NCBI RefSeq assembly: GCF_028748185.1
Contig: NZ_CP118164.1
Span: forward strand, 5,729,814 to 5,793,813
Reading direction: 5' to 3'
From: Bremerella sp. P1
GTDB taxonomy: Bacteria > Planctomycetota > Planctomycetia > Pirellulales > Pirellulaceae
Length of the DNA: 64,000 nt
Under the pieces are notes generated by a model, which saw only the letters and a program-made list of their open reading frames with translations, searched no databases and was not told where the DNA came from. Positions 1 through 64,000 of the stretch are shown in pieces. Position 1 is the first letter of the stretch, and each line of letters opens with the position of its first letter. A program made the translations under genes and the position numbers.

Positions 1-1946
1 GACCAGCGACAACCATCTCCGTCGATGCCCATCGCGAAACAGAACTTGCCATCCGGCGAAAAGCCCACGGCGTCGACGCGGGTTGGGAACGGCGCTTCGG
101 CTGATTTCGTGACCGGTTGATCTCCTGCGGTGGTCGTCAGCAGGGTTGCCATCTGGTGGTCTTGTCCGACCAGGATGGCCTGGCCGTCGGGGGACATGGC
201 CGAAGCGGTCACTTCGCGGAAGAGCGCTTCGTCAGACTTCCCGAGGGCGATCTCATAAGGCTTGGCGGAAGTATCGAGTGAGACGACCGAGGCGGTACTG
301 TCGTTGATCAAGACAGCCCACGGAGTGTTGCCTGGCCAATGAATGGCATAGGGGAGCGAATTGATCGCGATGCGCTTGACCGTTTGTCGCTTTTCGTCGT
401 ACTCGACGACACTCAGTTCGCTGGCGCCGTCGACACTGATGGCGGTCAGCAAACTCCGCTCAGCGATCGGATGGCCGACCACGGCCGGTGTCCCTTGAAG
501 CTCCATCGAGCCAGCAGCGGGCTTGTCTTTGAGTTTGGGGTGCAGGGCTGCCGCTTGATGGAACAGTTGGGACGCTTCTTCCCAGTTACCCTTGGCGGCC
601 AACGCACCAACTTGGGTAAGCATCGCTTCGGCGGCGATCGGTTCCAGCGATATTTTCCAGTCGGCTCGAATCAACTCCTCAAACGTGAGTTCCTTGTCGA
701 GTGGCTGATAAAGCGGATCATCCGATTGGGCCGTGATGTGCACCTTATCGGAAGGAAGCAGGGCCAGGTCAGCTGCGGAGGTGCCGGTCGATGTGATGTC
801 TTCGCGCGGCTCTTCCGGAATGATTTCGATCTCGTAGTTCGTTTCCGCAGGCGAGAAGACGATCGTTTGGGGGGACAACTGTGGGCCGGTGTTCGGATCG
901 GACCCACCGCCTAAGACTCCCCAAAGCAGAGCAGCAATCAGCACGACCGCGGCAACGGCAGCGCCGACGATGGCAGGCCACGGGAGTGCCGACTTCTTCC
1001 CGCTGTCGGCAGCTTCGACGGGAGGGACCAGGGCCTTGGCGAACTCGACACAGTTGGAATATCGCTGCTTGGGATCGGTGGCCGTCGCCTTGCCGAGGAC
1101 GGCCCGTTCGTGATCCGATACCAGGGGGAACTGAAGCTTCCCGCGGACATGAATGTCGACCAATTCGGCAAACGAAACGGTCGGCTCGAAGGGCAGGGTG
1201 CCGGTTCGCAGTTGATAGTAGGTAATCGCCAGAGCGTACTGGTCGGAACTCGAGGAGGGCATTCGCTTGATCGACTCAGGCGACATGTAGCACAAGCTGC
1301 CTACGACGCTGGTGGCCTCGGTGTCGTACTCACCGAACGCGCCAGCCACGCCGAAGTCGCCGACCAGAACCGAATCGCCGGCGAACAGCAGATTGGCTGG
1401 TTTGATGTCGCGATGCTGAATACCGACCCTGGTGCCGCCGACGTCATGAACGGGCGAGTTCAGATAGTCGATCCCGCGAGCTGCCTGAAGCATGTAGTCC
1501 ATCAACACCTGGCGAGGGATGCCGCCTTCGTTGAAGCTTTTGAGAAGCTCTTCGAGACTACCTTCGGCCAGCGACATGCTGACGACCAGGTACTGAGGGT
1601 TATTGAGAACCTGGGTTTGTTCAATCGCGAGGGTTTGCGACGCGGCCTCTTTTTCTTTGGCCTGATTGCGGATCAGCAGCTCAATTTCGTGGTCGTCGAG
1701 AACGTCGCCATCGTGGCCCAACAGCCACATGCCGTTCACGCTGCATAGATTGGCGTGCTTGATCCGTTTTACGGCTTGTATCGATTTTAACTCGCGTATG
1801 CCTGTCTTCTGCTGCAGGGCGATGAACTTCAGAGCGACGAGCGTTCCGCCAGGGCCATCGGCGGCCCAGACCTCGCCAAATTGTCCGCGGCCGAGAAAAC
1901 GCTCAAGCCGATAACCGGGGATCGGCTTATCTCCCTTGTTAAACAT
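1..1946 (-). CDS. Ser/Thr protein kinase with C-terminal propeller-like region (3' end outside window)
   Basis: This is a eukaryotic-type protein kinase with a single membrane span. The glycine loop GRGQFGEVW lies at residues 19-27, the ATP-binding lysine is K40 (VALKF), the catalytic loop HRDIKPANLL has D180, and the DFG motif has D197, so the kinase looks active. A hydrophobic stretch at about residues 320-345 anchors it, and the remaining C-terminal part contains short SPDG-type repeats as in WD40/beta-propeller sensor regions, which would lie outside the cytoplasm. The chosen ATG has AGGA about 8 bases upstream. The gene runs off the left edge, so the end of the propeller is missing. Such kinases are abundant in planctomycetes. 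The substrate and signal cannot be told from sequence. Confidence 0.9.
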   Translation of the reverse strand, partial: MFNKGDKPIPGYRLERFLGRGQFGEVWAADGPGGTLVALKFIALQQKTGIRELKSIQAVKRIKHANLCSVNGMWLLGHDGDVLDDHEIELLIRNQAKEKEAASQTLAIEQTQVLNNPQYLVVSMSLAEGSLEELLKSFNEGGIPRQVLMDYMLQAARGIDYLNSPVHDVGGTRVGIQHRDIKPANLLFAGDSVLVGDFGVAGAFGEYDTEATSVVGSLCYMSPESIKRMPSSSSDQYALAITYYQLRTGTLPFEPTVSFAELVDIHVRGKLQFPLVSDHERAVLGKATATDPKQRYSNCVEFAKALVPPVEAADSGKKSALPWPAIVGAAVAAVVLIAALLWGVLGGGSDPNTGPQLSPQTIVFSPAETNYEIEIIPEEPREDITSTGTSAADLALLPSDKVHITAQSDDPLYQPLDKELTFEELIRADWKISLEPIAAEAMLTQVGALAAKGNWEEASQLFHQAAALHPKLKDKPAAGSMELQGTPAVVGHPIAERSLLTAISVDGASELSVVEYDEKRQTVKRIAINSLPYAIHWPGNTPWAVLINDSTASVVSLDTSAKPYEIALGKSDEALFREVTASAMSPDGQAILVGQDHQMATLLTTTAGDQPVTKSAEAPFPTRVDAVGFSPDGKFCFAMGIDGDGCRW

Positions 1947-2133
1947 CGCCAGATTCCTGGTTGCATGGACGAAGAGGGCTACTGGGTGAGTTCTAACATA
2001 GCCTGAAGTTTGGACCCACCCCACCAGAAGAGGCAAGTCCAATCGCGAAGTTTTCGCGGATTGGTTGAGATTATGAGGGCAGATTCTCCATCAGATCGTC
2101 CACCGCGTGATCCCTTCACGGCTATAACCCCAA

Positions 2134-2182
2134 GAAAAAAAGCACGCCGGCGCGTGCGAGGGAGATGCAGTGCCGGCGTGCT
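2134..2182 (-). terminator. Rho-independent terminator of dps
   Basis: On the minus strand an 11-bp perfect GC-rich stem (arms 2172-2182 and 2141-2151) is followed directly by seven T residues (2134-2140, read as A on the plus strand). It lies about 30 bases beyond the dps stop codon. Confidence 0.85.
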
Positions 2183-2211
2183 CGAGGCTTTGGCTTTTCT
2201 CGGATCGGGAA

Positions 2212-2682
2212 TTACACTTCCTGAGCCTGAACCATCCAAAGGTGTTTCTCCAGCTGGCTGGAAATGGCGATCAGCATGTCTTGGCTGATCAGGTCCAGGT
2301 CGTCGAGCTTTTCGATCGATTCACGAAGCTCGCCAATCGTCGTGGCCAGGGCATCGGCCACCGACTGAATGGTGTCGTCGATGCCGACAAAGCCGGTCGC
2401 ATATTGGGCGAGGGGTGTCTCGTTGGCGACCGTCTCGCTGCGACCATCTGGCGAGAAACCGATCATGACCATCCGTTCGGCTAGTTCATCAGCCCCGTCA
2501 CGGGTCGTCACCAAGATCTCATCGAGCTGGAGATGGACCGCGCGGAAGTTCTTTCCGACGACGTTCCAGTGGGCTTGTTTCAGCACCAGCGAGAGATCGA
2601 TCAGGGCGATCAAGTTCTTCTGCAGTTCCTTGGCGGTTGGCTTTGCTTTTTCTTCGACGAGTACGTGTCGTTTAAATTCCAT
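2212..2682 (-). CDS. dps: Dps family DNA-binding ferritin-like protein
   Basis: Proteins of this family form a 12-subunit cage that oxidises Fe(II) with hydrogen peroxide, stores the iron, and shields DNA in starved or stressed cells. The 156 residues match the usual Dps length. The family signature is visible: KQAHWNVVGKNF at about residues 35-46 followed by VHLQLDE, giving the His and Asp/Glu ligands of the inter-subunit ferroxidase site. The N-terminus is lysine-containing, as needed by Dps members that bind DNA directly. It is a single-gene unit with its own terminator downstream. It begins a run of stress-type genes that continues to about 11 kb. Confidence 0.93.
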   Translation of the reverse strand: MEFKRHVLVEEKAKPTAKELQKNLIALIDLSLVLKQAHWNVVGKNFRAVHLQLDEILVTTRDGADELAERMVMIGFSPDGRSETVANETPLAQYATGFVGIDDTIQSVADALATTIGELRESIEKLDDLDLISQDMLIAISSQLEKHLWMVQAQEV

Positions 2683-2692
2683 GGGTTGTTAA

Positions 2693-3117
2693 TCTCCTGG
2701 TTGTTGGGGGCAGGAATCGAATATCCCGGGCATCGTGCCGGAACGATGAGAATAGAGAGAAAATTTCATGCCAAGCGATCAGGAATCGAGGGAGGGGACG
2801 TGGATAACCGCAGATTCCTACGATATGATCGTCATGAAGAAATAATGAATTAGCTAGTTACGAACACGTAATTGCGTGTTCTTTCAACTAGCCCACGGAA
2901 AATGATGTTTTCGGGGACATGGCCCAAACGGGGATGGGCTGACCGCCGACCGATCGCGATGGTAGGTTAGCGACCCTTCCCCTCGGACATGATGAGCATC
3001 GATGTTGCGCCTAAGCAGTTGATGGATCATGGGTTGATCGCTTTAATTAAAAGCGGTTCTCCAGCAGTGTGATCTTTCACCTTCAGTTAGGCAAAGCCAA
3101 GGCCAGGAGCCCCCTTA
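2693..3117. other. Intergenic region between dps and the response regulator
   Basis: About 425 bases between two divergent genes. No coding frame here is convincing. The only structure seen is the palindrome at 2854-2891, listed separately. The region must carry both promoters, but no strong -35/-10 pair was recognised by eye. Confidence 0.5.
2854..2891. promoter_or_regulatory. Nested inverted repeat, operator-like
   Basis: An inner 20-base near-perfect palindrome (2862-2881, arms GAACACG and CGTGTTC around an AATT centre) is enclosed by an outer pair CTAGTT/AACTAG (2854-2859 and 2886-2891). There is no T-run, so it does not look like a terminator. It lies between the divergent dps and response-regulator genes and could be an operator for either. 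The binding protein is unknown. Confidence 0.45.
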
Positions 3118-4566
3118 ATGCCAAAATTGCTAGTGATCGATGACGACCGAACGGTCCATCGTTTGGTCGAAAAGACGTTCGAGGATATGGACGTCTCCGT
3201 ACTCTCTTGTGGTACGGCCGAAGACGGTCTCGAAATGATTCGCAGCGAAGACCCCGATGCGCTGCTGTTGGATATCATGCTTCATGAGGCGAACGGGCTG
3301 GAACTAGCTACCCAGATTCGCCACCTCGACCCGAAGCTGCCGATCATCTTTATTACCGCCATGAACGACAGCGATACGGCTATTCAGGCCATGTCGCGAG
3401 GGGCGTACGATTACCTGCTCAAACCGCTGAACAAACAAGACGTTCAGGACCTGGTCGAGCGGGCCTTCGATACCCGCCGGCTGATGCAGTCGCCTGTGCA
3501 CATGCAGGAAGCGGCTCCGACCGCCGAGAAGGGTGACTTGCTGGTTGGTCGCAGCCAGGGCATGCTGGACGTGTACAAGAAGATCGGTCGCGTGGCTCCC
3601 CAGGATGTCGCCGTGCTGATCCTGGGCGAAAGTGGTACCGGTAAAGAGCTCATTGCCCGGGCCATTTATCACCACAGTAGCCGCCGCAACGAATGCTTCA
3701 TGGCGATCAACTGTGCGGCCCTGTCGGATACCTTGCTGGAAAGCGAACTGTTCGGTCACGAAAAGGGAGCGTTTACCGGGGCCGATCGGCGTCATATCGG
3801 TAAGTTCGAGCAGTGCAACGGCGGCACGATCTTCCTGGACGAAATTGGAGACATGTCTCCGTCGACCCAGAGTAAGGTGCTGCGGCTGCTGCAAGAGCAG
3901 AAGTTTGAGCGTGTGGGTGGTACCGAAACAATCGAGACCGACGTGCGGATCATCTCGGCAACCAATCGCGACCTGGAGCAGATGATCGAAGATGGCGAGT
4001 TCCGACTCGACCTTTATCACCGGCTCAATACGTTCCAAATCAATTTGCCTCCGCTACGCGAGCGGGGAGACGACGTCCGGCTGCTCTTGGAACATTTCCT
4101 GTCACGTTTCAACAAGGCGCTCAACAAGCAGGTCTCAGGCATCTCGGACGATGCGGTCAATTTGCTGTTGGGGTACTCGTGGCCGGGTAACATTCGCGAA
4201 CTTCAGGCGGTTCTGCGGAAGGCCATGCTGATGGCGATGGGGCCAGTCTTGGTGCCTGAGTTCTTCCCAGCTGAACTGCATGAGAATGGCTCGGCGGAAG
4301 CACCGATCAGTGCGGAATCGACCGAGTCTGACTCCGGCTCTGATTTTCGCAGGTTCCTGCGAACGCTTGAGGCCTCGGACTCGACCGAGATGTATGCCGA
4401 AGCATTGGAGTGGATGGAGCGACAGCTCCTCACGCGGGTGCTTACGGTGACCGAAGGAAATCAGTCGAAAGCGGCTGAGAAGTTGGGGATTACCCGAGGT
4501 AGCCTGCGTAATAAGATCCGATCGCTCAATATTTCGATCGATCACGTCATCAATTCAGATGACTAG
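3118..4566 (+). CDS. NtrC-family sigma54-dependent response regulator
   Basis: A cytoplasmic two-component transcription activator. The receiver domain (residues 1-120) has the acidic pair D8/D9, phospho-acceptor D52 (LLLDIML) and K102. The AAA+ domain (about 140-380) has Walker A GESGTGKE, the sigma54-contact loop GAFTGA, Walker B FLDEIGD and a WPGNIREL sensor segment. The C-terminal Fis-type HTH (KAAEKLGITRGSLRNKI) binds DNA. All parts needed to open sigma54 promoters after phosphorylation are present. The hybrid kinase 1 kb downstream on the other strand is a possible partner, but it carries its own receiver domains, so the pairing is only a guess. The 3' end overlaps the convergent next gene by 4 bases. 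Confidence 0.93.
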   Translation: MPKLLVIDDDRTVHRLVEKTFEDMDVSVLSCGTAEDGLEMIRSEDPDALLLDIMLHEANGLELATQIRHLDPKLPIIFITAMNDSDTAIQAMSRGAYDYLLKPLNKQDVQDLVERAFDTRRLMQSPVHMQEAAPTAEKGDLLVGRSQGMLDVYKKIGRVAPQDVAVLILGESGTGKELIARAIYHHSSRRNECFMAINCAALSDTLLESELFGHEKGAFTGADRRHIGKFEQCNGGTIFLDEIGDMSPSTQSKVLRLLQEQKFERVGGTETIETDVRIISATNRDLEQMIEDGEFRLDLYHRLNTFQINLPPLRERGDDVRLLLEHFLSRFNKALNKQVSGISDDAVNLLLGYSWPGNIRELQAVLRKAMLMAMGPVLVPEFFPAELHENGSAEAPISAESTESDSGSDFRRFLRTLEASDSTEMYAEALEWMERQLLTRVLTVTEGNQSKAAEKLGITRGSLRNKIRSLNISIDHVINSDD

Positions 4567-5063
4567 CTAAACGGCATCTGCGATGCCCGGCTTTCGTTCT
4601 TCGTCGCCGAGCACTTTCCGAAGCGGCTCAAGCTTTCGCGCACGTCCAGCAAATGATCAAGCTGACGTGCCAGGCGGCGTCGCCATCTGATGTCGGTGAC
4701 TTGATCAATCAGAACCCGAAAGCGACGAATCATGCGGTCTTCGATCTGAATAATTTCACAGAGAAGTAGCTGAGACTTCGAGAAATCGCCGAACTTCCGC
4801 AGGCGTGCTCCCAGCGAATAGATCTGATTCAAGAAGGGAGAGGGTTGGCTTTCCGTTTCCTGCGACGAGGAGCCGGACATTGCCCTGAGTTGCGTCTCGA
4901 CGGCACCATGTTCGCTGGCAAGCGTGTAGAGCTTTCGAGCGACATCCGTGTCAGTTACCTTGCCGGCCGAGTCAACGAGCACCATCTGAAACTCGTGCAG
5001 CCCTTGAATCACCTCCGCCACGATAGGCGGAACGTTGTTTCGATCAGTAGCGTGCGCGTCCAT
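4563..5063 (-). CDS. Helical protein of unknown function, possibly DUF2383-like
   Basis: A 166-residue, cytoplasmic, mostly helical protein without a signal peptide. Residues 10-65 (repeating Leu/Val spacing, then TLASEHGAVETQLRAM) loosely resemble the corresponding segment of the PA2169/DUF2383-type protein at 10.3 kb (RELASERNRNVAELESL), which suggests a distant four-helix-bundle relative. This is a by-eye comparison and may be chance. The second half is rich in Arg and has no motif I know. The gene is convergent with the sigma54-type regulator, with a 4-base overlap of the stop codons. Confidence 0.7.
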   Translation of the reverse strand: MDAHATDRNNVPPIVAEVIQGLHEFQMVLVDSAGKVTDTDVARKLYTLASEHGAVETQLRAMSGSSSQETESQPSPFLNQIYSLGARLRKFGDFSKSQLLLCEIIQIEDRMIRRFRVLIDQVTDIRWRRRLARQLDHLLDVRESLSRFGKCSATKNESRASQMPFS

Positions 5064-5187
5064 GATATTCTCAATGACTTAGGTCTGTTGCTGATGAGGA
5101 CCACCTAATACGACGAACATTCGTAATGGGGTGGGGGTTGTTGACTCCTAGAAAGTGTGTTCCGTCCAAATGTAGAACCGGTTGAAC

Positions 5188-5215
5188 CGGGAGGGTTGTA
5201 ACACCAACCCTCCCG
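5188..5215 (-). terminator. Hairpin downstream of DUF1328 gene
   Basis: An 11-bp perfect stem, CGGGAGGGTTG with its complement, around a 6-base loop, placed 13 bases after the stop codon of the DUF1328 gene. No long T-run follows, so termination strength is uncertain. Confidence 0.55.
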
Positions 5216-5227
5216 ACCGATTTTACG

Positions 5228-5398
5228 TTAGGATACCGGGCGACGGACGGCACCCGAAACCAAGCTGATCAGGAACAAAACGAGAAAGACGAAGAACAGA
5301 ATCTTCGCGATACCAGTGGCCGCACCGGCAACACCACCGAAACCAAGGACAGCAGCAATCAGTGCGATCACGAGAAACATAATGGCCCAACTTAACAT
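5228..5398 (-). CDS. DUF1328 (YtjA-type) small membrane protein
   Basis: A 56-residue very hydrophobic protein starting [20 protein letters not shown], followed by the family's glycine/alanine turn [15 protein letters not shown] and a second membrane segment, then a short basic tail VRRPVS. This matches the small DUF1328/YtjA family in length and pattern. The function is unknown; members are often found with stress or general-response genes. AAGGA lies about 10 bases before the ATG. It sits among other miniature membrane proteins with the same kind of context (9107-9262 and 10885-11073). Confidence 0.85.
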
Positions 5399-5644
5399 GG
5401 CTCAATTCCTTATAGGGAAGAAGTGTTTGTTCTTTGTAAGCCGGCGAGCTTGTGATTCTCATTCCGACTTAGTTCTGCCAAACACTAATTGCAGATAGCG
5501 TGCCAAAGATGTTTCATGAGCCGGATCGCCCTTGAAAACCGGGGCAAATCCACGATGAGACTGTTCTAGCTGGTAATTATACACCTCAGGTGGTCGAGAA
5601 GGCGCCAAAAATGCGCTCAGAATGGTCTGGGACAAACCAAAGCG

Positions 5645-8600
5645 TTACGGGCGATAGTTCTGCAACGCCGTGTCGAGACACTCCATCTCGCTCTTGAGAA
5701 GCTTTAACGCGTCGGCAGCTTTGGCAAGCTCTTGGTTCTTGCCAATCCGTTCCAGGCTGTGCGAAGCGTTGACAACCCGCTGGGCTCCGAGATTCGAGGC
5801 CAGCCCTTTCAGGTTATGGGCCGCACGATGAAGATCGCCGGTTGATTGGCTTTGAATGGCTTCTTCAATTTGCAGGAGAAGCTGCTTGGCGTCTTCGTCG
5901 TAGTAGACGATGAATTCCTGGAAGAGCTCGGCATCGTCCCCCAGGCGTTTCATCGCACCTGCGTAGTCGATGATCGGCGTCGAACGGGTACCGAAGCTCT
6001 CTTCGCGTTCCTCTTCCGGATCATCCGATTTGGGAGAGTATCGATCTTCGGCCACGCTTTCGATTAGCCCTAGCAATTGCTTGACGTCGAGCGGCTTGGC
6101 GACGTACGCGTCCATGCCGGCTTCGAGGCACTTTTCGCGGTCGCCTCGCATGGCATGCGCGGTCATTGCGATGATCGGCGTGTTGCTGTCCGCGCCGCGT
6201 TCGAGTGCTCGAATCACGCTGGTCGCCTGAAAGCCGTCCAGGATGGGCATCTGCACGTCCATCAGCACAACATCAAACGGTTGCTGCTTGAACAACTCGA
6301 CCGCCTCGCGCCCATTCTGAGCGACGGTGACGCTGTGCCCTCGCTTCTTGAGCATCGTCGTGACGACCTTTTGATTGGCCGGCGTATCTTCGGCCAAAAG
6401 CACCGACAGGGAAGCCAGCGGTACTCCACTTCCTGCCGGAGGTGCTGGCGCGGCCGATTGCGGCGTGGTGAGTCGCATGGCCCGCAAGATCGAACGAATC
6501 AGGTCGGTCTGCGTGACCGGCTTCTGAACAAATGCCGCAATCTCGGTCGATGCCTCGTTCTCTTTAAACTCGCGACGGTCTGCCGAAGAGACCATCAAGA
6601 TGACCGGCGACTCAGAATCGGGACGAAGCTTGCGAACCTCGCGCGAAAGCTCGTACCCGTCCATGCCAGGCATCAGGGCATCGACAATGATCAAGGGAAA
6701 CGACATGTTGTTGTCGAGGTTCTGCTGCAGAATCCCGATCGCTTGCTGGGCATCGTTCGCCGTGAGCGGTTTCATGCCCCAAGTCGTCAACGTTTCGGCA
6801 ATGATCTTGCGATTGGTCGCGTTGTCATCGACCACCAGTACCGGCAAGTCGCGCAGCTTATCAAACGGCAGCGAATCGATCGTATCCATGTTCTGGCTAA
6901 CAGGCAGATCGAACGAAAGACGGAACGAAAAGTGGCTTCCCTCGCCGAGCTCACTTTGCAGAGAGAGTCGGCCACCCATCATTCGCAGTAATTCCGAGCT
7001 GATCGCCAAACCCAGGCCGGTACCACCGTGCACACGTGTCGAAGATGAATCGACCTGCGTGAACGGTTCAAGGATGCGCTGTTGTTCTTCGACCGGAATG
7101 CCAATGCCGGTGTCTCGGATCGAAAAGCGGAAGCGTGCTTCATCGGGCCAGATCCGCACGACCTCGACCGCCACGACCACTTCACCTTGTTCGGTGAATT
7201 TGATCGCATTGCTAATCAAGTTGGTGAGGACCTGCCGTAGTCGGATACCATCCCCGATCACTTCGCGCGGAAGATCACGCGGAATACGGCATACCAGTTC
7301 CAACCCTTTGGCGAACGCCTGGCTAGAGAGTGTCTTGATCGATTCTTCGACGATGTCGGCCAGGTTGAAATTCTCTTTGACGATCGAGAACTTGCCGGAC
7401 TCGAGCTTCGAGAAATCGAGGATGTCGTTCAACAGAGTCAGCAGCGAATGGGCCGAATCGTTGGCCGTTGTCAAATAGTCGCGTAGCTGCGGTGTCAGCT
7501 CTTCGTCCAAGGCCATCGAGGTCATCCCGATGATGGCATTCATCGGGGTGCGAAGTTCGTGGCTGACATTGGCGAGGAACTCCGCTCGCGTGCGACTGGC
7601 ACGAATGGCCGAGTCGCGGGCACGCTGTAGTTCTTCTTCGGCACGGCGACGCTCGGTAATGTCGCGTTCGATGGTCGAGGAACCAACGACCTGGCCTGTC
7701 GAGTCGACGACCGGAGACATGGTCACGCTCACGGCGATCTTACGGCCATCCTTGCGGACACGGACCGTTTCGAACTCTTCCAGGCGTCGTCCCAGTGTGA
7801 TGGCTTCCAGGATCTCTGGTTCTTCATCTTCCTGGTCTTCGGGGAGGATGATTCCGGTTGTTTGACCGACCGCCTCTTCGGCCGAGTAACCATAGACGAG
7901 TTCCGCACCGTAATTCCAACTGGTGATGCGTCCGCCAAGCGACTTGCCGATGATCGCGTCGTACGACGAGTCAACAATCGCGGCCAGCCGGGCCCGCTGC
8001 TGTTCAAACCGCCGTGATTGGGCGATCTTACCCATCTCGACGCCGACGCGCCGCACGATGTCGAGTAGGGCCTGGTCTTGCTCAACCTTTTCGGTGTGGA
8101 AGAACTCGAGAATGGTGACGACATCCCCGTCGGCAATCACAGGGAAGCCAAACGCACTGCGGATCGGAATGCCTTCGTACGATCGCATGCGGATCATCGC
8201 TGAGATCTCGGCTTCTTCCATCCAGACTGGTTCGCGTCGTTTCCAGATGGTGCCTGGCAGCCCTTCGCCGTAACGAAAATGAGTCGCTTGAGTCTTTTCG
8301 ACGAAGTCCGAGATATCGTGCTCGGAATCGGTATGCCAGATATGGGACGACGAAAGCATCAGTCCCGAATCGTAAGGCATCCAGACATGGCCAAAGGGCC
8401 ACTTGATCTGAGTACAGATCAGGTTCAAGAGCCGTTGCAGCGATTCGACGAATGTTTCTGAGGTAACGGCGTGCGAAGTCGCTTGGGTAAGGAGTTCAGC
8501 TTCCAGCAACTTCTTACTGTGAATCTCTTCTTCCTGTCGCCACTCGGTAATATCGCGAACGAAGGCGTTGAAATAGATTTGGCCACCGATCGAAACACGA

Positions 8601-8914
8601 CTGAGCGAGAGTTCGACCGGCAACAGTTTGCCGTCTGCCCGGCGAGCAACGAGTTCAATACGCTGCCCGCTACTTTCTGTGTCGGTAAGCGTCCGAAGAC
8701 TCGAGATGATCTCTTGCAAGTCTTCTGTCTTGAAGAGGTCGGTCAGGCGAAGACGCGAAAGCTGTTCAGGCCAGAGAAACGTAATGTTGGCTTGGGCATT
8801 CCAATCGACGATCGCGCCGGCATCGTCGATGGCAATGATGGCATCGGGGGATGCGTCAAGAATAGACCTCAGCCGTTCGTCCCATAGTCTTCCGGTGGGA
8901 GTGTTTAACGACAT
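5645..8914 (-). CDS. Hybrid sensor histidine kinase (PAS-GAF-PAS-HisKA-HATPase-REC-REC-HPt)
   Basis: A large phosphorelay kinase without obvious membrane spans, so likely a soluble sensor. In order: a PAS domain (about 15-125), a GAF-like domain (about 160-300), a second PAS (about 310-425, ending in the typical ERDITERRRAEEEL linker), HisKA with SHELRTPMNA (His about 452), a HATPase_c domain with DTGIGIP and GTGLGLAIS, two receiver domains (IIVDALMPGMDG and VVLMDVQMPILDG, each keeping the Asp and a later KP), and an HPt domain with HNLKGLASNLG. A full His-Asp-His relay is therefore present. The ATG at 8914 with AGAGG 5 bases upstream is preferred over an in-frame GTG at 8950. No dedicated output regulator is adjacent; the sigma54-type regulator at 3.1 kb is a candidate. 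Confidence 0.93.
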   Translation of the reverse strand: MSLNTPTGRLWDERLRSILDASPDAIIAIDDAGAIVDWNAQANITFLWPEQLSRLRLTDLFKTEDLQEIISSLRTLTDTESSGQRIELVARRADGKLLPVELSLSRVSIGGQIYFNAFVRDITEWRQEEEIHSKKLLEAELLTQATSHAVTSETFVESLQRLLNLICTQIKWPFGHVWMPYDSGLMLSSSHIWHTDSEHDISDFVEKTQATHFRYGEGLPGTIWKRREPVWMEEAEISAMIRMRSYEGIPIRSAFGFPVIADGDVVTILEFFHTEKVEQDQALLDIVRRVGVEMGKIAQSRRFEQQRARLAAIVDSSYDAIIGKSLGGRITSWNYGAELVYGYSAEEAVGQTTGIILPEDQEDEEPEILEAITLGRRLEEFETVRVRKDGRKIAVSVTMSPVVDSTGQVVGSSTIERDITERRRAEEELQRARDSAIRASRTRAEFLANVSHELRTPMNAIIGMTSMALDEELTPQLRDYLTTANDSAHSLLTLLNDILDFSKLESGKFSIVKENFNLADIVEESIKTLSSQAFAKGLELVCRIPRDLPREVIGDGIRLRQVLTNLISNAIKFTEQGEVVVAVEVVRIWPDEARFRFSIRDTGIGIPVEEQQRILEPFTQVDSSSTRVHGGTGLGLAISSELLRMMGGRLSLQSELGEGSHFSFRLSFDLPVSQNMDTIDSLPFDKLRDLPVLVVDDNATNRKIIAETLTTWGMKPLTANDAQQAIGILQQNLDNNMSFPLIIVDALMPGMDGYELSREVRKLRPDSESPVILMVSSADRREFKENEASTEIAAFVQKPVTQTDLIRSILRAMRLTTPQSAAPAPPAGSGVPLASLSVLLAEDTPANQKVVTTMLKKRGHSVTVAQNGREAVELFKQQPFDVVLMDVQMPILDGFQATSVIRALERGADSNTPIIAMTAHAMRGDREKCLEAGMDAYVAKPLDVKQLLGLIESVAEDRYSPKSDDPEEEREESFGTRSTPIIDYAGAMKRLGDDAELFQEFIVYYDEDAKQLLLQIEEAIQSQSTGDLHRAAHNLKGLASNLGAQRVVNASHSLERIGKNQELAKAADALKLLKSEMECLDTALQNYRP

Positions 8915-9106
8915 CGGGGCCTCTGACCTAACTCTTTTAGTGTCCAACACTAGCTATCCAATATCCTGATGGATCGTTCCGTCGATGGGACAGGCTTGCT
9001 AGTTGTTCATTCTCAGTCGCATGACCTTACCATTTCCGCTCGTCTTTGAAACCATGACTGAATGGACTCACAGCAAGGGAAATGTTGTCTAGAGTGATGC
9101 GTCCTA

Positions 9107-9262
9107 TCAGAACAACAAGATGAGAAGAAGCACAATGACCAGGATGGTGGCAATGCCGCCGCTTGGTGCGTAACCCCAACTTCGGCTGTGAGGCCAGTAC
9201 GGAATCGCTCCGAGAAGAATCATGATCAAAACAATCAAAAGGACTATTTCTAGCAGACCCAT
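9107..9262 (-). CDS. DUF3309 family small membrane protein
   Basis: A 51-residue protein: an N-terminal membrane helix (MGLLEIVLLIVLIMILLG), the family's conserved centre PYWPHSRSWGYAPSGG, and a second hydrophobic helix to the end. This pattern is that of DUF3309. The role is unknown. The start at 9262 is chosen because AGGAG lies 8 bases upstream and the family begins here; the longer frame to 9331 adds an unrelated stretch. It belongs to the series of small stress-type proteins in this region. Confidence 0.85.
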   Translation of the reverse strand: MGLLEIVLLIVLIMILLGAIPYWPHSRSWGYAPSGGIATILVIVLLLILLF

Positions 9263-9521
9263 AGCGGCATCTCCTGCATGTTTGGTGTTAATTTGGACAG
9301 GGTTAAATACGTAAAGCAAAAGGTGTACCAAAACCCCGTGGTCCTCCGTAAATACCCGTGATTCAACGGTTTGTCAGGGCACTTGGTGAGATAAATCACA
9401 CCAAAAGGGGCTCAATTGATCGAATAGAAATCAGACTGGCTCGAAACAAATCGTTCGGGTCGATTTGCTGGTCGGTATATAGGAACAGATTCCCATTTTG
9501 GTTCTAAACCGCGGCTTTGGC

Positions 9522-9602
9522 ATGCGACCTGCGTTACTGTTGGGTGCCATGCTTGCGATTGGCTTCGTTTTGGCAATGCCAACGACCAATCAGGGCAAAT
9601 GA
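9522..9602 (+). CDS. Possible 26-residue hydrophobic peptide
   Basis: A short frame, MRPALLLGAMLAIGFVLAMP followed by a few polar residues, lies 30 bases before the acidic protein gene at 9632. It looks like a signal peptide or membrane peptide, but it has no clear Shine-Dalgarno sequence and may be chance. The rest of the 9263-9631 interval shows nothing recognisable. Confidence 0.25.
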   Translation: MRPALLLGAMLAIGFVLAMPTTNQGK

Positions 9603-9631
9603 GTCAACCACGTATTTAAGGAACCAAAACG

Positions 9632-10060
9632 ATGAAGAATCGGAATAAAGGTAATGCTGTTGCTGGAGTCCTGGCTGTGATCGCTGTCCTCGCTATCTTG
9701 TTCGCCGGTCTCGGTGTGACGTTTGGCTGGGTCACCATGAGTGACTCGCCTGACAAGAGCACCATCGAGCTCAACAAGACCGAGTTGAAAGAAGACACCG
9801 ACAAGGCGGTAGAGGCTACCGAGAAGTTCATCAAGGATTCGGCTGAGTCGGTCGAAGAGGCAACGCAGGATGCTGCGGAAAGCATCCAGGAAGGATCGGA
9901 AGAAGCGGCTGACAATCTTGAAGAAGCCGCCGACACCGTAGAGGAAGAAACCGATAAGGCTGCCGACAAAGCACCTGAAGAAGATAAGCAGAAAGAGGTA
10001 AGCCCTCCAGCTGAAGAAACGGAATCGAAGCCCGTTGATTCGGAAGAAGACGCTTCGTAG
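9632..10060 (+). CDS. Membrane-anchored acidic coiled-coil protein, unknown function
   Basis: A 142-residue protein with one N-terminal membrane segment (about residues 10-33) and a long, very acidic Glu/Asp/Ala/Lys-rich tail. The tail carries an irregular 11-residue periodicity (repeats of the type EATEKFIKDSAESVEEATQD), as in YtxH-like or LEA-like stress proteins, and predicts amphipathic helix. No catalytic motif is visible. AAGGA lies about 10 bases before the ATG. A strong terminator follows at 10121. Given its neighbours, a desiccation, osmotic or envelope stress role is plausible, but this is inference. Confidence 0.75.
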   Translation: MKNRNKGNAVAGVLAVIAVLAILFAGLGVTFGWVTMSDSPDKSTIELNKTELKEDTDKAVEATEKFIKDSAESVEEATQDAAESIQEGSEEAADNLEEAADTVEEETDKAADKAPEEDKQKEVSPPAEETESKPVDSEEDAS

Positions 10061-10120
10061 TGCAGGCCTTGCCAAGTAGGTCTATTCCATAACGGCTGAC
10101 GCCGCTGGATGACATTTATG

Positions 10121-10156
10121 TGGGGTATCGATTACCAAATCGATACCCCATTTTTG
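10121..10156 (+). terminator. Rho-independent terminator
   Basis: A 13-bp perfect stem (10121-10133 with 10138-10150) around a 4-base loop, followed by TTTTT. It ends the transcript of the acidic protein gene. Confidence 0.9.
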
Positions 10157-10346
10157 TTATGTGGTTGCCTTCTTGCGACCAACCCGTTCAACACACGATC
10201 AGCTACTCTCTGAATGCGAAGCAATCGCGTACGAATTCTTCGACTGGCATGCTGATTGCATTAGTGAGAAGTACTTCTCGGATTGTCCAAGAAGAGTCGC
10301 CGATCGGCGAATAGCCAAATTATCGGTGCTTAAGAGGGAGAGAGAC

Positions 10347-10817
10347 ATGTCACTGGAAACCAAAACAAAACTAACGTCCGAGACGATCTCGATCGTACAG
10401 GAACTGGTCAAGATTAACGTCGACAGTCGAGACACGTTTCAGGAACTAGCCGACGCAACGGGAAACGCTTCCGTCGCAATCATGTTTCGTGAGCTTGCCA
10501 GTGAGCGAAATCGAAATGTGGCCGAGCTTGAGTCGCTATTGAATTTCAATCGTGAAAAGCCTGACGAGTCGGCCAGCGTCGCCGCGACTTACCATCGTAT
10601 TGTGATCGGTCTGCGAAGTGCGCTCGGAGCAGGTACCGCCACCATGCTGAGCGAAGCCGAATCGGCCGAAGACAAGATTCAAAACAAATATGAAGAGGTC
10701 CTGAAACGCGAGCCTGGCTCGGCAGTCAGCGACATTCTTCAGCGCCAATACAGTGCTGTTCGAGCGGCTCATGATCGAGTGCGTGCCATCCGGGATGCAC
10801 ACCGCCGAGCAACCTAA
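10347..10817 (+). CDS. PA2169-type / DUF2383 four-helix-bundle protein
   Basis: A 156-residue soluble helical protein. The N-terminal half (residues 10-65, with the pattern VQELVKINVDSRDTFQELAD and RELASERNRNVAELESLL) fits the DUF2383/PA2169 ferritin-like bundle family. The second half has two further helices. Function is unknown; relatives occur in stress-response gene sets. The ATG at 10347 is preferred over an upstream in-frame start because GGGAG precedes it and the family begins here. Confidence 0.8.
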   Translation: MSLETKTKLTSETISIVQELVKINVDSRDTFQELADATGNASVAIMFRELASERNRNVAELESLLNFNREKPDESASVAATYHRIVIGLRSALGAGTATMLSEAESAEDKIQNKYEEVLKREPGSAVSDILQRQYSAVRAAHDRVRAIRDAHRRAT

Positions 10818-10884
10818 AACTGGGGATCGGAATTCCCGCGTGTAATTACCTTGAAATCGACCTTTTTACGAAGGACTTTTACCA

Positions 10885-11073
10885 ATGACTGCAGTTGCTA
10901 AGAACGAAGGTACAGCTGACATTATTCGTATTTTGTTGGCCATCATCCTCCCGCCAGTTGGTGTCTTCTTTGAAGTGGGGCTGGGCCTGCACTTCTGGCT
11001 GAACATCTTGCTGACGCTGTTCGGTTATATCCCCGGTATCATCCACGCCGTCTGGGTAATCTTGCGTAAATAA
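10885..11073 (+). CDS. Pmp3/YqaE family membrane protein
   Basis: A 62-residue protein with two membrane segments and the family signature: IIRILLAIILPPVGVFFEVG, then LHFWLNILLTLFGYIPGIIHA. Pmp3/YqaE proteins are induced by salt, cold or osmotic stress and affect membrane potential in yeast and plants; the bacterial role is less clear. AGGA lies about 11 bases before the ATG. It closes the stress-type gene run and has its own terminator. Confidence 0.93.
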   Translation: MTAVAKNEGTADIIRILLAIILPPVGVFFEVGLGLHFWLNILLTLFGYIPGIIHAVWVILRK

Positions 11074-11092
11074 TCGCTGAGACAAAACGGAC

Positions 11093-11143
11093 AACGCCCA
11101 TGCTTCGCTGAACATCCGCAGCCGAGGCATGGGCGTTTCTATT
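11093..11143 (+). terminator. Rho-independent terminator
   Basis: An 11-bp stem (11093-11103, AACGCCCATGC, with 11127-11137) followed by a T-rich tract. It lies 20 bases after the Pmp3/YqaE gene. The convergent gene at 11159 ends just beyond it. Confidence 0.8.
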
Positions 11144-11158
11144 TCTTGAGAGCGAAGA

Positions 11159-13273
11159 CTAACCGCCGGTGAAATACTGCTTGCTGTAGATCGGCAGATG
11201 GCGGTAGTAGACTTCCAGCATGTACGTGCACAGGCAAGTCATGAACAGGCGGCCTGCTTTCACCCCGTTATCATCGCGCGCCGGATCCCAGCTTCCTTTC
11301 TCACGGCCCCGTTTCTCTTGGTTTTCGGGAATGATCTGCCGCATGTCCTTGTTCCAGTTCCGCCACGCATCGCCTTCCAGGTGATGGGCTACCTGGGTGG
11401 CGTAGTACCAGTAATAGACGTCCGGCTCTTCCCACTTAATGGGATTATCCAGCAGGTAATCCATTCCCTCGACCAGTCGCGGGTCGTCCTGGTTCCAGCC
11501 TCGATACTGCCGACAGAGAAGTCCTTCGGCGGTCATTGTCGGCGTTGCTTTCTCAGCACGAGAGTCGCGATATTGATAGCGACTTCCGAGGGCAAACTCT
11601 TGCCCCTCCATCGGCTTCGAGGCGACCGTCCCGAGAAACTTGTCGACGTTCACCAGTGCATCTTCAGGAACATCGAGCTTTCCCATGCGAGCACTTTGCA
11701 GGGCCATGAGGAACCAACCGGTGACCGATAGATCGGACTCAATACCAGGCGTGTACCGCCAACCCCCTTCGGGAGCTTGCCACTGAAGGCAATAGTTGAT
11801 CGCCGCTTGGGCCTTCGGTTTCAGCTCGGGATCGGCCGTCATCGCGTAAAGTTCGCAGAGAGCGATCGTCGCTTGAGCCTGGGTGTACGGCCGATGTTGA
11901 TTCGGAATCGAACCTCCCTGCAGAAAGCTTCCGTCGGCATCAAGCTGTCGAAACAGATATTTCCAACCCTTTTCGACCGTCGCGGCATGCGTGCCAGCTC
12001 GATCGGTGTGACCGGCACCTTGGAAAGCGAGCAGCGCCATCGCGGTGGCGGAAACCTTGTTCTCGATACTCGAGCCATCTTCGTAGTCGCCCTTCAAGCT
12101 CCACGAACCGTCCTTCATCTGGTGGCGCTTCAGCCAATCGAGCGCGTCGGCGACGGCCTGCTCGGTCGTGGCGTTGCCACCATACGCTTTCAGCAGGACG
12201 CGTCGCGTGGCCCCGTCGCCCCGAGCTTTCAAGTCGACGCCAGGCGTGTCTCGCTCGTCCAGTTTGGCAGCCTCGGTACCGATCAGCTCGACGTTCATCA
12301 GCGACTTCGGCATCGGCATCTCGTTAGAATCGATCAGCGTCTCGAGCGCCCCGGAATTGGCATCGACTTCAAACTCTTCGGTATCCAGCACCAGGATATC
12401 GTGTTCGAGTTGCTCGCCCAGTTCCTCGGAATAGGTAGCTTCGACCGTGTGCGTTTCCTCGTGATACGTTGCCACTGTGAAAAGAGCCAGCAAGATGACG
12501 ATGGCGAAATGAATGACCAGGCTCACCGCCCAGGCGGGAGTCTCATGGATCGCCAGACCGCGAATCTTGTCGACCAGTGGCTCATCCTCGGTCGAGTCCA
12601 TTTCGACCATCGGCTCGGCCTCGACCGGTTTCTCAACAACGGGAATGTCGGGATGCCAACGGTGCTTCTTGCCATGCTCTTCGGCGTGAGGGGCCTCAGC
12701 TGCCGGCTGCGGGGCAGGCTGTTTCGGCTTGGGCTTTGGCTCTTGTGGTTTCTTGGCAGGAGCCTTCGACTCGACCGGTTTGCTGGGCGATTGGGCCTCC
12801 GTTGATGCGGCCGCGGTCGCTTCTTTGGCGACAGGCTTCGCCTTAGGCTTCTTCTCGGCTGGCTTGGGTGTCGGCTTCTGTTCCGCTTTCGGAGCTGGCT
12901 TCTTTGCCGGAGGAGCAGCCGGAATGCCTTCGACCGGCTTGGGCTTCTTAGCCGCTGGTGGCTGGGCGGTTGTCTCTACCGGCTTGGGAGACGCTTCTGG
13001 CTTCGGTGCAGGGGAGGAAGGTGCCTGCGGGGCCTGTGGCGACAGCGGTGCCTTATTGGTCTTCTTGGGGGCAGGCGTATTCAGCGGCTGCGCATTGGGA
13101 TTGCTTGCCGGAGGAGAAGAAGTGGGAACGACATTCCAGGCGTCGGTGCTCGCTGGGGCACTACCGAAGGAAATCGGCGCCTTCTTGGGGCCTTGCCCGC
13201 CAGGAGTCTTATCTTCACCAGACTTGCCGGCGTCCTGCGAGTTGTTCGGCGAAGTTTTGTCGTCTCCGGTCAC
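11159..13273 (-). CDS. Prenyltransferase/squalene-cyclase repeat membrane protein
   Basis: Residues 1-215 are a low-complexity Pro/Ala/Lys tract with many AKKP/PKPA repeats, likely cytoplasmic. One membrane span lies at about 244-266 (AWAVSLVIHFAIVILLALF). Beyond it, residues 350-700 contain repeats of the alpha-toroid fold seen in terpene cyclases and prenyltransferases, for example ALDWLKRHQMKDGSWSL, GWKYLFRQLDADGSF and YCLQWQAPEGGWRYTPGIES. No DXDD cyclase motif is apparent, so enzymatic cyclase activity is doubtful. Such proteins are common and uncharacterised in planctomycetes. The start is GTG, with CGGAG about 11 bases upstream. The ATG-less start and biased composition make the N-terminus the least certain part. 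Confidence 0.85.
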   Translation of the reverse strand: MTGDDKTSPNNSQDAGKSGEDKTPGGQGPKKAPISFGSAPASTDAWNVVPTSSPPASNPNAQPLNTPAPKKTNKAPLSPQAPQAPSSPAPKPEASPKPVETTAQPPAAKKPKPVEGIPAAPPAKKPAPKAEQKPTPKPAEKKPKAKPVAKEATAAASTEAQSPSKPVESKAPAKKPQEPKPKPKQPAPQPAAEAPHAEEHGKKHRWHPDIPVVEKPVEAEPMVEMDSTEDEPLVDKIRGLAIHETPAWAVSLVIHFAIVILLALFTVATYHEETHTVEATYSEELGEQLEHDILVLDTEEFEVDANSGALETLIDSNEMPMPKSLMNVELIGTEAAKLDERDTPGVDLKARGDGATRRVLLKAYGGNATTEQAVADALDWLKRHQMKDGSWSLKGDYEDGSSIENKVSATAMALLAFQGAGHTDRAGTHAATVEKGWKYLFRQLDADGSFLQGGSIPNQHRPYTQAQATIALCELYAMTADPELKPKAQAAINYCLQWQAPEGGWRYTPGIESDLSVTGWFLMALQSARMGKLDVPEDALVNVDKFLGTVASKPMEGQEFALGSRYQYRDSRAEKATPTMTAEGLLCRQYRGWNQDDPRLVEGMDYLLDNPIKWEEPDVYYWYYATQVAHHLEGDAWRNWNKDMRQIIPENQEKRGREKGSWDPARDDNGVKAGRLFMTCLCTYMLEVYYRHLPIYSKQYFTGG

Positions 13274-13567
13274 GTAATCGTGAACTCCGTGTTAAATGCC
13301 GCAATCCCTTGCAATGGTAGCGCTTAGGAGAATTTAGGTGCCAATTGTCCTCGCGCCAAAGCAATGATATCCCTTTCCCGTATTTAGGACACAGTCGTCG
13401 TCGGCGAATATAACGATTGTGCCAGGAATTCCGGGGAAAATCGACGCAAGGCGAGCCTACCACGGCAAAACGACCAGAAAAGCCGATTGGCCCCCTGGAC
13501 AAAGAATGGTCTATACCTAAAATTCAACATCTCACAAACGACGTCACAAGCCGTTTGTACTCATTGA

Positions 13568-13730
<163 letters not shown>

Positions 13731-14072
13731 TGACACGCAACGAGTTGCGATGGCGTGTTTTCTTTACGCGAGTCTCTCTGTCAAAGAGAGACATAACCCG
13801 GCCTATCTCTTCGAGAGCCATCTGCGGCTGAAGTTGGCGTTTGTCTCACCGATTTGGCAGAGACACTACCGTCGGGTTAATAGGGTGTTGGGCTTGGTAG
13901 AGTGAGGCAGACGCGAACCCGGTGACCAAAGCGATCTGTGTTTTATGGTGTTTCGTCCGCAGAGTGGTTTGACGCTCGCGACTGGCTGGAACTGCTGACA
14001 CAACAATGGGAATGTACAGTCATGAATCAGTTCATGACGGCGGTGCTTTAAAGGAAATGATTTGATCGACTC
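13731..14072. other. Intergenic region holding a dispersed repeat
   Basis: About 340 bases between the tRNA flank and the ECF sigma gene. A 62-codon open frame (13717-13905) has no features of a real gene. The 43-base repeat at 13877-13919 is listed separately; otherwise nothing is recognised. Confidence 0.5.
13877..13919 (+). repeat. 43-bp direct repeat, left copy
   Basis: It is identical, apart from one base, to 61471-61513 in the same orientation, 47.6 kb away. It may be a dispersed intergenic repeat of this genome rather than an attachment site. Confidence 0.8.
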
Positions 14073-14675
14073 TTATGACATCTCTCCAAGAGCAGATCGA
14101 ATCAGGTGAAGTTTTCTTTCGATGCGACGAAGGCTACAGTTTAAAGCAGAGGCAATCTCGGCGTTGGTCATACCGGCGAGGCGCATGGATGCGATGACTT
14201 GGCATTCTTCTTCTAACTTACCGGTGATCTCGTCCAGTATGTCTGAAACTTCGTGATCCATCTCTTTTAGGACAAACTGATCGAAAGATGCTTGTCGTTC
14301 AATTTCGAGATCCGTTGCCGTGACAACGCGACCTTCGCCTCGCTTTTTTGCATGTAGCTTTCGCCATTTGTCGGATAATTTCCTCTTCGCGATCGTAACA
14401 AGAATTCTCCATAGCTCTTCGTCACCAAGTGAGATCGTCCCTTCTTGCTTCTCAAGATATCGCCACAGACTGAGAAACGCGCTCTGCATGACGTCGCTCG
14501 CATTTGTGTGTACCTGCAGATTATTCGGCATACGTCTTTCTAGAAACCGACGCAAACGACCTTGAAAACGTTCCCAAACGAGCAAGAAGTCGGTATCGGT
14601 GAGGACCAAAGGTTCTTCGGCATTGTGGCCCGCCGGCTGGAAGTCACGCGTGGCTTCTGGTTCGTCGCTATGCAT
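14073..14675 (-). CDS. ECF-type RNA polymerase sigma factor
   Basis: A 200-residue sigma-70 family protein. Region 2 includes NASDVMQSAFLSLWRYLEK (about residues 58-76), the segment that binds core polymerase and the -10 element. Region 4 has an HTH, MTNAEIASALNCSLRRIERK (about 169-188), for the -35 element. The type resembles the planctomycete ECF sigma factors that are linked to Ser/Thr kinases rather than to anti-sigma factors. The adjacent divergent genes, a lipoprotein and a kinase at 17.2 kb, fit that arrangement. No clear Shine-Dalgarno sequence precedes the ATG, so the start could differ slightly. Confidence 0.9.
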   Translation of the reverse strand: MHSDEPEATRDFQPAGHNAEEPLVLTDTDFLLVWERFQGRLRRFLERRMPNNLQVHTNASDVMQSAFLSLWRYLEKQEGTISLGDEELWRILVTIAKRKLSDKWRKLHAKKRGEGRVVTATDLEIERQASFDQFVLKEMDHEVSDILDEITGKLEEECQVIASMRLAGMTNAEIASALNCSLRRIERKLHLIRSALGEMS

Positions 14676-14799
14676 TGGCTGAGTTTGCGATTCAAAAATA
14701 ATGCGGAATGTTTGGCGGGACTGAGCATCAACTTACCATTTTCAAAGTGACCAGGACAATTCTTGCACATCTCGTCTTGGCTTATGGACATTTTATGAA

Positions 14800-17097
14800 A
14801 TGGAAAGTGGTGTCATGCCAATTGTTTGCATAACCAAATCTGAAACACCAATTGTGTGGGCGTCTTGGTTGTTCTTCATAGGTGTACTTGTTGGCTGTTC
14901 TTCTGCTCCTAACTCGGATGAGATATCCCGGTGCCTGGACGAGAACCCGCCCCACGCTCTGTTGGTTTCTGATCGTGAAGTTATCAACTTAGAGGCGTCA
15001 CCAAAAGGAGAAGGAAAGTGGCACGTCACTTTCGACTGCCATGAAGACGCACTATCGCCCTGGGTGGTTCCAGCAAACATCGATTCGGATTGGCAAGCAA
15101 TTGTTCAGCGGGTCGAAGTAGCCGATTCTCGAGTGATCAAGCTTAGGCAACCGGAACGTAAGAAACTCAGAACGGCCAAAGAACAACTTGGAGATCGTCG
15201 TCTTCCTAGGACCTTTGCCGTTGTGACGGATGACTCCAAAAGCATAGTTTGGCGATGCGAAGGCATCTACCATCGCCTGAAGGGGAAAGACAATCTTAGG
15301 CTTTCTGCGATAAGGTGTGAAAGTGGCTACTCACCTTTAGAGGTGATGGAGCTTTCAGCGGCAGGGCAAAATCCGCCCATTCTCAATGGCGGACCGAAAG
15401 ATCCCATCGTTAAATATCGTTCGTTGGTCGAGCAGTATGAACAAGAGATCGCGTCGCTTGAGACTTCGATGAACGAGCGTCTTACGGTAGAGAAAGAGCA
15501 GTTGACCGCGCTCCTCCACGATAAGTCAACATACGCCACGCGTGCCGGTGAAACAAAAGTCTTGCTGTATACGGAACCATCATCGGGTGCTGACGTAGTC
15601 AGTGGTGTTCTCGTTGATCCGCAAGATTCGTTCTCGCGATGTGTATTACGTGGTGATTTCCACCTCGTCCCCAATACCACCTCAGCGACTGCAAACTTGC
15701 CACATGATGGCTGGGTCATCAGCTTTGAGAATGCAGATCCACAGCTGAGTGAACTTGCGCGTAAACTACGGAATACGTCGACTCTTTTTTATGATACTGA
15801 ATCAAGGGCGATACGATGGTCCTACAACAGGACGGATTCAGCTTTAGAACCCTCGGATGAATCTATATCTCTAACTAGCGTCAATACCGGTGTCTTTGAT
15901 ATGGGAGCCACCTTTGATGGAATAGAACTGGTGTCAGGACGAGCCTCACAGAGATTTACAGCCACGCTAACTCACTGGAATAGAGACGATCATTCAGCCA
16001 GACTTGTTGTGGAAGTGCCTAACGAACCGCACAAATTTAACGTTTTTGAGGGCTCCTTGAATGATACTCCCCCGCAACATCTGGGGCTTCCCATTAGGTT
16101 TCAACAAGTTGCGATGGGACAAATGGTCGTTTCAAAAAGTCAGGAAACAGAACTCTTTAGTAGATCGCCGAAGAACGCACTGTTTTTCATCCTTGATCAT
16201 AAAGAACTGCCAGTGGGCAAGATAGGTTCGGCAAGTATAGAGCTAAGGCCGATCAAGAATAACCAGTCGATTATCAAGCCTTCGAATGATCGATGGAATG
16301 ATGCCCTCCAGCCAGGGTTAATTTGGAAAGGGACCAGCAAGTGGAAGAGCGAGGCGTCGGTAGACGTAACATTGCGAGTTGCGGAGAATCGTAACGGCGG
16401 ACAATACGTACGCTTGATGTTGGAAAGAAACAGCGATCCAACGCAATTCGCTGTGCTCGAAGGATCGGTTCAGCAAGGAGCCCAGGCGGACGGCTACGGC
16501 TTTCTAGGATTCCAGAAAGGAACGGCAACCCACAATGATACGGGCGAGTACTATGGTGTTCTTTTCAGCACGTGGGAAGATGAACTCGCAAAGTCGTTTC
16601 GACTAACTCCCGATGGCAATACGCTCTACGTAATTACTCCGGAAGGTGAAACAGCAGCCTTCACACGCAGTGGAAATTACACTCCAAAGGATTCACTGAG
16701 TACGGCCGCGTTCGTTGAGACCTGGAAAACAGCCTTGCAAGTCGGAAAAAGCTGGAATGGAGAGATTGTCAATGAGAAGCAGGATCAGAAAGCAGAGGTG
16801 ATTCTAGATATCGTCTCTTTCGAGAGAATGGGTGACGAGGTCGAAGTCAAACTGCGAATTAAAAGTATGCCCACTAGTGAGGCTATTTATAAAGGAAGTC
16901 TAGATCGATCAGATGAAGCCATCAATGGCTATGCATTGACATTAAAAAAGACGAAAGGAGGTGTTGGATCTAGCACGCTGTTGGGAAGCCACTGGAAGGA
17001 TGCTCAGATTCAATTTCGCTTGGCACCCGATGACAAATCATTAGTTGGTCGCTCGGTAAGTTATGGAGATTTTGAATATTTGATTCTTAAGGAATAA
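14800..17097 (+). CDS. Large lipoprotein of unknown function
   Basis: A 765-residue protein with a lipoprotein signal: hydrophobic segment, then lipobox GVLVGC with Cys33, so it should be lipid-anchored outside the cytoplasm. A short coiled-coil-like stretch with YRSLVEQYEQEIASLETS lies near residue 210. The rest is beta-rich and contains at least two related domains: one from about WNDALQPGLIWKG and one from about WKTALQVGKSWNG, each ending in a predicted strand with Thr/Phe-rich pattern. I recognise no known family. ATG at 14815 is an alternative start. It lies 80 bases upstream of the kinase gene and probably shares its transcript, so it may be a partner of that kinase in envelope sensing. 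Confidence 0.75.
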   Translation: MESGVMPIVCITKSETPIVWASWLFFIGVLVGCSSAPNSDEISRCLDENPPHALLVSDREVINLEASPKGEGKWHVTFDCHEDALSPWVVPANIDSDWQAIVQRVEVADSRVIKLRQPERKKLRTAKEQLGDRRLPRTFAVVTDDSKSIVWRCEGIYHRLKGKDNLRLSAIRCESGYSPLEVMELSAAGQNPPILNGGPKDPIVKYRSLVEQYEQEIASLETSMNERLTVEKEQLTALLHDKSTYATRAGETKVLLYTEPSSGADVVSGVLVDPQDSFSRCVLRGDFHLVPNTTSATANLPHDGWVISFENADPQLSELARKLRNTSTLFYDTESRAIRWSYNRTDSALEPSDESISLTSVNTGVFDMGATFDGIELVSGRASQRFTATLTHWNRDDHSARLVVEVPNEPHKFNVFEGSLNDTPPQHLGLPIRFQQVAMGQMVVSKSQETELFSRSPKNALFFILDHKELPVGKIGSASIELRPIKNNQSIIKPSNDRWNDALQPGLIWKGTSKWKSEASVDVTLRVAENRNGGQYVRLMLERNSDPTQFAVLEGSVQQGAQADGYGFLGFQKGTATHNDTGEYYGVLFSTWEDELAKSFRLTPDGNTLYVITPEGETAAFTRSGNYTPKDSLSTAAFVETWKTALQVGKSWNGEIVNEKQDQKAEVILDIVSFERMGDEVEVKLRIKSMPTSEAIYKGSLDRSDEAINGYALTLKKTKGGVGSSTLLGSHWKDAQIQFRLAPDDKSLVGRSVSYGDFEYLILKE

Positions 17098-17189
17098 GGT
17101 TCGGCCAGCCTTTATGGCTTATCATGGGCTGCAAAAGTCGGATTCATATTTCGGCTGTTTCCTAACTCTCCACCACTTTGTGTCGTGTT

Positions 17190-20100
17190 ATGCGCATCTT
17201 GACATTTCAGCAATTGCGAGAAATTGATCAGTTGTGTGATCAATTTGAGTCCTCTTGGTCGACTGACTCCATTGCGGCCATTGAGGAGTTGATTTTACAG
17301 TGTCCGCCAACAATACGGCCGGAAGCATTGCTCGAATTGTTAAAAATCGATGTTGAGATTCGAGTTCGTCAAGATTGCAAACTAGGTAAAGCCGAGTACT
17401 TGGCAGCATTTCCAGACTACTCAGATCACATCCAGGCACGATTGACTATCGAAAATGGAGACACCCTGGCGCTTCCCAATACGGACGATAGTACCGCGGT
17501 CGAGACTGCCGAATGGAAGCCTGAAAACGATTCACTTGGCACGTTCGGGCGTTTCGAACTATGCGAAGAACTGGGACATGGCTCTTTCGGTACTGTCTAT
17601 CGAGCATATGACCCAACGCTTGCGAGAGAGGTCGCGTTGAAGCTTCCTCGATTTGGTGATCATCAAAAATTACTCGTCGATCGGTTTTTGAATGAGGCCC
17701 AGATAGCTGCTCAGCTACAGCATCCTAATATCGTGGCCGTTTGGGAGCGAAATCGCATCGGTGATCAATACTACATTTCCACCGGTTTCGTCAAAGGTCA
17801 AACGCTCGACAAGTTTTTGAAGAATGACGAACCAGATTGGCGTCAAATGGCGGAGTGGATTCATGCTCTCGCCGAAGCACTTTTCTACGCGCACCAGCAT
17901 CACACGATCCACCGTGACATTAAACCCGCCAATATCATGATCAATGAATTGGGCGTACCGATGATCATGGATTTTGGTTTGGCTAAGAGAATGGACCAGG
18001 CGTCTGATTTGACGTCAGATGGCCTAATTATGGGAACACCTGCCTATATGTCACCGGAACAGGCACGGGGACGCTTGTCAGAGATCGACGCCCAAACGGA
18101 TCAATATTCGCTTGGCGTGGTGTTCTTTCGCATGTTGAGCGGTGATGTTCCCTGGCGAGGTGATGCCCACGATATCATCCGGAAGCTTCACGAACTTCCT
18201 AGTCCGCCTGAGATTGCAAATGTTACTAAGAATATTCCACGAGATCTGATTGCGATCTGTCAGAAAATGATGCAGCCCAAGTCGTCGGAGCGATATGCAT
18301 CCTGCCAGGAAGCGGCTAGAGATATTGGGAGATGGCTTAGCGGCCAGCCTGTCGAGGCGAGACCCATAACTGGACTGGAACGAACCTGGAAATGGTGCCG
18401 ACGGCACCCTGTCACTTCATCCCTTTTAGGCACCATCGCTGCGGTCGTGATGGTAAGTATCGTTTCGATCAGTACGGCACTTGCCCAGACAGCTGCGTCG
18501 AAAAAGAAGGCCGAAGATAATCTTGTAGTTGCTGAAGAAAATGCCGACGAGGCAAGAAGGCAAGAGGCAATTGCTCAAGAGCAACGCGCTGCGGCTGAAA
18601 TCGCAGCACGCAAGGCACAGGTGGAATCTTCCCGATCGCTTTTATTATTGGCAGGTCATGATATCCAGGCCGGTCGATTCTCCGAAGCGGAAAGACGCTT
18701 GGATGCTATACCAGAAGTTGACCGCAATTGGATCTGGAGACTCCAAGAAACGAGAATTCCAGAGGTGGTCGCCCGAATCAACCTTCCGAATTCGTCAACA
18801 TCTCATCGTGGTGGGGTATTCTTTGCCGAAGAGCAACGGCGGATAGCGGTCGCAACGGTTGTGAAGCGTGAAAATAATCATCCAGCATTTACGACGACGA
18901 CTTACGATCTTGTGTCGGGGAAGAAACTTGACACCTTAGACTTGCCATACGATGTGGTCACGCCAGTTAGTCGCGGATTCACTAAGTCTGGTCGATACTT
19001 AATTCTGAAACTCGTGCGTTATCCGCCCAACTTTACTTATACCGTTGGCGTCTACGATACCGTCACAAAAAACATAATCGCCACCTATGAGAATGTTGAA
19101 CGCGTAACGATCAGCCCATATCGTGATGACGAGTTGATCTTGGGACGACCCAAGTCAGATGATAAACGACGCGATCGTATCTACCTTTCGTGGAATTTCC
19201 TGGAAGCATCAGAGAAGGAAATAGGTGGCGCTTGGAATCTGCTTGATGATGACTTCAGCGTCAATCGAGATCTTTCTCAGTTCGCTATCCGCAGAAGAGA
19301 TCGTATAGCCTACTCAAAATCAGAAGATGATAGTCAAATCGAACAGCCGTATCTGGAAACTATCCGAGCAATTCATTGGAATCAGTCAAGTGATGGTAAG
19401 TCCGCGGTTGGGCAACTTCATGTCATGTGGGACTGGCTGAAGCGTAGAAAAAAGGTGCCGCCAGGACACGCGGTAGTTCTGGATTTGCCGCGAACCCTCC
19501 GGTGCGTCTTAGAGCCCCATCCCGACGTTTCCCAAGCGATTCTTAATTTAGGAGAGAGGTCTTACAATCCAGTCGGAACCTATAAGCCAAACGGGTTCCG
19601 ATTCTCCGCGGATGACAGGTATGTGTTCCATTGCACAATTGGAGCAACGAACTACACAGCCAGAAAGCAGAAGCTAATCTGGTGGAATGCCTTCTCTGGA
19701 GAGTACTTAGGACAGGCGATTGCCACATCTGTCAGCCCCTCTGGAATGATGTATTCCACAATTGATGAAGATGAAGTCGTTATTCGCCGCGCTCCTATTC
19801 AGCTGCGTCGTTTTTCTTCGCCCTCGATCGAACAGTTATTGGCTCAATGGCAGGTATCTCGGCAATTGACCCTGAAACAGACGTGGCCTGACATATTCTA
19901 TTGGCGGAACGAACCTTGGGCTTTCAGCTTTACATCAGGGGGTAGGCCTCAGAATTCTGTCGCTGCGGAAAAAGTCTTGTACTGGAAAAATGATGATGTT
20001 ACGCGATGGCCGTTTCATTCCATTCTTGTCGTTCCAGATGGAGATCATGTTTACAGCATGACGAATACTGGCAACCTACTTAAAGCGTCTCGTAGTACGG

Positions 20101-20756
20101 GGGAGATTTTAGAACGTGGTAAGATGCCGTCAGGCTGTCGTCCAGTCGCAATTACGAAAGACGGCAGCCACATTCTTTTCGCCACTCCTTCCGGCGTGCT
20201 GACCTGGAATGTCGAACGCGAAGAAGAGGAAGCTCATCAAGTAATTGACGAAGCTACCAAACAAGTTGATCTACCGCCGAATATCGCAGTTCCTTCTAAG
20301 CGAATCGTGATTCGATGCGATAAACACGATTCTCTGATAGATCTGGAGTCCGGCAACGTAGTTTGGAGAGTTTTTAGACCAAATCAGTTTGATACGTTCC
20401 ACCACGGCGAAGTTGGATCAGTCTCTCCAGATGGACGGATGTTTGCCTATGGTGACGGCGCTGGCAACGTCACTATTCTAGAAGCCGACACGCGCCAGGA
20501 GATTGCTCGTGTTCCAACTGACGCTCGCGAAACGAAGGTTATGTTTCATCCTCGCGAGCCAATTCTCGTCGTTGGGCGGGATGACGGACGGTTGGAAATG
20601 TATGAGACGGAAACGTGGAGTCTCGTTTTCGAGGAGTTTGTTGTTGAGGGCGAATTTATTTTTCTTAGACCAAGTGAAGATGGTGAATCCCTCGCATTTT
20701 GCGTGAGTACCGACGAACACGGGTATCGCTGGTTTAACCTGTCGTCCGTCGACTGA
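17190..20756 (+). CDS. Ser/Thr protein kinase with membrane span and beta-propeller sensor
   Basis: Residues 1-110 form the N-terminal helical module common before planctomycete kinases. The kinase domain (about 117-385) has the glycine loop LGHGSFGTVY, VALK lysine, HRDIKPANIM catalytic loop (about 240), MDFGLA, and the GTPAYMSPEQA activation segment. A membrane span follows at about 407-433, then a Glu/Ala coiled coil, then about 650 residues of irregular WD40-like beta repeats, expected on the far side of the membrane. The ATG at 17190 is preferred over an in-frame GTG at 17178. Together with the divergent ECF sigma factor and the lipoprotein upstream it suggests a signalling set; the substrate is unknown. 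Confidence 0.92.
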   Translation: MRILTFQQLREIDQLCDQFESSWSTDSIAAIEELILQCPPTIRPEALLELLKIDVEIRVRQDCKLGKAEYLAAFPDYSDHIQARLTIENGDTLALPNTDDSTAVETAEWKPENDSLGTFGRFELCEELGHGSFGTVYRAYDPTLAREVALKLPRFGDHQKLLVDRFLNEAQIAAQLQHPNIVAVWERNRIGDQYYISTGFVKGQTLDKFLKNDEPDWRQMAEWIHALAEALFYAHQHHTIHRDIKPANIMINELGVPMIMDFGLAKRMDQASDLTSDGLIMGTPAYMSPEQARGRLSEIDAQTDQYSLGVVFFRMLSGDVPWRGDAHDIIRKLHELPSPPEIANVTKNIPRDLIAICQKMMQPKSSERYASCQEAARDIGRWLSGQPVEARPITGLERTWKWCRRHPVTSSLLGTIAAVVMVSIVSISTALAQTAASKKKAEDNLVVAEENADEARRQEAIAQEQRAAAEIAARKAQVESSRSLLLLAGHDIQAGRFSEAERRLDAIPEVDRNWIWRLQETRIPEVVARINLPNSSTSHRGGVFFAEEQRRIAVATVVKRENNHPAFTTTTYDLVSGKKLDTLDLPYDVVTPVSRGFTKSGRYLILKLVRYPPNFTYTVGVYDTVTKNIIATYENVERVTISPYRDDELILGRPKSDDKRRDRIYLSWNFLEASEKEIGGAWNLLDDDFSVNRDLSQFAIRRRDRIAYSKSEDDSQIEQPYLETIRAIHWNQSSDGKSAVGQLHVMWDWLKRRKKVPPGHAVVLDLPRTLRCVLEPHPDVSQAILNLGERSYNPVGTYKPNGFRFSADDRYVFHCTIGATNYTARKQKLIWWNAFSGEYLGQAIATSVSPSGMMYSTIDEDEVVIRRAPIQLRRFSSPSIEQLLAQWQVSRQLTLKQTWPDIFYWRNEPWAFSFTSGGRPQNSVAAEKVLYWKNDDVTRWPFHSILVVPDGDHVYSMTNTGNLLKASRSTGEILERGKMPSGCRPVAITKDGSHILFATPSGVLTWNVEREEEEAHQVIDEATKQVDLPPNIAVPSKRIVIRCDKHDSLIDLESGNVVWRVFRPNQFDTFHHGEVGSVSPDGRMFAYGDGAGNVTILEADTRQEIARVPTDARETKVMFHPREPILVVGRDDGRLEMYETETWSLVFEEFVVEGEFIFLRPSEDGESLAFCVSTDEHGYRWFNLSSVD

Positions 20757-20838
20757 AGTGATGGTGAGACTCGCCAGAGATTGAAGAGACAGTCGACCAG
20801 GAAGTGTCCTGTCATTTGTGAACAGCGTAGTCCCATTC

Positions 20839-21261
20839 TCAAGGTCGATCATCGGTCCGTGTGAAGTTGTCCGTGCATATCCGAGTCCACATCTCCTGCT
20901 GCTTCTGAAAACAAACCTCTGCCGCAATAGGCCGAAGTAACTTCTCATGAACCTGATCTTTCCCTTCCGAAACCTTGGGCAAGTGCAGAAGATCTTCCTG
21001 AATCACTGGTGCCAACAAGAGCAGATTCATGATCTGCGTGATCCGCGGTTGGGTGACGTGCGACAGTCGGGCGATGTCGGACTGATCTTCCACGACACCA
21101 TCGTCCAACAGCTGTTGAAAGTGAATGGCGAGCGCCATGAGCTTGGATATGCGTGATATGCGACCCACCGGTGCGGTAGCTTTCGGCTTGGGCTCCCGGT
21201 CGATCCGCTTCCGGCCGCGGCTATCGGTATTGAAGTGAAGAACTCGTTTTGTGCTCAACAT
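20839..21261 (-). CDS. HTH protein encoded with the recombinase
   Basis: A 140-residue basic protein. Residues 55-95 (DQSDIARLSHVTQPRITQIM followed by a Leu-rich helix) resemble the HTH of ParB/KorB-type DNA-binding proteins. The N-terminus is Arg/Lys-rich. The start ATG overlaps the recombinase stop by 7 bases, so translation is probably coupled. A role in regulating or assisting the recombinase is likely from context, but the family function is not known to me. It is the last gene of the leftward operon. Confidence 0.75.
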   Translation of the reverse strand: MLSTKRVLHFNTDSRGRKRIDREPKPKATAPVGRISRISKLMALAIHFQQLLDDGVVEDQSDIARLSHVTQPRITQIMNLLLLAPVIQEDLLHLPKVSEGKDQVHEKLLRPIAAEVCFQKQQEMWTRICTDNFTRTDDRP

Positions 21262-22814
21262 GGGGCAAGACTCTGATCGGGTAAGTTGGATGCAGGTGTG
21301 GTATCGATAAAGTCGATCTTGATCGAGTTGTCGGTGGCATCAAATTCAATTCGGCTGACGAGTAAGGCAAGGACACGTTGTTGTTCGCGTGGTCGAAGCG
21401 TATCCCAGAGCTGGTCAAAGTCCTTGAATGCAGCGATGACTTCGTCCAATTCGATTGACCGTTCCGTTTGCTCGGTTGCTTTTCGTTGGAGTCGATTCAA
21501 CTCCGTCTCGTTCTGATGAATACGTTCATGAAGTCCTGTTACACAGTTGGCGATCGCATTCGAAGGATCTGGTGACTCCGACAGCCGCTGCAGTTCGTTG
21601 TGGTCTTTGCTCAGCTGACGGGTGAGGTTTCCAATAGACCGAGTGAGGCTCTCCTGGTTTTCCTTAAGGAGCAACTTAGCTCGGTTGAATACTTCCGTTT
21701 GGAGATCCTGGTCCTGGGCGATCAACCGAATCTCATCGACAACGGCCCGTTCAATCTCGGTCGCAGGTAGCGAAGGGGTAGGACAGGAGGTGCGCCCCTG
21801 CTTGATCAATTGGGCACAGCGGTAGTAGCGGTACTGCCTGTTGCGTTTGTTGGTGAACGTGTGGACCATCGCGCTGTTGCAGTGTTTGCAGAATAGGAGA
21901 CCCCGGATTAAGGCGTTGTGCTTGTTACGAACCTGGCCTCCAGGCGTGCGACCATTCGCTTTCAGCTGGGTCTGCACATCGTCGAAGAGTTCTGCTTCAA
22001 CGATCGGTTTGTGCTCTCCGTCGAACACGTCAGCCTTATGCTTCACCTTGCCAATGTAGATCGGGTTGGTAAGCAGGGCATGGAGACTGCACTTGTCGAA
22101 TGATTTGCCACCCTTGGGTTTGCCTCGTCGCGTGTGCCAGGTCTTGTTGGGTAATCCGAGAGCTTTCAGTTCGTCGACTACCGGAAGCAGGGAGCCAAGT
22201 TCGAGATAGAGCTCGTAAATCTGTCTGACCTGAATGGCTTCGGACTGATTGATGATAAGTTTGGGACTACCGCCAGAACGATCGACGTCGTATCCGAGCA
22301 CTGGCGTGCCACCAGCCCATTTACCTTTACGGCGTTGCGCGGCGATCTTGTCCCGGATTCGCTCCCCAATGATCTCCCGCTCGAATTGGGCGAAGCTGAG
22401 AAGGATGTTGAGGGTTAGGCGGCCCATCGAATGGGTCGTGTTGAACTGCTGGGTGACCGAAACAAAGGAGATGTCGTATTGCTCGAAGGTCTCCATCATC
22501 CGAGCAAAATCCATCAAGGAACGAGATAGACGGTCGACCTTGTAGACGACCACACAATCAATGTTGCCTGCTTCGATATCCGCGATGAGCCGTTTCAGGC
22601 CAGGTCGTTCGACGTTGCCGCCTGAGAATCCGCCGTCGTTGTATTGTTCCGGCAGACAGACCCAACCCGCCGACTTCTGGCTGGCGATAAATGATTCCGC
22701 CGACTCGCGTTGGGCATCCAGCGAGTTGAATTCCGAGTCGAGTCCTTCTTCGGACGACTTGCGCGTGTAGATGGCACATCGAATGGTGTCGGTGTTGTTT
22801 TTCTTCGAGCTCAT
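21255..22814 (-). CDS. Large serine recombinase (integrase)
   Basis: A 519-residue site-specific DNA recombinase that cuts and rejoins DNA through a phosphoserine link. The resolvase domain (residues 10-150) has YTRKSSEEG with nucleophile S20 and the KVDRLSRSLMDF arginine motif. The recombinase domain follows (about 165-270), then a zinc ribbon (CKHC near residue 309 and a later Cys pair), and a long coiled-coil region (about 375-470), as in phage integrases of the phiC31 type. The start ATGA overlap couples it to the DUF2924 gene upstream. It is the likely integrase of the 20.8-36.2 kb element. The attachment site is not identified. Confidence 0.93.
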   Translation of the reverse strand: MSSKKNNTDTIRCAIYTRKSSEEGLDSEFNSLDAQRESAESFIASQKSAGWVCLPEQYNDGGFSGGNVERPGLKRLIADIEAGNIDCVVVYKVDRLSRSLMDFARMMETFEQYDISFVSVTQQFNTTHSMGRLTLNILLSFAQFEREIIGERIRDKIAAQRRKGKWAGGTPVLGYDVDRSGGSPKLIINQSEAIQVRQIYELYLELGSLLPVVDELKALGLPNKTWHTRRGKPKGGKSFDKCSLHALLTNPIYIGKVKHKADVFDGEHKPIVEAELFDDVQTQLKANGRTPGGQVRNKHNALIRGLLFCKHCNSAMVHTFTNKRNRQYRYYRCAQLIKQGRTSCPTPSLPATEIERAVVDEIRLIAQDQDLQTEVFNRAKLLLKENQESLTRSIGNLTRQLSKDHNELQRLSESPDPSNAIANCVTGLHERIHQNETELNRLQRKATEQTERSIELDEVIAAFKDFDQLWDTLRPREQQRVLALLVSRIEFDATDNSIKIDFIDTTPASNLPDQSLAPC

Positions 22815-23302
22815 CCTTGGTCCTCCAACCGAAAGAAGCGATAACCGTTGCAGTGGCTTCCTGTAATCGCCTTGGCGACCGCCGAGAGGGATTTGTAACG
22901 AACCCCGTCGTATTCCAAGCCATCGTCCAAGATACGAACCTCGAGCGACTTACCTTTGTAGGTACGGATGATTGAGGTTCCAGCTGGTGGTAAACGTGGA
23001 TCGGAGGGAGGCTTGATCCGTTTGGTCTTAGTGGTTGTTGGGGCAGGACTTTCCAGCTGTGAATTTCTGGGAGGCGTCACACGGACATCGGCGACGTTCA
23101 CCAACTCCGCCGCTCGATCCTTGGCACGTTGCGATAGACCTCCGAACTCATTGGCTTGGAGCCGCCAGGCGATTCTCCGAATGAGCCAGCGTTTGTTTCT
23201 TCCGTTGGTCGCTTCGCCGAATACCGCCGCAAACTTCTCGCGAAGCTCGTTGACGGTCATCCCTTCCATTGAGGCGACCTCTTTGTCGATGTTTAACGAC
23301 AT
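22811..23302 (-). CDS. DUF2924 protein
   Basis: A 163-residue basic protein of the DUF2924 family: N-terminal helical part with TVNELREKFAAVFGE and RNKRWLIRRIAWRLQAN, and a C-terminal part with RTYKGKSLEVRILDDGLEYD and YKSLSAVAKAITG. DUF2924 genes typically accompany serine recombinases on integrated elements, as here. The function is unknown; the C-terminal half looks like a small DNA-associated module. It overlaps the recombinase start by 4 bases and is preceded by a small gene it overlaps by 10 bases. Confidence 0.88.
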   Translation of the reverse strand: MSLNIDKEVASMEGMTVNELREKFAAVFGEATNGRNKRWLIRRIAWRLQANEFGGLSQRAKDRAAELVNVADVRVTPPRNSQLESPAPTTTKTKRIKPPSDPRLPPAGTSIIRTYKGKSLEVRILDDGLEYDGVRYKSLSAVAKAITGSHCNGYRFFRLEDQG

Positions 23303-23523
23303 TCATCTTCTCCTGGGTTGAGACTCGTAGATTTAACACGTGTGTCCAGAGAGCAAGATTCTGGCGAGGAACTCAAGCGGTCATGGGGAGAAGTTTTGGG
23401 ATTCGTTCGCAGAGACTTTCGGTACCGCAAGACGGCTCGGGCGAAGAGGCAAACGATCTCTTCTCGACGCTGTTCTGGTGTCGATTCTTCCGACGATATT
23501 CGCGACCGCACGATGACCTCCAT
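23293..23523 (-). CDS. Small protein at the head of the recombinase operon
   Basis: A 76-residue protein with one helical segment, EIVCLFARAVLRYRKSLRTN, and a polar tail. Its stop overlaps the DUF2924 start by 10 bases in the same direction, which suggests it is a real first gene of the operon. Similar short proteins with an ILA/R-A-hydrophobic helix precede recombinase genes on other elements as far as I recall, but no function is known. The ribosome-binding site is weak. Confidence 0.5.
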   Translation of the reverse strand: MEVIVRSRISSEESTPEQRREEIVCLFARAVLRYRKSLRTNPKTSPHDRLSSSPESCSLDTRVKSTSLNPGEDECR

Positions 23524-23930
23524 TTCAGAGCTGACAGGGCGATAGATAGATTTCCTCTACCTCTTAACAACCCAGTCGCGGTTAGAAATGACGAAAGAAG
23601 GCCTCAAAAAATCGACGCGGAACTTTTCAGATAAATAGGGTTGTGCCTGCTAGCGGCGTTGATATGATAGGACTCGCTACGTGGACATTCGTCCACTCTA
23701 AAGGTTATCCGGTGCCGGGACGAACGGGCTCCGGGGATATCTGCGGCTCTCCCCGTTTCAATGCCGCACGCATCCATGGCACGTGCTTCTGCGCTGCTTT
23801 CTTTGCCTGATCAATTCGATTTAGTCACACTGCGTAGGTGATGTTCTTGAGGGCATCTTCGTTGCGCGCTGGGACAATACGCGCTTAGGCAAGGAAAGCC
23901 TGTGTCGATGGAATGAGGGTAAAATGCACC
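23524..23930. other. Divergent promoter region of the element
   Basis: About 400 bases between the leftward recombinase operon and the rightward unknown gene pair. It must hold both promoters and may hold the recombined attachment site, which usually lies next to the integrase gene. Weak dyads are present near 23712-23755 (GGGGATATCTGCGGCTCTCC), but nothing decisive. Confidence 0.4.
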
Positions 23931-25184
23931 ATGGCTACACGACCCTTTTCATTGCTAACAACTTTGCGAATGGTTCCGAACTGTCTACTTCGCGAGTACT
24001 TTGTAAGACATGGACACGCTGAGTTCGTGACCGAATGGGACGGTGAGAAAGAAAAAGACATTGGTTCGGTCTTTGAGTACATTCAGTTACTTGATGACCG
24101 AGAGAGAGATGAGATTGAGAGCGGTTTGCACAGCGTGTCTGATCTTGCCTCCGATGCTGGACTGACAGCTCTTTTCCAAGCGGCAAGGGATTATGGGCTT
24201 CCTGATCTTGTGAACGAAGCGGCCGAAGAACTTGGTATATGGGGCCGGACCATGTGGATCTGGTTGCATTATCCAGGCATCTTCGACAAAGGTCAGATCC
24301 TTTTTCAGATCGATCAGATGTCGTTCTGGCGCAAACGCACCGACTTACCCAGTAACGATAGTCCAGATACTTCCGACCCGGCGATCGAAAATCTGAAGGA
24401 GGAGATATCGGACCTTCTTCGAGAGCAGGGCCGCGGCAAAGACTGCACCGTCGACTGGCTCAAACGTGGCGACGTGTTTTACTTCTTCGCATATCCCGAC
24501 GATTTTGTCTCCAGTGTCTTGGTTCACGACAAGGAAGGGCACCTCGCCCCTAAGTCGATTCGCACGACTCTATCAATCGTATTCGCCTACGATCCGAAGC
24601 ACAGCTCGCTCGAGCTATTCGCGAAAGGATTGCACAAGCCAGTCAAAGAACACTTGGAGAAGATCTTTGCAGGTACGATATTGCGCTGGAAGCTCAATGA
24701 TTATGACCCAGACGCGGCCTACGAGCTCGATCGACTGAAATATGCTTTCGACGGACTTAAAGTTGAGCCTGCAGATAGGGTGAGCGTGAGGATCCGCAAG
24801 CTTCGTCTTTCGAGCCTGGTCGACGGGAGGGAAGTCGAAATCAAGATCGATGACGCCGACCCAAACGACACCATCGGCAAGGCGATTCAAGAGGTAATCC
24901 AGGTCGAGGAGAAGCCGTTGGATCAGTGGCGTGTGACGCGAGCCTGTTTCTGCTTCATCTTTCACCCCTTAGACGGTCGCAAGCATGGCCGACAGAGTTT
25001 TGACATTGGGTATCCACGCTCTTGCTCTCTAAGGAATGCCCGCCCCGAACGCGTCGAGTTAATCCAGAAGTACCTTACTGAGTGGGATATCGACCTTGCA
25101 AAACCTCCTAAATACGCTGCTGTCTCGGTGGGAGAGTGTGACGCCAGTTTTTCAGGCCTCCGAGACGATCCGCTGGAAGAGTGA
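23931..25184 (+). CDS. Unknown protein, first of an overlapping pair
   Basis: A 417-residue soluble protein (ATG at 23931 preferred; an earlier ATG at 23913 adds six residues). The opening TRPFSLLTTLRMVPNCLLREYF and a central acidic-aromatic part (residues 90-150) show no motif I know. No signal peptide or membrane segment is visible, and no zinc-ligand cluster or NTPase motif. Its 3' end overlaps the next gene by 89 bases, so both are surely co-translated and probably act together. It lies at the start of the element's rightward transcript, where accessory or regulatory genes tend to sit. Function unknown; a defence or control role is only a hypothesis. Confidence 0.7.
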   Translation: MATRPFSLLTTLRMVPNCLLREYFVRHGHAEFVTEWDGEKEKDIGSVFEYIQLLDDRERDEIESGLHSVSDLASDAGLTALFQAARDYGLPDLVNEAAEELGIWGRTMWIWLHYPGIFDKGQILFQIDQMSFWRKRTDLPSNDSPDTSDPAIENLKEEISDLLREQGRGKDCTVDWLKRGDVFYFFAYPDDFVSSVLVHDKEGHLAPKSIRTTLSIVFAYDPKHSSLELFAKGLHKPVKEHLEKIFAGTILRWKLNDYDPDAAYELDRLKYAFDGLKVEPADRVSVRIRKLRLSSLVDGREVEIKIDDADPNDTIGKAIQEVIQVEEKPLDQWRVTRACFCFIFHPLDGRKHGRQSFDIGYPRSCSLRNARPERVELIQKYLTEWDIDLAKPPKYAAVSVGECDASFSGLRDDPLEE

Positions 25185-26049
25185 CGACTGGGCGGTCATT
25201 GAAGAGTATCAGCTCCTGCGTGAAATCGAGCCTTCAGGTTTCGCCAATTGCAGTGACTGTAGTCGCCGCTACGAGGTGGAGTACATCTCCGAACGCGGTG
25301 GCGGTCTCAATGGCTACATCAACTGCGAAGACTGCGGGTTGGAACGCGTCGATCCGGATCGGCTCAAGCGATGGGAGATTGATACGACTTCCTTACTCCA
25401 GGTCTTGTTTGGTGATCTGAAGCTTTCTCTGGAAGAGCAGGTACCGAATTACCTTTGGAAGGTCGGGCGAGCCAATTGGGCGGGATCTTCGCGTCGAGTG
25501 TGGTTCGTTCGGTCATTTCTTGGTCAACATGGTGATGCCGTGGAGATCTTGAAGAAGAACCCGAAGGCAATCGTGTTCGCGCCAACGAAAGATCGTTCGG
25601 ACCAATGGCATGATGCGACTGGGAGTTTGCTCATTCCCCTCGAGGGAATCATTTCGTTCGAGGCCGGAAAACTGGTGATCGATGTCGAGGAGATTGAAGG
25701 GTGGGTCAAAGACGCTTGGCCAGCGTCGAAAGAGTCGAAGAACGCAACACCCAAAAGACGAGGATCCCGTCTCAATAGTATCGCCAAGTTGCGAAAGGCC
25801 TTGATTGAGCACGTTTTTAACGCTCGGGAGCACGCATATTCCACGAAGGAAATTACCGGGACGCCAAGGTTGCTGCCACGTCCTCAGCAGAAGGAACTCG
25901 CCAAACAGCTCGACATGACGACGTCAGATGTCAATCGAGCCCTAAAGGATGCCGATGCGGTAGAGCTCAGAATCTACTGGGAACTTGCATTGGATGTGGA
26001 CCAGATCATGTCGCTCAAAGGGCCCATTACTCGAGGACGCAAAACCTAG
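25096..26049 (+). CDS. Unknown zinc-ribbon and winged-helix-like protein, second of the pair
   Basis: A 317-residue protein starting at TTG, an unusual start. Two CxxC-like pairs, CSDC and CEDC (about residues 50-80), could form a zinc ribbon. The C-terminal third (residues 240-317, with LRKALIEHVFNAREHAYST and AKQLDMTTSDVNRALKDAD) looks like an HTH or winged helix. The 89-base overlap with the gene before, in another frame, makes translational coupling likely. The family is unknown to me beyond the impression that similar pairs occur on integrated elements. A DNA-binding or transcription-related role is suggested by the zinc and HTH parts. Confidence 0.7.
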   Translation: MQNLLNTLLSRWESVTPVFQASETIRWKSDDWAVIEEYQLLREIEPSGFANCSDCSRRYEVEYISERGGGLNGYINCEDCGLERVDPDRLKRWEIDTTSLLQVLFGDLKLSLEEQVPNYLWKVGRANWAGSSRRVWFVRSFLGQHGDAVEILKKNPKAIVFAPTKDRSDQWHDATGSLLIPLEGIISFEAGKLVIDVEEIEGWVKDAWPASKESKNATPKRRGSRLNSIAKLRKALIEHVFNAREHAYSTKEITGTPRLLPRPQQKELAKQLDMTTSDVNRALKDADAVELRIYWELALDVDQIMSLKGPITRGRKT

Positions 26050-26107
26050 AAATTGCAGTTTGCTTGATTTCGTGCAACTGCAATTCGAACAATGCGACAC
26101 TGCAAAT

Positions 26108-26148
26108 GCCTGCGGAATAGCGACTTAGGTCGAGCCGCAGGCTTTTTT
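26108..26148 (+). terminator. Rho-independent terminator after the unknown pair
   Basis: An 8-bp stem, GCCTGCGG (26108-26115) with CCGCAGGC (26135-26142), followed by six T residues. It sits inside the upstream end of the longer sigma-like reading frame and so argues against a start at 26092. Confidence 0.85.
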
Positions 26149-26229
26149 GTTCGATTTGCTGCAATTCCGCCGGGGGTTGTCATCGCAAGTTTCGCGGTGG
26201 CAATCACCCTCGACATGGAGATTGCAGAA

Positions 26230-26862
26230 ATGAAGGACCGACACACGTCGACGGACTCACCTGAGTCCATCACCTCGGAGCACAAGCCTCTCGATTCGTT
26301 CACGCAGGGCTATGTGCAGAAATGTGCTCGCCAGCTGATTGGTCGCCATGGCTTCACCGACTCTGACCGCGCTGAACTCGAGCAGACACTCTTTCTGAAA
26401 CTGGCAGGCAAATTCGACCAGGCCAATCCCGACGATCCGCATTGGAAGGCTTTTGTGGCGAAGACCGTTAGTCGTCACATCGCGAGCGTGATCCGAGACC
26501 GGAAGGCTCCCAAGCGGGATCACCGTCGCACGATCTCGATCCACGTTCAAGTGACGACCGACGAGGAAGGACCGATGGAGCTGGCCAACGTGCTGCAGGA
26601 CCATGAGAAGCCCTCACGTCGTAGCCAAGAGCTTCGCTGTGAGCAGGAGCTTGCCGAGCTTCGGGAAGATGTGGCTACCTGTATTGAACGATTGCGTGAT
26701 CCACGCTTTCGTGAACTTTGTAGGCATCTGATGAATGGGACCATCGCTCAAGCCGCACGAAACATGGATGTTCCTCGATCAACGATCGATGCGTGGCTCC
26801 CAAAGATCCGCCACCGATTCGAAGAGATGGGACTTTCGGAATATTTGCAGATTCCTTCGTAA
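26230..26862 (+). CDS. Sigma-70-like (ECF-type) factor of the element
   Basis: A 210-residue protein. The region around SDRAELEQTLFLKLAGKFDQ to KTVSRHIASVIRDRKAP resembles sigma region 2. The C-terminal part with LCRHLMNGTIAQAARNMDVP and RSTIDAWLPKIRHRFEEMG resembles region 4 with its HTH. The start at 26230 is chosen because GGAG lies about 9 bases upstream and a terminator lies within the longer frame. Sigma-like genes of this type are seen in planctomycete integrated elements. It may steer the element's own late genes; this is inference. Confidence 0.75.
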   Translation: MKDRHTSTDSPESITSEHKPLDSFTQGYVQKCARQLIGRHGFTDSDRAELEQTLFLKLAGKFDQANPDDPHWKAFVAKTVSRHIASVIRDRKAPKRDHRRTISIHVQVTTDEEGPMELANVLQDHEKPSRRSQELRCEQELAELREDVATCIERLRDPRFRELCRHLMNGTIAQAARNMDVPRSTIDAWLPKIRHRFEEMGLSEYLQIPS

Positions 26863-26922
26863 TTTCGCGACGGAGTTGGGTTGTTAATAGATAGGGATCA
26901 ATACGTACCTGAGGAAAGAACT

Positions 26923-27216
26923 ATGAAGACTGAAGTATATCGATATCGTTTTGGCGAAGGTGTTTCCAGTGAAGATGTTGAGGCCGCGATTCTGCTATCG
27001 ATCTGGGCGTGTGAGTCTCTCCGCGGCGAGTCGCAAACCCGGATGGACGCCACGCACTTCTTCGACACCGATGAAATGAGCTGCGTGATCGACGCAGGGA
27101 CAGACATCGGCATGGATTTCAATCGGCTGTTCGTTGGGTTTCTGACCCGCGAGATCGGCCCAGATGCGTTTCGTGTTGAACGGGTGAAGAAGCCCGTGGA
27201 GGCCGTTGCCGCTTAG
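26923..27216 (+). CDS. Small conserved-type element protein
   Basis: A 97-residue acidic protein starting MKTEVYRYRFGEGVSSEDVE, with alternating strand and helix pattern and no recognisable motif. GAGGAAAG lies 5-8 bases before the ATG, and the longer frame to 26881 lacks such a site. It lies directly before the primase gene. A role in replication is suggested by position only. Confidence 0.75.
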   Translation: MKTEVYRYRFGEGVSSEDVEAAILLSIWACESLRGESQTRMDATHFFDTDEMSCVIDAGTDIGMDFNRLFVGFLTREIGPDAFRVERVKKPVEAVAA

Positions 27217-27264
27217 TCGTCGCAAATCAAACGCTCGGATGCCAGGTTCAGGAGGGCCGATTGA

Positions 27265-29934
27265 ATGGAGTCAAACACGCAGGGAGATCATCCTCCAAGC
27301 GATATGCTCGAAAACGTCGAAATCGCCAGTCGATTTCTGACCACACTGTTCGATGAGCAAGACAAGATTCTGTTCCGGCCCATTGAGACCTGGACTGAAG
27401 AGGGAAAGAAACGCAGCAGCGTCGATTATCACAACACGTGCTATCGAGAAGCTGATCCCATTCAGTTGAAAGAAACCTTGCTGCAGCTATTTCGTAAGTC
27501 TGCGGCGAGCCGTTTAAACTTGTTCTTCGGAGTTTGTCCACGATTAGGCGGTGACGGCAAGTACGATCTGGCTTGGCAGATCAGGACCGTTCGGTCGTTG
27601 TGGTGTGATATCGATCATGCCACCTTCGACGAGGTTCGCGCACGTTTGAAAGAGTCATCGCTGCCTGATCCGTCTATCGTGGTTCACTCTGGAAATGGAG
27701 TTCATCTTTACTGGCTGCTTGAGCAGCCTTATCTAGTCGACGACGCCGGTGATCCGCCCGCGGTACAGCTTGAATGGCAAGAAGGAAGTAAAAAACCTCG
27801 CAAATATGTGGTGCTGGATGGCGAGCGTGTTTATCTCGACATCGACCGGCAGATATCCAAGCTGAGTCCCAAAGCACAGCATATTCAGGACATTCTCTCA
27901 GGCGTGGCCCAACAGGTCGGTGGCGACCACACGATCGACATTTCGAGACTGCTCCGAATCCCCGGTTCCATAAATCGGAAGGACCAGCGCAACGGCCGCG
28001 AGCCCGTTCCTACTCAACTCATCGAATGCGATCCGACACGCAGATATCCACTCTCGACATTTGAACGACTGAAAGTTGCTTCGCCTGATTCACAGCGGGC
28101 CAAACAGATCGAATCGATGCCGCTACCGCAGCCGCGGAAGATGACCGCGTCGAAGTCGGACAAGCTGGCAGAACTCATTGCCGCGTGTAGCCTGGCTGAA
28201 GCAGGACGTCGATCCGAGGCCGATTTCTCGTTGTGCTGCTATGCCGTGCGTCAAGGTATCGATCGGGAAGAGGTCTGGCGGCAGGTTGAGTCGGTGGGCA
28301 AGTTCGCCGAGCAGGGACGCAGGTATTTCGACCACACGTGGACGAATGCCGAGGATACAGCGCGCCTAGAGGTCTACGAGAAGCTGCAGAAGAAGGCAAA
28401 TGGCGATGAAAATCCTCCGGCAGTATACTTCGATGACACGCCTCCAGGCGATGGAGGTGGATATGAAACTCCACCGCATGAAAAGGCACGTCCGACCATA
28501 CGCGTGAACCCTGCCTGCACACCGGTTGGGGAAACGATGCAACAGATCACCAATCTGCTGTTGAAGGTTGGTGGCTGTTATAGCCGCGTTGAGCAACTGG
28601 TGATCATCCGTGATGAGACCATCGCCCCAGTTCTGTCTTGTGCCGAACTCGGTGGGCTGCTCAACCATCATGCCGAGTTCTACTTCGTGAAAGATAAGGA
28701 GGGCGAATACAAGCCGCTCCCATCATCCTACGGTAACACCTGGCTTCACCATCCCGGCGAACGGAAACGGCTTCCGAACATCAAGCTATTTACGCGGAAT
28801 CCTGTCTATACGGACGACTGGCGGCTGACCACGCCAGGTTACGATCCCGCTTCCCAAATCTACTACGCGGGGCCTGAGATCGCCACACGCGAGGGCACGC
28901 ATCACCTTGATCGACTGCTCCGCGATTTCTGCTTCAAGACGTCTGGCGACCGCACAAACTACATAGGGATTCTCCTGACGGCGGTCCTGGTTCCTAGATT
29001 CATTGGCTCGAAGCCTGCAGTGCTTTTCAACGGGAACCAGCCAGGCCTCGGTAAAACGGTTCTGGGGCAGATCATCTCGATTCTGCGCGATGGTCAATCG
29101 GTCGAAACGGCCAGCTACAACCCGAACGACGAAGAGTTCGAGAAGCGTCTTGGATCTATTGTCCGTCGGGGCGCCAATACGATCATTATCGATAACGCGA
29201 AGGGGAAAGGTCGCAGTCCACGCATCGATTCGGCGTGTCTGGAAAGGTCGATCACCGATCCGATTCTTTCGTTTCGCCTCTTGGGCCAGTCGCAAGATAT
29301 CCGGGCTGAGAACTCGCACATCTTTTGTTTGACGGCCAATTCGCCCGATGTCAGTCGTGACCTGATGACGCGCAGTGTGGTGGTCAATCTGTTCCATGAA
29401 GGGAATCCGGAGCGACGGAAGTTCTCGATTACGGACCCCGAAGGTTACGCCCAGGAACATCGACTCGAGATCCTCGGTGAGTTGATTGGCATGGTCGAAC
29501 GCTGGAAGGCGTCTCGAATGCCCAAGGCCAACACCGACTCAAGGTTCAACAAACGTGGCTGGGGGGACATCGTGGGTGGCATCCTCGAGGCCAATGGCGA
29601 CCCCGACTTCCTGGCTAACAGCGAAGAGGCAGCGACACAACTGGACGACACACGGCGTGAGTTCAGTGACTTGGTTGTGACCCTCGCTGAGCACAGTCAG
29701 GGGAACTGGACCGCGAATGAACTTGTGGAGCTTTGCGACAAGCACGATCTACTTCAGGACGAGCTCGGTGATGGTTCCTCGCGATCCAAAGCGACCCGTC
29801 TGGGGAAGATCGCCGGTCGGTATGTGTCGGAGTGTTTCGACCTGTCGGCGGGACGCGTGGCCACATTCCTTCGCTTCGAGCAGCGCAATGGGAACTCCTA
29901 TCGGGTGGGAATCACGGAAAGTGCGGAACGTTAG
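27265..29934 (+). CDS. RepB-type primase with C-terminal helicase-like ATPase
   Basis: An 889-residue replication protein. The N-terminal half resembles plasmid RepB-like primases: SLWCDIDHATFDEV (about residues 111-124) with metal-binding Asp residues, then HSGNGVHLYWLLEQP and LLRIPGSINRKDQ. The C-terminal half has an ATPase core with Walker A GNQPGLGKT (about 589-597) and a Walker B-like TIIIDNAKG (about 638-646), consistent with an SF3-like or DnaB-like helicase, then a helical region. A short repeat array starts inside its last codons and continues downstream. It is the likely initiator of replication of the element. Confidence 0.9.
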   Translation: MESNTQGDHPPSDMLENVEIASRFLTTLFDEQDKILFRPIETWTEEGKKRSSVDYHNTCYREADPIQLKETLLQLFRKSAASRLNLFFGVCPRLGGDGKYDLAWQIRTVRSLWCDIDHATFDEVRARLKESSLPDPSIVVHSGNGVHLYWLLEQPYLVDDAGDPPAVQLEWQEGSKKPRKYVVLDGERVYLDIDRQISKLSPKAQHIQDILSGVAQQVGGDHTIDISRLLRIPGSINRKDQRNGREPVPTQLIECDPTRRYPLSTFERLKVASPDSQRAKQIESMPLPQPRKMTASKSDKLAELIAACSLAEAGRRSEADFSLCCYAVRQGIDREEVWRQVESVGKFAEQGRRYFDHTWTNAEDTARLEVYEKLQKKANGDENPPAVYFDDTPPGDGGGYETPPHEKARPTIRVNPACTPVGETMQQITNLLLKVGGCYSRVEQLVIIRDETIAPVLSCAELGGLLNHHAEFYFVKDKEGEYKPLPSSYGNTWLHHPGERKRLPNIKLFTRNPVYTDDWRLTTPGYDPASQIYYAGPEIATREGTHHLDRLLRDFCFKTSGDRTNYIGILLTAVLVPRFIGSKPAVLFNGNQPGLGKTVLGQIISILRDGQSVETASYNPNDEEFEKRLGSIVRRGANTIIIDNAKGKGRSPRIDSACLERSITDPILSFRLLGQSQDIRAENSHIFCLTANSPDVSRDLMTRSVVVNLFHEGNPERRKFSITDPEGYAQEHRLEILGELIGMVERWKASRMPKANTDSRFNKRGWGDIVGGILEANGDPDFLANSEEAATQLDDTRREFSDLVVTLAEHSQGNWTANELVELCDKHDLLQDELGDGSSRSKATRLGKIAGRYVSECFDLSAGRVATFLRFEQRNGNSYRVGITESAER

Positions 29935-30286
29935 AGGCCTTTGCGGAACGTCTGCGGAACGTGTGAATTGGCAAACGTTCCGCACCTTAAGTGTTGATGA
30001 AATTAGGAGATACAAGTTGAGTGCGGAACGTGAGGAACGTGTTCAGGTAACTCACACACGCGTAAGAGAAAACACACGCATATGCACGCATACACACACA
30101 CGTATAGGGGCTTTACCGACAAACGTTCCGCACGTTCCGCAGATTGTTATAAGTCCCAATGAAACAATGACTTGTGGAGAGGTCAACGTACCGCACAACG
30201 TTCCGCAGTGGTGATAGGGGCTATGTGCTAAAGCGATTGTGTGACACGACTTACGTGCTATCTCAACGTACCGCAAACGTTCCGCA
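29922..30286 (+). repeat. Array of 11 copies of a 10-bp motif (candidate origin)
   Basis: The motif TGCGGAACGT occurs in direct orientation at 29922, 29942, 29953 and 30022, and in inverted orientation (ACGTTCCGCA) at 29975, 30123, 30132, 30198 and 30277; ACGTACCGCA variants lie at 30186 and 30266. A partial copy lies at 30033. That is 11 copies in 365 bases, extending from the 3' end of the primase gene. Such iterons are typical of initiator-binding origins. The gap between 29935 and 30317 holds no gene. Confidence 0.85.
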
Positions 30287-30317
30287 GCTCGGTCTTTGAA
30301 GGGATTGGAGGCAAATC

Positions 30318-30452
30318 ATGTGGCAATGGAAGAAGCGAATCGAGCGGATGGTGACGCGACGAGGCAGTGTGGTTCTGGCGCTAGACGCGTTCTTCGTTTT
30401 CATGGTGATCTTGTCCGCCGCAATTTGGATTCAGTTCTTTATCAACCTGTGA
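30318..30452 (+). CDS. Small single-span membrane protein
   Basis: A 44-residue protein with a basic N-terminus (MWQWKKRIERMVTRR) and one membrane segment (VVLALDAFFVFMVILSAAIW). GGAGG lies 8 bases before the ATG, one of the strongest ribosome-binding sites in the window. It precedes the ParB-methyltransferase gene by 16 bases. Function unknown. Confidence 0.7.
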   Translation: MWQWKKRIERMVTRRGSVVLALDAFFVFMVILSAAIWIQFFINL

Positions 30453-30468
30453 ACTCACGGAGGTACTC

Positions 30469-31782
30469 ATGAAGATCGATCAGTGGAACATCGCGGACGT
30501 CACGCCCTATCCAAGCAACCCGCGTGTGAACGACGGTGCAGTCGATGCCGTAGCGAAGTCGCTCGCGGAGTTTGGATTTCGTCAGCCGATTGTGGTGGAC
30601 GAAGCGGGCGTGGTTATCGTAGGCCACACGAGACTAAAGGCGGCTCAGAAGCTAGGCATGACCCAAGTGCCGGTTCATGTTGCCGAGGGGATGAGCGATG
30701 AACAGATTCGTGCTTACCGGATCGCGGATAATCAAACGGCGACCATTGCCGAATGGGACTTGGATCTCTTGCCGATCGAACTGAGTGCCCTCAAGGACGC
30801 CGACTACGAACTAGGGCTGCTTGGTTTCAAGGACGACGAACTGGCCAAGATGCTCAGTGGCGACGTGAAGGACGGGCTGAACGATCCCGACGATGTGCCT
30901 GAGCCACCAGACGATCCTATCACGCAGCCTGGCGACTTGTGGATCCTCGGCGACCATCGATTGTTGTGTGGGGATAGCTCAAAGGCTGAGGACGTTGATC
31001 GATTGCTCGACGGTGCTGTCATCCACCTGATCAATTCCGATCCGCCATATGGGGTCCGGGTTCAGCCACGGTCAAAGAATGCCATTGCTGCTGGCAACAG
31101 TAGCTTCGCCGATCCGAGTAAACGCAAACCGGACAACAATCCCAAGAAGATGCGGGCCAAAGATCGACCCTTGGCAAACGACTTTGTGTCGGATGAAGAG
31201 TTCAACCGATTGCTCGACGCGTGGTTCGGCAATATGACTCGCGTGCTGGCACCGGGGCGAGGATTTTATATCTGGGGCGGCTACGCGAACCTCGGCAACT
31301 ATCCACCCGTTCTGAAGAAGCATGGTTTGTATTTCAGCCAGGCGATCGTGTGGGACAAACTCCACCCAGTGCTTACGCGAAAAGACTTCCTCGGGTGTTT
31401 TGAGATTGCATTCTACGGTTGGAAAGAGGGTTCCGCCCACAAGTTCTACGGACCGCACAATGTGCCTGACCTATGGCACGTCAAGAAGATCCCGCCACAG
31501 CAAATGGAACACTTAACGGCCAAGCCTGCCGAACTCGCTGTGCGAGCCATGCAATACTCCACGGTCGCCGGAGAGAACGTTCTAGACCTATTTGGTGGCA
31601 GTGGGTCGACGCTTATCGGCGCTGAACAGACGGGGCGTAAGGCCTATCTCATGGAACTCGACACGTACTACTGTGACACTATTGCCGACCGCTTCCAAAG
31701 ATTCACCGGCAAGCCAGCTGTGCTCGAACGAACGGGAGATTCGCCCATCCCGATGAAGGCGCGAGAGGAGGCGATGCGGTGA
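30469..31782 (+). CDS. ParB-like domain fused to DNA methyltransferase
   Basis: A 437-residue fusion. Residues 1-110 form a ParB N-terminal-type domain (PSNPRVNDGAVDAVAKSLAE, FGFRQPIVVDE, VIVGHTRLKAA). The C-terminal part (about 150-420) is a DNA amino-methyltransferase: motif IV DPPYGV at residues 191-196, then the SAM-binding FGGSGST at 375-381, in the order of the beta class. Such fusions are seen in phages and islands and modify the element's DNA, perhaps against host restriction. GGAGG precedes the ATG. It sits between the origin-like array and the terminase genes. Confidence 0.9.
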   Translation: MKIDQWNIADVTPYPSNPRVNDGAVDAVAKSLAEFGFRQPIVVDEAGVVIVGHTRLKAAQKLGMTQVPVHVAEGMSDEQIRAYRIADNQTATIAEWDLDLLPIELSALKDADYELGLLGFKDDELAKMLSGDVKDGLNDPDDVPEPPDDPITQPGDLWILGDHRLLCGDSSKAEDVDRLLDGAVIHLINSDPPYGVRVQPRSKNAIAAGNSSFADPSKRKPDNNPKKMRAKDRPLANDFVSDEEFNRLLDAWFGNMTRVLAPGRGFYIWGGYANLGNYPPVLKKHGLYFSQAIVWDKLHPVLTRKDFLGCFEIAFYGWKEGSAHKFYGPHNVPDLWHVKKIPPQQMEHLTAKPAELAVRAMQYSTVAGENVLDLFGGSGSTLIGAEQTGRKAYLMELDTYYCDTIADRFQRFTGKPAVLERTGDSPIPMKAREEAMR

Positions 31783-31787
31783 GCGTT

Positions 31788-32033
31788 CTAAAGAATCTTC
31801 CCCAGCAGGCTCTTGTTCATCGCCTCGAATGCTTCGCAGGCAATCAGGTGCTCTTCGATGAGCGCGTGGTCGTTGGCCTCTCCAACCCCGATGTCGGCGA
31901 ACTCAAGCGATTGGGCCAGGCTCTGCAATCCCTCAACCGCCTTGAAATACGCGTCGCGGATCTCCTGGTATTGGTGTGGGGCCATCTTCTGGAAGGCATC
32001 GCGAAGTTTGGTTTCGTGGGCGTCGGCGGGCAT
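31788..32033 (-). CDS. Small helical protein of the element
   Basis: An 81-residue protein, MPADAHETKLRDAFQKMAPH onward, wholly helical and acidic. CGGAG lies about 9 bases before the ATG. The upstream stretch is nearly the same as that before the gene at 32253, which supports a shared expression control. No family is recognised. Its 3' end nearly touches the convergent methyltransferase gene. Confidence 0.65.
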   Translation of the reverse strand: MPADAHETKLRDAFQKMAPHQYQEIRDAYFKAVEGLQSLAQSLEFADIGVGEANDHALIEEHLIACEAFEAMNKSLLGKIL

Positions 32034-32065
32034 GATTCGGTCTCCGGTGTGGGTTGCGTTTCGTA

Positions 32066-32141
32066 TGACACACATGAGCCATGGAAAGCTGAAAACATCA
32101 AGCTTCGTTCGCAGCGATTCAGCAGCTTTCTTTTGGGCCGC
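32066..32141 (-). promoter_or_regulatory. Duplicated leader element, copy A
   Basis: This stretch upstream of the gene at 32033 shares with 32659-32732 an exact 18-base run (TGACACACATGAGCCATG on the plus strand) and about three quarters of the rest, including an ATTCAG and a TTTTGG block. It is likely a common promoter or leader RNA. Confidence 0.6.
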
Positions 32142-32194
32142 GAGGTTGGGCCGTGTGGCGCCGAAACGAACAACTGCCCTAACGACGCCAAGAA

Positions 32195-32230
32195 CAAAAA
32201 AACGCCCAAACGTGGCGAACGTCGGGCGTT
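32195..32230 (-). terminator. Terminator of the HARE-HTH gene
   Basis: On the minus strand the stem AACGCCC / GGGCGTT (32201-32207 and 32224-32230) is followed by seven T residues. It lies about 25 bases after the stop codon of the gene at 32253. Confidence 0.75.
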
Positions 32231-32252
32231 GTGTGGCGAGTTAACGGGTGCC

Positions 32253-32612
32253 CTAGCCGTTGGTCGTGAACTTGCCTCGTTCGGTCTTCTTGAACCGGGC
32301 GTCTTTGCCCTTGGTGTTGATCTCCCGAAGGATCGCCGAATAGAGCGTGGCATGCGGTGTCTTACCGCCTGGGCTGGACCAGTATTTCTTCTCGGCCATC
32401 GCGTCGATCATCTGTTTGGCGTTGAGCGGCTCCTTCGATTCCGCAAGAACCTTGGCTGCCGCGTCAAGGGCCGACAGACGTTTGGTGGCGGGTTGTTTAG
32501 CGGGCTTTGCTTCGGCTGGCTTGGTCGCCTTGGTGGACCGTCCTTTCGTGGTGCCCTTGGTGGTGGCCTTCTTAGTAGCGGTGGTCTTGCGAGTGGTCTT
32601 CTTCGTGGTCAT
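32253..32612 (-). CDS. HARE-HTH winged-helix protein
   Basis: A 119-residue protein. Residues 1-48 are a Lys/Thr/Ala-rich basic tail (TTRKTTATKKATTKG type), as in histone-like proteins, likely binding DNA non-specifically. The rest (RLSALDAAAKVLAESKEPLN to ARFKKTERGKFTTNG) fits the HARE-HTH (HB1/ASXL-type) domain, with the conserved GGKTPHATLYSAILREI. The ATG at 32612 has GGAGAAG 8 bases upstream, so it is chosen over the longer frame. A terminator follows. Probably a DNA-packing or regulatory protein of the element. Confidence 0.85.
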   Translation of the reverse strand: MTTKKTTRKTTATKKATTKGTTKGRSTKATKPAEAKPAKQPATKRLSALDAAAKVLAESKEPLNAKQMIDAMAEKKYWSSPGGKTPHATLYSAILREINTKGKDARFKKTERGKFTTNG

Positions 32613-32658
32613 GGGTCTTCTCCAAATGGTGATTGGTTGGTCGCGAACCGTGTCGCGT

Positions 32659-32732
32659 TGACACACATGAGCCATGCAACTGGAAACACATCAAGCGCAT
32701 CCAGCAGCAATTCAGAAGATTCTTTTGGCGGC
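32659..32732 (-). promoter_or_regulatory. Duplicated leader element, copy B
   Basis: The second copy of the leader described at 32066-32141, filling the gap between the gene at 32738 and the HARE-HTH gene, and ending 47 bases before the ATG of the latter. Confidence 0.6.
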
Positions 32733-32737
32733 TTAGA

Positions 32738-33571
32738 TTATCGCAACGACCAAAGGTCCACGTGGCAGCTTGGCGTATCTGATGAACGGCGAAGCACGGT
32801 GCACACCTCACAGAGGTCGTCCGCCGGATTCCACTTGATGAATTCTCGGTACGCATCGAGAAGGCGACGCGAACCTAAGGCGGGAACGGCAGGAGACTTT
32901 AGATGTTGAAGGACTTCTTCCGTCGACCAGCTAGTTTTGTTAGCAAGTCGATCGACAGCGACAAGATCAGGGTTGGGGTCAAAATGAAGGGCAGAGATTA
33001 TTCCATCCAACAGCGGCTTAATGACGGAGGCCAAATTGCCAATGGGTGTGGCCAGTTCCAAAACGACACTCATCTCGAACGGACCGCTGATTTCCTCACT
33101 GCGAGTGGCGGTCGCAGCGGAGGCAAATTGCCAGATTTCGTGCGGCTTCGTGGCAGACGCCAGAGACGGCAAATTGAAGTGCAACGAACTCTCAGGTGTC
33201 ATCGCTGGAGACTTAGGAGATTCATTCAGGCTGTATTCGTGATAGTGCTGGAATTGCTCGCCAGTTGCGCTCAGCGGAGCTTCGGCGTGCACTCGCTCAA
33301 AACGAAGTCCATTGCGGGCAGTGGTTCGGAACGACGCAGCTCCGACGTTGTGGAACAGCACATTCTCAACGTCACAGAAGCCATTCGTCGAAGACTGGTA
33401 TTTGGCAGCAAGAATTCGGTCGGGGTGTGGCGACAATCCGGTGAGCGCCTGCCGAAGCAAATTGCGAGCGTCAAGCATGGTTCCTTTCGGCTCAAATGGC
33501 AGTCGTGTGTTCGACCAGAAGCGTACGGAGCTATCGGTCGCTTCCAAATGAAAGGGCAAAACAGTGCTCAT
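32738..33571 (-). CDS. Unknown element protein
   Basis: A 277-residue soluble protein starting MSTVLPFHLEATDSSVRFWS. A central segment, FEMSVVLELATPIGNLASVI, with following KPLLDGIISALHFDPNPD, could be a beta-alpha nuclease or binding core, but I cannot place it in a family. It is the first gene of the leftward group inside the element and is divergent from the HNH nuclease gene 100 bases away. The overlapping plus-strand frame of 231 codons (32903-33598) has poorer composition and is not preferred. Confidence 0.65.
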   Translation of the reverse strand: MSTVLPFHLEATDSSVRFWSNTRLPFEPKGTMLDARNLLRQALTGLSPHPDRILAAKYQSSTNGFCDVENVLFHNVGAASFRTTARNGLRFERVHAEAPLSATGEQFQHYHEYSLNESPKSPAMTPESSLHFNLPSLASATKPHEIWQFASAATATRSEEISGPFEMSVVLELATPIGNLASVIKPLLDGIISALHFDPNPDLVAVDRLANKTSWSTEEVLQHLKSPAVPALGSRRLLDAYREFIKWNPADDLCEVCTVLRRSSDTPSCHVDLWSLR

Positions 33572-33673
33572 GGCGATGTGACCATCGTGAAGAGATAGGC
33601 AAGGAGAGAATGAAGAGGAGTGGTGAAGCGGTTCAGAAGTAACTCACACTTGAGATAGCGTAAGGGGAATTGA

Positions 33674-34177
33674 ATGCCAAAGCGAGTCAAAAGGCGAAGC
33701 GATACGAAGCGACGTGTCGGTCGGGACATCTACGAAGCGCGGCGAGGCTCGTCTTCATCGCAGGGCTACGATTCCAACTGGGAACGGATCGCCCAGCGTC
33801 GGCGCCAACTCGATTACTACCTTTGCCAAGAGTGTTTGAAGCGTGGTCTATCCACCTCGGCCAAAGATGTCGACCACATCATTCCACTTCACGTCCGACT
33901 CGATTGGCGACTCGAGATAGGCAACACGCAGGTGCTCTGCCGTATGCATCATCGAGCCAAAACCGAACAAGATAACGAGCTTTACGGGTCGAGTACGGAG
34001 GCAAATGTGAGTGCCATTCAGCAAACCTGCAGAGATGCCGCTAGAAGGCTCCAGGAGCCGCCGAGAGGGGCGGGGGCTAGTCAAATAGTGACGCGGGTCG
34101 ACATGGGAACGCGTGCCCCCAAACACACTTGCGCCCGCGATATTGTACCCCAGGGGGTGTTAAATGAGAGGTCGTAA
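33674..34177 (+). CDS. HNH endonuclease (phage packaging type)
   Basis: A 167-residue basic protein with the HNH fold: CQEC (about residues 51-54), DVDHIIPLH (about 65-73) with the catalytic His, and NTQVLCRMHHRAKT (about 84-97) with a second zinc pair. HNH nucleases of this kind are encoded directly before terminase genes in many tailed phages and cooperate with TerS/TerL in cutting DNA. The stop overlaps the start of the small terminase gene by 14 bases. Confidence 0.88.
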   Translation: MPKRVKRRSDTKRRVGRDIYEARRGSSSSQGYDSNWERIAQRRRQLDYYLCQECLKRGLSTSAKDVDHIIPLHVRLDWRLEIGNTQVLCRMHHRAKTEQDNELYGSSTEANVSAIQQTCRDAARRLQEPPRGAGASQIVTRVDMGTRAPKHTCARDIVPQGVLNERS

Positions 34178-34628
34178 ACCAAAGCCAACGGTACTAAAGA
34201 TTCGCGAAGGGAATCCTGGCAAACGGTCGCTGAACAAGGCCGAACCAAATGCTCCTGGCGATGTGCCTACGTGCCCTGATTTCCTGGATGAAGTGGCTCA
34301 GGAGGAATGGGATCGTATCTCTGGAATCCTCACCGAAATGGGACTGCTTAGTACAGCTGATCGTGCTGCACTGGCCGCATATTGCACCGTGTACAGCCGC
34401 TGGGTTCACGCGGAAGAACAGGTAAAGAAGTTCGGAACGATCGTGAAGTCGCCCGAGAAAGGCTTTCCGATGAAGTCGCCATATCTGACGGTGGCCGACC
34501 AGGCGATGGAATCGATGCGGAAGTTCCTGGTGGAGTTTGGACTGACGCCATCGAGCCGCAGTCGCATCCGTGTGGAAACCAAGAAGTCTGCTGAGGATGA
34601 GTTCGATGCATTTGTGGGGGCAGGGTAG
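34164..34628 (+). CDS. Phage terminase small subunit (P27 family)
   Basis: A 154-residue protein opening MRGRKPKPTVLKIREGNPG and continuing with helices of the P27 family (EEWDRISGILTEMGLLST; LVEFGLTPSSRSRIRV). The small subunit recognises the packaging site on phage DNA and stimulates the large subunit. The start overlaps the HNH gene; the stop touches the GTG start of the large subunit, so the three genes form a coupled packaging set. Confidence 0.92.
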   Translation: MRGRKPKPTVLKIREGNPGKRSLNKAEPNAPGDVPTCPDFLDEVAQEEWDRISGILTEMGLLSTADRAALAAYCTVYSRWVHAEEQVKKFGTIVKSPEKGFPMKSPYLTVADQAMESMRKFLVEFGLTPSSRSRIRVETKKSAEDEFDAFVGAG

Positions 34629-36223
34629 TGGACGTGACGCAGCAGTGGGTGAGAAGTTCAAACGATGAGCGTGCCGTCGAGAATGGCTGTTGGTTCGATG
34701 AAGAAGCGGCCCAGCGTGTGCGTGAGTTTTTCCTGCGGTTCCTGAAGCACTCGAAAGGCCAATGGGCTAGGAAACCGTTTGAGCTATTAGATTGGCAATG
34801 GACAGACGTGGTGGCGCCATTATTCGGTTGGAAGCGTGCTGATGGGACTCGTCGATTTCGCCGCGGTTATATCGAGGTTCCGAAGAAGAATGGCAAGAGC
34901 ACGTTATTCGCGGGGCTGAGCTTGTATCTGCTGACATGTGATGGCGAACCGGGGGCCGAAATCTACAGTGCAGCCTCGGATCGGGATCAGGCGTCAATCG
35001 TGTTCAACGAAGCGGCCAATATGGTGGACCACTCGCCTCATCTGGCATCGCGTCTGAAAGTCGTCCGTTCCACCAAACGGATCGTGGACCATCGTAGTCG
35101 ATCCATTTATCGTGCCCTCTCGGCTGAGGTGCCCACCAAGGAAGGCCTCAACGCCCATGCAGTGCTGATGGACGAACTACATGCACAAAAGTCACGGGAA
35201 CTATGGGACACGCTTCGCTACGCCGGTGCCTCACGACGACAACCACTCATGCTGGCTATTACAACCGCCGGGTTCGACCGATTGAGCATCTGTTGGGAAC
35301 AGCACGAGTACGCTCGCCAAGTGCTGGAAGGAACTGTTGAAGACACAGCGTTCTTTCCCTACATCTCTGCTGCCGACGTTGAAGAGGACTGGACCACGCC
35401 TGAGGTGTGGCGGAAGGCGAACCCCAGTTTCGGCATCACGATCGACGCGGAGCAGTTCGCCGAGGATTGCCGTGAAGCCCAGGAATCGCCCGCCAAGGAA
35501 AACTCGTTTCGTCGCTATCGGCTCAATCAATGGACGCAGCAGGAATCGCGTTGGCTGAACATGGATAAGTGGGACGCGTGTGATGATGCTCTGGCGGAAC
35601 TGGATGGTCGCACATGTTTCGCAGGCCTGGACTTGTCTTCCACGACCGACATCTCGGCCCTGGTGCTCGTATTCGAGGAAGACGACCAATACGACGTACT
35701 GCCGTTCTTCTGGGTACCAGAGGAAGGTGCCAGGCGACGTGAGAAGCGGGACCATGCCCCGTATGTACCGTGGATTCAGCAAAGGTACATCGAAGCGTCA
35801 CCTGGGGAAGTCGTCGACTACGAACGCATTCGGGCGCGGATCAACGAGCTAGGAAAGCGATTTAAGATCGAGCAGATCGCGATCGACCGTTGGAACGCGA
35901 CGCAGTTGGCCACCCAGCTAGATGATGATGGATTCGAGATTGTGTCTTTCGGCCAGGGCTACGCGAGTATGTCGGCGCCGACGAAGAAGTTGGAAGAGCT
36001 CGTGCTATCCCGGAAATTGCGCCACGCGGGTCATCCAGTACTCCGGTGGATGGCGGGAAACGTAGCGATCGAGCAGGATGCGGCCGACAACTGGAAGCCG
36101 TCGAAGAAGAAGAGTCAGGAGCGGATCGATGGGATTGTGGCGCTCGTCATGGCGGTGGATTTGGCGACTCGGCATGTGGAGTTTACGAGTCCGTATAGCG
36201 AGCGAGGGATGCTTTTTCTGTAG
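34628..36223 (+). CDS. Phage terminase large subunit
   Basis: A 531-residue packaging motor and nuclease. The ATPase part has Walker A VPKKNGKST (about residues 84-92) and a Walker B-like LMDELHAQ (about 179-186). The nuclease part starts near residue 330 with FAGLDLSSTTDISAL and includes IAIDRWNATQL, both supplying acidic metal ligands. The start is GTG, overlapping the small-subunit stop. No portal, protease or capsid gene follows; instead the convergent giant exoprotein ends 170 bases downstream, so the structural module is missing or was lost. Confidence 0.92.
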   Translation: MDVTQQWVRSSNDERAVENGCWFDEEAAQRVREFFLRFLKHSKGQWARKPFELLDWQWTDVVAPLFGWKRADGTRRFRRGYIEVPKKNGKSTLFAGLSLYLLTCDGEPGAEIYSAASDRDQASIVFNEAANMVDHSPHLASRLKVVRSTKRIVDHRSRSIYRALSAEVPTKEGLNAHAVLMDELHAQKSRELWDTLRYAGASRRQPLMLAITTAGFDRLSICWEQHEYARQVLEGTVEDTAFFPYISAADVEEDWTTPEVWRKANPSFGITIDAEQFAEDCREAQESPAKENSFRRYRLNQWTQQESRWLNMDKWDACDDALAELDGRTCFAGLDLSSTTDISALVLVFEEDDQYDVLPFFWVPEEGARRREKRDHAPYVPWIQQRYIEASPGEVVDYERIRARINELGKRFKIEQIAIDRWNATQLATQLDDDGFEIVSFGQGYASMSAPTKKLEELVLSRKLRHAGHPVLRWMAGNVAIEQDAADNWKPSKKKSQERIDGIVALVMAVDLATRHVEFTSPYSERGMLFL

Positions 36224-36369
36224 AAGTGTGCCACGCTGATTCACGGTTGCAACGCATAGAAATTACGTCAGTTGAGAAAATGCAATTTCAAGATCTATGT
36301 AACTAAGACGGCTCCAACTAAGCCGGTGTATAAACACAAGTGCAAGCGAAAATGCAATGAAACTTTCAC

Positions 36370-36383
36370 AGGCGTTAACGCCT
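36370..36383. repeat. 14-bp perfect palindrome at the element edge
   Basis: AGGCGTTAACGCCT lies between the terminase and the giant gene, 12 bases beyond the stop codon of the latter. It may be part of a terminator, an operator or chance. Confidence 0.35.
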
Positions 36384-36394
36384 AATTGGTGAAT

Positions 36395-39300
36395 TTACTC
36401 CTGACTTAGTTCATCGGTTAGGTCTGAAAGCAGGGAAGCGTCGATCTCTATTAAGAGCTTCTCTTGTTCATTCGCCGCGTACTCAGATTCTAAAGCCCCA
36501 AACAATGCATCGATTATTCGAGCGTCTGCGTGTTCCTTGAAGTGCGGTGGCAGAATGTCTGGCGAATCGTGAAGAGCATCCGTGATGTCCTCCGCGCCGT
36601 CGAATCTGAAATTAGATTCAGATTTGACATTCATATGGAATGTTTCCAGCGGCATCTCTTCCACGTCATCAAACAACGCTTCGACCGCGGGGGGTTCAGA
36701 TTCCAACACAAGGCGATTGCTTTTCGCGAACGCCTCGGGGATCAATTCGGGCATTCTGATAGAAACGCTATCGGAATCCTTGTTTTGACCATAGTGTTGA
36801 ACGAACTTAGTAAAATCGCCGAGACCGACACGACCATCTCGGTTGAAATCAAAGCGAAATGCTTCGGGGAACTCAACTACGTCAGCGGTCTTACCGTAGT
36901 TTCGGATGAACTGAGCAAAGTCTCCCAATCCGACGTCACCACTGTCGTCGGAATCATATACGACAGGAGCGATTGGCACATCGATGTGAGGATAGGAATT
37001 CAAAACTTGCCCATCTCGTCCAAGCTTTCCATTGGATAAACGAAACGCGTCGTGCTGCGTTGCCGTGGGATATTGACCATCGACTTGGGAGGAGATGCCA
37101 ACGACATTCTGCCGATCTACAGGAAACAGCAAATTGGTAATTAGAACCCGATCGCCAGGCTGGTATCCAGTCAAGTCCAGGTTGTCCCACCAGATATTCG
37201 TCACGCCGTCGTCGCTGGAAATATCCAAGTTGGTGCCGAGATGTTCCAAGACCTCGGGGTTTAGGAACAGTACTTTTTCCCAAGACATTCCGGCTTCCAA
37301 GCTGATCGGACCGCTGGTCATCTCCGGAGTAACCGTGATCCATATCTGAGCAACGATCGATTCCCACTCATGGAAAACGACGTTGCCTATCGGTGAGTTG
37401 CCAAGTGATGTACCCACTGGCAAAGTGTCATCGGTTCGCGTCAAAGATATTAGGAGTTCTTCGTTGCCAATTGTGGCGACGCCTTCGGTAATGGTTGTTG
37501 TGCTATCGGCAACACCTGGAGCTGCCTCAACGTTTCCAGCATAGTCATAGGCGATACTGTAGAAATCATATTGCTTACCGGGCTTCCCGACGAATGTCGC
37601 GGCGGTGAGCGTGGTTCCAAGTAAAAAAGGCTGATAGTTACCTGCGTCTTCTGAAAAGTAGATGTCGTATTTCGCCACACCTGATCCGCCGGCGGTATCT
37701 TGACCTGACCAGGAAATCTCAAACTTTGACTTATCGAAAGACGTGGGCAGAGGATCGATACTGCTGGCCGGGGCCTCCGTATCGAGCGTGTTAAAGATAG
37801 GAGGCGTATCGATCGGTTCATTGGTATCGAAGATGATTCGCGCCTCCGCATCGATTACATCACCAGTCACCGCATCTGGACTGACCTGGATCGAATACGT
37901 GACAAAACCTTCGCCTTCGGGCGACACCAAGTTAGGTGGCAGGAAACCGGCGAGAGCATTCGTCGGAGCATCGCCAGTCTCTGGATCGATGGAAGTAAAC
38001 TCCCAGAATGCTTCGCCCGTTGCGACGTTGATACCTGCCAATACATCAACATAGACTCCAAAGTCGGACGTGAAGTCGAGGCGATTCGTATAGAACGCGC
38101 GATTGTCCGGCACTTCAAATACGGAAGTACCTATCCCGAAGTCGCCCAGTCGAAACGAACGAAAATCCAAGTCCGTATCCAGTTGCTGAGTTATCCGAAC
38201 CGTCTGACCCGGAGCTGTCGCGAAAACGGGATCGTTTTCAAAGCGAATGGTATAGTCAAGCGGTTTGGAAGCGGCAATGAAGTTTTCAGGCCCAAACCCT
38301 TCAGGGCCAAGGATGTCGTTGGGGTCAAGAGATTGAACAAGTTGCGTAAAGTGTTCCGCAAAGTCTTTGAATCGCTGCTTCAACCAATCATTCAAGTCTT
38401 CAGCCGAGTCTCCCGCATCCTTGCGGGTTTCGTTTAGCCAGTCACCAAATTGATTTGACCAGTCCTTTACGATTTCTCCGCTGTCTTCTATCCACTCCTT
38501 TAGTCTCTCTGAGTATGACTTGTAGTCATAGAGTTCTGTTTTGGGGTCGCCATTTCGAACTTTGGTTGGGTTCTGAGTCGCTTCATCACGTGATGAAAAA
38601 GGGGATCCGTTGCTTATTGCTTCTTTCTCTAATCTATCGAGGACTGGTTTGGTGAATCTTTGAGCGATCTCAGTCCTGGTCTTCGCGAAAGCATCCTCGA
38701 TTGACAGTCCCTTCCGAATATACTTGTTCATGAGCTGCGCGAACAGATTTGAATATGAGACAGAATTGCTGTCGGTTGAAGAATATCCGGCGAAGTCATT
38801 GATCTTGCTATTAAGGTCAGCAATCATCTGTCCCGAATAACAGCTTCCGAGGAATACATGAGTTTCGCTGGGATTAAGAGAATTAATAGCAGCGGCTAAC
38901 TCAGTCGCAGTAATGTATTCGCCTAGGGCATTCATCGCCAATTCGCCTGCGTTGTCGGCACCATGAGTTTCAGCGATAAAGACAAATGTATCATCTGCGT
39001 CAGCTCCTGAATTACGAATCGCGTCCAGGACGGTCGCCTTGGTGACGGATGTGCCATCCAAAGTGGTATCGGTGATCACTGTGATATTGGCTGGATTCAC
39101 ACCGAACGAATTCTCATATGTATTCTTCCATTGTTTTGCACTGCGAACGGAGCTTTTCAAGTTTGTCTTCCCGCTCGGATCGACGGAAGTGAAGTCGCTT
39201 ATGCCCACAATGACCACATGAGTATCATGAATCCCGTCACCTGCCGCTGGTGTACGCTGCGTTTGGGAAGGGGGTAGTCCGACATTCTCCACGGATAACT

Positions 39301-42300
39301 GTACCGATGTTTGGCGAAGCATCACACCAACAATGTCTTCGACGGGCTCATACGGAATCGGAGGTAAAACGTCTACGAGTTCACTGTCTTTCTGTTGGAA
39401 GTGCCACTTTCCGTTGACGTTCTGTAAGTGTGTGTACTCGTTCTGATTCTCGCGCAAACTTGCCAATGTATTTCTGAAATTGCCATACACTTCTTCGAGC
39501 GTCAAACCGAGACGCTGTACGTACTCTTCGTATGGTCCAATTGGCAATGGATCAGGTTCACTCTGCGTTGAGAGGAACTGCGCATAGTCAATTTCTACCT
39601 GGGCCAAAACATCACGCGGAACGGGAAACACGGAAGCCGGAACGTCGCCACTTACTTGTCCGAATAAGGTGATCGATCCTTGAGCACCAGGACGGAGCGA
39701 TGTATGCAGTGTTTCTTGCTCGATCGCTAGGATGAGCAATGGACCGTCCGAAGGAACGATTGATTCTAACGCGGCAATTTGCAGATCTGTCACCCCAGGA
39801 AGAGAAACAGAAAGTACGGGCGTCTCCAGGTCCGTTCCTCCGGCATTGGCGAACCTGATTGTCCAGGAACCAATCTGGCCTGGGCGCAGGGCAGATGGTC
39901 CCTCGATGGAGACATTCAAATCCGCTTGGAATGAATCCCGAATTCCCAGTGCATCGTCAATGGTGTCGGATAGAATTCCATCCTTCGCAAGAATGTCTGC
40001 GGGCCCTGCTGAAGCTTGGGTAAGTTCAAATGTGACCAGGGCTCTCGTCGGATTGTAGACAGAAATCGTGTCGCCAATGAATTTATTTCCAGCGGAATCG
40101 ACGACCGTGAACTCTGTGGTTTCGCTAAATCGACTGCCTGAAAGCAGTAGGGTCACAATTCCCCTTCCAGTGTGTGTCGTATCACTACCGTCGATCGCAA
40201 ATGGAAGTAGTGATGCAGTCACATCGTATTGCTGAGCTATACCGGCCGAAGCCCTGGATCGAAGTAGTACATAGTACGTACCCTCTAGTGTTTCAGGTAC
40301 GATCACGTTTTGATCCACGGCGAACGGTTCGTTGCCGGTAAAATCAAAATCGCTCCGCGTCGGAATACGATTGAAGGCCACATAGATTTCATTGTCCCCG
40401 TCAACAGCATCACTATCAAGCTCGAACGAGAGCGTTTCCCCCGCAGGCACCGTTACTCGGTAGTAAACATTTTGTTCTACATCGAGCGTTCCCGCCGTGG
40501 CGACTCCCAACTCAAGTTCGGGGAAGATAATTTCCGCCTGGTCGAGTGAGACACCGATGTTGTTGGCTTCGTCTGCTTCCGTTACTTGGTTAAGGATGTC
40601 GCTGCGGATGATGATGTGGTAGGAACCGGGGATCACGCCTGGAAGCGCAGTCGTCAGGCTTTCGTTGTAGGAAGCACCGTTGGCAAGTATGCGCAGGTTG
40701 GGATATACGCGCCCCAGCAATCGATCGTTGATATCCCAGGTTTCATCCGCAGAGAGATAAATGGAATCGGTCCAATTGCCTACGGCTGAATTACTACCTT
40801 GATTCTCGACCGTATAGCTGACAGTTACGTCAGCTCCAGATTCTCCATTGGCCGGTACATTGATGCTTCCCACGACAAAGTCTGCGGGTGCTGCCAGGTT
40901 GACCTGCATCGAAAGTGGATCGTGACCGGAGTTGTTGAAGACCTCCCCTCGTTCGTTCAATCCACCATTTGGATTAGCGGCAACGAAAACGTAATAGGGC
41001 CCTGCAAGGCCTGCGGGAATGTCAAGCTCCCCGGTTTGCGTATAGCTTTCGCCAGCAGCCAAAGTAGTAGGGCGAGTGGCATAGCCAAGGAAGATATCGG
41101 ATGAACGGTCGAAAACTTGATCGAGGGAGAGATATACCGAGTCATACCATGATCCATCGGCGTCCCCACTTCCGACATTTTGTACCATCCAACTGACTGA
41201 GAAATCTTGGCCACTTTTTACGCTGGCTGGAGCATCTACGCTGGTGACAGTTAGATCAGGAGGATCTAATTCAATGATTTCGATGTTGCCTACGGGGGGA
41301 TCAGGAGGGTCAGGGTCCCCCGGATCGACAGGGTCTTCGCTCGGATCGACACCTTCCGGGATTGTCGCTGAGGTAACACGAAGATTATTTCCTTCGAAGT
41401 CTCCTTCAACGACGAGATCGGTTGAGTCAGTGCGAACAAGAATGAAGAATCGGCCACTAAGATCTTCGGGAAGGGTCACGCTACGAGAGACTGAATATTC
41501 CTCATTTGGCCCCAGAGGATTACCACGCTGAACAGTTGTCAACAACGTATCGAATGGATCGATTTGATAGTCGGTGGAAAGATATACCTCGTCAAACCAG
41601 ATTGTCGAGTTCGTGGGGACGGGGGAATCATTCCGAACCGTCCAATCTACAGTGATGGGCTGGCCTGGTTGAGGATTATTAGTTGCCGTCACAGTGGTGA
41701 TGCGAAGGTCCGACGCAATCCGGGAGACCTCCAAAGCCATGGCGACCGAGATATTGTTCGCCTCGTCCAATTCTGGAACGCGATCGCCAGCATCGGTTGT
41801 CAAAAGCAGATAGTAAGTCCCCGGAGACATATCACTTGGCAACTGAACACGACGATCCGCAACGCGGTACGAATCGCCCGGCTGAAGTAGTCCCGAATGA
41901 GGTAGAGACGTAAGTGTGATATCGTCTCCGCTAATCGTCGTGTCAGTGGAAAGCACCACACGGTCATACCAGGATGTTGTGGCAGTATCCCATTGGCTAC
42001 TGTTGGTAACGGACCAATCCAACAGAAAGGCATCGCCAGCTTCTGCCTGCGTGGGAGTGCCGAAGAATGAGACTGTCAGATCGCCTGGCTGGGAGACAAC
42101 GTCTGAGGGGACCTCTAGGGCGGTCAAGTTATTCAGGTTGTCTAACTCGAAGACATCGTCTGAGTAGTCCGTAACGACATAAATGTACTGGTCGCCAATG
42201 TAGTCTTCATTCAAAGTGGTGGCGAACGTTAGGTCGTATCCCTCGCCAGTTGCCAGACCGCCATAACATCTCTGTGATTTGAGCAAGACATCGCCAGAAG

Positions 42301-45300
42301 GATCAAAGCTTGAGTCGCTGGAAAGGTAAACACGATCAGTCCATGTACCGTTGGGGGTTGCCGTCGAACCATTGTTTTCTACGCGGTAGCTAACAGTAAA
42401 ATCGCGGTTTGCCGAGATCGTTGACGGAGCCGTGATCGAAACGACCTCGAGGTCAGGTGGTGGGGTTAAAAGGACATTGGTTGACTGGTCTTCAGTACCA
42501 ACGTTGTTATCCTCGAATAGGTGTTCGTAGACATTGTCGAACGCATCTGTTTCTATGAGGAAAAAGAATTCGCCGGTGACTCCGATAGGCAGATTTCCGA
42601 AGCCAGTTGCCGCGTAGCTCTCTCCTGAGGCTAGTACTCCGTCATGCGTAACGGTGGTTAGCAGAGTATCATCCTCGCTGAGGATATTGTCCGTCGAGAC
42701 ATAGACACGGTCTCGCCAGCGTGTTGCATCGGTTGTCTGAATACCGTTATTCGTGACAGTCCAGCTTACTTGAACCTCCTGGCCGGAGAATGCTGATGTG
42801 GGAGCTGTGACGCTGGTGACCCTTAGGTCTGGCGGTGGAGTCAATTCAATGTCAAATGAAGTGCTGGATCGATCATTGTCTTCTTCGTTCCCATACTCCC
42901 ATACGCGATCAAATGCATCTGTCAAAACGATCACGTAGTAGGTGCCATCGATCCCACGAGGGAGCGTAGCGGCCAGCGACCCTCGATAGCTGTCACCAAC
43001 TTGGAGGTAGGAAGGGTTTTGAACGGTCCCCAGACGATAATCGGTAGCATCCCAGAATGGATCGGTTGACAAATAAACTTGGTCGTCCCAGTAGGTTGCA
43101 TTGGTAGGGCCGGTGCCCGTGTTCGAGACAACCCATTCGACGACAATCTCCTGTTCGGAAGACGCTGTCGGCGGGACGATCACCTCATCGACGACCAAAT
43201 TGGGAAACGCAGCAAGTAGTACGTCGATCCACGTTTCGTTGATTAAGATGTTATTGTCTTCGCCGTCGATCTCGAGGACATTGTCCAGGCGATCTGTTTG
43301 GACAATTACCCTCAGATCGTCACCTTCAAAGATATCAGGCAGGTCGAACATTTGCGTTCGGGTGATCGACTCTCCGGCCGCAATGGTTCCTGTGAAATCA
43401 TAGCTACGATTGAGGTCGTCAACACCAATCGTATCATCGATCGAGATTGCAACCCAATCGCGAAAACTTCCCTGAAAGTCTCCATCTCCTTGGTTAGTAA
43501 TTGTCCAGGTTATGGGAATACTTTGGCCGGAAATGGCTTCCAGCGGAGCAGAGATACTGGTGACCACGAGATCCGGCAAGGGTGGATAGTCGATGGAAAT
43601 TGGCAGCGTGGCCAATGTATTGTTGTTTGCGTTCAACTCGTTATTCGAATTGCCTTGATTGGTTTCGACGATCAAATAGTATTCACCAGGTCGAATGCTC
43701 TCATTTAGTGGCAAGGTGACATTAAGCGTCGTGTTATAACTTTGCCCAGGCGTAAGCGGTAACGCGTCAGTCTGGTAGAGCAATTCCAGCCGTGCATCCG
43801 ATGAATCGAGTTGATCGTCGGAAGAAAGCCAAATCGCCTCGGTCACAGTCTGTTGGACCGCGCCTGTCCCAATATTACGGACGGTCCAAGAAACCGGAAT
43901 TTCGCTACCAAAGAGAGCTGTTGTATCTGTTGAGGCAGTCTCTACTTCTAGGTCTGGCCGTACGATCTGAACCGGTTGGACAAAAGTATTGTTCGTCTCA
44001 TCCGATTCCTCAATGTCTCTGTCAGAGTCGGTTGAAAACAGCAGGTAATAATCACCGGGACTTACGCTGGTATTCAGAAAGAAGCTGCGTTGTTGTTGAT
44101 AAGAACCCAATACCGGTAATGGCGACTGACCGTTGATGAATATGGAAAAAAGCCGATCGTCCTGCGAATCGATCTGCATGTCGGTCGAGAGATAAACATA
44201 GTCGTACCATGCAGGACTATCGACCTCAAGTTCACCAATATTCGTAACCGTCCATGAGATATCGTTAAATCCCAGATTAAAAGTGGATGATGCGATAACT
44301 TCGGAGATAATAAGGTCTGGCAGTGGACTGTCGTCGTCGAGGAGTGCGCCAATGGCCTGATGGCCAGCTAGGCTGCTGGTAAGTAGCGTTGCGCTTCCCA
44401 GTTGCGGTGAGATGCTTAGAAGAAAGGTCTCATCGGTCTCGACGTCGGTGTCTCCTGAGATCGGCACAAACACGGTAGCGGTTGTCTGCCCGGCGAGGAA
44501 GGTAAGGGTCCCGGTGGTGGCCGTGTAGTCGACCCCGGCGATCGCCGAATCATCGACCGTCTGGTAGTCGACGAGGATCTCCTGGGTGGCAGGCTGGGAG
44601 AGCTGAACGGTGAAGGCCATCAGCTGAGTACCGCTGTCGCCTTCCAGTAGTTCGGCGTTGGAGACGAACAGGGATCGGTCTTCATCGCCGCCATCGGTAT
44701 CGAGGATCAGGCCGGTGGCTGAGACACGCAGCTGCTCGTTCGCGAAGACCGCGCCGGTAAGGTTCATCAGTTCCAGGTAGAACCACTCATCCGGTTCGGC
44801 TACGTCGCTATCACTATACGGATCGATATGAATGTTCCACGTCGTACTGCCTGCTGGAATCGTCACCGATCCAGACTCGAAGGCGAAGTCGACATCCTCC
44901 AGGGCGGTGCCTGGCCGTGTGAAGTAGTCGAAGGTTACTTCGGTAGCGGCAGGCTTCGAGAGAGTGATCTCGAAGTAGGCCTCATCACCCGACGAATCCT
45001 GCTCGACCCTTCGGGTACCACGGATCGCCACCACGGGATCAGTACCATCTCCCGAGTCGTCATCCATGATCCGGCCGAGACCCGCCAGGCCATCAGGGCT
45101 GGTCGACAGCAGGGACGCACTTCCAGCCTGTGGCGTTACCAGGAGAGAGAAGGTCTCATCGGTCTCGACGTCGGTGTCTCCTGAGATCGGCACAAACACG
45201 GTAGCGGTTGTCTGCCCGGCGAGGAAGGTAAGGGTCCCGGTGGTGGCCGTGTAGTCGACCCCGGCGATCGCCGAATCATCGACCGTCTGGTAGTCGACGA

Positions 45301-47422
45301 GGATCTCCTGGGTGGCAGGCTGGGAGAGCTGAACGGTGAAGGCCATCAGCTGAGTACCGCTGTCGCCTTCCAGTAGTTCGGCGTTGGAGACGAACAGGGA
45401 TCGGTCTTCATCGCCGCCATCGGTATCGAGGATCAGGCCGGTGGCTGAGACACGCAGCTGCTCGTTCGCGAAGACCGCGCCGGTAAGGTTCATCAGTTCC
45501 AGGTAGAACCACTCATCCGGTTCGGCTACGTCGCTATCACTATACGGATCGATATGAATGTTCCACGTCGTACTGCCTGCTGGAATCGTCACCGATCCAG
45601 ACTCGAAGGCGAAGTCGACATCCTCCAGGGCGGTGCCTGGCCGTGTGAAGTAGTCGAAGGTTACTTCGGTAGCGGCAGGCTTCGAGAGAGTGATCTCGAA
45701 GTAGGCCTCATCACCCGACGAATCCTGCTCGACCCTTCGGGTACCACGGATCGCCACCACGGGATCAGTACCATCTCCCGAGTCGTCATCCATGATCCGG
45801 CCGAGACCCGCCAGGCCATCAGGGCTGGTCGACAGCAGGGACGCACTTCCAGCCTGTGGCGTTACCAGGAGAGAGAAGGTCTCATCGGTCTCGACGTCGG
45901 TGTCTCCTGAGATCGGCACAAACACGGTAGCGGTTGTCTGCCCGGCGAGGAAGGTAAGGGTCCCGGTGGTGGCCGTGTAGTCGACCCCGGCGATCGCCGA
46001 ATCATCGACCGTCTGGTAGTCGACGAGGATCTCCTGGGTGGCAGGCTGGGAGAGCTGAACGGTGAAGGCCATCAGCTGAGTACCGCTGTCGCCTTCCAGT
46101 AGTTCGGCGTTGGAGACGAACAGGGATCGGTCTTCATCGCCGCCATCGGTATCGAGGATCAGGCCGGTGGCTGAGACACGCAGCTGCTCGTTCGCGAAGA
46201 CCGCGCCGGTAAGGTTCATCAGTTCCAGGTAGAACCACTCATCCGGTTCGGCTACGTCGCTATCACTATACGGATCGATATGAATGTTCCACGTCGTACT
46301 GCCTGCTGGAATCGTCACCGATCCAGACTCGAAGGCGAAGTCGACATCCTCCAGGGCGGTGCCTGGCCGTGTGAAGTAGTCGAAGGTTACTTCGGTAGCG
46401 GCAGGCTTCGAGAGAGTGATCTCGAAGTAGGCCTCATCACCCGACGAATCCTGCTCGACCCTTCGGGTACCACGGATCGCCACCACGGGATCAGTACCAT
46501 CTCCCGAGTCGTCATCCATGATCCGGCCGAGACCCGCCAGGCCATCAGGGCTGGTCGACAGCAGGGACGCACTTCCAGCCTGTGGCGTTACCAGGAGAGA
46601 GAAGGTCTCATCGGTCTCGACGTCGGTGTCTCCTGAGATCGGCACAAACACGGTAGCGGTTGTCTGCCCGGCGAGGAAGGTAAGGGTCCCGGTGGTGGCC
46701 GTGTAGTCGACCCCGGCGATCGCCGAATCATCGACCGTCTGGTAGTCGACGAGGATCTCCTGGGTGGCAGGCTGGGAGAGCTGAACGGTGAAGGCCATCA
46801 GCTGAGTACCGCTGTCGCCTTCCAGTAGTTCGGCGTTGGAGACGAACAGGGATCGGTCTTCATCGCCGCCATCGGTATCGAGGATCAGGCCGGTGGCTGA
46901 GACACGCAGCTGCTCGTTCGCGAAGACCGCGCCGGTAAGGTTCATCAGTTCCAGGTAGAACCACTCATCCGGTTCGGCTACGTCGCTATCACTATACGGA
47001 TCGATATGAATCGACCAAGATGTTGTTCCCGCGGGAATGGTTACTGTGCCAGCATCGAACTGAAAATCGACGTCCTCTAAAGCTGTGCCGGATCGCGTGG
47101 CGAAGTTAAGAACTAACGCCGTTTCAGCAGCCGTGGACAATTCGATGTTGAACACCAAGCCGTTACCCCCAGATGAATCTTCGTCTTGGATAGCATTTGC
47201 CAGGGTCAACTCAGGAAGGGTAGCCATTGCCGACTGGACGACTGGGCTTTCCATTCCAAGTCCATTGTTGGGAGTCAGCGGCGTGCCAGACAATACTGTT
47301 CTCTCTTCGAGTTTCTCACAGAATGTCAATGGCCGCAGCAGTTTTCGGTGGCGTTTGCTACGGTGGGAGTTTTGCGATCGAGAGGAGTACGGGAAGGGCA
47401 TAGGGATCGAGCCTATAGACAT
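36395..47422 (-). CDS. Giant secreted protein: Calx-beta, CARDB, caspase-like and dockerin domains
   Basis: A 3675-residue exoprotein. The N-terminus carries the planctomycete extracellular motif CEKLEERTVLSG (about residues 35-46), presumed to direct export in place of a classical signal. Residues 70-1000 are Calx-beta domains, of which most belong to near-identical 242-residue units. About ten CARDB-type adhesion domains (repeating PDLxVxSV and VNNxG patterns) follow to about 2100, then a PPC-like and other beta domains. A caspase-like peptidase domain lies at about 2740-2930 with the dyad H2820 (ETHGADN) and C2861 (GSCYSGQ). A dockerin pair (DSDDSGDVGLGDF, DFNRDGRVGLGDF) lies at about 3487-3545. 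No ribosome-binding site is obvious. The architecture suggests a surface adhesin or matrix protein with a proteolytic or self-cleaving module. Confidence 0.9.
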   Translation of the reverse strand: MSIGSIPMPFPYSSRSQNSHRSKRHRKLLRPLTFCEKLEERTVLSGTPLTPNNGLGMESPVVQSAMATLPELTLANAIQDEDSSGGNGLVFNIELSTAAETALVLNFATRSGTALEDVDFQFDAGTVTIPAGTTSWSIHIDPYSDSDVAEPDEWFYLELMNLTGAVFANEQLRVSATGLILDTDGGDEDRSLFVSNAELLEGDSGTQLMAFTVQLSQPATQEILVDYQTVDDSAIAGVDYTATTGTLTFLAGQTTATVFVPISGDTDVETDETFSLLVTPQAGSASLLSTSPDGLAGLGRIMDDDSGDGTDPVVAIRGTRRVEQDSSGDEAYFEITLSKPAATEVTFDYFTRPGTALEDVDFAFESGSVTIPAGSTTWNIHIDPYSDSDVAEPDEWFYLELMNLTGAVFANEQLRVSATGLILDTDGGDEDRSLFVSNAELLEGDSGTQLMAFTVQLSQPATQEILVDYQTVDDSAIAGVDYTATTGTLTFLAGQTTATVFVPISGDTDVETDETFSLLVTPQAGSASLLSTSPDGLAGLGRIMDDDSGDGTDPVVAIRGTRRVEQDSSGDEAYFEITLSKPAATEVTFDYFTRPGTALEDVDFAFESGSVTIPAGSTTWNIHIDPYSDSDVAEPDEWFYLELMNLTGAVFANEQLRVSATGLILDTDGGDEDRSLFVSNAELLEGDSGTQLMAFTVQLSQPATQEILVDYQTVDDSAIAGVDYTATTGTLTFLAGQTTATVFVPISGDTDVETDETFSLLVTPQAGSASLLSTSPDGLAGLGRIMDDDSGDGTDPVVAIRGTRRVEQDSSGDEAYFEITLSKPAATEVTFDYFTRPGTALEDVDFAFESGSVTIPAGSTTWNIHIDPYSDSDVAEPDEWFYLELMNLTGAVFANEQLRVSATGLILDTDGGDEDRSLFVSNAELLEGDSGTQLMAFTVQLSQPATQEILVDYQTVDDSAIAGVDYTATTGTLTFLAGQTTATVFVPISGDTDVETDETFLLSISPQLGSATLLTSSLAGHQAIGALLDDDSPLPDLIISEVIASSTFNLGFNDISWTVTNIGELEVDSPAWYDYVYLSTDMQIDSQDDRLFSIFINGQSPLPVLGSYQQQRSFFLNTSVSPGDYYLLFSTDSDRDIEESDETNNTFVQPVQIVRPDLEVETASTDTTALFGSEIPVSWTVRNIGTGAVQQTVTEAIWLSSDDQLDSSDARLELLYQTDALPLTPGQSYNTTLNVTLPLNESIRPGEYYLIVETNQGNSNNELNANNNTLATLPISIDYPPLPDLVVTSISAPLEAISGQSIPITWTITNQGDGDFQGSFRDWVAISIDDTIGVDDLNRSYDFTGTIAAGESITRTQMFDLPDIFEGDDLRVIVQTDRLDNVLEIDGEDNNILINETWIDVLLAAFPNLVVDEVIVPPTASSEQEIVVEWVVSNTGTGPTNATYWDDQVYLSTDPFWDATDYRLGTVQNPSYLQVGDSYRGSLAATLPRGIDGTYYVIVLTDAFDRVWEYGNEEDNDRSSTSFDIELTPPPDLRVTSVTAPTSAFSGQEVQVSWTVTNNGIQTTDATRWRDRVYVSTDNILSEDDTLLTTVTHDGVLASGESYAATGFGNLPIGVTGEFFFLIETDAFDNVYEHLFEDNNVGTEDQSTNVLLTPPPDLEVVSITAPSTISANRDFTVSYRVENNGSTATPNGTWTDRVYLSSDSSFDPSGDVLLKSQRCYGGLATGEGYDLTFATTLNEDYIGDQYIYVVTDYSDDVFELDNLNNLTALEVPSDVVSQPGDLTVSFFGTPTQAEAGDAFLLDWSVTNSSQWDTATTSWYDRVVLSTDTTISGDDITLTSLPHSGLLQPGDSYRVADRRVQLPSDMSPGTYYLLLTTDAGDRVPELDEANNISVAMALEVSRIASDLRITTVTATNNPQPGQPITVDWTVRNDSPVPTNSTIWFDEVYLSTDYQIDPFDTLLTTVQRGNPLGPNEEYSVSRSVTLPEDLSGRFFILVRTDSTDLVVEGDFEGNNLRVTSATIPEGVDPSEDPVDPGDPDPPDPPVGNIEIIELDPPDLTVTSVDAPASVKSGQDFSVSWMVQNVGSGDADGSWYDSVYLSLDQVFDRSSDIFLGYATRPTTLAAGESYTQTGELDIPAGLAGPYYVFVAANPNGGLNERGEVFNNSGHDPLSMQVNLAAPADFVVGSINVPANGESGADVTVSYTVENQGSNSAVGNWTDSIYLSADETWDINDRLLGRVYPNLRILANGASYNESLTTALPGVIPGSYHIIIRSDILNQVTEADEANNIGVSLDQAEIIFPELELGVATAGTLDVEQNVYYRVTVPAGETLSFELDSDAVDGDNEIYVAFNRIPTRSDFDFTGNEPFAVDQNVIVPETLEGTYYVLLRSRASAGIAQQYDVTASLLPFAIDGSDTTHTGRGIVTLLLSGSRFSETTEFTVVDSAGNKFIGDTISVYNPTRALVTFELTQASAGPADILAKDGILSDTIDDALGIRDSFQADLNVSIEGPSALRPGQIGSWTIRFANAGGTDLETPVLSVSLPGVTDLQIAALESIVPSDGPLLILAIEQETLHTSLRPGAQGSITLFGQVSGDVPASVFPVPRDVLAQVEIDYAQFLSTQSEPDPLPIGPYEEYVQRLGLTLEEVYGNFRNTLASLRENQNEYTHLQNVNGKWHFQQKDSELVDVLPPIPYEPVEDIVGVMLRQTSVQLSVENVGLPPSQTQRTPAAGDGIHDTHVVIVGISDFTSVDPSGKTNLKSSVRSAKQWKNTYENSFGVNPANITVITDTTLDGTSVTKATVLDAIRNSGADADDTFVFIAETHGADNAGELAMNALGEYITATELAAAINSLNPSETHVFLGSCYSGQMIADLNSKINDFAGYSSTDSNSVSYSNLFAQLMNKYIRKGLSIEDAFAKTRTEIAQRFTKPVLDRLEKEAISNGSPFSSRDEATQNPTKVRNGDPKTELYDYKSYSERLKEWIEDSGEIVKDWSNQFGDWLNETRKDAGDSAEDLNDWLKQRFKDFAEHFTQLVQSLDPNDILGPEGFGPENFIAASKPLDYTIRFENDPVFATAPGQTVRITQQLDTDLDFRSFRLGDFGIGTSVFEVPDNRAFYTNRLDFTSDFGVYVDVLAGINVATGEAFWEFTSIDPETGDAPTNALAGFLPPNLVSPEGEGFVTYSIQVSPDAVTGDVIDAEARIIFDTNEPIDTPPIFNTLDTEAPASSIDPLPTSFDKSKFEISWSGQDTAGGSGVAKYDIYFSEDAGNYQPFLLGTTLTAATFVGKPGKQYDFYSIAYDYAGNVEAAPGVADSTTTITEGVATIGNEELLISLTRTDDTLPVGTSLGNSPIGNVVFHEWESIVAQIWITVTPEMTSGPISLEAGMSWEKVLFLNPEVLEHLGTNLDISSDDGVTNIWWDNLDLTGYQPGDRVLITNLLFPVDRQNVVGISSQVDGQYPTATQHDAFRLSNGKLGRDGQVLNSYPHIDVPIAPVVYDSDDSGDVGLGDFAQFIRNYGKTADVVEFPEAFRFDFNRDGRVGLGDFTKFVQHYGQNKDSDSVSIRMPELIPEAFAKSNRLVLESEPPAVEALFDDVEEMPLETFHMNVKSESNFRFDGAEDITDALHDSPDILPPHFKEHADARIIDALFGALESEYAANEQEKLLIEIDASLLSDLTDELSQE
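44428..47010 (-). repeat. Tandem 726-bp repeats in the giant gene (about 3.6 copies)
   Basis: The same sequence recurs every 726 bases (242 codons), beginning near 44428, 45154, 45880 and 46606, apparently identical at nucleotide level over the parts compared. Each unit encodes two Calx-beta domains in frame. Such sameness implies recent duplication or ongoing gene conversion. Copy number may be unreliable in short-read assemblies. Confidence 0.95.
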
Positions 47423-47755
47423 CTGGCCAAATCGCGAACTTTACACATCCTGACGGCGCCTTGCTCACCTGTCTAAGGAATGCTACGCGGCCACACTTAA
47501 GTGGGGCGTGTTAAGAATAAACTATCTGACCGCCAAGATCCAACAAACCAACTAACGTTCTAGTTGGGAAATTGATACAAGCTGTGAGAAATTGGCTAAC
47601 CAAATGAACCCGAGTTAAATAATTCATGAGGCAGCTAGGAGGAGTGGGAGGTTGGTCGCGTCTCTGCTTTGAGCCGTTCGATAGTCGGTGTTACGGAGTT
47701 ATGCCGTTGCCCCTCTTCATTCACGAAGACGGTTCCTTTCGGGGAGGGATAAGCA
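47423..47755. other. Upstream region of the giant gene
   Basis: About 330 bases with no coding frame of note. It should carry the promoter of the leftward giant gene; no strong -35/-10 pair was found by eye. The IS remnant starts at its right end. Confidence 0.4.
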
Positions 47756-48060
47756 TGACCTGCCCCCTTCGACCGCGTCCATTCGGTAAATTAGTTACTT
47801 GCTGAATGCATGCCCATTTGAAGGGAGATGTCTTATGCCAAGAAGACGATTCACGCCGGAGCAGATCATCCAACAGCTCCGCGAAGCGGAGGTGCTTCTT
47901 TCTCAGAACAAGACAATTGCCCAGGCCTGCAAGGCGATCGGCGTCACGGAGCAGACTCACTACCGCTGGCGAAAGGAATACGGTGGTGTTCGCAACGATC
48001 AGGCCAAGCGGTCGAAAGAGCGCGAGAAGGAGAACGCTCGGCTCAAGCGTTTGTTGGCGG
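47756..48060 (+). mobile_element. Left end of an IS3-family element with truncated orfA
   Basis: A terminal-type sequence TGACCTGCCCCC at 47756 is followed by an orfA beginning at ATG 47835 with GGGAG upstream. Its product, MPRRRFTPEQIIQQLREAEV and a HTH (GVTEQTHYRWRKEYGG), breaks off after ARLKRLLA near 48060, where IS3 OrfA proteins normally continue with a leucine zipper. No orfB and no right end follow. It is an inactive fragment. Confidence 0.8.
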
Positions 48061-48087
48061 CTATTCGTCTAGTATTCGTTGTGCGTG

Positions 48088-48558
48088 CTATCTCCGATCA
48101 AGCTGCCGATCGAGTTTTCGTAATGCTTTGGCTTTGTAGAATAGCCAAACGAGCAATAGCCCGACACATCCAAAGAATACCGGAAATCCCCACACACTGA
48201 TGAGCGAATCAAGGCATATCCGCGTCGGTTGTTGTGGATCATACAGAATATCAACGCGATCATTCGCTGCGATATTCTGTTTAGAACTGACCAAGCTGCC
48301 CTCAACCGGCTCTCCAGACGCGGTTTGAAAGCGGAAGTAATAGGTCCACACCCTGCGACGCTCGCTACTCGTGCCGGAGGTCTTCACTTCGTAGCTAGTG
48401 CAGGTGGCAGTCGCTCGTTCCCCACGCAGGCCTAGCACGAGATGTTCGTAAGAGGAGTAAGCAGCGAACAATATCAAAGCCACGATGACAAGGCCAGCGA
48501 AGCCAGTCGCCAGCGACCGCCCGTGATCCAGGCACCAATCCACCAACCACGCTATCAT
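48088..48558 (-). CDS. DUF3592 membrane protein
   Basis: A 156-residue protein with two membrane segments (about 17-38 and 122-143) enclosing an extracytoplasmic beta domain that has the family's pattern ATCTSYEVK, YYFRFQTASGEPVEGS and VDILYDPQQPTRICLDS. DUF3592 proteins are widespread and of unknown function. The 3' end runs close to the IS fragment, so its last residues (KALRKLDRQLDRR) may not be original. Confidence 0.8.
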   Translation of the reverse strand: MIAWLVDWCLDHGRSLATGFAGLVIVALILFAAYSSYEHLVLGLRGERATATCTSYEVKTSGTSSERRRVWTYYFRFQTASGEPVEGSLVSSKQNIAANDRVDILYDPQQPTRICLDSLISVWGFPVFFGCVGLLLVWLFYKAKALRKLDRQLDRR

Positions 48559-49412
48559 CGTAGTGCTCCCCGAGACCTCTTTGACATGGTGACTGGTACG
48601 CCCTCCTGATGGTCAATCATCCGGTGAACTTCTTAGGTATTGAATGACGGCAGCACGATGATCACTCCCCTGTCGTACATGACCAAAAGCAAGTCCAACC
48701 CTGGCGCAGCGCTCACGAGTGTTTTGGCACAACCTTGTTGGTCATGACTTCGATGCAATACCGTAGATGGAATCTACACGGATTGTACTGATACTGCCAG
48801 TCGCCACGACCAGCTGAGAGGGTGAAGCGTTTTCCTTCTGCGTTTGCAGCGGTCGGAAGGTACCAATATGATTCGGGTGACCTTTAGATAGTCTCAAGGA
48901 TCGGCGTATCCTTCATTCGGTAGAGCGACACGCCTGAGGGGTTGTCATGGCATTCGGCTTACACGAATCAAGAATGGCCCGATAGCGACTCAGGCAGCTT
49001 TTCTTCACCTTCTCGTTGGGATCGGCCTGCCCGTCTCACTCCAACCAGACCCCACGATCAATCCCTCAAATATTCAGTAAAGGATTCGGTTCGCTCAGGG
49101 GTCGACCGAACAGGACTCGGAATCACTAAACCGTTCTCTCCGCATCAGATAGCGAAAGTCTAAAACAGAGAACATTCACGAAAAGGGTTCTGAACAGGGA
49201 GCCTTTCTTTGCAGCGGATTTTCCGCCGACAAACCAGTTAACGACAAACGCCGAGAGTGAAAGCTCTGGGCGTGTTGTCGTACGGGAGAACATGGTATGG
49301 TGTCGCGGCTTGATGGGAACTCGCGGAAAGTTCTCCGATTAACACGACAATTCTGGTTCGTCTCTATCGGGGCAATGGTCTCACTTTTATTCCGAAGCCC
49401 GTCAGTCTCGCT
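48559..49412. other. Gene-poor stretch between DUF3592 and the tRNA-flank copy
   Basis: About 850 bases. Open frames of 60-73 codons occur on both strands but lack start context and protein-like composition. It looks like decayed sequence. No RNA gene was recognised. Confidence 0.5.
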
Positions 49413-49504
49413 CCACTTAAACCCTGGTTTAGCAAATAGTGCTCAACCAGGGTTTTTTCGTGCGCTCGCTGAGGCTGGGATAGAAGTGTGGCGTTTTATC
49501 CCAT
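49413..49504 (+). repeat. 92-bp repeat, right copy of the tRNA-fMet flank
   Basis: It matches 13639-13730 with about 10 differences, including the terminator hairpin with its T-run and the second hairpin. No tRNA precedes it. The next 290 bases, to the promoter at 49792, show no gene. Confidence 0.85.
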
Positions 49505-49791
49505 GAACACAATTCGTGGCAGCTCGCGTTGCGGTCTAGCCGGAGGAATTTGAAATGCGCTGAGCGGTCGTGTTCGTTCCATCTAAGCGATGAATCCCAA
49601 CTCGGTTGTCGCATAACTTCCCACCAAAACCGCGACGTGTTCGAGTGGAGCAACTCTTCTTTTCCGCGGAGATTCTTTCTCGCTGTTAGTCATGGGAATG
49701 TACTTATAGCCTGCCAAGGCAAAGCCTTTTGAAAAGCGGACTTACACGTCTCCAGGGGATCGATCGGCAATTCAAGAATTTAAAAAATACA

Positions 49792-49819
49792 TTGACGCTA
49801 CGTGAAATACGAATATACT
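49792..49819 (+). promoter_or_regulatory. Sigma70-type promoter of the sugar-utilisation unit
   Basis: TTGACG (49792-49797) and TATACT (49814-49819) are separated by 16 bases, a good match to the consensus. It lies about 95 bases before the DUF1559 start codon and points rightward. Confidence 0.65.
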
Positions 49820-49912
49820 GCGGGCATCCCACGAGGGATGCTTTGTGCCCCAGAATGCGTTTTCCCAATCCGTTATCTGACATTCTGCACTTACTTTTTC
49901 AGGTTCACTGTT

Positions 49913-50899
49913 ATGAGAAACAGTCGCAATGCTTTCACTCTGGTAGAGCTTCTAGTAGTCATCGCCATCATTGGTGTCCTTATCGCGCTGCTTTTGCCGG
50001 CCGTGCAGCAAGCCCGAGAGGCAGCGCGGAGGATGCAATGTTCCAATAACTTCAAGCAAATGGGATTGGCACTGCACAACTATCATGACACATTTGGCTC
50101 GTTTCCCTACGGTGCACGAGCCGGTACAGTTAGCTACCCAAATCTATCAGGGGTCAACTGGAGAACTTCAATCCTGCCGTTTCTCGAGCAGAATGCCCTG
50201 TTTGATCAACTTGATTTTGAAACGGGTAGCTTTAGCGGATACAGCAGTTTTCCCTTCGCAGGCGGCAACTTAGTTTTGGAAGGGCTGGTTGTTGAAGGCT
50301 ACATTTGTCCATCTAGCCCGATTGACCCGCTAATCGCCGCACCAGGAGGACTGAACAATCCTGCCGCCGGAGACAAAGCAGGAATGATGCATCACTATGT
50401 CGGGATCGCTGGTGCCTACCCTGACCCCGCCGGACGAACGGACGTCGTAAAGCAAACTTCACGAGGTTATGCTGCCGGGACCGGCATGCTTCGCCCAGGA
50501 CAGGTGACCAAGTTTCGGGATGCAACCGACGGAACATCGAACAGCTTGGCAGTCGCCGAACAGTCTGGGATGGTTGGCAAAGAGGTGATTGCCGCCAATT
50601 ACGGGGGTGGATGGACAGGTCAGTTAGCGAACTATCCCGTAAGTTCGATCTCTAGCAGTTCTGACAACTACTATTACACGGGACTTTCCACGGTTCGTTG
50701 GCAGATCAATTACGACACCAAAACCTCTTCATCCAGTAGCCAACCCTACGAAAACAACACCATTCTCAATTCATTTCATCCGGGTGGAATCTTAGGGTTG
50801 TTGGGGGATGGATCGACAAGGTTCATTCCAGAGACCATTGATATGGAAACGCTGCGGCGTCTAAGCGCATGCGACGATGGACTGACGGCTTCGCTTTAA
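49913..50899 (+). CDS. DUF1559 prepilin-like protein
   Basis: A 328-residue protein of the planctomycete DUF1559 family. The N-terminus is a type IV prepilin signal, RNSRNAFTLVELLVVIAIIG, then ALLLPAVQQAREAARRMQCSNN, which is the family hallmark. It ends with the usual HPGG and LGDGSTRF motifs. Such proteins are exported and thought to be pseudopilin-like surface components. The ATG at 49913 is chosen because the family begins here; a longer frame starts at 49802. It is the first gene of the rightward cluster and is followed by its typical small lipoprotein partner. Confidence 0.93.
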   Translation: MRNSRNAFTLVELLVVIAIIGVLIALLLPAVQQAREAARRMQCSNNFKQMGLALHNYHDTFGSFPYGARAGTVSYPNLSGVNWRTSILPFLEQNALFDQLDFETGSFSGYSSFPFAGGNLVLEGLVVEGYICPSSPIDPLIAAPGGLNNPAAGDKAGMMHHYVGIAGAYPDPAGRTDVVKQTSRGYAAGTGMLRPGQVTKFRDATDGTSNSLAVAEQSGMVGKEVIAANYGGGWTGQLANYPVSSISSSSDNYYYTGLSTVRWQINYDTKTSSSSSQPYENNTILNSFHPGGILGLLGDGSTRFIPETIDMETLRRLSACDDGLTASL

Positions 50900-50936
50900 T
50901 TCGCTCACCGCAATAGTAATTGAGAAAGCCATATCA

Positions 50937-51341
50937 ATGATTTGTCAAGTAACTACGAAACTGGCCATGCTGATGCTTTGCATACTTTGCACAGGGTTGG
51001 TTGGCTGTTCGGAAAAGCCGACTGGTGCTGAAGTCGACGGTAAGATCGCTTTGGACGGATCACCCGTATCGACTGGGGTTATCCTCTTTCAAGATGATTT
51101 CAATGGCACAGGAGGGAGTGCGATTGTTGAGGACGGAAGTTTCAAGTTCTCGACACCTTTACCTCCAGGCAAGTACGCGGTTGCTCTCCAACCGCCACCA
51201 CCGCCGGCGCCACATGAAACAGGGATAAAACGGGTCAATGTTAAATTCCCCCGTCATTTAACCGTCGCGGCAACAAGCGGGCTGGAGATCGAAATCACGC
51301 CAGGGAAGAACTCTCTAGATCTAGATGTCCAATCCAAATAG
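50937..51341 (+). CDS. Lipoprotein with carboxypeptidase-regulatory-like fold
   Basis: A 134-residue protein with a lipoprotein signal (lipobox LVGC, Cys24) followed by a transthyretin-like beta domain (GKIALDGSPVSTGVILFQDD ... LPPGKYAVALQP). This type regularly follows DUF1559 genes in planctomycetes. A surface binding or accessory role is inferred. It lies 37 bases after the DUF1559 gene. Confidence 0.88.
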   Translation: MICQVTTKLAMLMLCILCTGLVGCSEKPTGAEVDGKIALDGSPVSTGVILFQDDFNGTGGSAIVEDGSFKFSTPLPPGKYAVALQPPPPPAPHETGIKRVNVKFPRHLTVAATSGLEIEITPGKNSLDLDVQSK

Positions 51342-51385
51342 TAGCCCAGCCAGAAGTGGTGTTAGAAACTTTGTTTGAGAGCAAC

Positions 51386-54109
51386 ATGCGTATTACAACA
51401 TTGGCAGCTAACCTAGCGGGGCGGTACGTCTATTTTCTGGCCGGTTTACTTCTCTTTCTAGGGGGTGCCGGAAGACTCGATGCATTAGAAAAAGCGTCGT
51501 TCGTAATTGTCGGCAGCCAAGACTGCGGTTTGTGCCAGGTGTTGAGAAAGCACGATGTGAAATTTGCAACGGCTTCCGACGTGGACCATGCACTTTCGCA
51601 GGTAAGCGACCGGGGAACCATTGCCATTTTGGCCGACAAGTACCCCGATGAAACAACCGACGTTCCTCGTTCGTTTCTGTCGCAGGCTACCAACAAGAAG
51701 CTTCGAGTCTACCTAGAGTATCCCACGGAAATTCCTAACGTTTCCATTGGATCCCCGACAGGGGTCCGTTGGGAACGCGTGGTTGTTGCCTCGGACGATC
51801 TAGGTTCGCATCTCAAATCGAACCAGATTCTCTCCATGAATCGTTGCCGTTATGTGCCCGTTCAATCAAATGATCCACTTCTTGTCCTAGCACGCGTCGC
51901 GGGCTTGGACACCGCCGTCTATGGAATTCCTGATACGGCCGTACCTCTCTTAGTGCATCGTGCGGCCACGGATGTGACACCAGAGATGTATATTGCGACG
52001 AGCAAAATGAGCGACTTTGTAACCGCCCGTTATGCCCCCGCGAAGGCCTGGGCAAACGTTTGGAGCGGACTCTTAGAAAAGCTTGATCCATCTTTGGCCG
52101 GAATTCGCCTTGCCTGGGAACCTACAGTACGTCCTAGCTACTTGGCCCAAGAGGTGCTTCCTGAGAACGCCGAAAGGGAAGCTCTTCGGCGTGGTGCTGA
52201 CTGGTTCGTTAAATCGGGTCTCTTGCTTACCGAGAAGTCTCTGGAGACAAGTCGTGAAAAGATTGCGATCTCCGAGGTTGCCCATTCGAAGGCATTTCGC
52301 AACGAACTTGGCGATGGACGCTTTGGCATGTTAGAGGGGTTTGACTCAGGTATTCTTCCCGATGGAAGCCAGCGCGTTCGTGTTATCCAGCGAAGCGACT
52401 GTATCAGTGAGACGGCGATGGGGCTTGGTATTGCTGGTGATGTAATCAACAATGAGCAGTTGTCGACGATCGCTAAGAATCTTCAAGAATACCTCTATCT
52501 TCGGTCCGGTGCTGTGCACGGAGAGCGAGGCGACCCCAGCCATCCTTCGTACGGAATGATTGCCTGGGGGGTCTCAAACGATGCGTGGAAGCGAGCCAAC
52601 TACGGGGACGACATCGCGCGGGTCTTATTGGCATCGATGGCCACCGAAGCCGCTACGGACGACCATCGGTGGAACCCCTATATATCTCGCGCGGTTGTTG
52701 CTGGCTTACGCACAACCGGGCCACTGGGGTTCAAGCCAGGAAGGATTGATCAAAATCAACTGGCAAGCAACGGCTGGCAGCATTACTTGAAGCAGGCGAG
52801 CATCTACCCTTCGCCTCACTTTCAGTGTTACTTGTGGGCTTGTTACCTGTGGGCCTACGAGCAGTCTGGGGATGAGCTGCTATTAGAGCGGGCTCGCACG
52901 GGCATGCGAATTATGATGTCGCGATATCCTGATGAGTGGAGATGGACGAACGGCATTCAGCAGGAAAGAGCCCGAATGCTTCTACCACTGGCGTGGCTAA
53001 TTCGTGTAGACGATCGGCCGGAACATCGTCGTTGGTTACGGCAAATCGCCGAGGATCTGATTGCCTGTCAAGATGCGTCTGGAGCGATTCGCGAGGAACT
53101 AGGGCGACTCGATCGGGGTGCCTACCCGCCCCATCGCAATAACGAATCGTTTGGTGCTCACGAAGCGCCATTGATTCATGAAAACGGTGAACCAATTTGT
53201 GATTTGCTATATACAACGAACTTTGCGTTTCTGGGCCTTCATGAAGCTGCTGCCGCGACCGGCGATGAATTCTATCGAGATGCTGAAGATAAGCTCGCAG
53301 CTTTCCTGTGTCGTATTCAAACGAAAAGCGAGGCCCACCCTGAACTTGACGGCGCTTGGATGCGTGCATTTGATTTCCATCGCTGGGAGTTCTGGGGATC
53401 CAATGGTGATGCTGGTTGGGGGGCATGGTCGATTGAATCCGGCTGGACGCAAGGGTGGATTGTCGCGGTGCTCGGTATGCGACAAGCCAACAAGAGCCTG
53501 TGGGAGATGACACAGCGACTTGACGCAAGTAGCGACTATGCCAGGTATCGCGAAGAAATGCTGCCTCAGAATACTGTTCACGAGGTCAAGCAAGATCCCA
53601 TCCGGCACGATGGAGTCAATGCCTCTGTCAAATTGATCAATTCGCCTGCCCCGCAATATAGTGTCTTGGGTGCCGAAACACTCACCAATGGACTGGCCGG
53701 TCCAATCTCGCATCAAGACGCACAGTGGATTGGGATTGAAGGGGAGGCACTTGTCGCTGAACTTGAATTTGAGGACCAGAAAGCGCTAAAGACGATTGAT
53801 GTAAACGTACTCCAGGGAACAAAAGTTGGAATTTACTATCCACGCAGCATGCGCGTTTTAGTTGCCAATGACGATGGAGAGTTTCTGCCATGGGGATACC
53901 TGCAGTGTGAGCCGGATGATTCCCATGACAAACAAGTGAAATGGATTCGGCTTTCTGGCGAACCGAGCTCTATCAAGCGGATTAGGGTCATACTGGAAAA
54001 CCGAGGAACGATACCTGGTGGTCACCATTCGGCAGGCAAACCGACCTGGCTATTCGTGAGCGAGATAGCACTCAATCGCAGTAACTCAGAAAAGAAGGAA
54101 GCAATGTGA
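51386..54109 (+). CDS. Secreted helical-toroid protein, glycosidase-like, with C-terminal beta domain
   Basis: A 907-residue protein starting at ATG 51386 (an in-frame GTG at 51356 is less likely), with a signal peptide (about residues 5-35). Residues 35-240 are an uncertain N-terminal part with a CxxC (DCGLCQV). Residues 260-690 have the helix-rich pattern of an alpha/alpha toroid with many Trp and acidic residues (DEWRWTNGIQQERARM, HRWEFWGSNGDAGWGAWSIE), as in glycoside hydrolases and lyases. The C-terminal 180 residues are beta-rich and resemble a discoidin-like carbohydrate-binding domain. No family was named with certainty. Its place before an epimerase and a symporter supports a sugar-processing role outside the cytoplasm. 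Confidence 0.8.
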   Translation: MRITTLAANLAGRYVYFLAGLLLFLGGAGRLDALEKASFVIVGSQDCGLCQVLRKHDVKFATASDVDHALSQVSDRGTIAILADKYPDETTDVPRSFLSQATNKKLRVYLEYPTEIPNVSIGSPTGVRWERVVVASDDLGSHLKSNQILSMNRCRYVPVQSNDPLLVLARVAGLDTAVYGIPDTAVPLLVHRAATDVTPEMYIATSKMSDFVTARYAPAKAWANVWSGLLEKLDPSLAGIRLAWEPTVRPSYLAQEVLPENAEREALRRGADWFVKSGLLLTEKSLETSREKIAISEVAHSKAFRNELGDGRFGMLEGFDSGILPDGSQRVRVIQRSDCISETAMGLGIAGDVINNEQLSTIAKNLQEYLYLRSGAVHGERGDPSHPSYGMIAWGVSNDAWKRANYGDDIARVLLASMATEAATDDHRWNPYISRAVVAGLRTTGPLGFKPGRIDQNQLASNGWQHYLKQASIYPSPHFQCYLWACYLWAYEQSGDELLLERARTGMRIMMSRYPDEWRWTNGIQQERARMLLPLAWLIRVDDRPEHRRWLRQIAEDLIACQDASGAIREELGRLDRGAYPPHRNNESFGAHEAPLIHENGEPICDLLYTTNFAFLGLHEAAAATGDEFYRDAEDKLAAFLCRIQTKSEAHPELDGAWMRAFDFHRWEFWGSNGDAGWGAWSIESGWTQGWIVAVLGMRQANKSLWEMTQRLDASSDYARYREEMLPQNTVHEVKQDPIRHDGVNASVKLINSPAPQYSVLGAETLTNGLAGPISHQDAQWIGIEGEALVAELEFEDQKALKTIDVNVLQGTKVGIYYPRSMRVLVANDDGEFLPWGYLQCEPDDSHDKQVKWIRLSGEPSSIKRIRVILENRGTIPGGHHSAGKPTWLFVSEIALNRSNSEKKEAM

Positions 54110-55293
54110 TACCCGGTGAGATTCGAGTAGCATCTGCTAAATTTCGAGATGACCTGCTCAACGATACACTTCCTTTTTGGCTGGATCGTAGTATTGATCG
54201 CGAGTATGGCGGATACTTCACTGCCTTTGATCGTGATGGTAGGCGACTTGAAACAGATAAAGCGGTATGGTTCCAAGGGCGTTTTGCTTGGATGTTGGCA
54301 ACTATCGCTGAAACGGTCGAGCCTCGTAATTATTGGCTAGAGCGTGCTAAGCACGGCATCGACTTCCTGCAGCGTTACTGCGTTGATCGCGATGGAAGGT
54401 ACTTCTTCCTGGTAACCCGTGATGGGCAACCACTGCGAAAACGCCGGTATGTTTTCTCGGAATGCTTTGCGGCCATGGCCTATGCTGCCTACGGAAAATC
54501 GGCTGGTAGCGAAGACCACTGCCAAATGGCAATCGAGCTGTTTCGAGACCTCCGATCACATTTAGGCCCCAACTCCTTTCTGGAACCCAAGGTGAATCCT
54601 GGCGTACGCCCCATGAAATCGTTGGCCAGCCCGATGATTCTCATTGGTGTTGCTCAAGAGATTCGCAAAGCAACTGGATTGGTCGAGTGTACGGAGGTGA
54701 TTGAGCAATGCATCGATGAAATACGCACTGACTTCGTCAAAGGTGACTTAGCATGTGTTCTGGAGAATGTCGGCAAACAGGGTGAGGTGATCGAAACGTT
54801 CGATGGCCGTCTGATCAACCCGGGGCATTCGATCGAGTTGGCGTGGTTTCTGATGGAAGAGGCTAGACAAAGGGACTTGCCTGAGTTGACCGCATTGGGA
54901 ATACAGATTCTCGATTGGTCACTCAAGTTGGGCTGGGACAAGCAGTACGGTGGCTTGTACTACTTCCGAGATTGTCACGGGTTCCCGTGTGCCGAGTATT
55001 GGCATGATATGAAATTCTGGTGGCCGCATGCGGAGGCGATCATAGCGACGCTCCTCGCATGGAGACTGACAGGGGAAGAACGCTACTGGAGTTGGCATCA
55101 TAAGATTTACAGTTGGTCTTATCAGCATTTCGCCGACCCCGAGTTTGGAGAATGGTTCGGCTACTTGCATCGTGACGGAACGCTCTCGAGTACGATCAAG
55201 GGCAACCAATGGAAGGGGCCGTTCCATCTACCACGGATGCAGTTCTACTGCTGGCAACTGCTTGAGGAAGTAATACATGCCCAGCCTGTTTGA
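54106..55293 (+). CDS. N-acylglucosamine 2-epimerase (AGE) family protein
   Basis: A 395-residue cytoplasmic enzyme of the AGE/cellobiose-epimerase family, which epimerises or isomerises sugars at C2 using paired His residues. The family motifs are visible: INPGHSIELAWFL (about residue 240), KFWWPHAEAIIATLLAW (about 305), and KGNQWKGPFHLPRM near the end. Start is GTG, overlapping the preceding stop by 4 bases, with AAGGAAG upstream. Substrate could be N-acetylglucosamine/mannosamine, mannose or a disaccharide; sequence alone does not decide. The next gene overlaps its 3' end by 17 bases. Confidence 0.9.
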   Translation: MIPGEIRVASAKFRDDLLNDTLPFWLDRSIDREYGGYFTAFDRDGRRLETDKAVWFQGRFAWMLATIAETVEPRNYWLERAKHGIDFLQRYCVDRDGRYFFLVTRDGQPLRKRRYVFSECFAAMAYAAYGKSAGSEDHCQMAIELFRDLRSHLGPNSFLEPKVNPGVRPMKSLASPMILIGVAQEIRKATGLVECTEVIEQCIDEIRTDFVKGDLACVLENVGKQGEVIETFDGRLINPGHSIELAWFLMEEARQRDLPELTALGIQILDWSLKLGWDKQYGGLYYFRDCHGFPCAEYWHDMKFWWPHAEAIIATLLAWRLTGEERYWSWHHKIYSWSYQHFADPEFGEWFGYLHRDGTLSSTIKGNQWKGPFHLPRMQFYCWQLLEEVIHAQPV

Positions 55294-57145
55294 TTCAACA
55301 CAACTTAGCTGGCTCGACTGGAGTGTGTTGGGGCTGTATTTCGGTGGCTTGCTCGTACTGGGGTTCGTTCTCCGCAAACAGAGTGGAGACGATTTGGAAG
55401 GCTACTTCTTAGCTGGCCGAAAAATCCCAGGCTGGCTGAATGGATTCTCGTATGCGGCGACGTGCATGAATGCTGATGTCGCTCCGGCCTATTGTGGTAT
55501 GACCGTAGTTACTGGGGTATTCATCTGCTGGTTTTACTTCGCTCGGTTTGGCTTGGCCCTGATGATTGCAGCTTTGCTGTTTGCGGGACTTTGGCGAAGA
55601 CTAAACCTGCGTACGTCTCCCGAGTTTTACGAACTGCGTTTCAGCGGATCAGCTGCTTTAACGATGCGTAGTTGGGTGGCATTGCGAAGCGCACTGATCG
55701 CCTTGCCTGCCTGGACGGGAGCGGGGTTGTTGGGGTTGCACAAGATCTCATCACCACTACTTGAATGGTCGATGTTCACGACGCTTGCCATTGTCATTCC
55801 GGTGATTCTGTTCTATGTGCTGGCATCTGGGTACGTCGGAGTCGTAACTTCCGACTTCTTTCAAACCCTGATCATCATTGGTAGCTCCGTACTGCTAATG
55901 ATTATCGTGTTAGTCGACTTTGGAGGACCGACGCAACTTTATACGGCGTTGGAGCAATCAGTCGGCACGGAGGCGGCCAGTGTGTTCCCACCGATAGGAC
56001 ACGAGGTGCTCGGTTTAGTCGCGATAGCCGCTTGGACCATGGGAACCGCGATCGGGTATGGAGGCGACGCTGCTCCCATGGCTGGTGCCATGGAAGGACA
56101 GCGCATTCTTTCATGTCGTAATGAACGAGAAGCGTCCAAGATGTATGTCTGGACAACGATCATCCTCTTCTTGCTGCTGGCCACGCTCACGTTGCCTGCT
56201 CTGGCTGCAATGATTCATTGGCCGGAGGTTAGGACCGCCGATCAGAAGGAACTCGCCTACGGAATGCTGATGGCGAGATATTTGCCACCAGGTCTGCTAG
56301 GCCTGGCCTTGAGTGCCGTCCTGGCCTCGATCATGAGTACCGTTAGCTCCAATATGAATTTTGGGGCCCAGGTACTTGTGAACGACGTCTATCAGCGCTC
56401 GCTGGTTAAGAAGGCGTCCCTGCAGCACTACCTGTTGATGGGGAAAGTGTTTTCGGCAGGCATATTGATCCTGGGAATTCTGGTGGCGGTTGCCGCGACA
56501 AACGTCATCCAGATCTCAATCTTCATGCTCGGATTGTCGTCAGCCGAATTGACGGCGAACTGGGCACAATGGTGGTGGTGGCGATTCAATGGCTGGGCCC
56601 GATTAACGGCATCGCTCGGTGGTCCATTGATCTTTCTTCTTAATAAGCTGTTTGTGTTCCCAAATCCGTGGTTTGCTTTTCCGAACCTACTCGACTTCGG
56701 CCCTCACAACGACTATATGATCATCTTCGTTTCGATGGGCATAACGCTGATCGCCTGGGTCACCGTTGCTTGGCTAACCCCACCAGAGCCTATGTCGCAT
56801 TTAGTGGACTTCTACCGGCGTGCACGCCCCTATGGACTATGGGGACCCGTAGCCAAAGCCGCTGGCGAATCGCTACCCCCGCGAGGCCGCATTGCTTTTG
56901 GTTTTGCCGTGGCACCGTTTGGAACCCTTATGGCTGCGACCGGCATTCTCACGCTCTCGCTGGTTTACTTGGGGCGGTGGAGTGGGGCCGGGATTGCGGC
57001 AGGCGTGATGCTTATTTCCGGGACCCTATTCTTTTTCGGCTTCAGCAAGCTCATTCAGCCTCAAAGTTCGTTGGAATCGGAATCCAACGCTGCGGAGTCT
57101 CACCCACGCGAAACTGTGGAACCTCAGTTTGTTGAGAACTCCTAA
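55277..57145 (+). CDS. Sodium:solute symporter (SSS family)
   Basis: A 622-residue membrane protein with about 13-14 hydrophobic segments. It opens with a membrane helix (WSVLGLYFGGLLVLGFVL) and GYFLAGRKIPGWLNGFSYAA, and contains the SSS core stretches GVVTSDFFQTLIII and SAVLASIMSTVSSNMNFGAQ. SSS transporters couple sodium entry to uptake of sugars, amino acids or sialic acid. The substrate is presumably the sugar handled by the epimerase and the secreted protein next to it. Confidence 0.93.
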   Translation: MPSLFDSTQLSWLDWSVLGLYFGGLLVLGFVLRKQSGDDLEGYFLAGRKIPGWLNGFSYAATCMNADVAPAYCGMTVVTGVFICWFYFARFGLALMIAALLFAGLWRRLNLRTSPEFYELRFSGSAALTMRSWVALRSALIALPAWTGAGLLGLHKISSPLLEWSMFTTLAIVIPVILFYVLASGYVGVVTSDFFQTLIIIGSSVLLMIIVLVDFGGPTQLYTALEQSVGTEAASVFPPIGHEVLGLVAIAAWTMGTAIGYGGDAAPMAGAMEGQRILSCRNEREASKMYVWTTIILFLLLATLTLPALAAMIHWPEVRTADQKELAYGMLMARYLPPGLLGLALSAVLASIMSTVSSNMNFGAQVLVNDVYQRSLVKKASLQHYLLMGKVFSAGILILGILVAVAATNVIQISIFMLGLSSAELTANWAQWWWWRFNGWARLTASLGGPLIFLLNKLFVFPNPWFAFPNLLDFGPHNDYMIIFVSMGITLIAWVTVAWLTPPEPMSHLVDFYRRARPYGLWGPVAKAAGESLPPRGRIAFGFAVAPFGTLMAATGILTLSLVYLGRWSGAGIAAGVMLISGTLFFFGFSKLIQPQSSLESESNAAESHPRETVEPQFVENS

Positions 57146-57221
57146 TCGGGATTGCATAATTTCAGGAAACAGAAATATGATTTCCTGTTGCTCCTCTTTG
57201 TATCTCTTTTGAGCTAACTAT

Positions 57222-58304
57222 ATGACTGTTGAATTCGGCCGTCCGAAACGCGTTCGCTTGGTGGATATCGCTGAGAAAGTTGGTGTTTCCAGGCGAGCCG
57301 TATCGGCTGTATTGCTGGGAACGGGCGGCAGTCGTGTTACCGTCGGAGAAGAAAAGGCGAAGGAGATCCAGCGAGTCGCCAATTCGATGGGATACCAGCC
57401 TAACCTCGCGGCACGCCAATTGGTGGGAAAACGCTCGCACACGTTTGGATTGTTGGTCGCATCGGCAGGCGATCCCTTGCGATCGTTTCTTATTCAGTAT
57501 CTGGATGAAGAGGCTGCTGCGCACGGCAACCGTACGCTGATCGGAAACACAGTCATCGCACCAGATCGTTTCGATAAGAACGTGCAACTGTTCACCAACA
57601 GCGGCGTCGACGGTGTTCTGTGTGCGGTTCACAATTGGCTGCCAGGTGATCGGACTGCTCTTTTAAACCAACACCCTTGCACCGTCTTCTATGAAGATCC
57701 AGGGATCCCCAACGCATGTTTCGTAACCGTGGATCGTGTGGACGCAGTACGGCAAGCCACCGATTACCTCATCGAGCAAGGGAGAGAACGAATCGGATTA
57801 GCCCTTACGATGAAATCCAAGAAGAGTGAGAAAGACCGTCTGCGAGGTTTCAAGGAAGCTCAGAAAAGTGGCGGTCAAACGTTCTCGCCAAATTTTCTGT
57901 TCTACGCGTCTCCGAAGTACAAAGACGCCCACGCTTGGCACGATGTCGATACCGTAAAGTGGAGCTTTCCTGAGGCGGTGATTGACGACCTGATCGAACG
58001 ACTTGTTGTTGGCGAAGGCGCGGACGCCATCATCGCCCACGACGACTATTGGGCTGCCACCCTTATCAAACGATTGCGTTACCGCGGAGTTCGGGTGCCG
58101 GACGATGTCGCGGTTGTTGGCTACCTGAACCACTATTTGGCGGATTTTACGGATCCACCTCTGACTACCATCGACCTAGACCATATGACGGCTGCTAAAG
58201 AAATGGTCTCAATGCTCGAAAGAATGATTGGTAGTGAGGAATTGCCTGCAGATCAGAGGCAAATATTGATTAAACCACGGTTGATTGTTCGAGAATCGGC
58301 GTAG
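57222..58304 (+). CDS. LacI-family transcriptional regulator
   Basis: A 360-residue regulator: N-terminal HTH DIAEKVGVSRRAVSAVL (about residues 14-30), hinge with YQPNLAARQLVGK, and a periplasmic-binding-type effector domain with typical ends (DDVAVVGYLNHYLADFTDPP and ITIDL-like TTIDLDHMTAAKE). It lies 76 bases after the symporter gene and probably controls the whole cluster in response to the sugar. A possible operator could not be fixed by eye, though the promoter at 49792 is a natural target. Confidence 0.93.
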   Translation: MTVEFGRPKRVRLVDIAEKVGVSRRAVSAVLLGTGGSRVTVGEEKAKEIQRVANSMGYQPNLAARQLVGKRSHTFGLLVASAGDPLRSFLIQYLDEEAAAHGNRTLIGNTVIAPDRFDKNVQLFTNSGVDGVLCAVHNWLPGDRTALLNQHPCTVFYEDPGIPNACFVTVDRVDAVRQATDYLIEQGRERIGLALTMKSKKSEKDRLRGFKEAQKSGGQTFSPNFLFYASPKYKDAHAWHDVDTVKWSFPEAVIDDLIERLVVGEGADAIIAHDDYWAATLIKRLRYRGVRVPDDVAVVGYLNHYLADFTDPPLTTIDLDHMTAAKEMVSMLERMIGSEELPADQRQILIKPRLIVRESA

Positions 58305-59022
58305 CCTTGCTCCCCGAGCAGGATACGTGCCCGATTTGCTCAGACATGTGCGTCCGAGTTATTAAAAACAAATGAACAAGTCAAAAACTGGGTGATTGAG
58401 ATTTCGCCCATACAGAACTCTATAGGAGTTAGGAGGGCGTGTCCTGAGTGGATTCGGACATAGCCTTTAGTCAAATCGTTTAATTCCCTCGCTACAGTCT
58501 GGATCCAAATTCGTTCCGACTCCAAGTTGAAAAATTGACTCCGAGTTGCGGGACTTTTGAGAAAGCGCACGATGGCCAAATGTGCGCGAATTCAACTACA
58601 CACTTCGTACCCAAATACGCGCATTTCCAGAGAGTTATTGCGATTGAATAAGACGCTTTGCAACGTTTTGCAAATCTTCGTAAACTACTTCTGTCACACG
58701 GTTTCAGGTGAAAAGAGCAGGGCTTCCTGGGCGGCCTCATAAGCCTGAGACCGAAATCTGAAGCTCAAAATTGCTGCTCGCTCTAAGGTGTGACTTTGCA
58801 ATATCTTACGAAGAGGCTCCTCTGCTTAAAGTGGCGTTTGAGGACGCTTGAAAGTGTGTAGTTTTACACACATTCATTCAGCGGGCTGATTGCGATCACA
58901 TTCTGTGAATTGTTCCTAGTATCCAGCCAAGGACGGCTCGTCCGGGGGCACATACATGGAATGTTCGCTAAGATTCCAGTCAAAGGCCCGAGTTCAGCAC
59001 GGGAAGAGCTAAGAACAGGATG
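58305..59022. other. Gene-poor gap between convergent genes
   Basis: About 720 bases. It holds a 7-bp hairpin (GTGTGTA / TACACAC, 58854-58871) and, at 58921-58980, a stretch that matches 62641-62700 at 40 of 60 bases without gaps. Open frames of 60-82 codons here have poor start context. No gene is called. Confidence 0.5.
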
Positions 59023-61323
59023 TTAATTCGCCCTTGGATCGGAATCTTGCGATAGAAGTCGTTTCGCTTCCGCCAGCACGAAACCAGGATCCATGAATGG
59101 TTCGTAGCTTATGTCCTGCCAACGCACCTTTCCATTGCCGTCAATTAAAAAGGTCCCATGGAGAGGCTGAGCTTCAAAGTCGTCGTAAACCCGAAACGCT
59201 TTGAACACATTTAATGGCTCATCAGAAACAAGTGGAATTGGAAGCCCCACTTCATCGTAATTCTCTATCGATTGCTTCAACGTTTTCGGATCGTCGGTAC
59301 TGATCGCTATCATGCCGAGACCTGCTTCCTCGAATTCAGTGATCCGCGGCGCAAAGGCCTGCAACTGTTCGGCACAATGAAGACATCCGGAGCCAAGATA
59401 GAAAATAACTACGTATGGCTTTCCCTGAAAATCCGTTGATGCATGCTGTTTACCTTGAACATCGTTTAATGCCCAGTCGGGAGCCTGGGAAGGAGACCAG
59501 CGGAATGGACCTAGGGAATCAAGAGATGGTCGCTCCCCGACGTCTTCGGCAGTTTGCCGTCGAATCCGCCAATCGTCCATGTAGCCGAGTTCTTCAGAAA
59601 TGGGAGTCAGGCGAGCGAATTGCGGAATATCAAGATCAATCTGGGCGGAGAGCTGTCGCAATTGGTCGAACGCTGACTTGCATTCAACCTTCTTTCCGGA
59701 CAACCACAAACTCTCGACGAGTGCAGCAAGTGGATAAACTTCGTTCTTGCTGGAGTCCACAATCTTTCGTAAGGCTTTTATCGCAGCGTCATGGTCACCG
59801 GACTGCCATTGAACTTTTGCAAGGTAGACCGAATCGACGTCGCTGGCATCTTTGAGAAGTTCATAGCCCTTCTGAAAATCCTGATACGCGATCGCCTCGT
59901 GCCCTTTCAGAGCTTTGATGGTTGTTTCGAGATTCTTGGTTTTCGACTGAAGTTCCTTGCGAGCCTTTTCTGCCAATTTCTTGGCGTCTTCCTTATCGGT
60001 GTCTTCACCTGGACTTTTCGTAACCGAATCTGCCTTGGCCTTTAACGCTTCCAAGCGGCGCTCGAGCTCTGCGATTTGAGCCTTGCCAGCTTCCGTATTT
60101 CCTGTTTGAAAATACGCCAAGCCGAGGTAGCGAAGACGTTTAATTTGTTCACTCTCGTCGTCGGTAGGCTCCAGGTAGGAGGAATTTGCTAAGTCGATCA
60201 GATCATCCCATAGCTCATAGGTTCGGACAACTTGAAACAATCTGCGTCTGCCGTAAGTTGTGCTGCCATTCTTGGCGAGGGTGTTGTATCGAGGATGACG
60301 TGGAAGTTCGATCATGTTCTTGGCCAAATCAATCGCATCGTGAACCCGTCCAATATGAATCAAGTTGCGAATGAGCCACTCGTTGTTGTGGGCAAAATTG
60401 TGAATCTCATCCGGCATGACCTGATCGCGAATCATATGGGCATGGTCGACCCTCGCCGAAGCCTCTTGCTGCCAAGCCGCATCATGATAACGCTGCAATC
60501 GGGAATAGATGTGCCCAGGCATGTGCCACATGTGAGCGATGCTTGGTGAGGACTGACCACAAAGGGCTGCAGAACCAATAGCCATCTCCGGTTCCCGCCT
60601 GTCCCACAGGTGGATACGGAAGTGATGCGCGGAGTGCATCGGCTCGACTTCAAAGATGTCCTCGAGCAGCGCATTGGCGGCGAAATAACTCGTACTCGAC
60701 GACTTCGCTTCATACAAGTGCCATGCCAACAGGGCCTTCGCCTCGAGATCATCTGGGTACTTCAGGAGAATGTTCTCGAGCGACTTGGTGTAGGAATCAT
60801 TTCTCTTCTCTTTTTCTTTGCTGTCGAATTTGACGTAGGCGTCGAGCGCGTCGATGTACATCTTTTCGCGTTCATTAGCGTTGTCTTTGCGCGCGACCGC
60901 TTCTTCTATGAAGCCTTTCGCACGATCCAAGTTTTTGAGGTTGGCCATCGCGGCTCCCCAGTATGCCATGGCGCAGTCGGGATCAAGTGATGCCGCGTGT
61001 CGAAAGGAACGTTCGGCTTCGAGATACCAGAACCCGTAAAACTGACCTAGGCCTTGGTCGAAGAACTTTTGCACCACGGGATCGTCCGTGCTAATCGGAA
61101 ATTGAACCTGCCCCGTCCCACCCATGAGATAAGCCTTTTGACGAGGCCCCTCATTGAACACGTCACCGTGGAATGAGTGTCCCTCGAGAATCTTGTCGAC
61201 TTTGTCCGTTGGCTCGTCACGGTTGTCTTCGGGGACATTCGCTTGCTCCGCGGCCAGGGGACAAGCCAATAGAATGAACAGAAATGGCCAAACTGAATCT
61301 CGAATGAAGTTAGAACGCAGCAT
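59023..61323 (-). CDS. Secreted TPR protein with C-terminal thioredoxin/peroxiredoxin domain
   Basis: A 766-residue protein whose start at 61323 gives a signal peptide (MLRSNFIRDSVWPFLFILLA, then CPLAAEQ), so it is exported; the longer frame to 61431 lacks such a start. The middle (residues about 80-540) contains TPR repeats, for example EAERSFRHAASLDPDCAMAY and HEAIAYQDFQKGYELLKD, with a His-rich stretch HMWHMPGHIY. The C-terminal 180 residues form a redoxin (AhpC/TSA) domain with CLHC as the likely redox pair. The TPR part probably binds partner proteins and the redoxin part acts on thiols or peroxides, but the target is unknown. Confidence 0.85.
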   Translation of the reverse strand: MLRSNFIRDSVWPFLFILLACPLAAEQANVPEDNRDEPTDKVDKILEGHSFHGDVFNEGPRQKAYLMGGTGQVQFPISTDDPVVQKFFDQGLGQFYGFWYLEAERSFRHAASLDPDCAMAYWGAAMANLKNLDRAKGFIEEAVARKDNANEREKMYIDALDAYVKFDSKEKEKRNDSYTKSLENILLKYPDDLEAKALLAWHLYEAKSSSTSYFAANALLEDIFEVEPMHSAHHFRIHLWDRREPEMAIGSAALCGQSSPSIAHMWHMPGHIYSRLQRYHDAAWQQEASARVDHAHMIRDQVMPDEIHNFAHNNEWLIRNLIHIGRVHDAIDLAKNMIELPRHPRYNTLAKNGSTTYGRRRLFQVVRTYELWDDLIDLANSSYLEPTDDESEQIKRLRYLGLAYFQTGNTEAGKAQIAELERRLEALKAKADSVTKSPGEDTDKEDAKKLAEKARKELQSKTKNLETTIKALKGHEAIAYQDFQKGYELLKDASDVDSVYLAKVQWQSGDHDAAIKALRKIVDSSKNEVYPLAALVESLWLSGKKVECKSAFDQLRQLSAQIDLDIPQFARLTPISEELGYMDDWRIRRQTAEDVGERPSLDSLGPFRWSPSQAPDWALNDVQGKQHASTDFQGKPYVVIFYLGSGCLHCAEQLQAFAPRITEFEEAGLGMIAISTDDPKTLKQSIENYDEVGLPIPLVSDEPLNVFKAFRVYDDFEAQPLHGTFLIDGNGKVRWQDISYEPFMDPGFVLAEAKRLLSQDSDPRAN

Positions 61324-61470
61324 AAATTCCACGGTCACTGAGGACCGGAACGCACATCCATCAAACAATGAAAGTCCGGACCGATCGAAGGGGGGGTAAA
61401 AGAGGTATTCAGGATAAAGCTTAGCAAACACAAATGCGTTGTTTCAAGCTGCGACAGCTGCAGTTGCCGG

Positions 61471-61513
61471 TTAGTAGGGTGTTGGGCTTGGTAGAGTGAG
61501 GCAGACGCGAACC
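61471..61513 (+). repeat. 43-bp direct repeat, right copy
   Basis: It differs from 13877-13919 by one base. It lies in the gap between the TPR-redoxin gene and the Sel1 gene. Confidence 0.8.
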
Positions 61514-61601
61514 GCGTATAAGCTTCATCAATTTGTCTCGTATTATCGGTGGCAGTTGTTCTCCAATGACGGTTCGACATTATGCACGAGTGAGCGATTT
61601 T

Positions 61602-62453
61602 TCATTCGGCACCCGCATTTATTTTAGCGAGCAACTTTATCGCCCGTCCGAAGTTTTGCTCGGCTGACTTCGTCAGCCAGAACAGAGCCTTCCCGTCATC
61701 GCGATCGACGATGTATCCTCTGAAGTACATCTGGGCAAAATCGTACTGGCCGTGCGGATCGCCGCGCTCAGCACGGACGTAGTGGTACGCCACCTCATCG
61801 GCCTCAACATCGTAGTCCCAGTAGTCGCGCTGGTTTTCCTGCCATAGCCTCAGGTGGGCCTCGTCCAGCCATTCCAACTTAGCGCAAGCTGAAGTAACGG
61901 CACCCATGGTTCCCGGCAGGGTAGCGAGACGGGTCTTGTGCAGAAGTTCGCCATTTTTATCGCGAACTCCTATCGACAATACGACATTGTCTTCGTAGGA
62001 CACATGACACTGCGCAGTTCGTCCGCTGCCGCGGTGTTTGACAGGTTTTTCCCACCAGCGATCAAAGACGATACCATTCGCGAGAATTCGCTCATACACT
62101 TGGGTGCATTGCGACCGGTCCCAACCGTAATCTTCGGCGAAGGCCAGTAGTGTCTCATGGATACTCGAAAGAAAAAACTGCTTCCGCTGGTGGTCGACCT
62201 GCGTCACATATTGGTTCAGATTTAGATAATAACCTACATCGAGCACGTCGAGCATTTCAACTTTAACGAGGTGCTGCGAGGCAACTTCCGTGAAGCTCAC
62301 CACCAGCTTCGCGATCTCGCGTGACGGCGTTTTTTTCAATTCGAGTTGGAATAGGTCGAAGATGTAGCCCGCACGTACCGGTCCATGCTCGACCAACCGG
62401 CGACCGAGTTCCGGTGTGTATTCGTGTGCTAGATATCGCAAATACTTGGCCAT
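61602..62453 (-). CDS. Sel1-repeat protein of unknown function
   Basis: A 283-residue protein starting at ATG 62453, with GAGG about 9 bases upstream (a longer frame reaches 62510). The C-terminal third has Sel1-like repeats (AERGDPHGQYDFAQMYFRGY; DGKALFWLTKSAEQNFGRA). The first two thirds are helical with no motif I know (MAKYLRYLAHEYTPELGRRL onward). Sel1 repeats mediate protein binding. No partner is evident; it lies in a patch of repeats between two stretches without genes. Confidence 0.75.
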   Translation of the reverse strand: MAKYLRYLAHEYTPELGRRLVEHGPVRAGYIFDLFQLELKKTPSREIAKLVVSFTEVASQHLVKVEMLDVLDVGYYLNLNQYVTQVDHQRKQFFLSSIHETLLAFAEDYGWDRSQCTQVYERILANGIVFDRWWEKPVKHRGSGRTAQCHVSYEDNVVLSIGVRDKNGELLHKTRLATLPGTMGAVTSACAKLEWLDEAHLRLWQENQRDYWDYDVEADEVAYHYVRAERGDPHGQYDFAQMYFRGYIVDRDDGKALFWLTKSAEQNFGRAIKLLAKINAGAE

Positions 62454-62873
62454 CGCTGCCGCCTCGACAAGAGCATAAGGCACAAAACAGATCCCGCCTA
62501 AGCAGGTCACGCTATGCTATACGCATACTGCGCTCATTGCCATATTGTGAGCGATTCAAGCACTGCTTCCGCGTTGCTTGCCTACCGCGTAAGTCTCGAT
62601 GTTTGTCTGGTTAGATACGTGAGCCTGCTTTTGGTGCCGACTTGAGCCAATGGCGGTTCGTCCTGGGCTACTAAAGTGGAGCATTCGTTAGGATCGCAGT
62701 TAGCACATAGGTCATGAAAGACTACCAGTTGAAAACTGGTTTCATGCGCGGGTGCAGGTCAAGTAGCTGCAGGTTTTTGTGCAACACGACGAATCTCTGT
62801 CATCCCGGGAGTAGAACAAGCTCGCTTTAGGCTGAAAATTCTAGTTGTCAGGAAGCCGCGAGAGAATTGCAAC
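62454..62873. other. Gap holding a copy of the 58.9 kb repeat
   Basis: About 420 bases without a convincing gene. The stretch 62641-62700 matches 58921-58980 at 40 of 60 positions. Otherwise nothing is recognised. Confidence 0.4.
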
Positions 62874-63284
62874 TTATCGATTTGCATCCCCAGAGTCTGT
62901 GTCATCGGCCAGCAGTTCCAACAGATCGTTGATCGATCTATGTGCTTCGACTGGGTGTCTTAGCGGTTGATCTCCCAGGATGAAGTAGTGATTCTGACGT
63001 CCGACTTTCTCTTTTCGGATGACTTCGCTTTCTTCCAGGTCAGCAATGATTCTCTGAACGGCACGTTCCGTAATGCCAACTTCGATGGCAACCTGCCTAA
63101 GTACCATGTTTGGGTTTCTAGATAGCAGGATCAAGACGTGGGAATGATTGGTTAAAAAGGTCCACCGCGCGTGGGACTGCTCCTGAACCGTGCTTGATTC
63201 GACTGTTTTTTGGCGGGGCTGTGCCTTATTAGAAGAGTTTGAAGATTTGCTGGCACGCGAAGTTTTTTTGCGTTTCACCGCCAT
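62874..63284 (-). CDS. Winged-helix DNA-binding protein
   Basis: A 136-residue protein with a basic, Ser-rich N-terminus ([20 protein letters not shown]) and a winged-helix domain: [20 protein letters not shown], recognition helix [18 protein letters not shown], and wing [12 protein letters not shown]. It resembles MarR/ArsR-like or DUF-type regulators. It is divergent from the membrane protein gene at 63553 and may control it. No cysteine ligands for metal are apparent. Confidence 0.8.
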
Positions 63285-63472
63285 GAATTCACCTTTGCAG
63301 AAAATGGCCCATTGGGGATTTCAGTGGGGCGCGTAAGGCCGTACTGCGAAAGAACTTATCTTAGCTCGCTTGTCGTGATTCAGCAATCCGGAATTCTGTG
63401 TCGTCTTTTAGTTTCATTCGTTTTTGCTCAACCGAAACAAGAAAAACTGCCGAAAAGTTATGCGACGCAGGA

Positions 63473-63501
63473 TTGACGACAAGAAAGTCGTGCTTTAGAC
63501 T
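63473..63501 (+). promoter_or_regulatory. Sigma70-type promoter
   Basis: TTGACG (63473-63478) and TAGACT (63496-63501), 17 bases apart, directly upstream of the gene at 63553. Confidence 0.6.
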
Positions 63502-63552
63502 TCGTGCGTTGTGATCGTGACCGGTTAAGCCAGACCAAAGTAGGAATTCGCA

Positions 63553-64000
63553 ATGTTGGACGCAGCCGTACTTTTATTAGTCGTGCCTCTTTGTCTTGTA
63601 TTGGCGATGGTGATACCCACTTCGTGGGCGAATCGGCATCCGCTGGAAATAAGACGCTTTGCTCAAGTTGCTGTTATAGCTGCGGGAGGGTTCTACTTCG
63701 TCGGATCACTGATGCTGTTGCAACGAGAAATCATCACTGGAAGCATCTCCTTCTCATCAGCAAGCGATCTTTGGATGTTTGCCATATTCTTTGATCCACT
63801 TTCGGCGATGATGTCACTGCTGATTGCCTATGTTGCCTGGATTATTACGCGGTTCTCAATCAAGTACCTAAACGGCGATTCAAACGAGGGACGCTACTAC
63901 AAGTGGCTTTTGGTGTGTCTGGGAGCAATTCTAGGTCTCGTGGTGAGTGGGAATCTCATTCAGCTATTTGGTTTCTGGATACTGACCAGCCTCGCGTTGC
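63553..64000 (+). CDS. NuoL/DabB-type proton-conducting membrane subunit (5' part)
   Basis: The first 149 residues of a multi-span membrane protein: MLDAAVLLLVVPLCLVLAMV, then FFDPLSAMMSLLIAYVAWI with ITRFSIKYLNGD and a further helix up to the window edge. The FDPLSAMM motif followed by SIKYLNGD is typical of NuoL, MrpA and DabB families, which conduct protons. AGGA lies about 9 bases before the ATG. DabB (bicarbonate uptake) is a plausible reading because of the divergent regulator and absence of other nuo genes in view, but the window ends before this can be settled. Confidence 0.85.
   Translation, partial: MLDAAVLLLVVPLCLVLAMVIPTSWANRHPLEIRRFAQVAVIAAGGFYFVGSLMLLQREIITGSISFSSASDLWMFAIFFDPLSAMMSLLIAYVAWIITRFSIKYLNGDSNEGRYYKWLLVCLGAILGLVVSGNLIQLFGFWILTSLAL

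What the first reader, a model, noticed from the sequence alone, without database searches (positions are those of the whole stretch)
29922..30286. Dense two-directional iteron array after the primase gene
Eleven copies of TGCGGAACGT or its close variant, four in one direction then mostly the other, within 365 bases, begin inside the last codons of the primase gene. The arrangement is unlike a terminator or promoter and fits a replication origin bound by the element's own initiator. Two variants (ACGTACCGCA) are each followed closely by a perfect inverted copy at a similar distance (12 and 11 bases), which hints at a fixed sub-unit.
Basis: partly seen in the sequence, partly recalled or inferred. 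Interest (0 to 1): 0.7.

Follow-up and report, generated by a model that had tools for sequence, protein, structure and literature searches.

The report
Replication origin read by primase tail
A cluster of short DNA repeats next to a mobile element's DNA-copying gene is very probably the element's replication start site, and two amino acids near the end of that gene's protein change in step with two bases of the repeat across related elements, which suggests how the protein recognises its own start site.

Summary
Real: 12 copies (9 exact, 3 one-mismatch) of TGCGGAACGT lie in 29922-30286, reading FFF-R-FF then RRRRRR, directly 3' of an 889-aa primase-helicase. Homologous genes in other planctomycetes carry the array in the same layout with different motifs. 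A layout scan finds it in 41 of 54 3' windows and 0 of 104 in-gene windows. Among 398 variable columns of the helicase half, residue 875 ranks first for motif base 4 and residue 845 first for the second-last base; 0 of 1000 tree-simulated traits match either. The neighbouring ParB-methyltransferase shows no such covariation. In the AlphaFold model 845 lies on the recognition helix and 875 at the wing tip of a C-terminal winged helix. FFF-R-FF is also the layout of the phage P4 origin. Streptomyces plasmid pWTY27, whose RepA is a distant homolog, has a mirror-image version, where published work shows replication and RepA footprints (PMC3583192, passages). Best reading: the element's bidirectional origin, bound by the primase's own winged helix. 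The kind is known; new are the residue-base covariation, the layout shared across lineages, and the alternating purine-pyrimidine core.

The parts
27265..29934 (+). Primase-helicase / initiator gene (889 aa): AEP-type primase, D5/SF3-like helicase, C-terminal winged helix
   Evidence: ORF; PHROG primase families; AlphaFold model; Foldseek RepB', PrimPol, D5/E5, PriRep1
29647..29931 (+). Region coding the C-terminal winged-helix domain (about residues 795-889)
   Evidence: secondary structure of models; weak Foldseek matches led by winged-helix domains, (none at E<=0.001)
29797..29799 (+). Codon of R845 on the predicted recognition helix (839-852); covaries with the second-last base of the iteron (R mostly with ACGT, K with ACCT)
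   Evidence: codon checked
29887..29889 (+). Codon of N875 at the predicted wing tip; covaries with base 4 of the iteron (N with G, K with C)
   Evidence: codon checked
29922..29931 (+). iteron F1 TGCGGAACGT
29942..29951 (+). iteron F2 TGCGGAACGT
29953..29962 (+). iteron F3 TGCGGAACGT
29975..29984 (-). iteron R0 TGCGGAACGT (the inverted one of the FFF-R-FF module)
29985..30021 (.). 37-nt AT-rich spacer between R0 and the FF pair (65% AT vs 44% in flanks); candidate unwinding site
30022..30031 (+). iteron F4 TGCGGAACGT (first of inner FF pair)
30031..30040 (+). iteron F5 TGAGGAACGT (1 mismatch; second of inner FF pair, 9-bp spacing)
30072..30106 (.). 35-base run of strictly alternating purine/pyrimidine in the 82-nt spacer between FF and RR (0 of 500 mononucleotide shuffles reach it)
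   Evidence: coordinates checked
30123..30132 (-). iteron R1 TGCGGAACGT (first of inner RR pair)
30132..30141 (-). iteron R2 TGCGGAACGT (second of inner RR pair)
30186..30195 (-). iteron R3 TGCGGTACGT (1 mismatch)
30198..30207 (-). iteron R4 TGCGGAACGT
30266..30275 (-). iteron R5 TGCGGTACGT (1 mismatch)
30277..30286 (-). iteron R6 TGCGGAACGT
21255..36223 (.). Approximate extent of the mobile element: serine recombinase (21255-22814 -), DUF2924, sigma-like ORF, primase, array, ParB-methyltransferase (30469-31782), HNH, TerS, TerL (34628-36223)
   Evidence: homology to the second element in the same genome stops 43 bases before the end of TerL; true ends not mapped

Best explanation
The array is the mobile element's origin of bidirectional replication. 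The C-terminal winged helix of the adjacent primase-helicase binds the 10-bp iterons. Residue 845 on the recognition helix helps to read the second-last base and residue 875 on the wing helps to read base 4. The FFF-R-FF module and the opposed R-type copies on the far side would load two helicase assemblies facing each other across the central 82-nt spacer. The AT-rich 37-nt spacer and the alternating purine-pyrimidine tract are the likely places of melting. The primase domain would then prime. Shown by computation: array, conserved syntax, residue-base covariation, fold prediction, AT and purine-pyrimidine enrichment. Shown by others in homologs or analogs: replication and initiator binding of pWTY27, and the PICI and P4 origins. 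Inferred: that this copy works, the helicase loading, the melting sites and the bidirectional mode.
For: Array and chance control. Homologous primases with the same array and other motifs. Layout scan: 41 of 54 3' windows, 0 of 104 in-gene windows (the 54 include near-identical viral contigs). Column scan over 32 loci and 398 variable columns: 875 ranks 1 for base 4 (NMI 0.70, next 0.36) and 845 ranks 1 for the second-last base (0.50, next 0.23); 0 of 1000 simulated traits reach either value. Both stay first in all 20 subsets tested. Control: on 19 loci with a nearby ParB-methyltransferase, its best of 241 columns reach only 0.24 and 0.22 while 875 and 845 reach 0.68 and 0.51. K875 goes with C in 15 of 15 loci and N875 with G in 7 of 7; R845 with G in 18 of 20, K845 with C in 11 of 11 (table). 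The rule was logged; arrays found afterwards in L054 and L055 mainly carry the motif it calls for at both positions, L111 at one of two. The two residues lie on the predicted recognition helix and wing tip. pWTY27 array F-11-F..R..FF-RR..F..R-11-R, with replication and RepA footprints reported in PMC3583192 (passages). P4 ori repeats F-10-F-11-F-22-R-43-F-10-F against F-20-F-11-F-22-R-47-F-9-F here. R0-FF spacer richer in AT than flanks in 23 of the 23 loci that could be scored.
Against: No experiment on this element. L109 and L111 have R845 but ACCT sites; L033 has N845 and mixed sites. A pairwise rule (R plus L/M at 846) fits all 32, but was made after seeing the data. The wing rule does not carry over, by eye, to the distant TGGTGAACCT family (L154 K, L155 Q, both with T). 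R875 goes with A in 6 of 7 and Q875 once with T, once with G. The layout scan misses 13 of 54 windows; in L051, L058, L063, L064, L067 and L019 I found no array. The P4 ori itself scores 0 in the scan because it lacks the RR half. The right half of the window's array is not a clean mirror of the left. Winged-helix matches in the PDB are weak. A ParB-methyltransferase lies near many of the arrays (22 of 32 loci).
Confidence: 0.88

Rival explanations
1. The array works as a nucleic-acid hairpin (RNA 3' UTR or DNA stem-loop/cruciform), as proposed for pRN1 and pWTY27, and pairing of the arms rather than base reading is what is selected.
For: Inverted arms of 29 nt, 83% complementary, 62 nt apart. 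Stem-loop models exist for pRN1 (PMC4234260) and pWTY27 (PMC3583192).
Against: In 22 loci with FF..RR, 18 aligned positions depart from the locus consensus and only 1 is matched in the partner arm. Pairing does not explain covariation with protein residues. No Rfam match in 29800-30500.
Confidence: 0.06
2. A regulatory operator array or a partition site (for example for the downstream ParB-methyltransferase or the upstream sigma-like protein), not an origin.
For: A ParB-domain methyltransferase starts about 180 bp downstream and a relative lies within the held 5 kb downstream of the array in 22 of 32 loci, 9 of the 13 with at least 3 kb held. A sigma-like ORF lies upstream.
Against: No column of the ParB-methyltransferase covaries with the motif like the primase residues do (best 0.24 and 0.22 against 0.68 and 0.51 on the same 19 loci). 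It is not found in the held downstream stretch of L042, L044, L045 and L054, which have arrays. The sigma-like protein was not tested in this way. No promoter-like match in 29800-30500. P4 and pWTY27 arrays of the same layout are origins.
Confidence: 0.05
3. Packaging (pac/cos) or recombination site.
For: Element encodes HNH, TerS and TerL and a serine recombinase.
Against: The array is about 4 kb from terS and 7 kb from the recombinase; similar arrays lie 3' of primase-helicase genes in plasmids.
Confidence: 0.01

Closest known systems
Streptomyces plasmid pWTY27 repAB-iteron origin (NC_013667; PMC3583192)
   Same: Iteron region 3' of a homologous helicase gene (26.9% identity over residues 499-806 of this protein). 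Copies GTGGGAAC in F-F-R-FF / RR-F-R-R layout (layout score 10). RepA binds it and the locus replicates bidirectionally (passages). By my coordinate conversion the inner FF (486-502) and RR (405-421) fall inside the reported footprints 462-509 and 405-447.
   Different: Primase and helicase are separate genes; different motif; authors favour recognition of a stem-loop.
Phage P4 ori and crr with alpha protein (NC_001609)
   Same: ori type-1 repeats GGTGAACA lie in the order FFF-R-FF with spacings 10, 11, 22, 43, 10 in the same relative orientation; crr lies just 3' of alpha; alpha binds the repeats with a winged-helix domain (stated in PMC4234260).
   Different: P4 alpha has a TOPRIM-type primase (PMC4234260) while this one looks AEP-type; in P4 ori and crr are about 4.7 kb apart.
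PICI origins (PMC6092414)
   Same: Origin immediately 3' of pri-rep; two sets of iterons flanking a putative melting region (passages).
   Different: PICI central region is described as AT-rich; here it is an alternating purine-pyrimidine tract. No PICI sequence was compared here.
pRN1-family archaeal plasmids (NC_001771 etc.; PMC4234260)
   Same: AEP primase + SF3 helicase + winged helix; origin just 3' of the gene; pRN1, pRN2 and pHEN7 arms show a self-similarity peak at offset 9, loops 58, 57 and 32.
   Different: Described as a stem-loop without iterons; pRN1, pRN2 and pDL10 do not pass the layout scan, pHEN7 does with the minimum score; pSSVx shows no 9-bp repetition.
PLE RepA_N/ori (PMC8263062, passages) and geminivirus Rep/iteron (PMC12548392, listing and passages)
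   Same: The part of the initiator that binds DNA and the iterons go together: in PLEs RepA_N and ori covary; in geminiviruses Rep acts on cognate iterons and related viruses differ in iterons.
   Different: Unrelated proteins and origins; the PLE case is described as module swapping.

Membership tests
3'-located iteron origins of pri-rep initiators (PICI / pWTY27 type) | Array immediately 3' of the initiator gene | tested here: met
   29922-30286 after ORF 27265-29934; 41 of 54 homologous 3' windows
3'-located iteron origins of pri-rep initiators (PICI / pWTY27 type) | Two opposed iteron sets flanking a central region | tested here: met
   FFF-R-FF left, six R right, 82-nt spacer
3'-located iteron origins of pri-rep initiators (PICI / pWTY27 type) | Central region AT-rich | tested here: inconclusive
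   Central spacer 52% AT in the window (flanks 44%) but marked by purine-pyrimidine alternation; the R0-FF spacer is the AT-rich one (65%)
3'-located iteron origins of pri-rep initiators (PICI / pWTY27 type) | Initiator binds the iterons; array plus initiator replicates autonomously | not testable with these tools
   Only indirect: residue-base covariation
Phage P4 alpha/ori family | FFF-R-FF order of iterons with one-turn and two-turn spacings | tested here: met
Phage P4 alpha/ori family | TOPRIM-type primase fused to helicase | tested here: not met
   N-terminal part matches AEP primases RepB' 3h20 and PrimPol 6zp9 by fold
Phage P4 alpha/ori family | Separate crr in cis | tested here: inconclusive
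   No second cluster in the window; the R-type half might be its counterpart
pRN1-type replicons | AEP primase + SF3 helicase + C-terminal winged helix | tested here: met
   model and Foldseek; winged-helix match weak
pRN1-type replicons | Conserved stem-loop pairing at the origin | tested here: not met
   1 of 18 departures compensated in 22 planctomycete loci
Phage satellite (PICI-like element) | int, pri-rep-ori, terS, no capsid genes, helper dependence | tested here: inconclusive
   recombinase, primase, array, TerS and also TerL; no head or portal family among the ORFs scanned, but not every ORF was scanned; helper dependence not testable

The most novel reading that the evidence does not exclude
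FFF-R-FF facing RR-F-RRR is one ancient origin grammar shared by winged-helix primase-helicase initiators across bacteria, their phages and archaea (planctomycete elements, P4, Streptomyces pWTY27, Lactobacillaceae plasmids, a haloarchaeal plasmid). The 'stem-loop' origin of the pRN plasmids is its smallest form (two 9-bp tandem sites facing two inverted ones). Initiators drift to new iterons through a two-residue recognition code, which lets co-resident elements avoid each other.
Probability: 0.45. Interest if true: 0.85.

Novelty: new variant of a known kind. Interest (0 to 1): 0.72.

Why it matters
It gives a concrete, testable account of how a large and little-studied group of initiators (primase-helicase fusions of phages, satellites and plasmids) recognises its own origin, with two residues paired to two bases. 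It suggests that origins filed separately (P4 iterons, PICI iterons, pWTY27 inverted repeat, perhaps the pRN stem-loop) share one layout, and it makes origin sites partly predictable from protein sequence. Two related elements in this one genome carry different iterons (TGCGGAACGT and TGCCGAACCT) that differ at exactly the two covarying bases.

Tried and rejected
RNA or stem-loop as the selected feature: rejected on 1 of 18 compensated departures and no Rfam hit. Scattered chromosomal motif: rejected. ParB-methyltransferase as the reader of the motif: it is a frequent neighbour (22 of 32 loci), which I had at first underrated, but none of its 241 tested columns covaries comparably. Transfer of the wing rule to the distant TGGTGAACCT family: failed, by eye. 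PDB relatives by sequence: none at E<=0.001. The phage and plasmid collections hold only partial matches to this protein (57 and 9 records, none over 80% of it). Relatives of L155 in viral contigs: none; further viral scans gave only contigs already held; genome searches gave few new loci. pDL10 and pSSVx show no clear 9-bp repetition. Distant relatives without a recognisable array in the stretch fetched, by my reading: L150, L151, L152, L159, L162, L164, L024-L026; DSS3_MAL1, Moulinsart and pGEOTH02. A near-palindromic word array in Alicyclobacillus could not be oriented and scores 0. The two weakest non-planctomycete positives (M. nodulans, Javan465; score 4) may be chance. The 21 non-planctomycete regions are a hand-picked sample of the records hit (57, 9, 321 and 792 records), plus pRN relatives; a 22nd record fetched (pSSVx) was not put through the scan. 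In the covariation table the motif of each locus and its register were assigned by me; L055 uses an array 7.3 kb from the gene, and leaving it out changes nothing.
Full report
WHAT IS THERE. The window holds 12 copies of TGCGGAACGT (9 exact, 3 with one mismatch) in 29922-30286. The window as a whole has 17 matches at up to 1 mismatch against a shuffled mean of 5.56, and no shuffle of 100 reaches 17. In the 6.96-Mb genome the exact word occurs 40 times, 9 of them here and 31 as scattered hits, against 25 for the reversed control word.

SETTING. The array starts in the last codons of an 889-aa ORF (27265-29934). Pfam gives no hit for it; PHROGs gives primase families. The AlphaFold model (31-row alignment, mean pLDDT 80.6, pTM 0.50) matches RepB' and PrimPol primases, pox-type D5/E5 helicases, NrS-1 and PriRep1. 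No PDB entry matches by sequence at E<=0.001. The last about 95 residues hold the recognition helix 839-852 and a beta hairpin 864-885 (repeated alone); Foldseek of that part gives only weak matches, led by winged-helix domains. Around it lie a serine recombinase, DUF2924, a sigma-like ORF, a ParB-methyltransferase, HNH, TerS and TerL. A second element of similar gene order lies in the same genome (L034).

RELATIVES. Homologous primases were found in 35 of 98 near genomes, 41 of 397 of the class at E<=1e-60, 23 of 396 of the order and 4 of 392 of the phylum at E<=1e-100; these sets overlap and include the own genome. One search gave 32 genome-contig loci and one search gave 25 viral-contig loci, some of them weak or partial. 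Directly 3' of many of them lies the same array with another core: TGCCGAACCT, TGCGGAACCT, TGCCGAACGT, TGCCGGACGT, TGCAGACGT, TGCGGACGT, TCCGGACGT and others. Copies within one locus largely share one core. A scan for the layout (FF, 45-115 bp, RR, plus outer sites) scores at least 4 in 41 of 54 3' windows with 300 bases or more and in 0 of 104 in-gene windows. The 54 include groups of near-identical viral contigs. Of the 13 misses, L054, L055 and L111 have their array 3.0, 7.3 and 1.2 kb away, L006, L008 and L011 have copies in an incomplete layout, L017 is weak, and in L051, L058, L063, L064, L067 and L019 I found none. Distant relatives (mostly 25-36% identity over the helicase) also carry 3' arrays with other cores, such as TGGTGAACCT in L154 and L155 and TATTAACCT in L018, while L150-L152, L159, L162, L164 and L024-L026 show none in the stretch fetched.

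THE RECOGNITION CODE. While reading the first alignment I noted that the wing residue in R-x-G and the helix residue in T-x-x-G change with the core, and logged this rule. To test it without choosing columns I aligned 32 loci and scored every variable column of the helicase half (398 columns) against the two bases. Residue 875 ranks first for base 4 (NMI 0.70; next column 0.36) and residue 845 ranks first for the second-last base (0.50; next 0.23). Traits simulated on the helicase tree (C-terminal domain left out) reached the observed value in 0 of 1000 runs for each, and the best of all columns did so in 0 of 150; the bases need 10 and 8 changes on that tree. Both columns stay first in all 20 combinations of redundancy cut-off and omitted loci. 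In the table: N875 with G 7 of 7, K875 with C 15 of 15, R875 with A 6 of 7, Q875 once T and once G, S875 once G; R845 with G 18 of 20, K845 with C 11 of 11, N845 once C with mixed sites. The exceptions are L109 (R845-I846) and L111 (R845-V846), both with ACCT. Sister loci switch both together (L002 and the window; L009 and L098). Arrays found only after the rule was logged: L054 (K,K) has TGCCGAACCT; L055 (R,N) has a cluster with four exact TGCGGAACGT and some ACCT variants; L111 (R,K) fits at base 4 and fails at the other. The codons of 845 and 875 (29797-29799, 29887-29889) lie outside every iteron, so overlap cannot cause this. Control: a ParB-methyltransferase lies downstream of the array in 22 of 32 loci; on the 19 with enough of it, its best of 241 columns reach 0.24 and 0.22, while primase 875 and 845 reach 0.68 and 0.51 on the same loci.

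OTHER CONSERVED PARTS. 23 of the 32 loci have a layout that lets the two spacers be measured. The spacer between R0 and FF is richer in AT than the flanks in 23 of 23 (Wilcoxon p 2.4e-7; L109 only by 0.01). The FF-RR spacer holds an alternating purine-pyrimidine run longer than the flank mean in 23 of 23, 15-35 bases in 20 of them; L033, L037 and L073 are near the shuffled value. Such tracts can adopt Z-DNA or open easily (general knowledge); whether they do here is untested.

KNOWN RELATIVES OF THE DESIGN. In P4 the annotated ori type-1 repeats read F-10-F-11-F-22-R-43-F-10-F in the same relative orientation, and crr lies just 3' of alpha. pWTY27 has F-11-F..R..F-9-F, RR, F, R-11-R 3' of its helicase gene (one FF member has a mismatch and drops out at the stricter setting). 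The paper (passages) reports that repAB plus this region replicates, that RepA binds it, and footprints at 405-447 and 462-509. My coordinate conversion puts the inner RR and FF inside these. The PICI paper (passages) describes origins immediately 3' of pri-rep with two iteron sets flanking an AT-rich region and says no other known bacterial replicon shares this; the arrays here do, apart from the nature of the centre. For pRN1 (passages and section 18 part 1) the authors propose a stem-loop and a motif 'not yet identified'. The arms of pRN1, pRN2 and pHEN7 repeat themselves at offset 9 (7/12, 6/11, 12/22), so each arm may be two tandem sites. Of 21 hand-picked non-planctomycete 3' regions, 9 score at least 4 (pHEN7, a haloarchaeal plasmid, pCM32, pWTY27, two similar Lactobacillaceae plasmids, one further Streptomyces plasmid, M. 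nodulans, Javan465); 1 of 138 shuffles and 0 of 38 in-gene windows do; the P4 ori scores 0 there because it has no RR half. pRN1 and pRN2 themselves do not pass that scan, so the pRN reading is a lead. PLE RepA_N/ori covariation (PMC8263062, passages) is a precedent in another family.

RIVALS. Hairpin or RNA: 18 positions in 22 loci depart from the consensus of their locus and 1 is matched in the partner arm; no Rfam family. Promoter/operator: no promoter-like match. Terminator-like scans found 4 sites against a shuffled mean of 0.5, three of them within the alternating tract on the minus strand, which I read as a by-product of that tract. Partition site for the ParB-methyltransferase: it is a common neighbour but does not covary. 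The sigma-like protein was not tested.

VERDICT. The element's replication origin, bound by the winged helix of its own primase-helicase (confidence 0.88). The kind is known; the variant (mirror or half-mirror double module around an alternating purine-pyrimidine core, with a two-residue specificity code) did not turn up in ten literature searches (open-access papers only).

Noticed in passing
21255-36223 and L034 (G000:C1:4472000-4491500): Homology between two related elements of the same genome stops near the end of TerL, and no head or portal family was found in the ORFs scanned there, while a viral-contig relative (L068) carries portal and head genes; the window element may be a satellite or a cut-down prophage.
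   Followed up: partly
L034:14888-16363: TerL of the second element is shorter (492 aa) than the window's 531 aa and its ParB-methyltransferase ORF is also shorter (353 vs 437 aa); that copy may be decaying.
   Followed up: no
L163 (G000:C1:4432500-4438500): A third, distant primase-helicase in the same genome ends in its own array of TAACCCCGA (7 copies), so the genome holds three elements with three different iterons.
   Followed up: partly
30318-30452: A 44-aa ORF with a hydrophobic stretch and a Shine-Dalgarno-like GGAGG follows the array; nearly the same ORF follows the arrays in L034 and L003.
   Followed up: partly
36395-47422 (-): Giant 3675-aa ORF with nearly identical internal repeats, next to the element; PHROGs gives only short matches, one to a tail protein family over 48 residues.
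   Followed up: no
L068:5626-7764: Relative phage contig carries a QueC-like queuosine gene (PHROG match) upstream of the primase.
   Followed up: no
L109, L110, L155 (full) and L111, L153, L165 (partial): These arrays are mirror images or nearly so (FFF-R-FF facing RR-F-RRR), suggesting that the window's right half is a rearranged form.
   Followed up: partly
30073-30106 (-): Three overlapping terminator-like hits on the minus strand fall in the alternating purine-pyrimidine tract.
   Followed up: no
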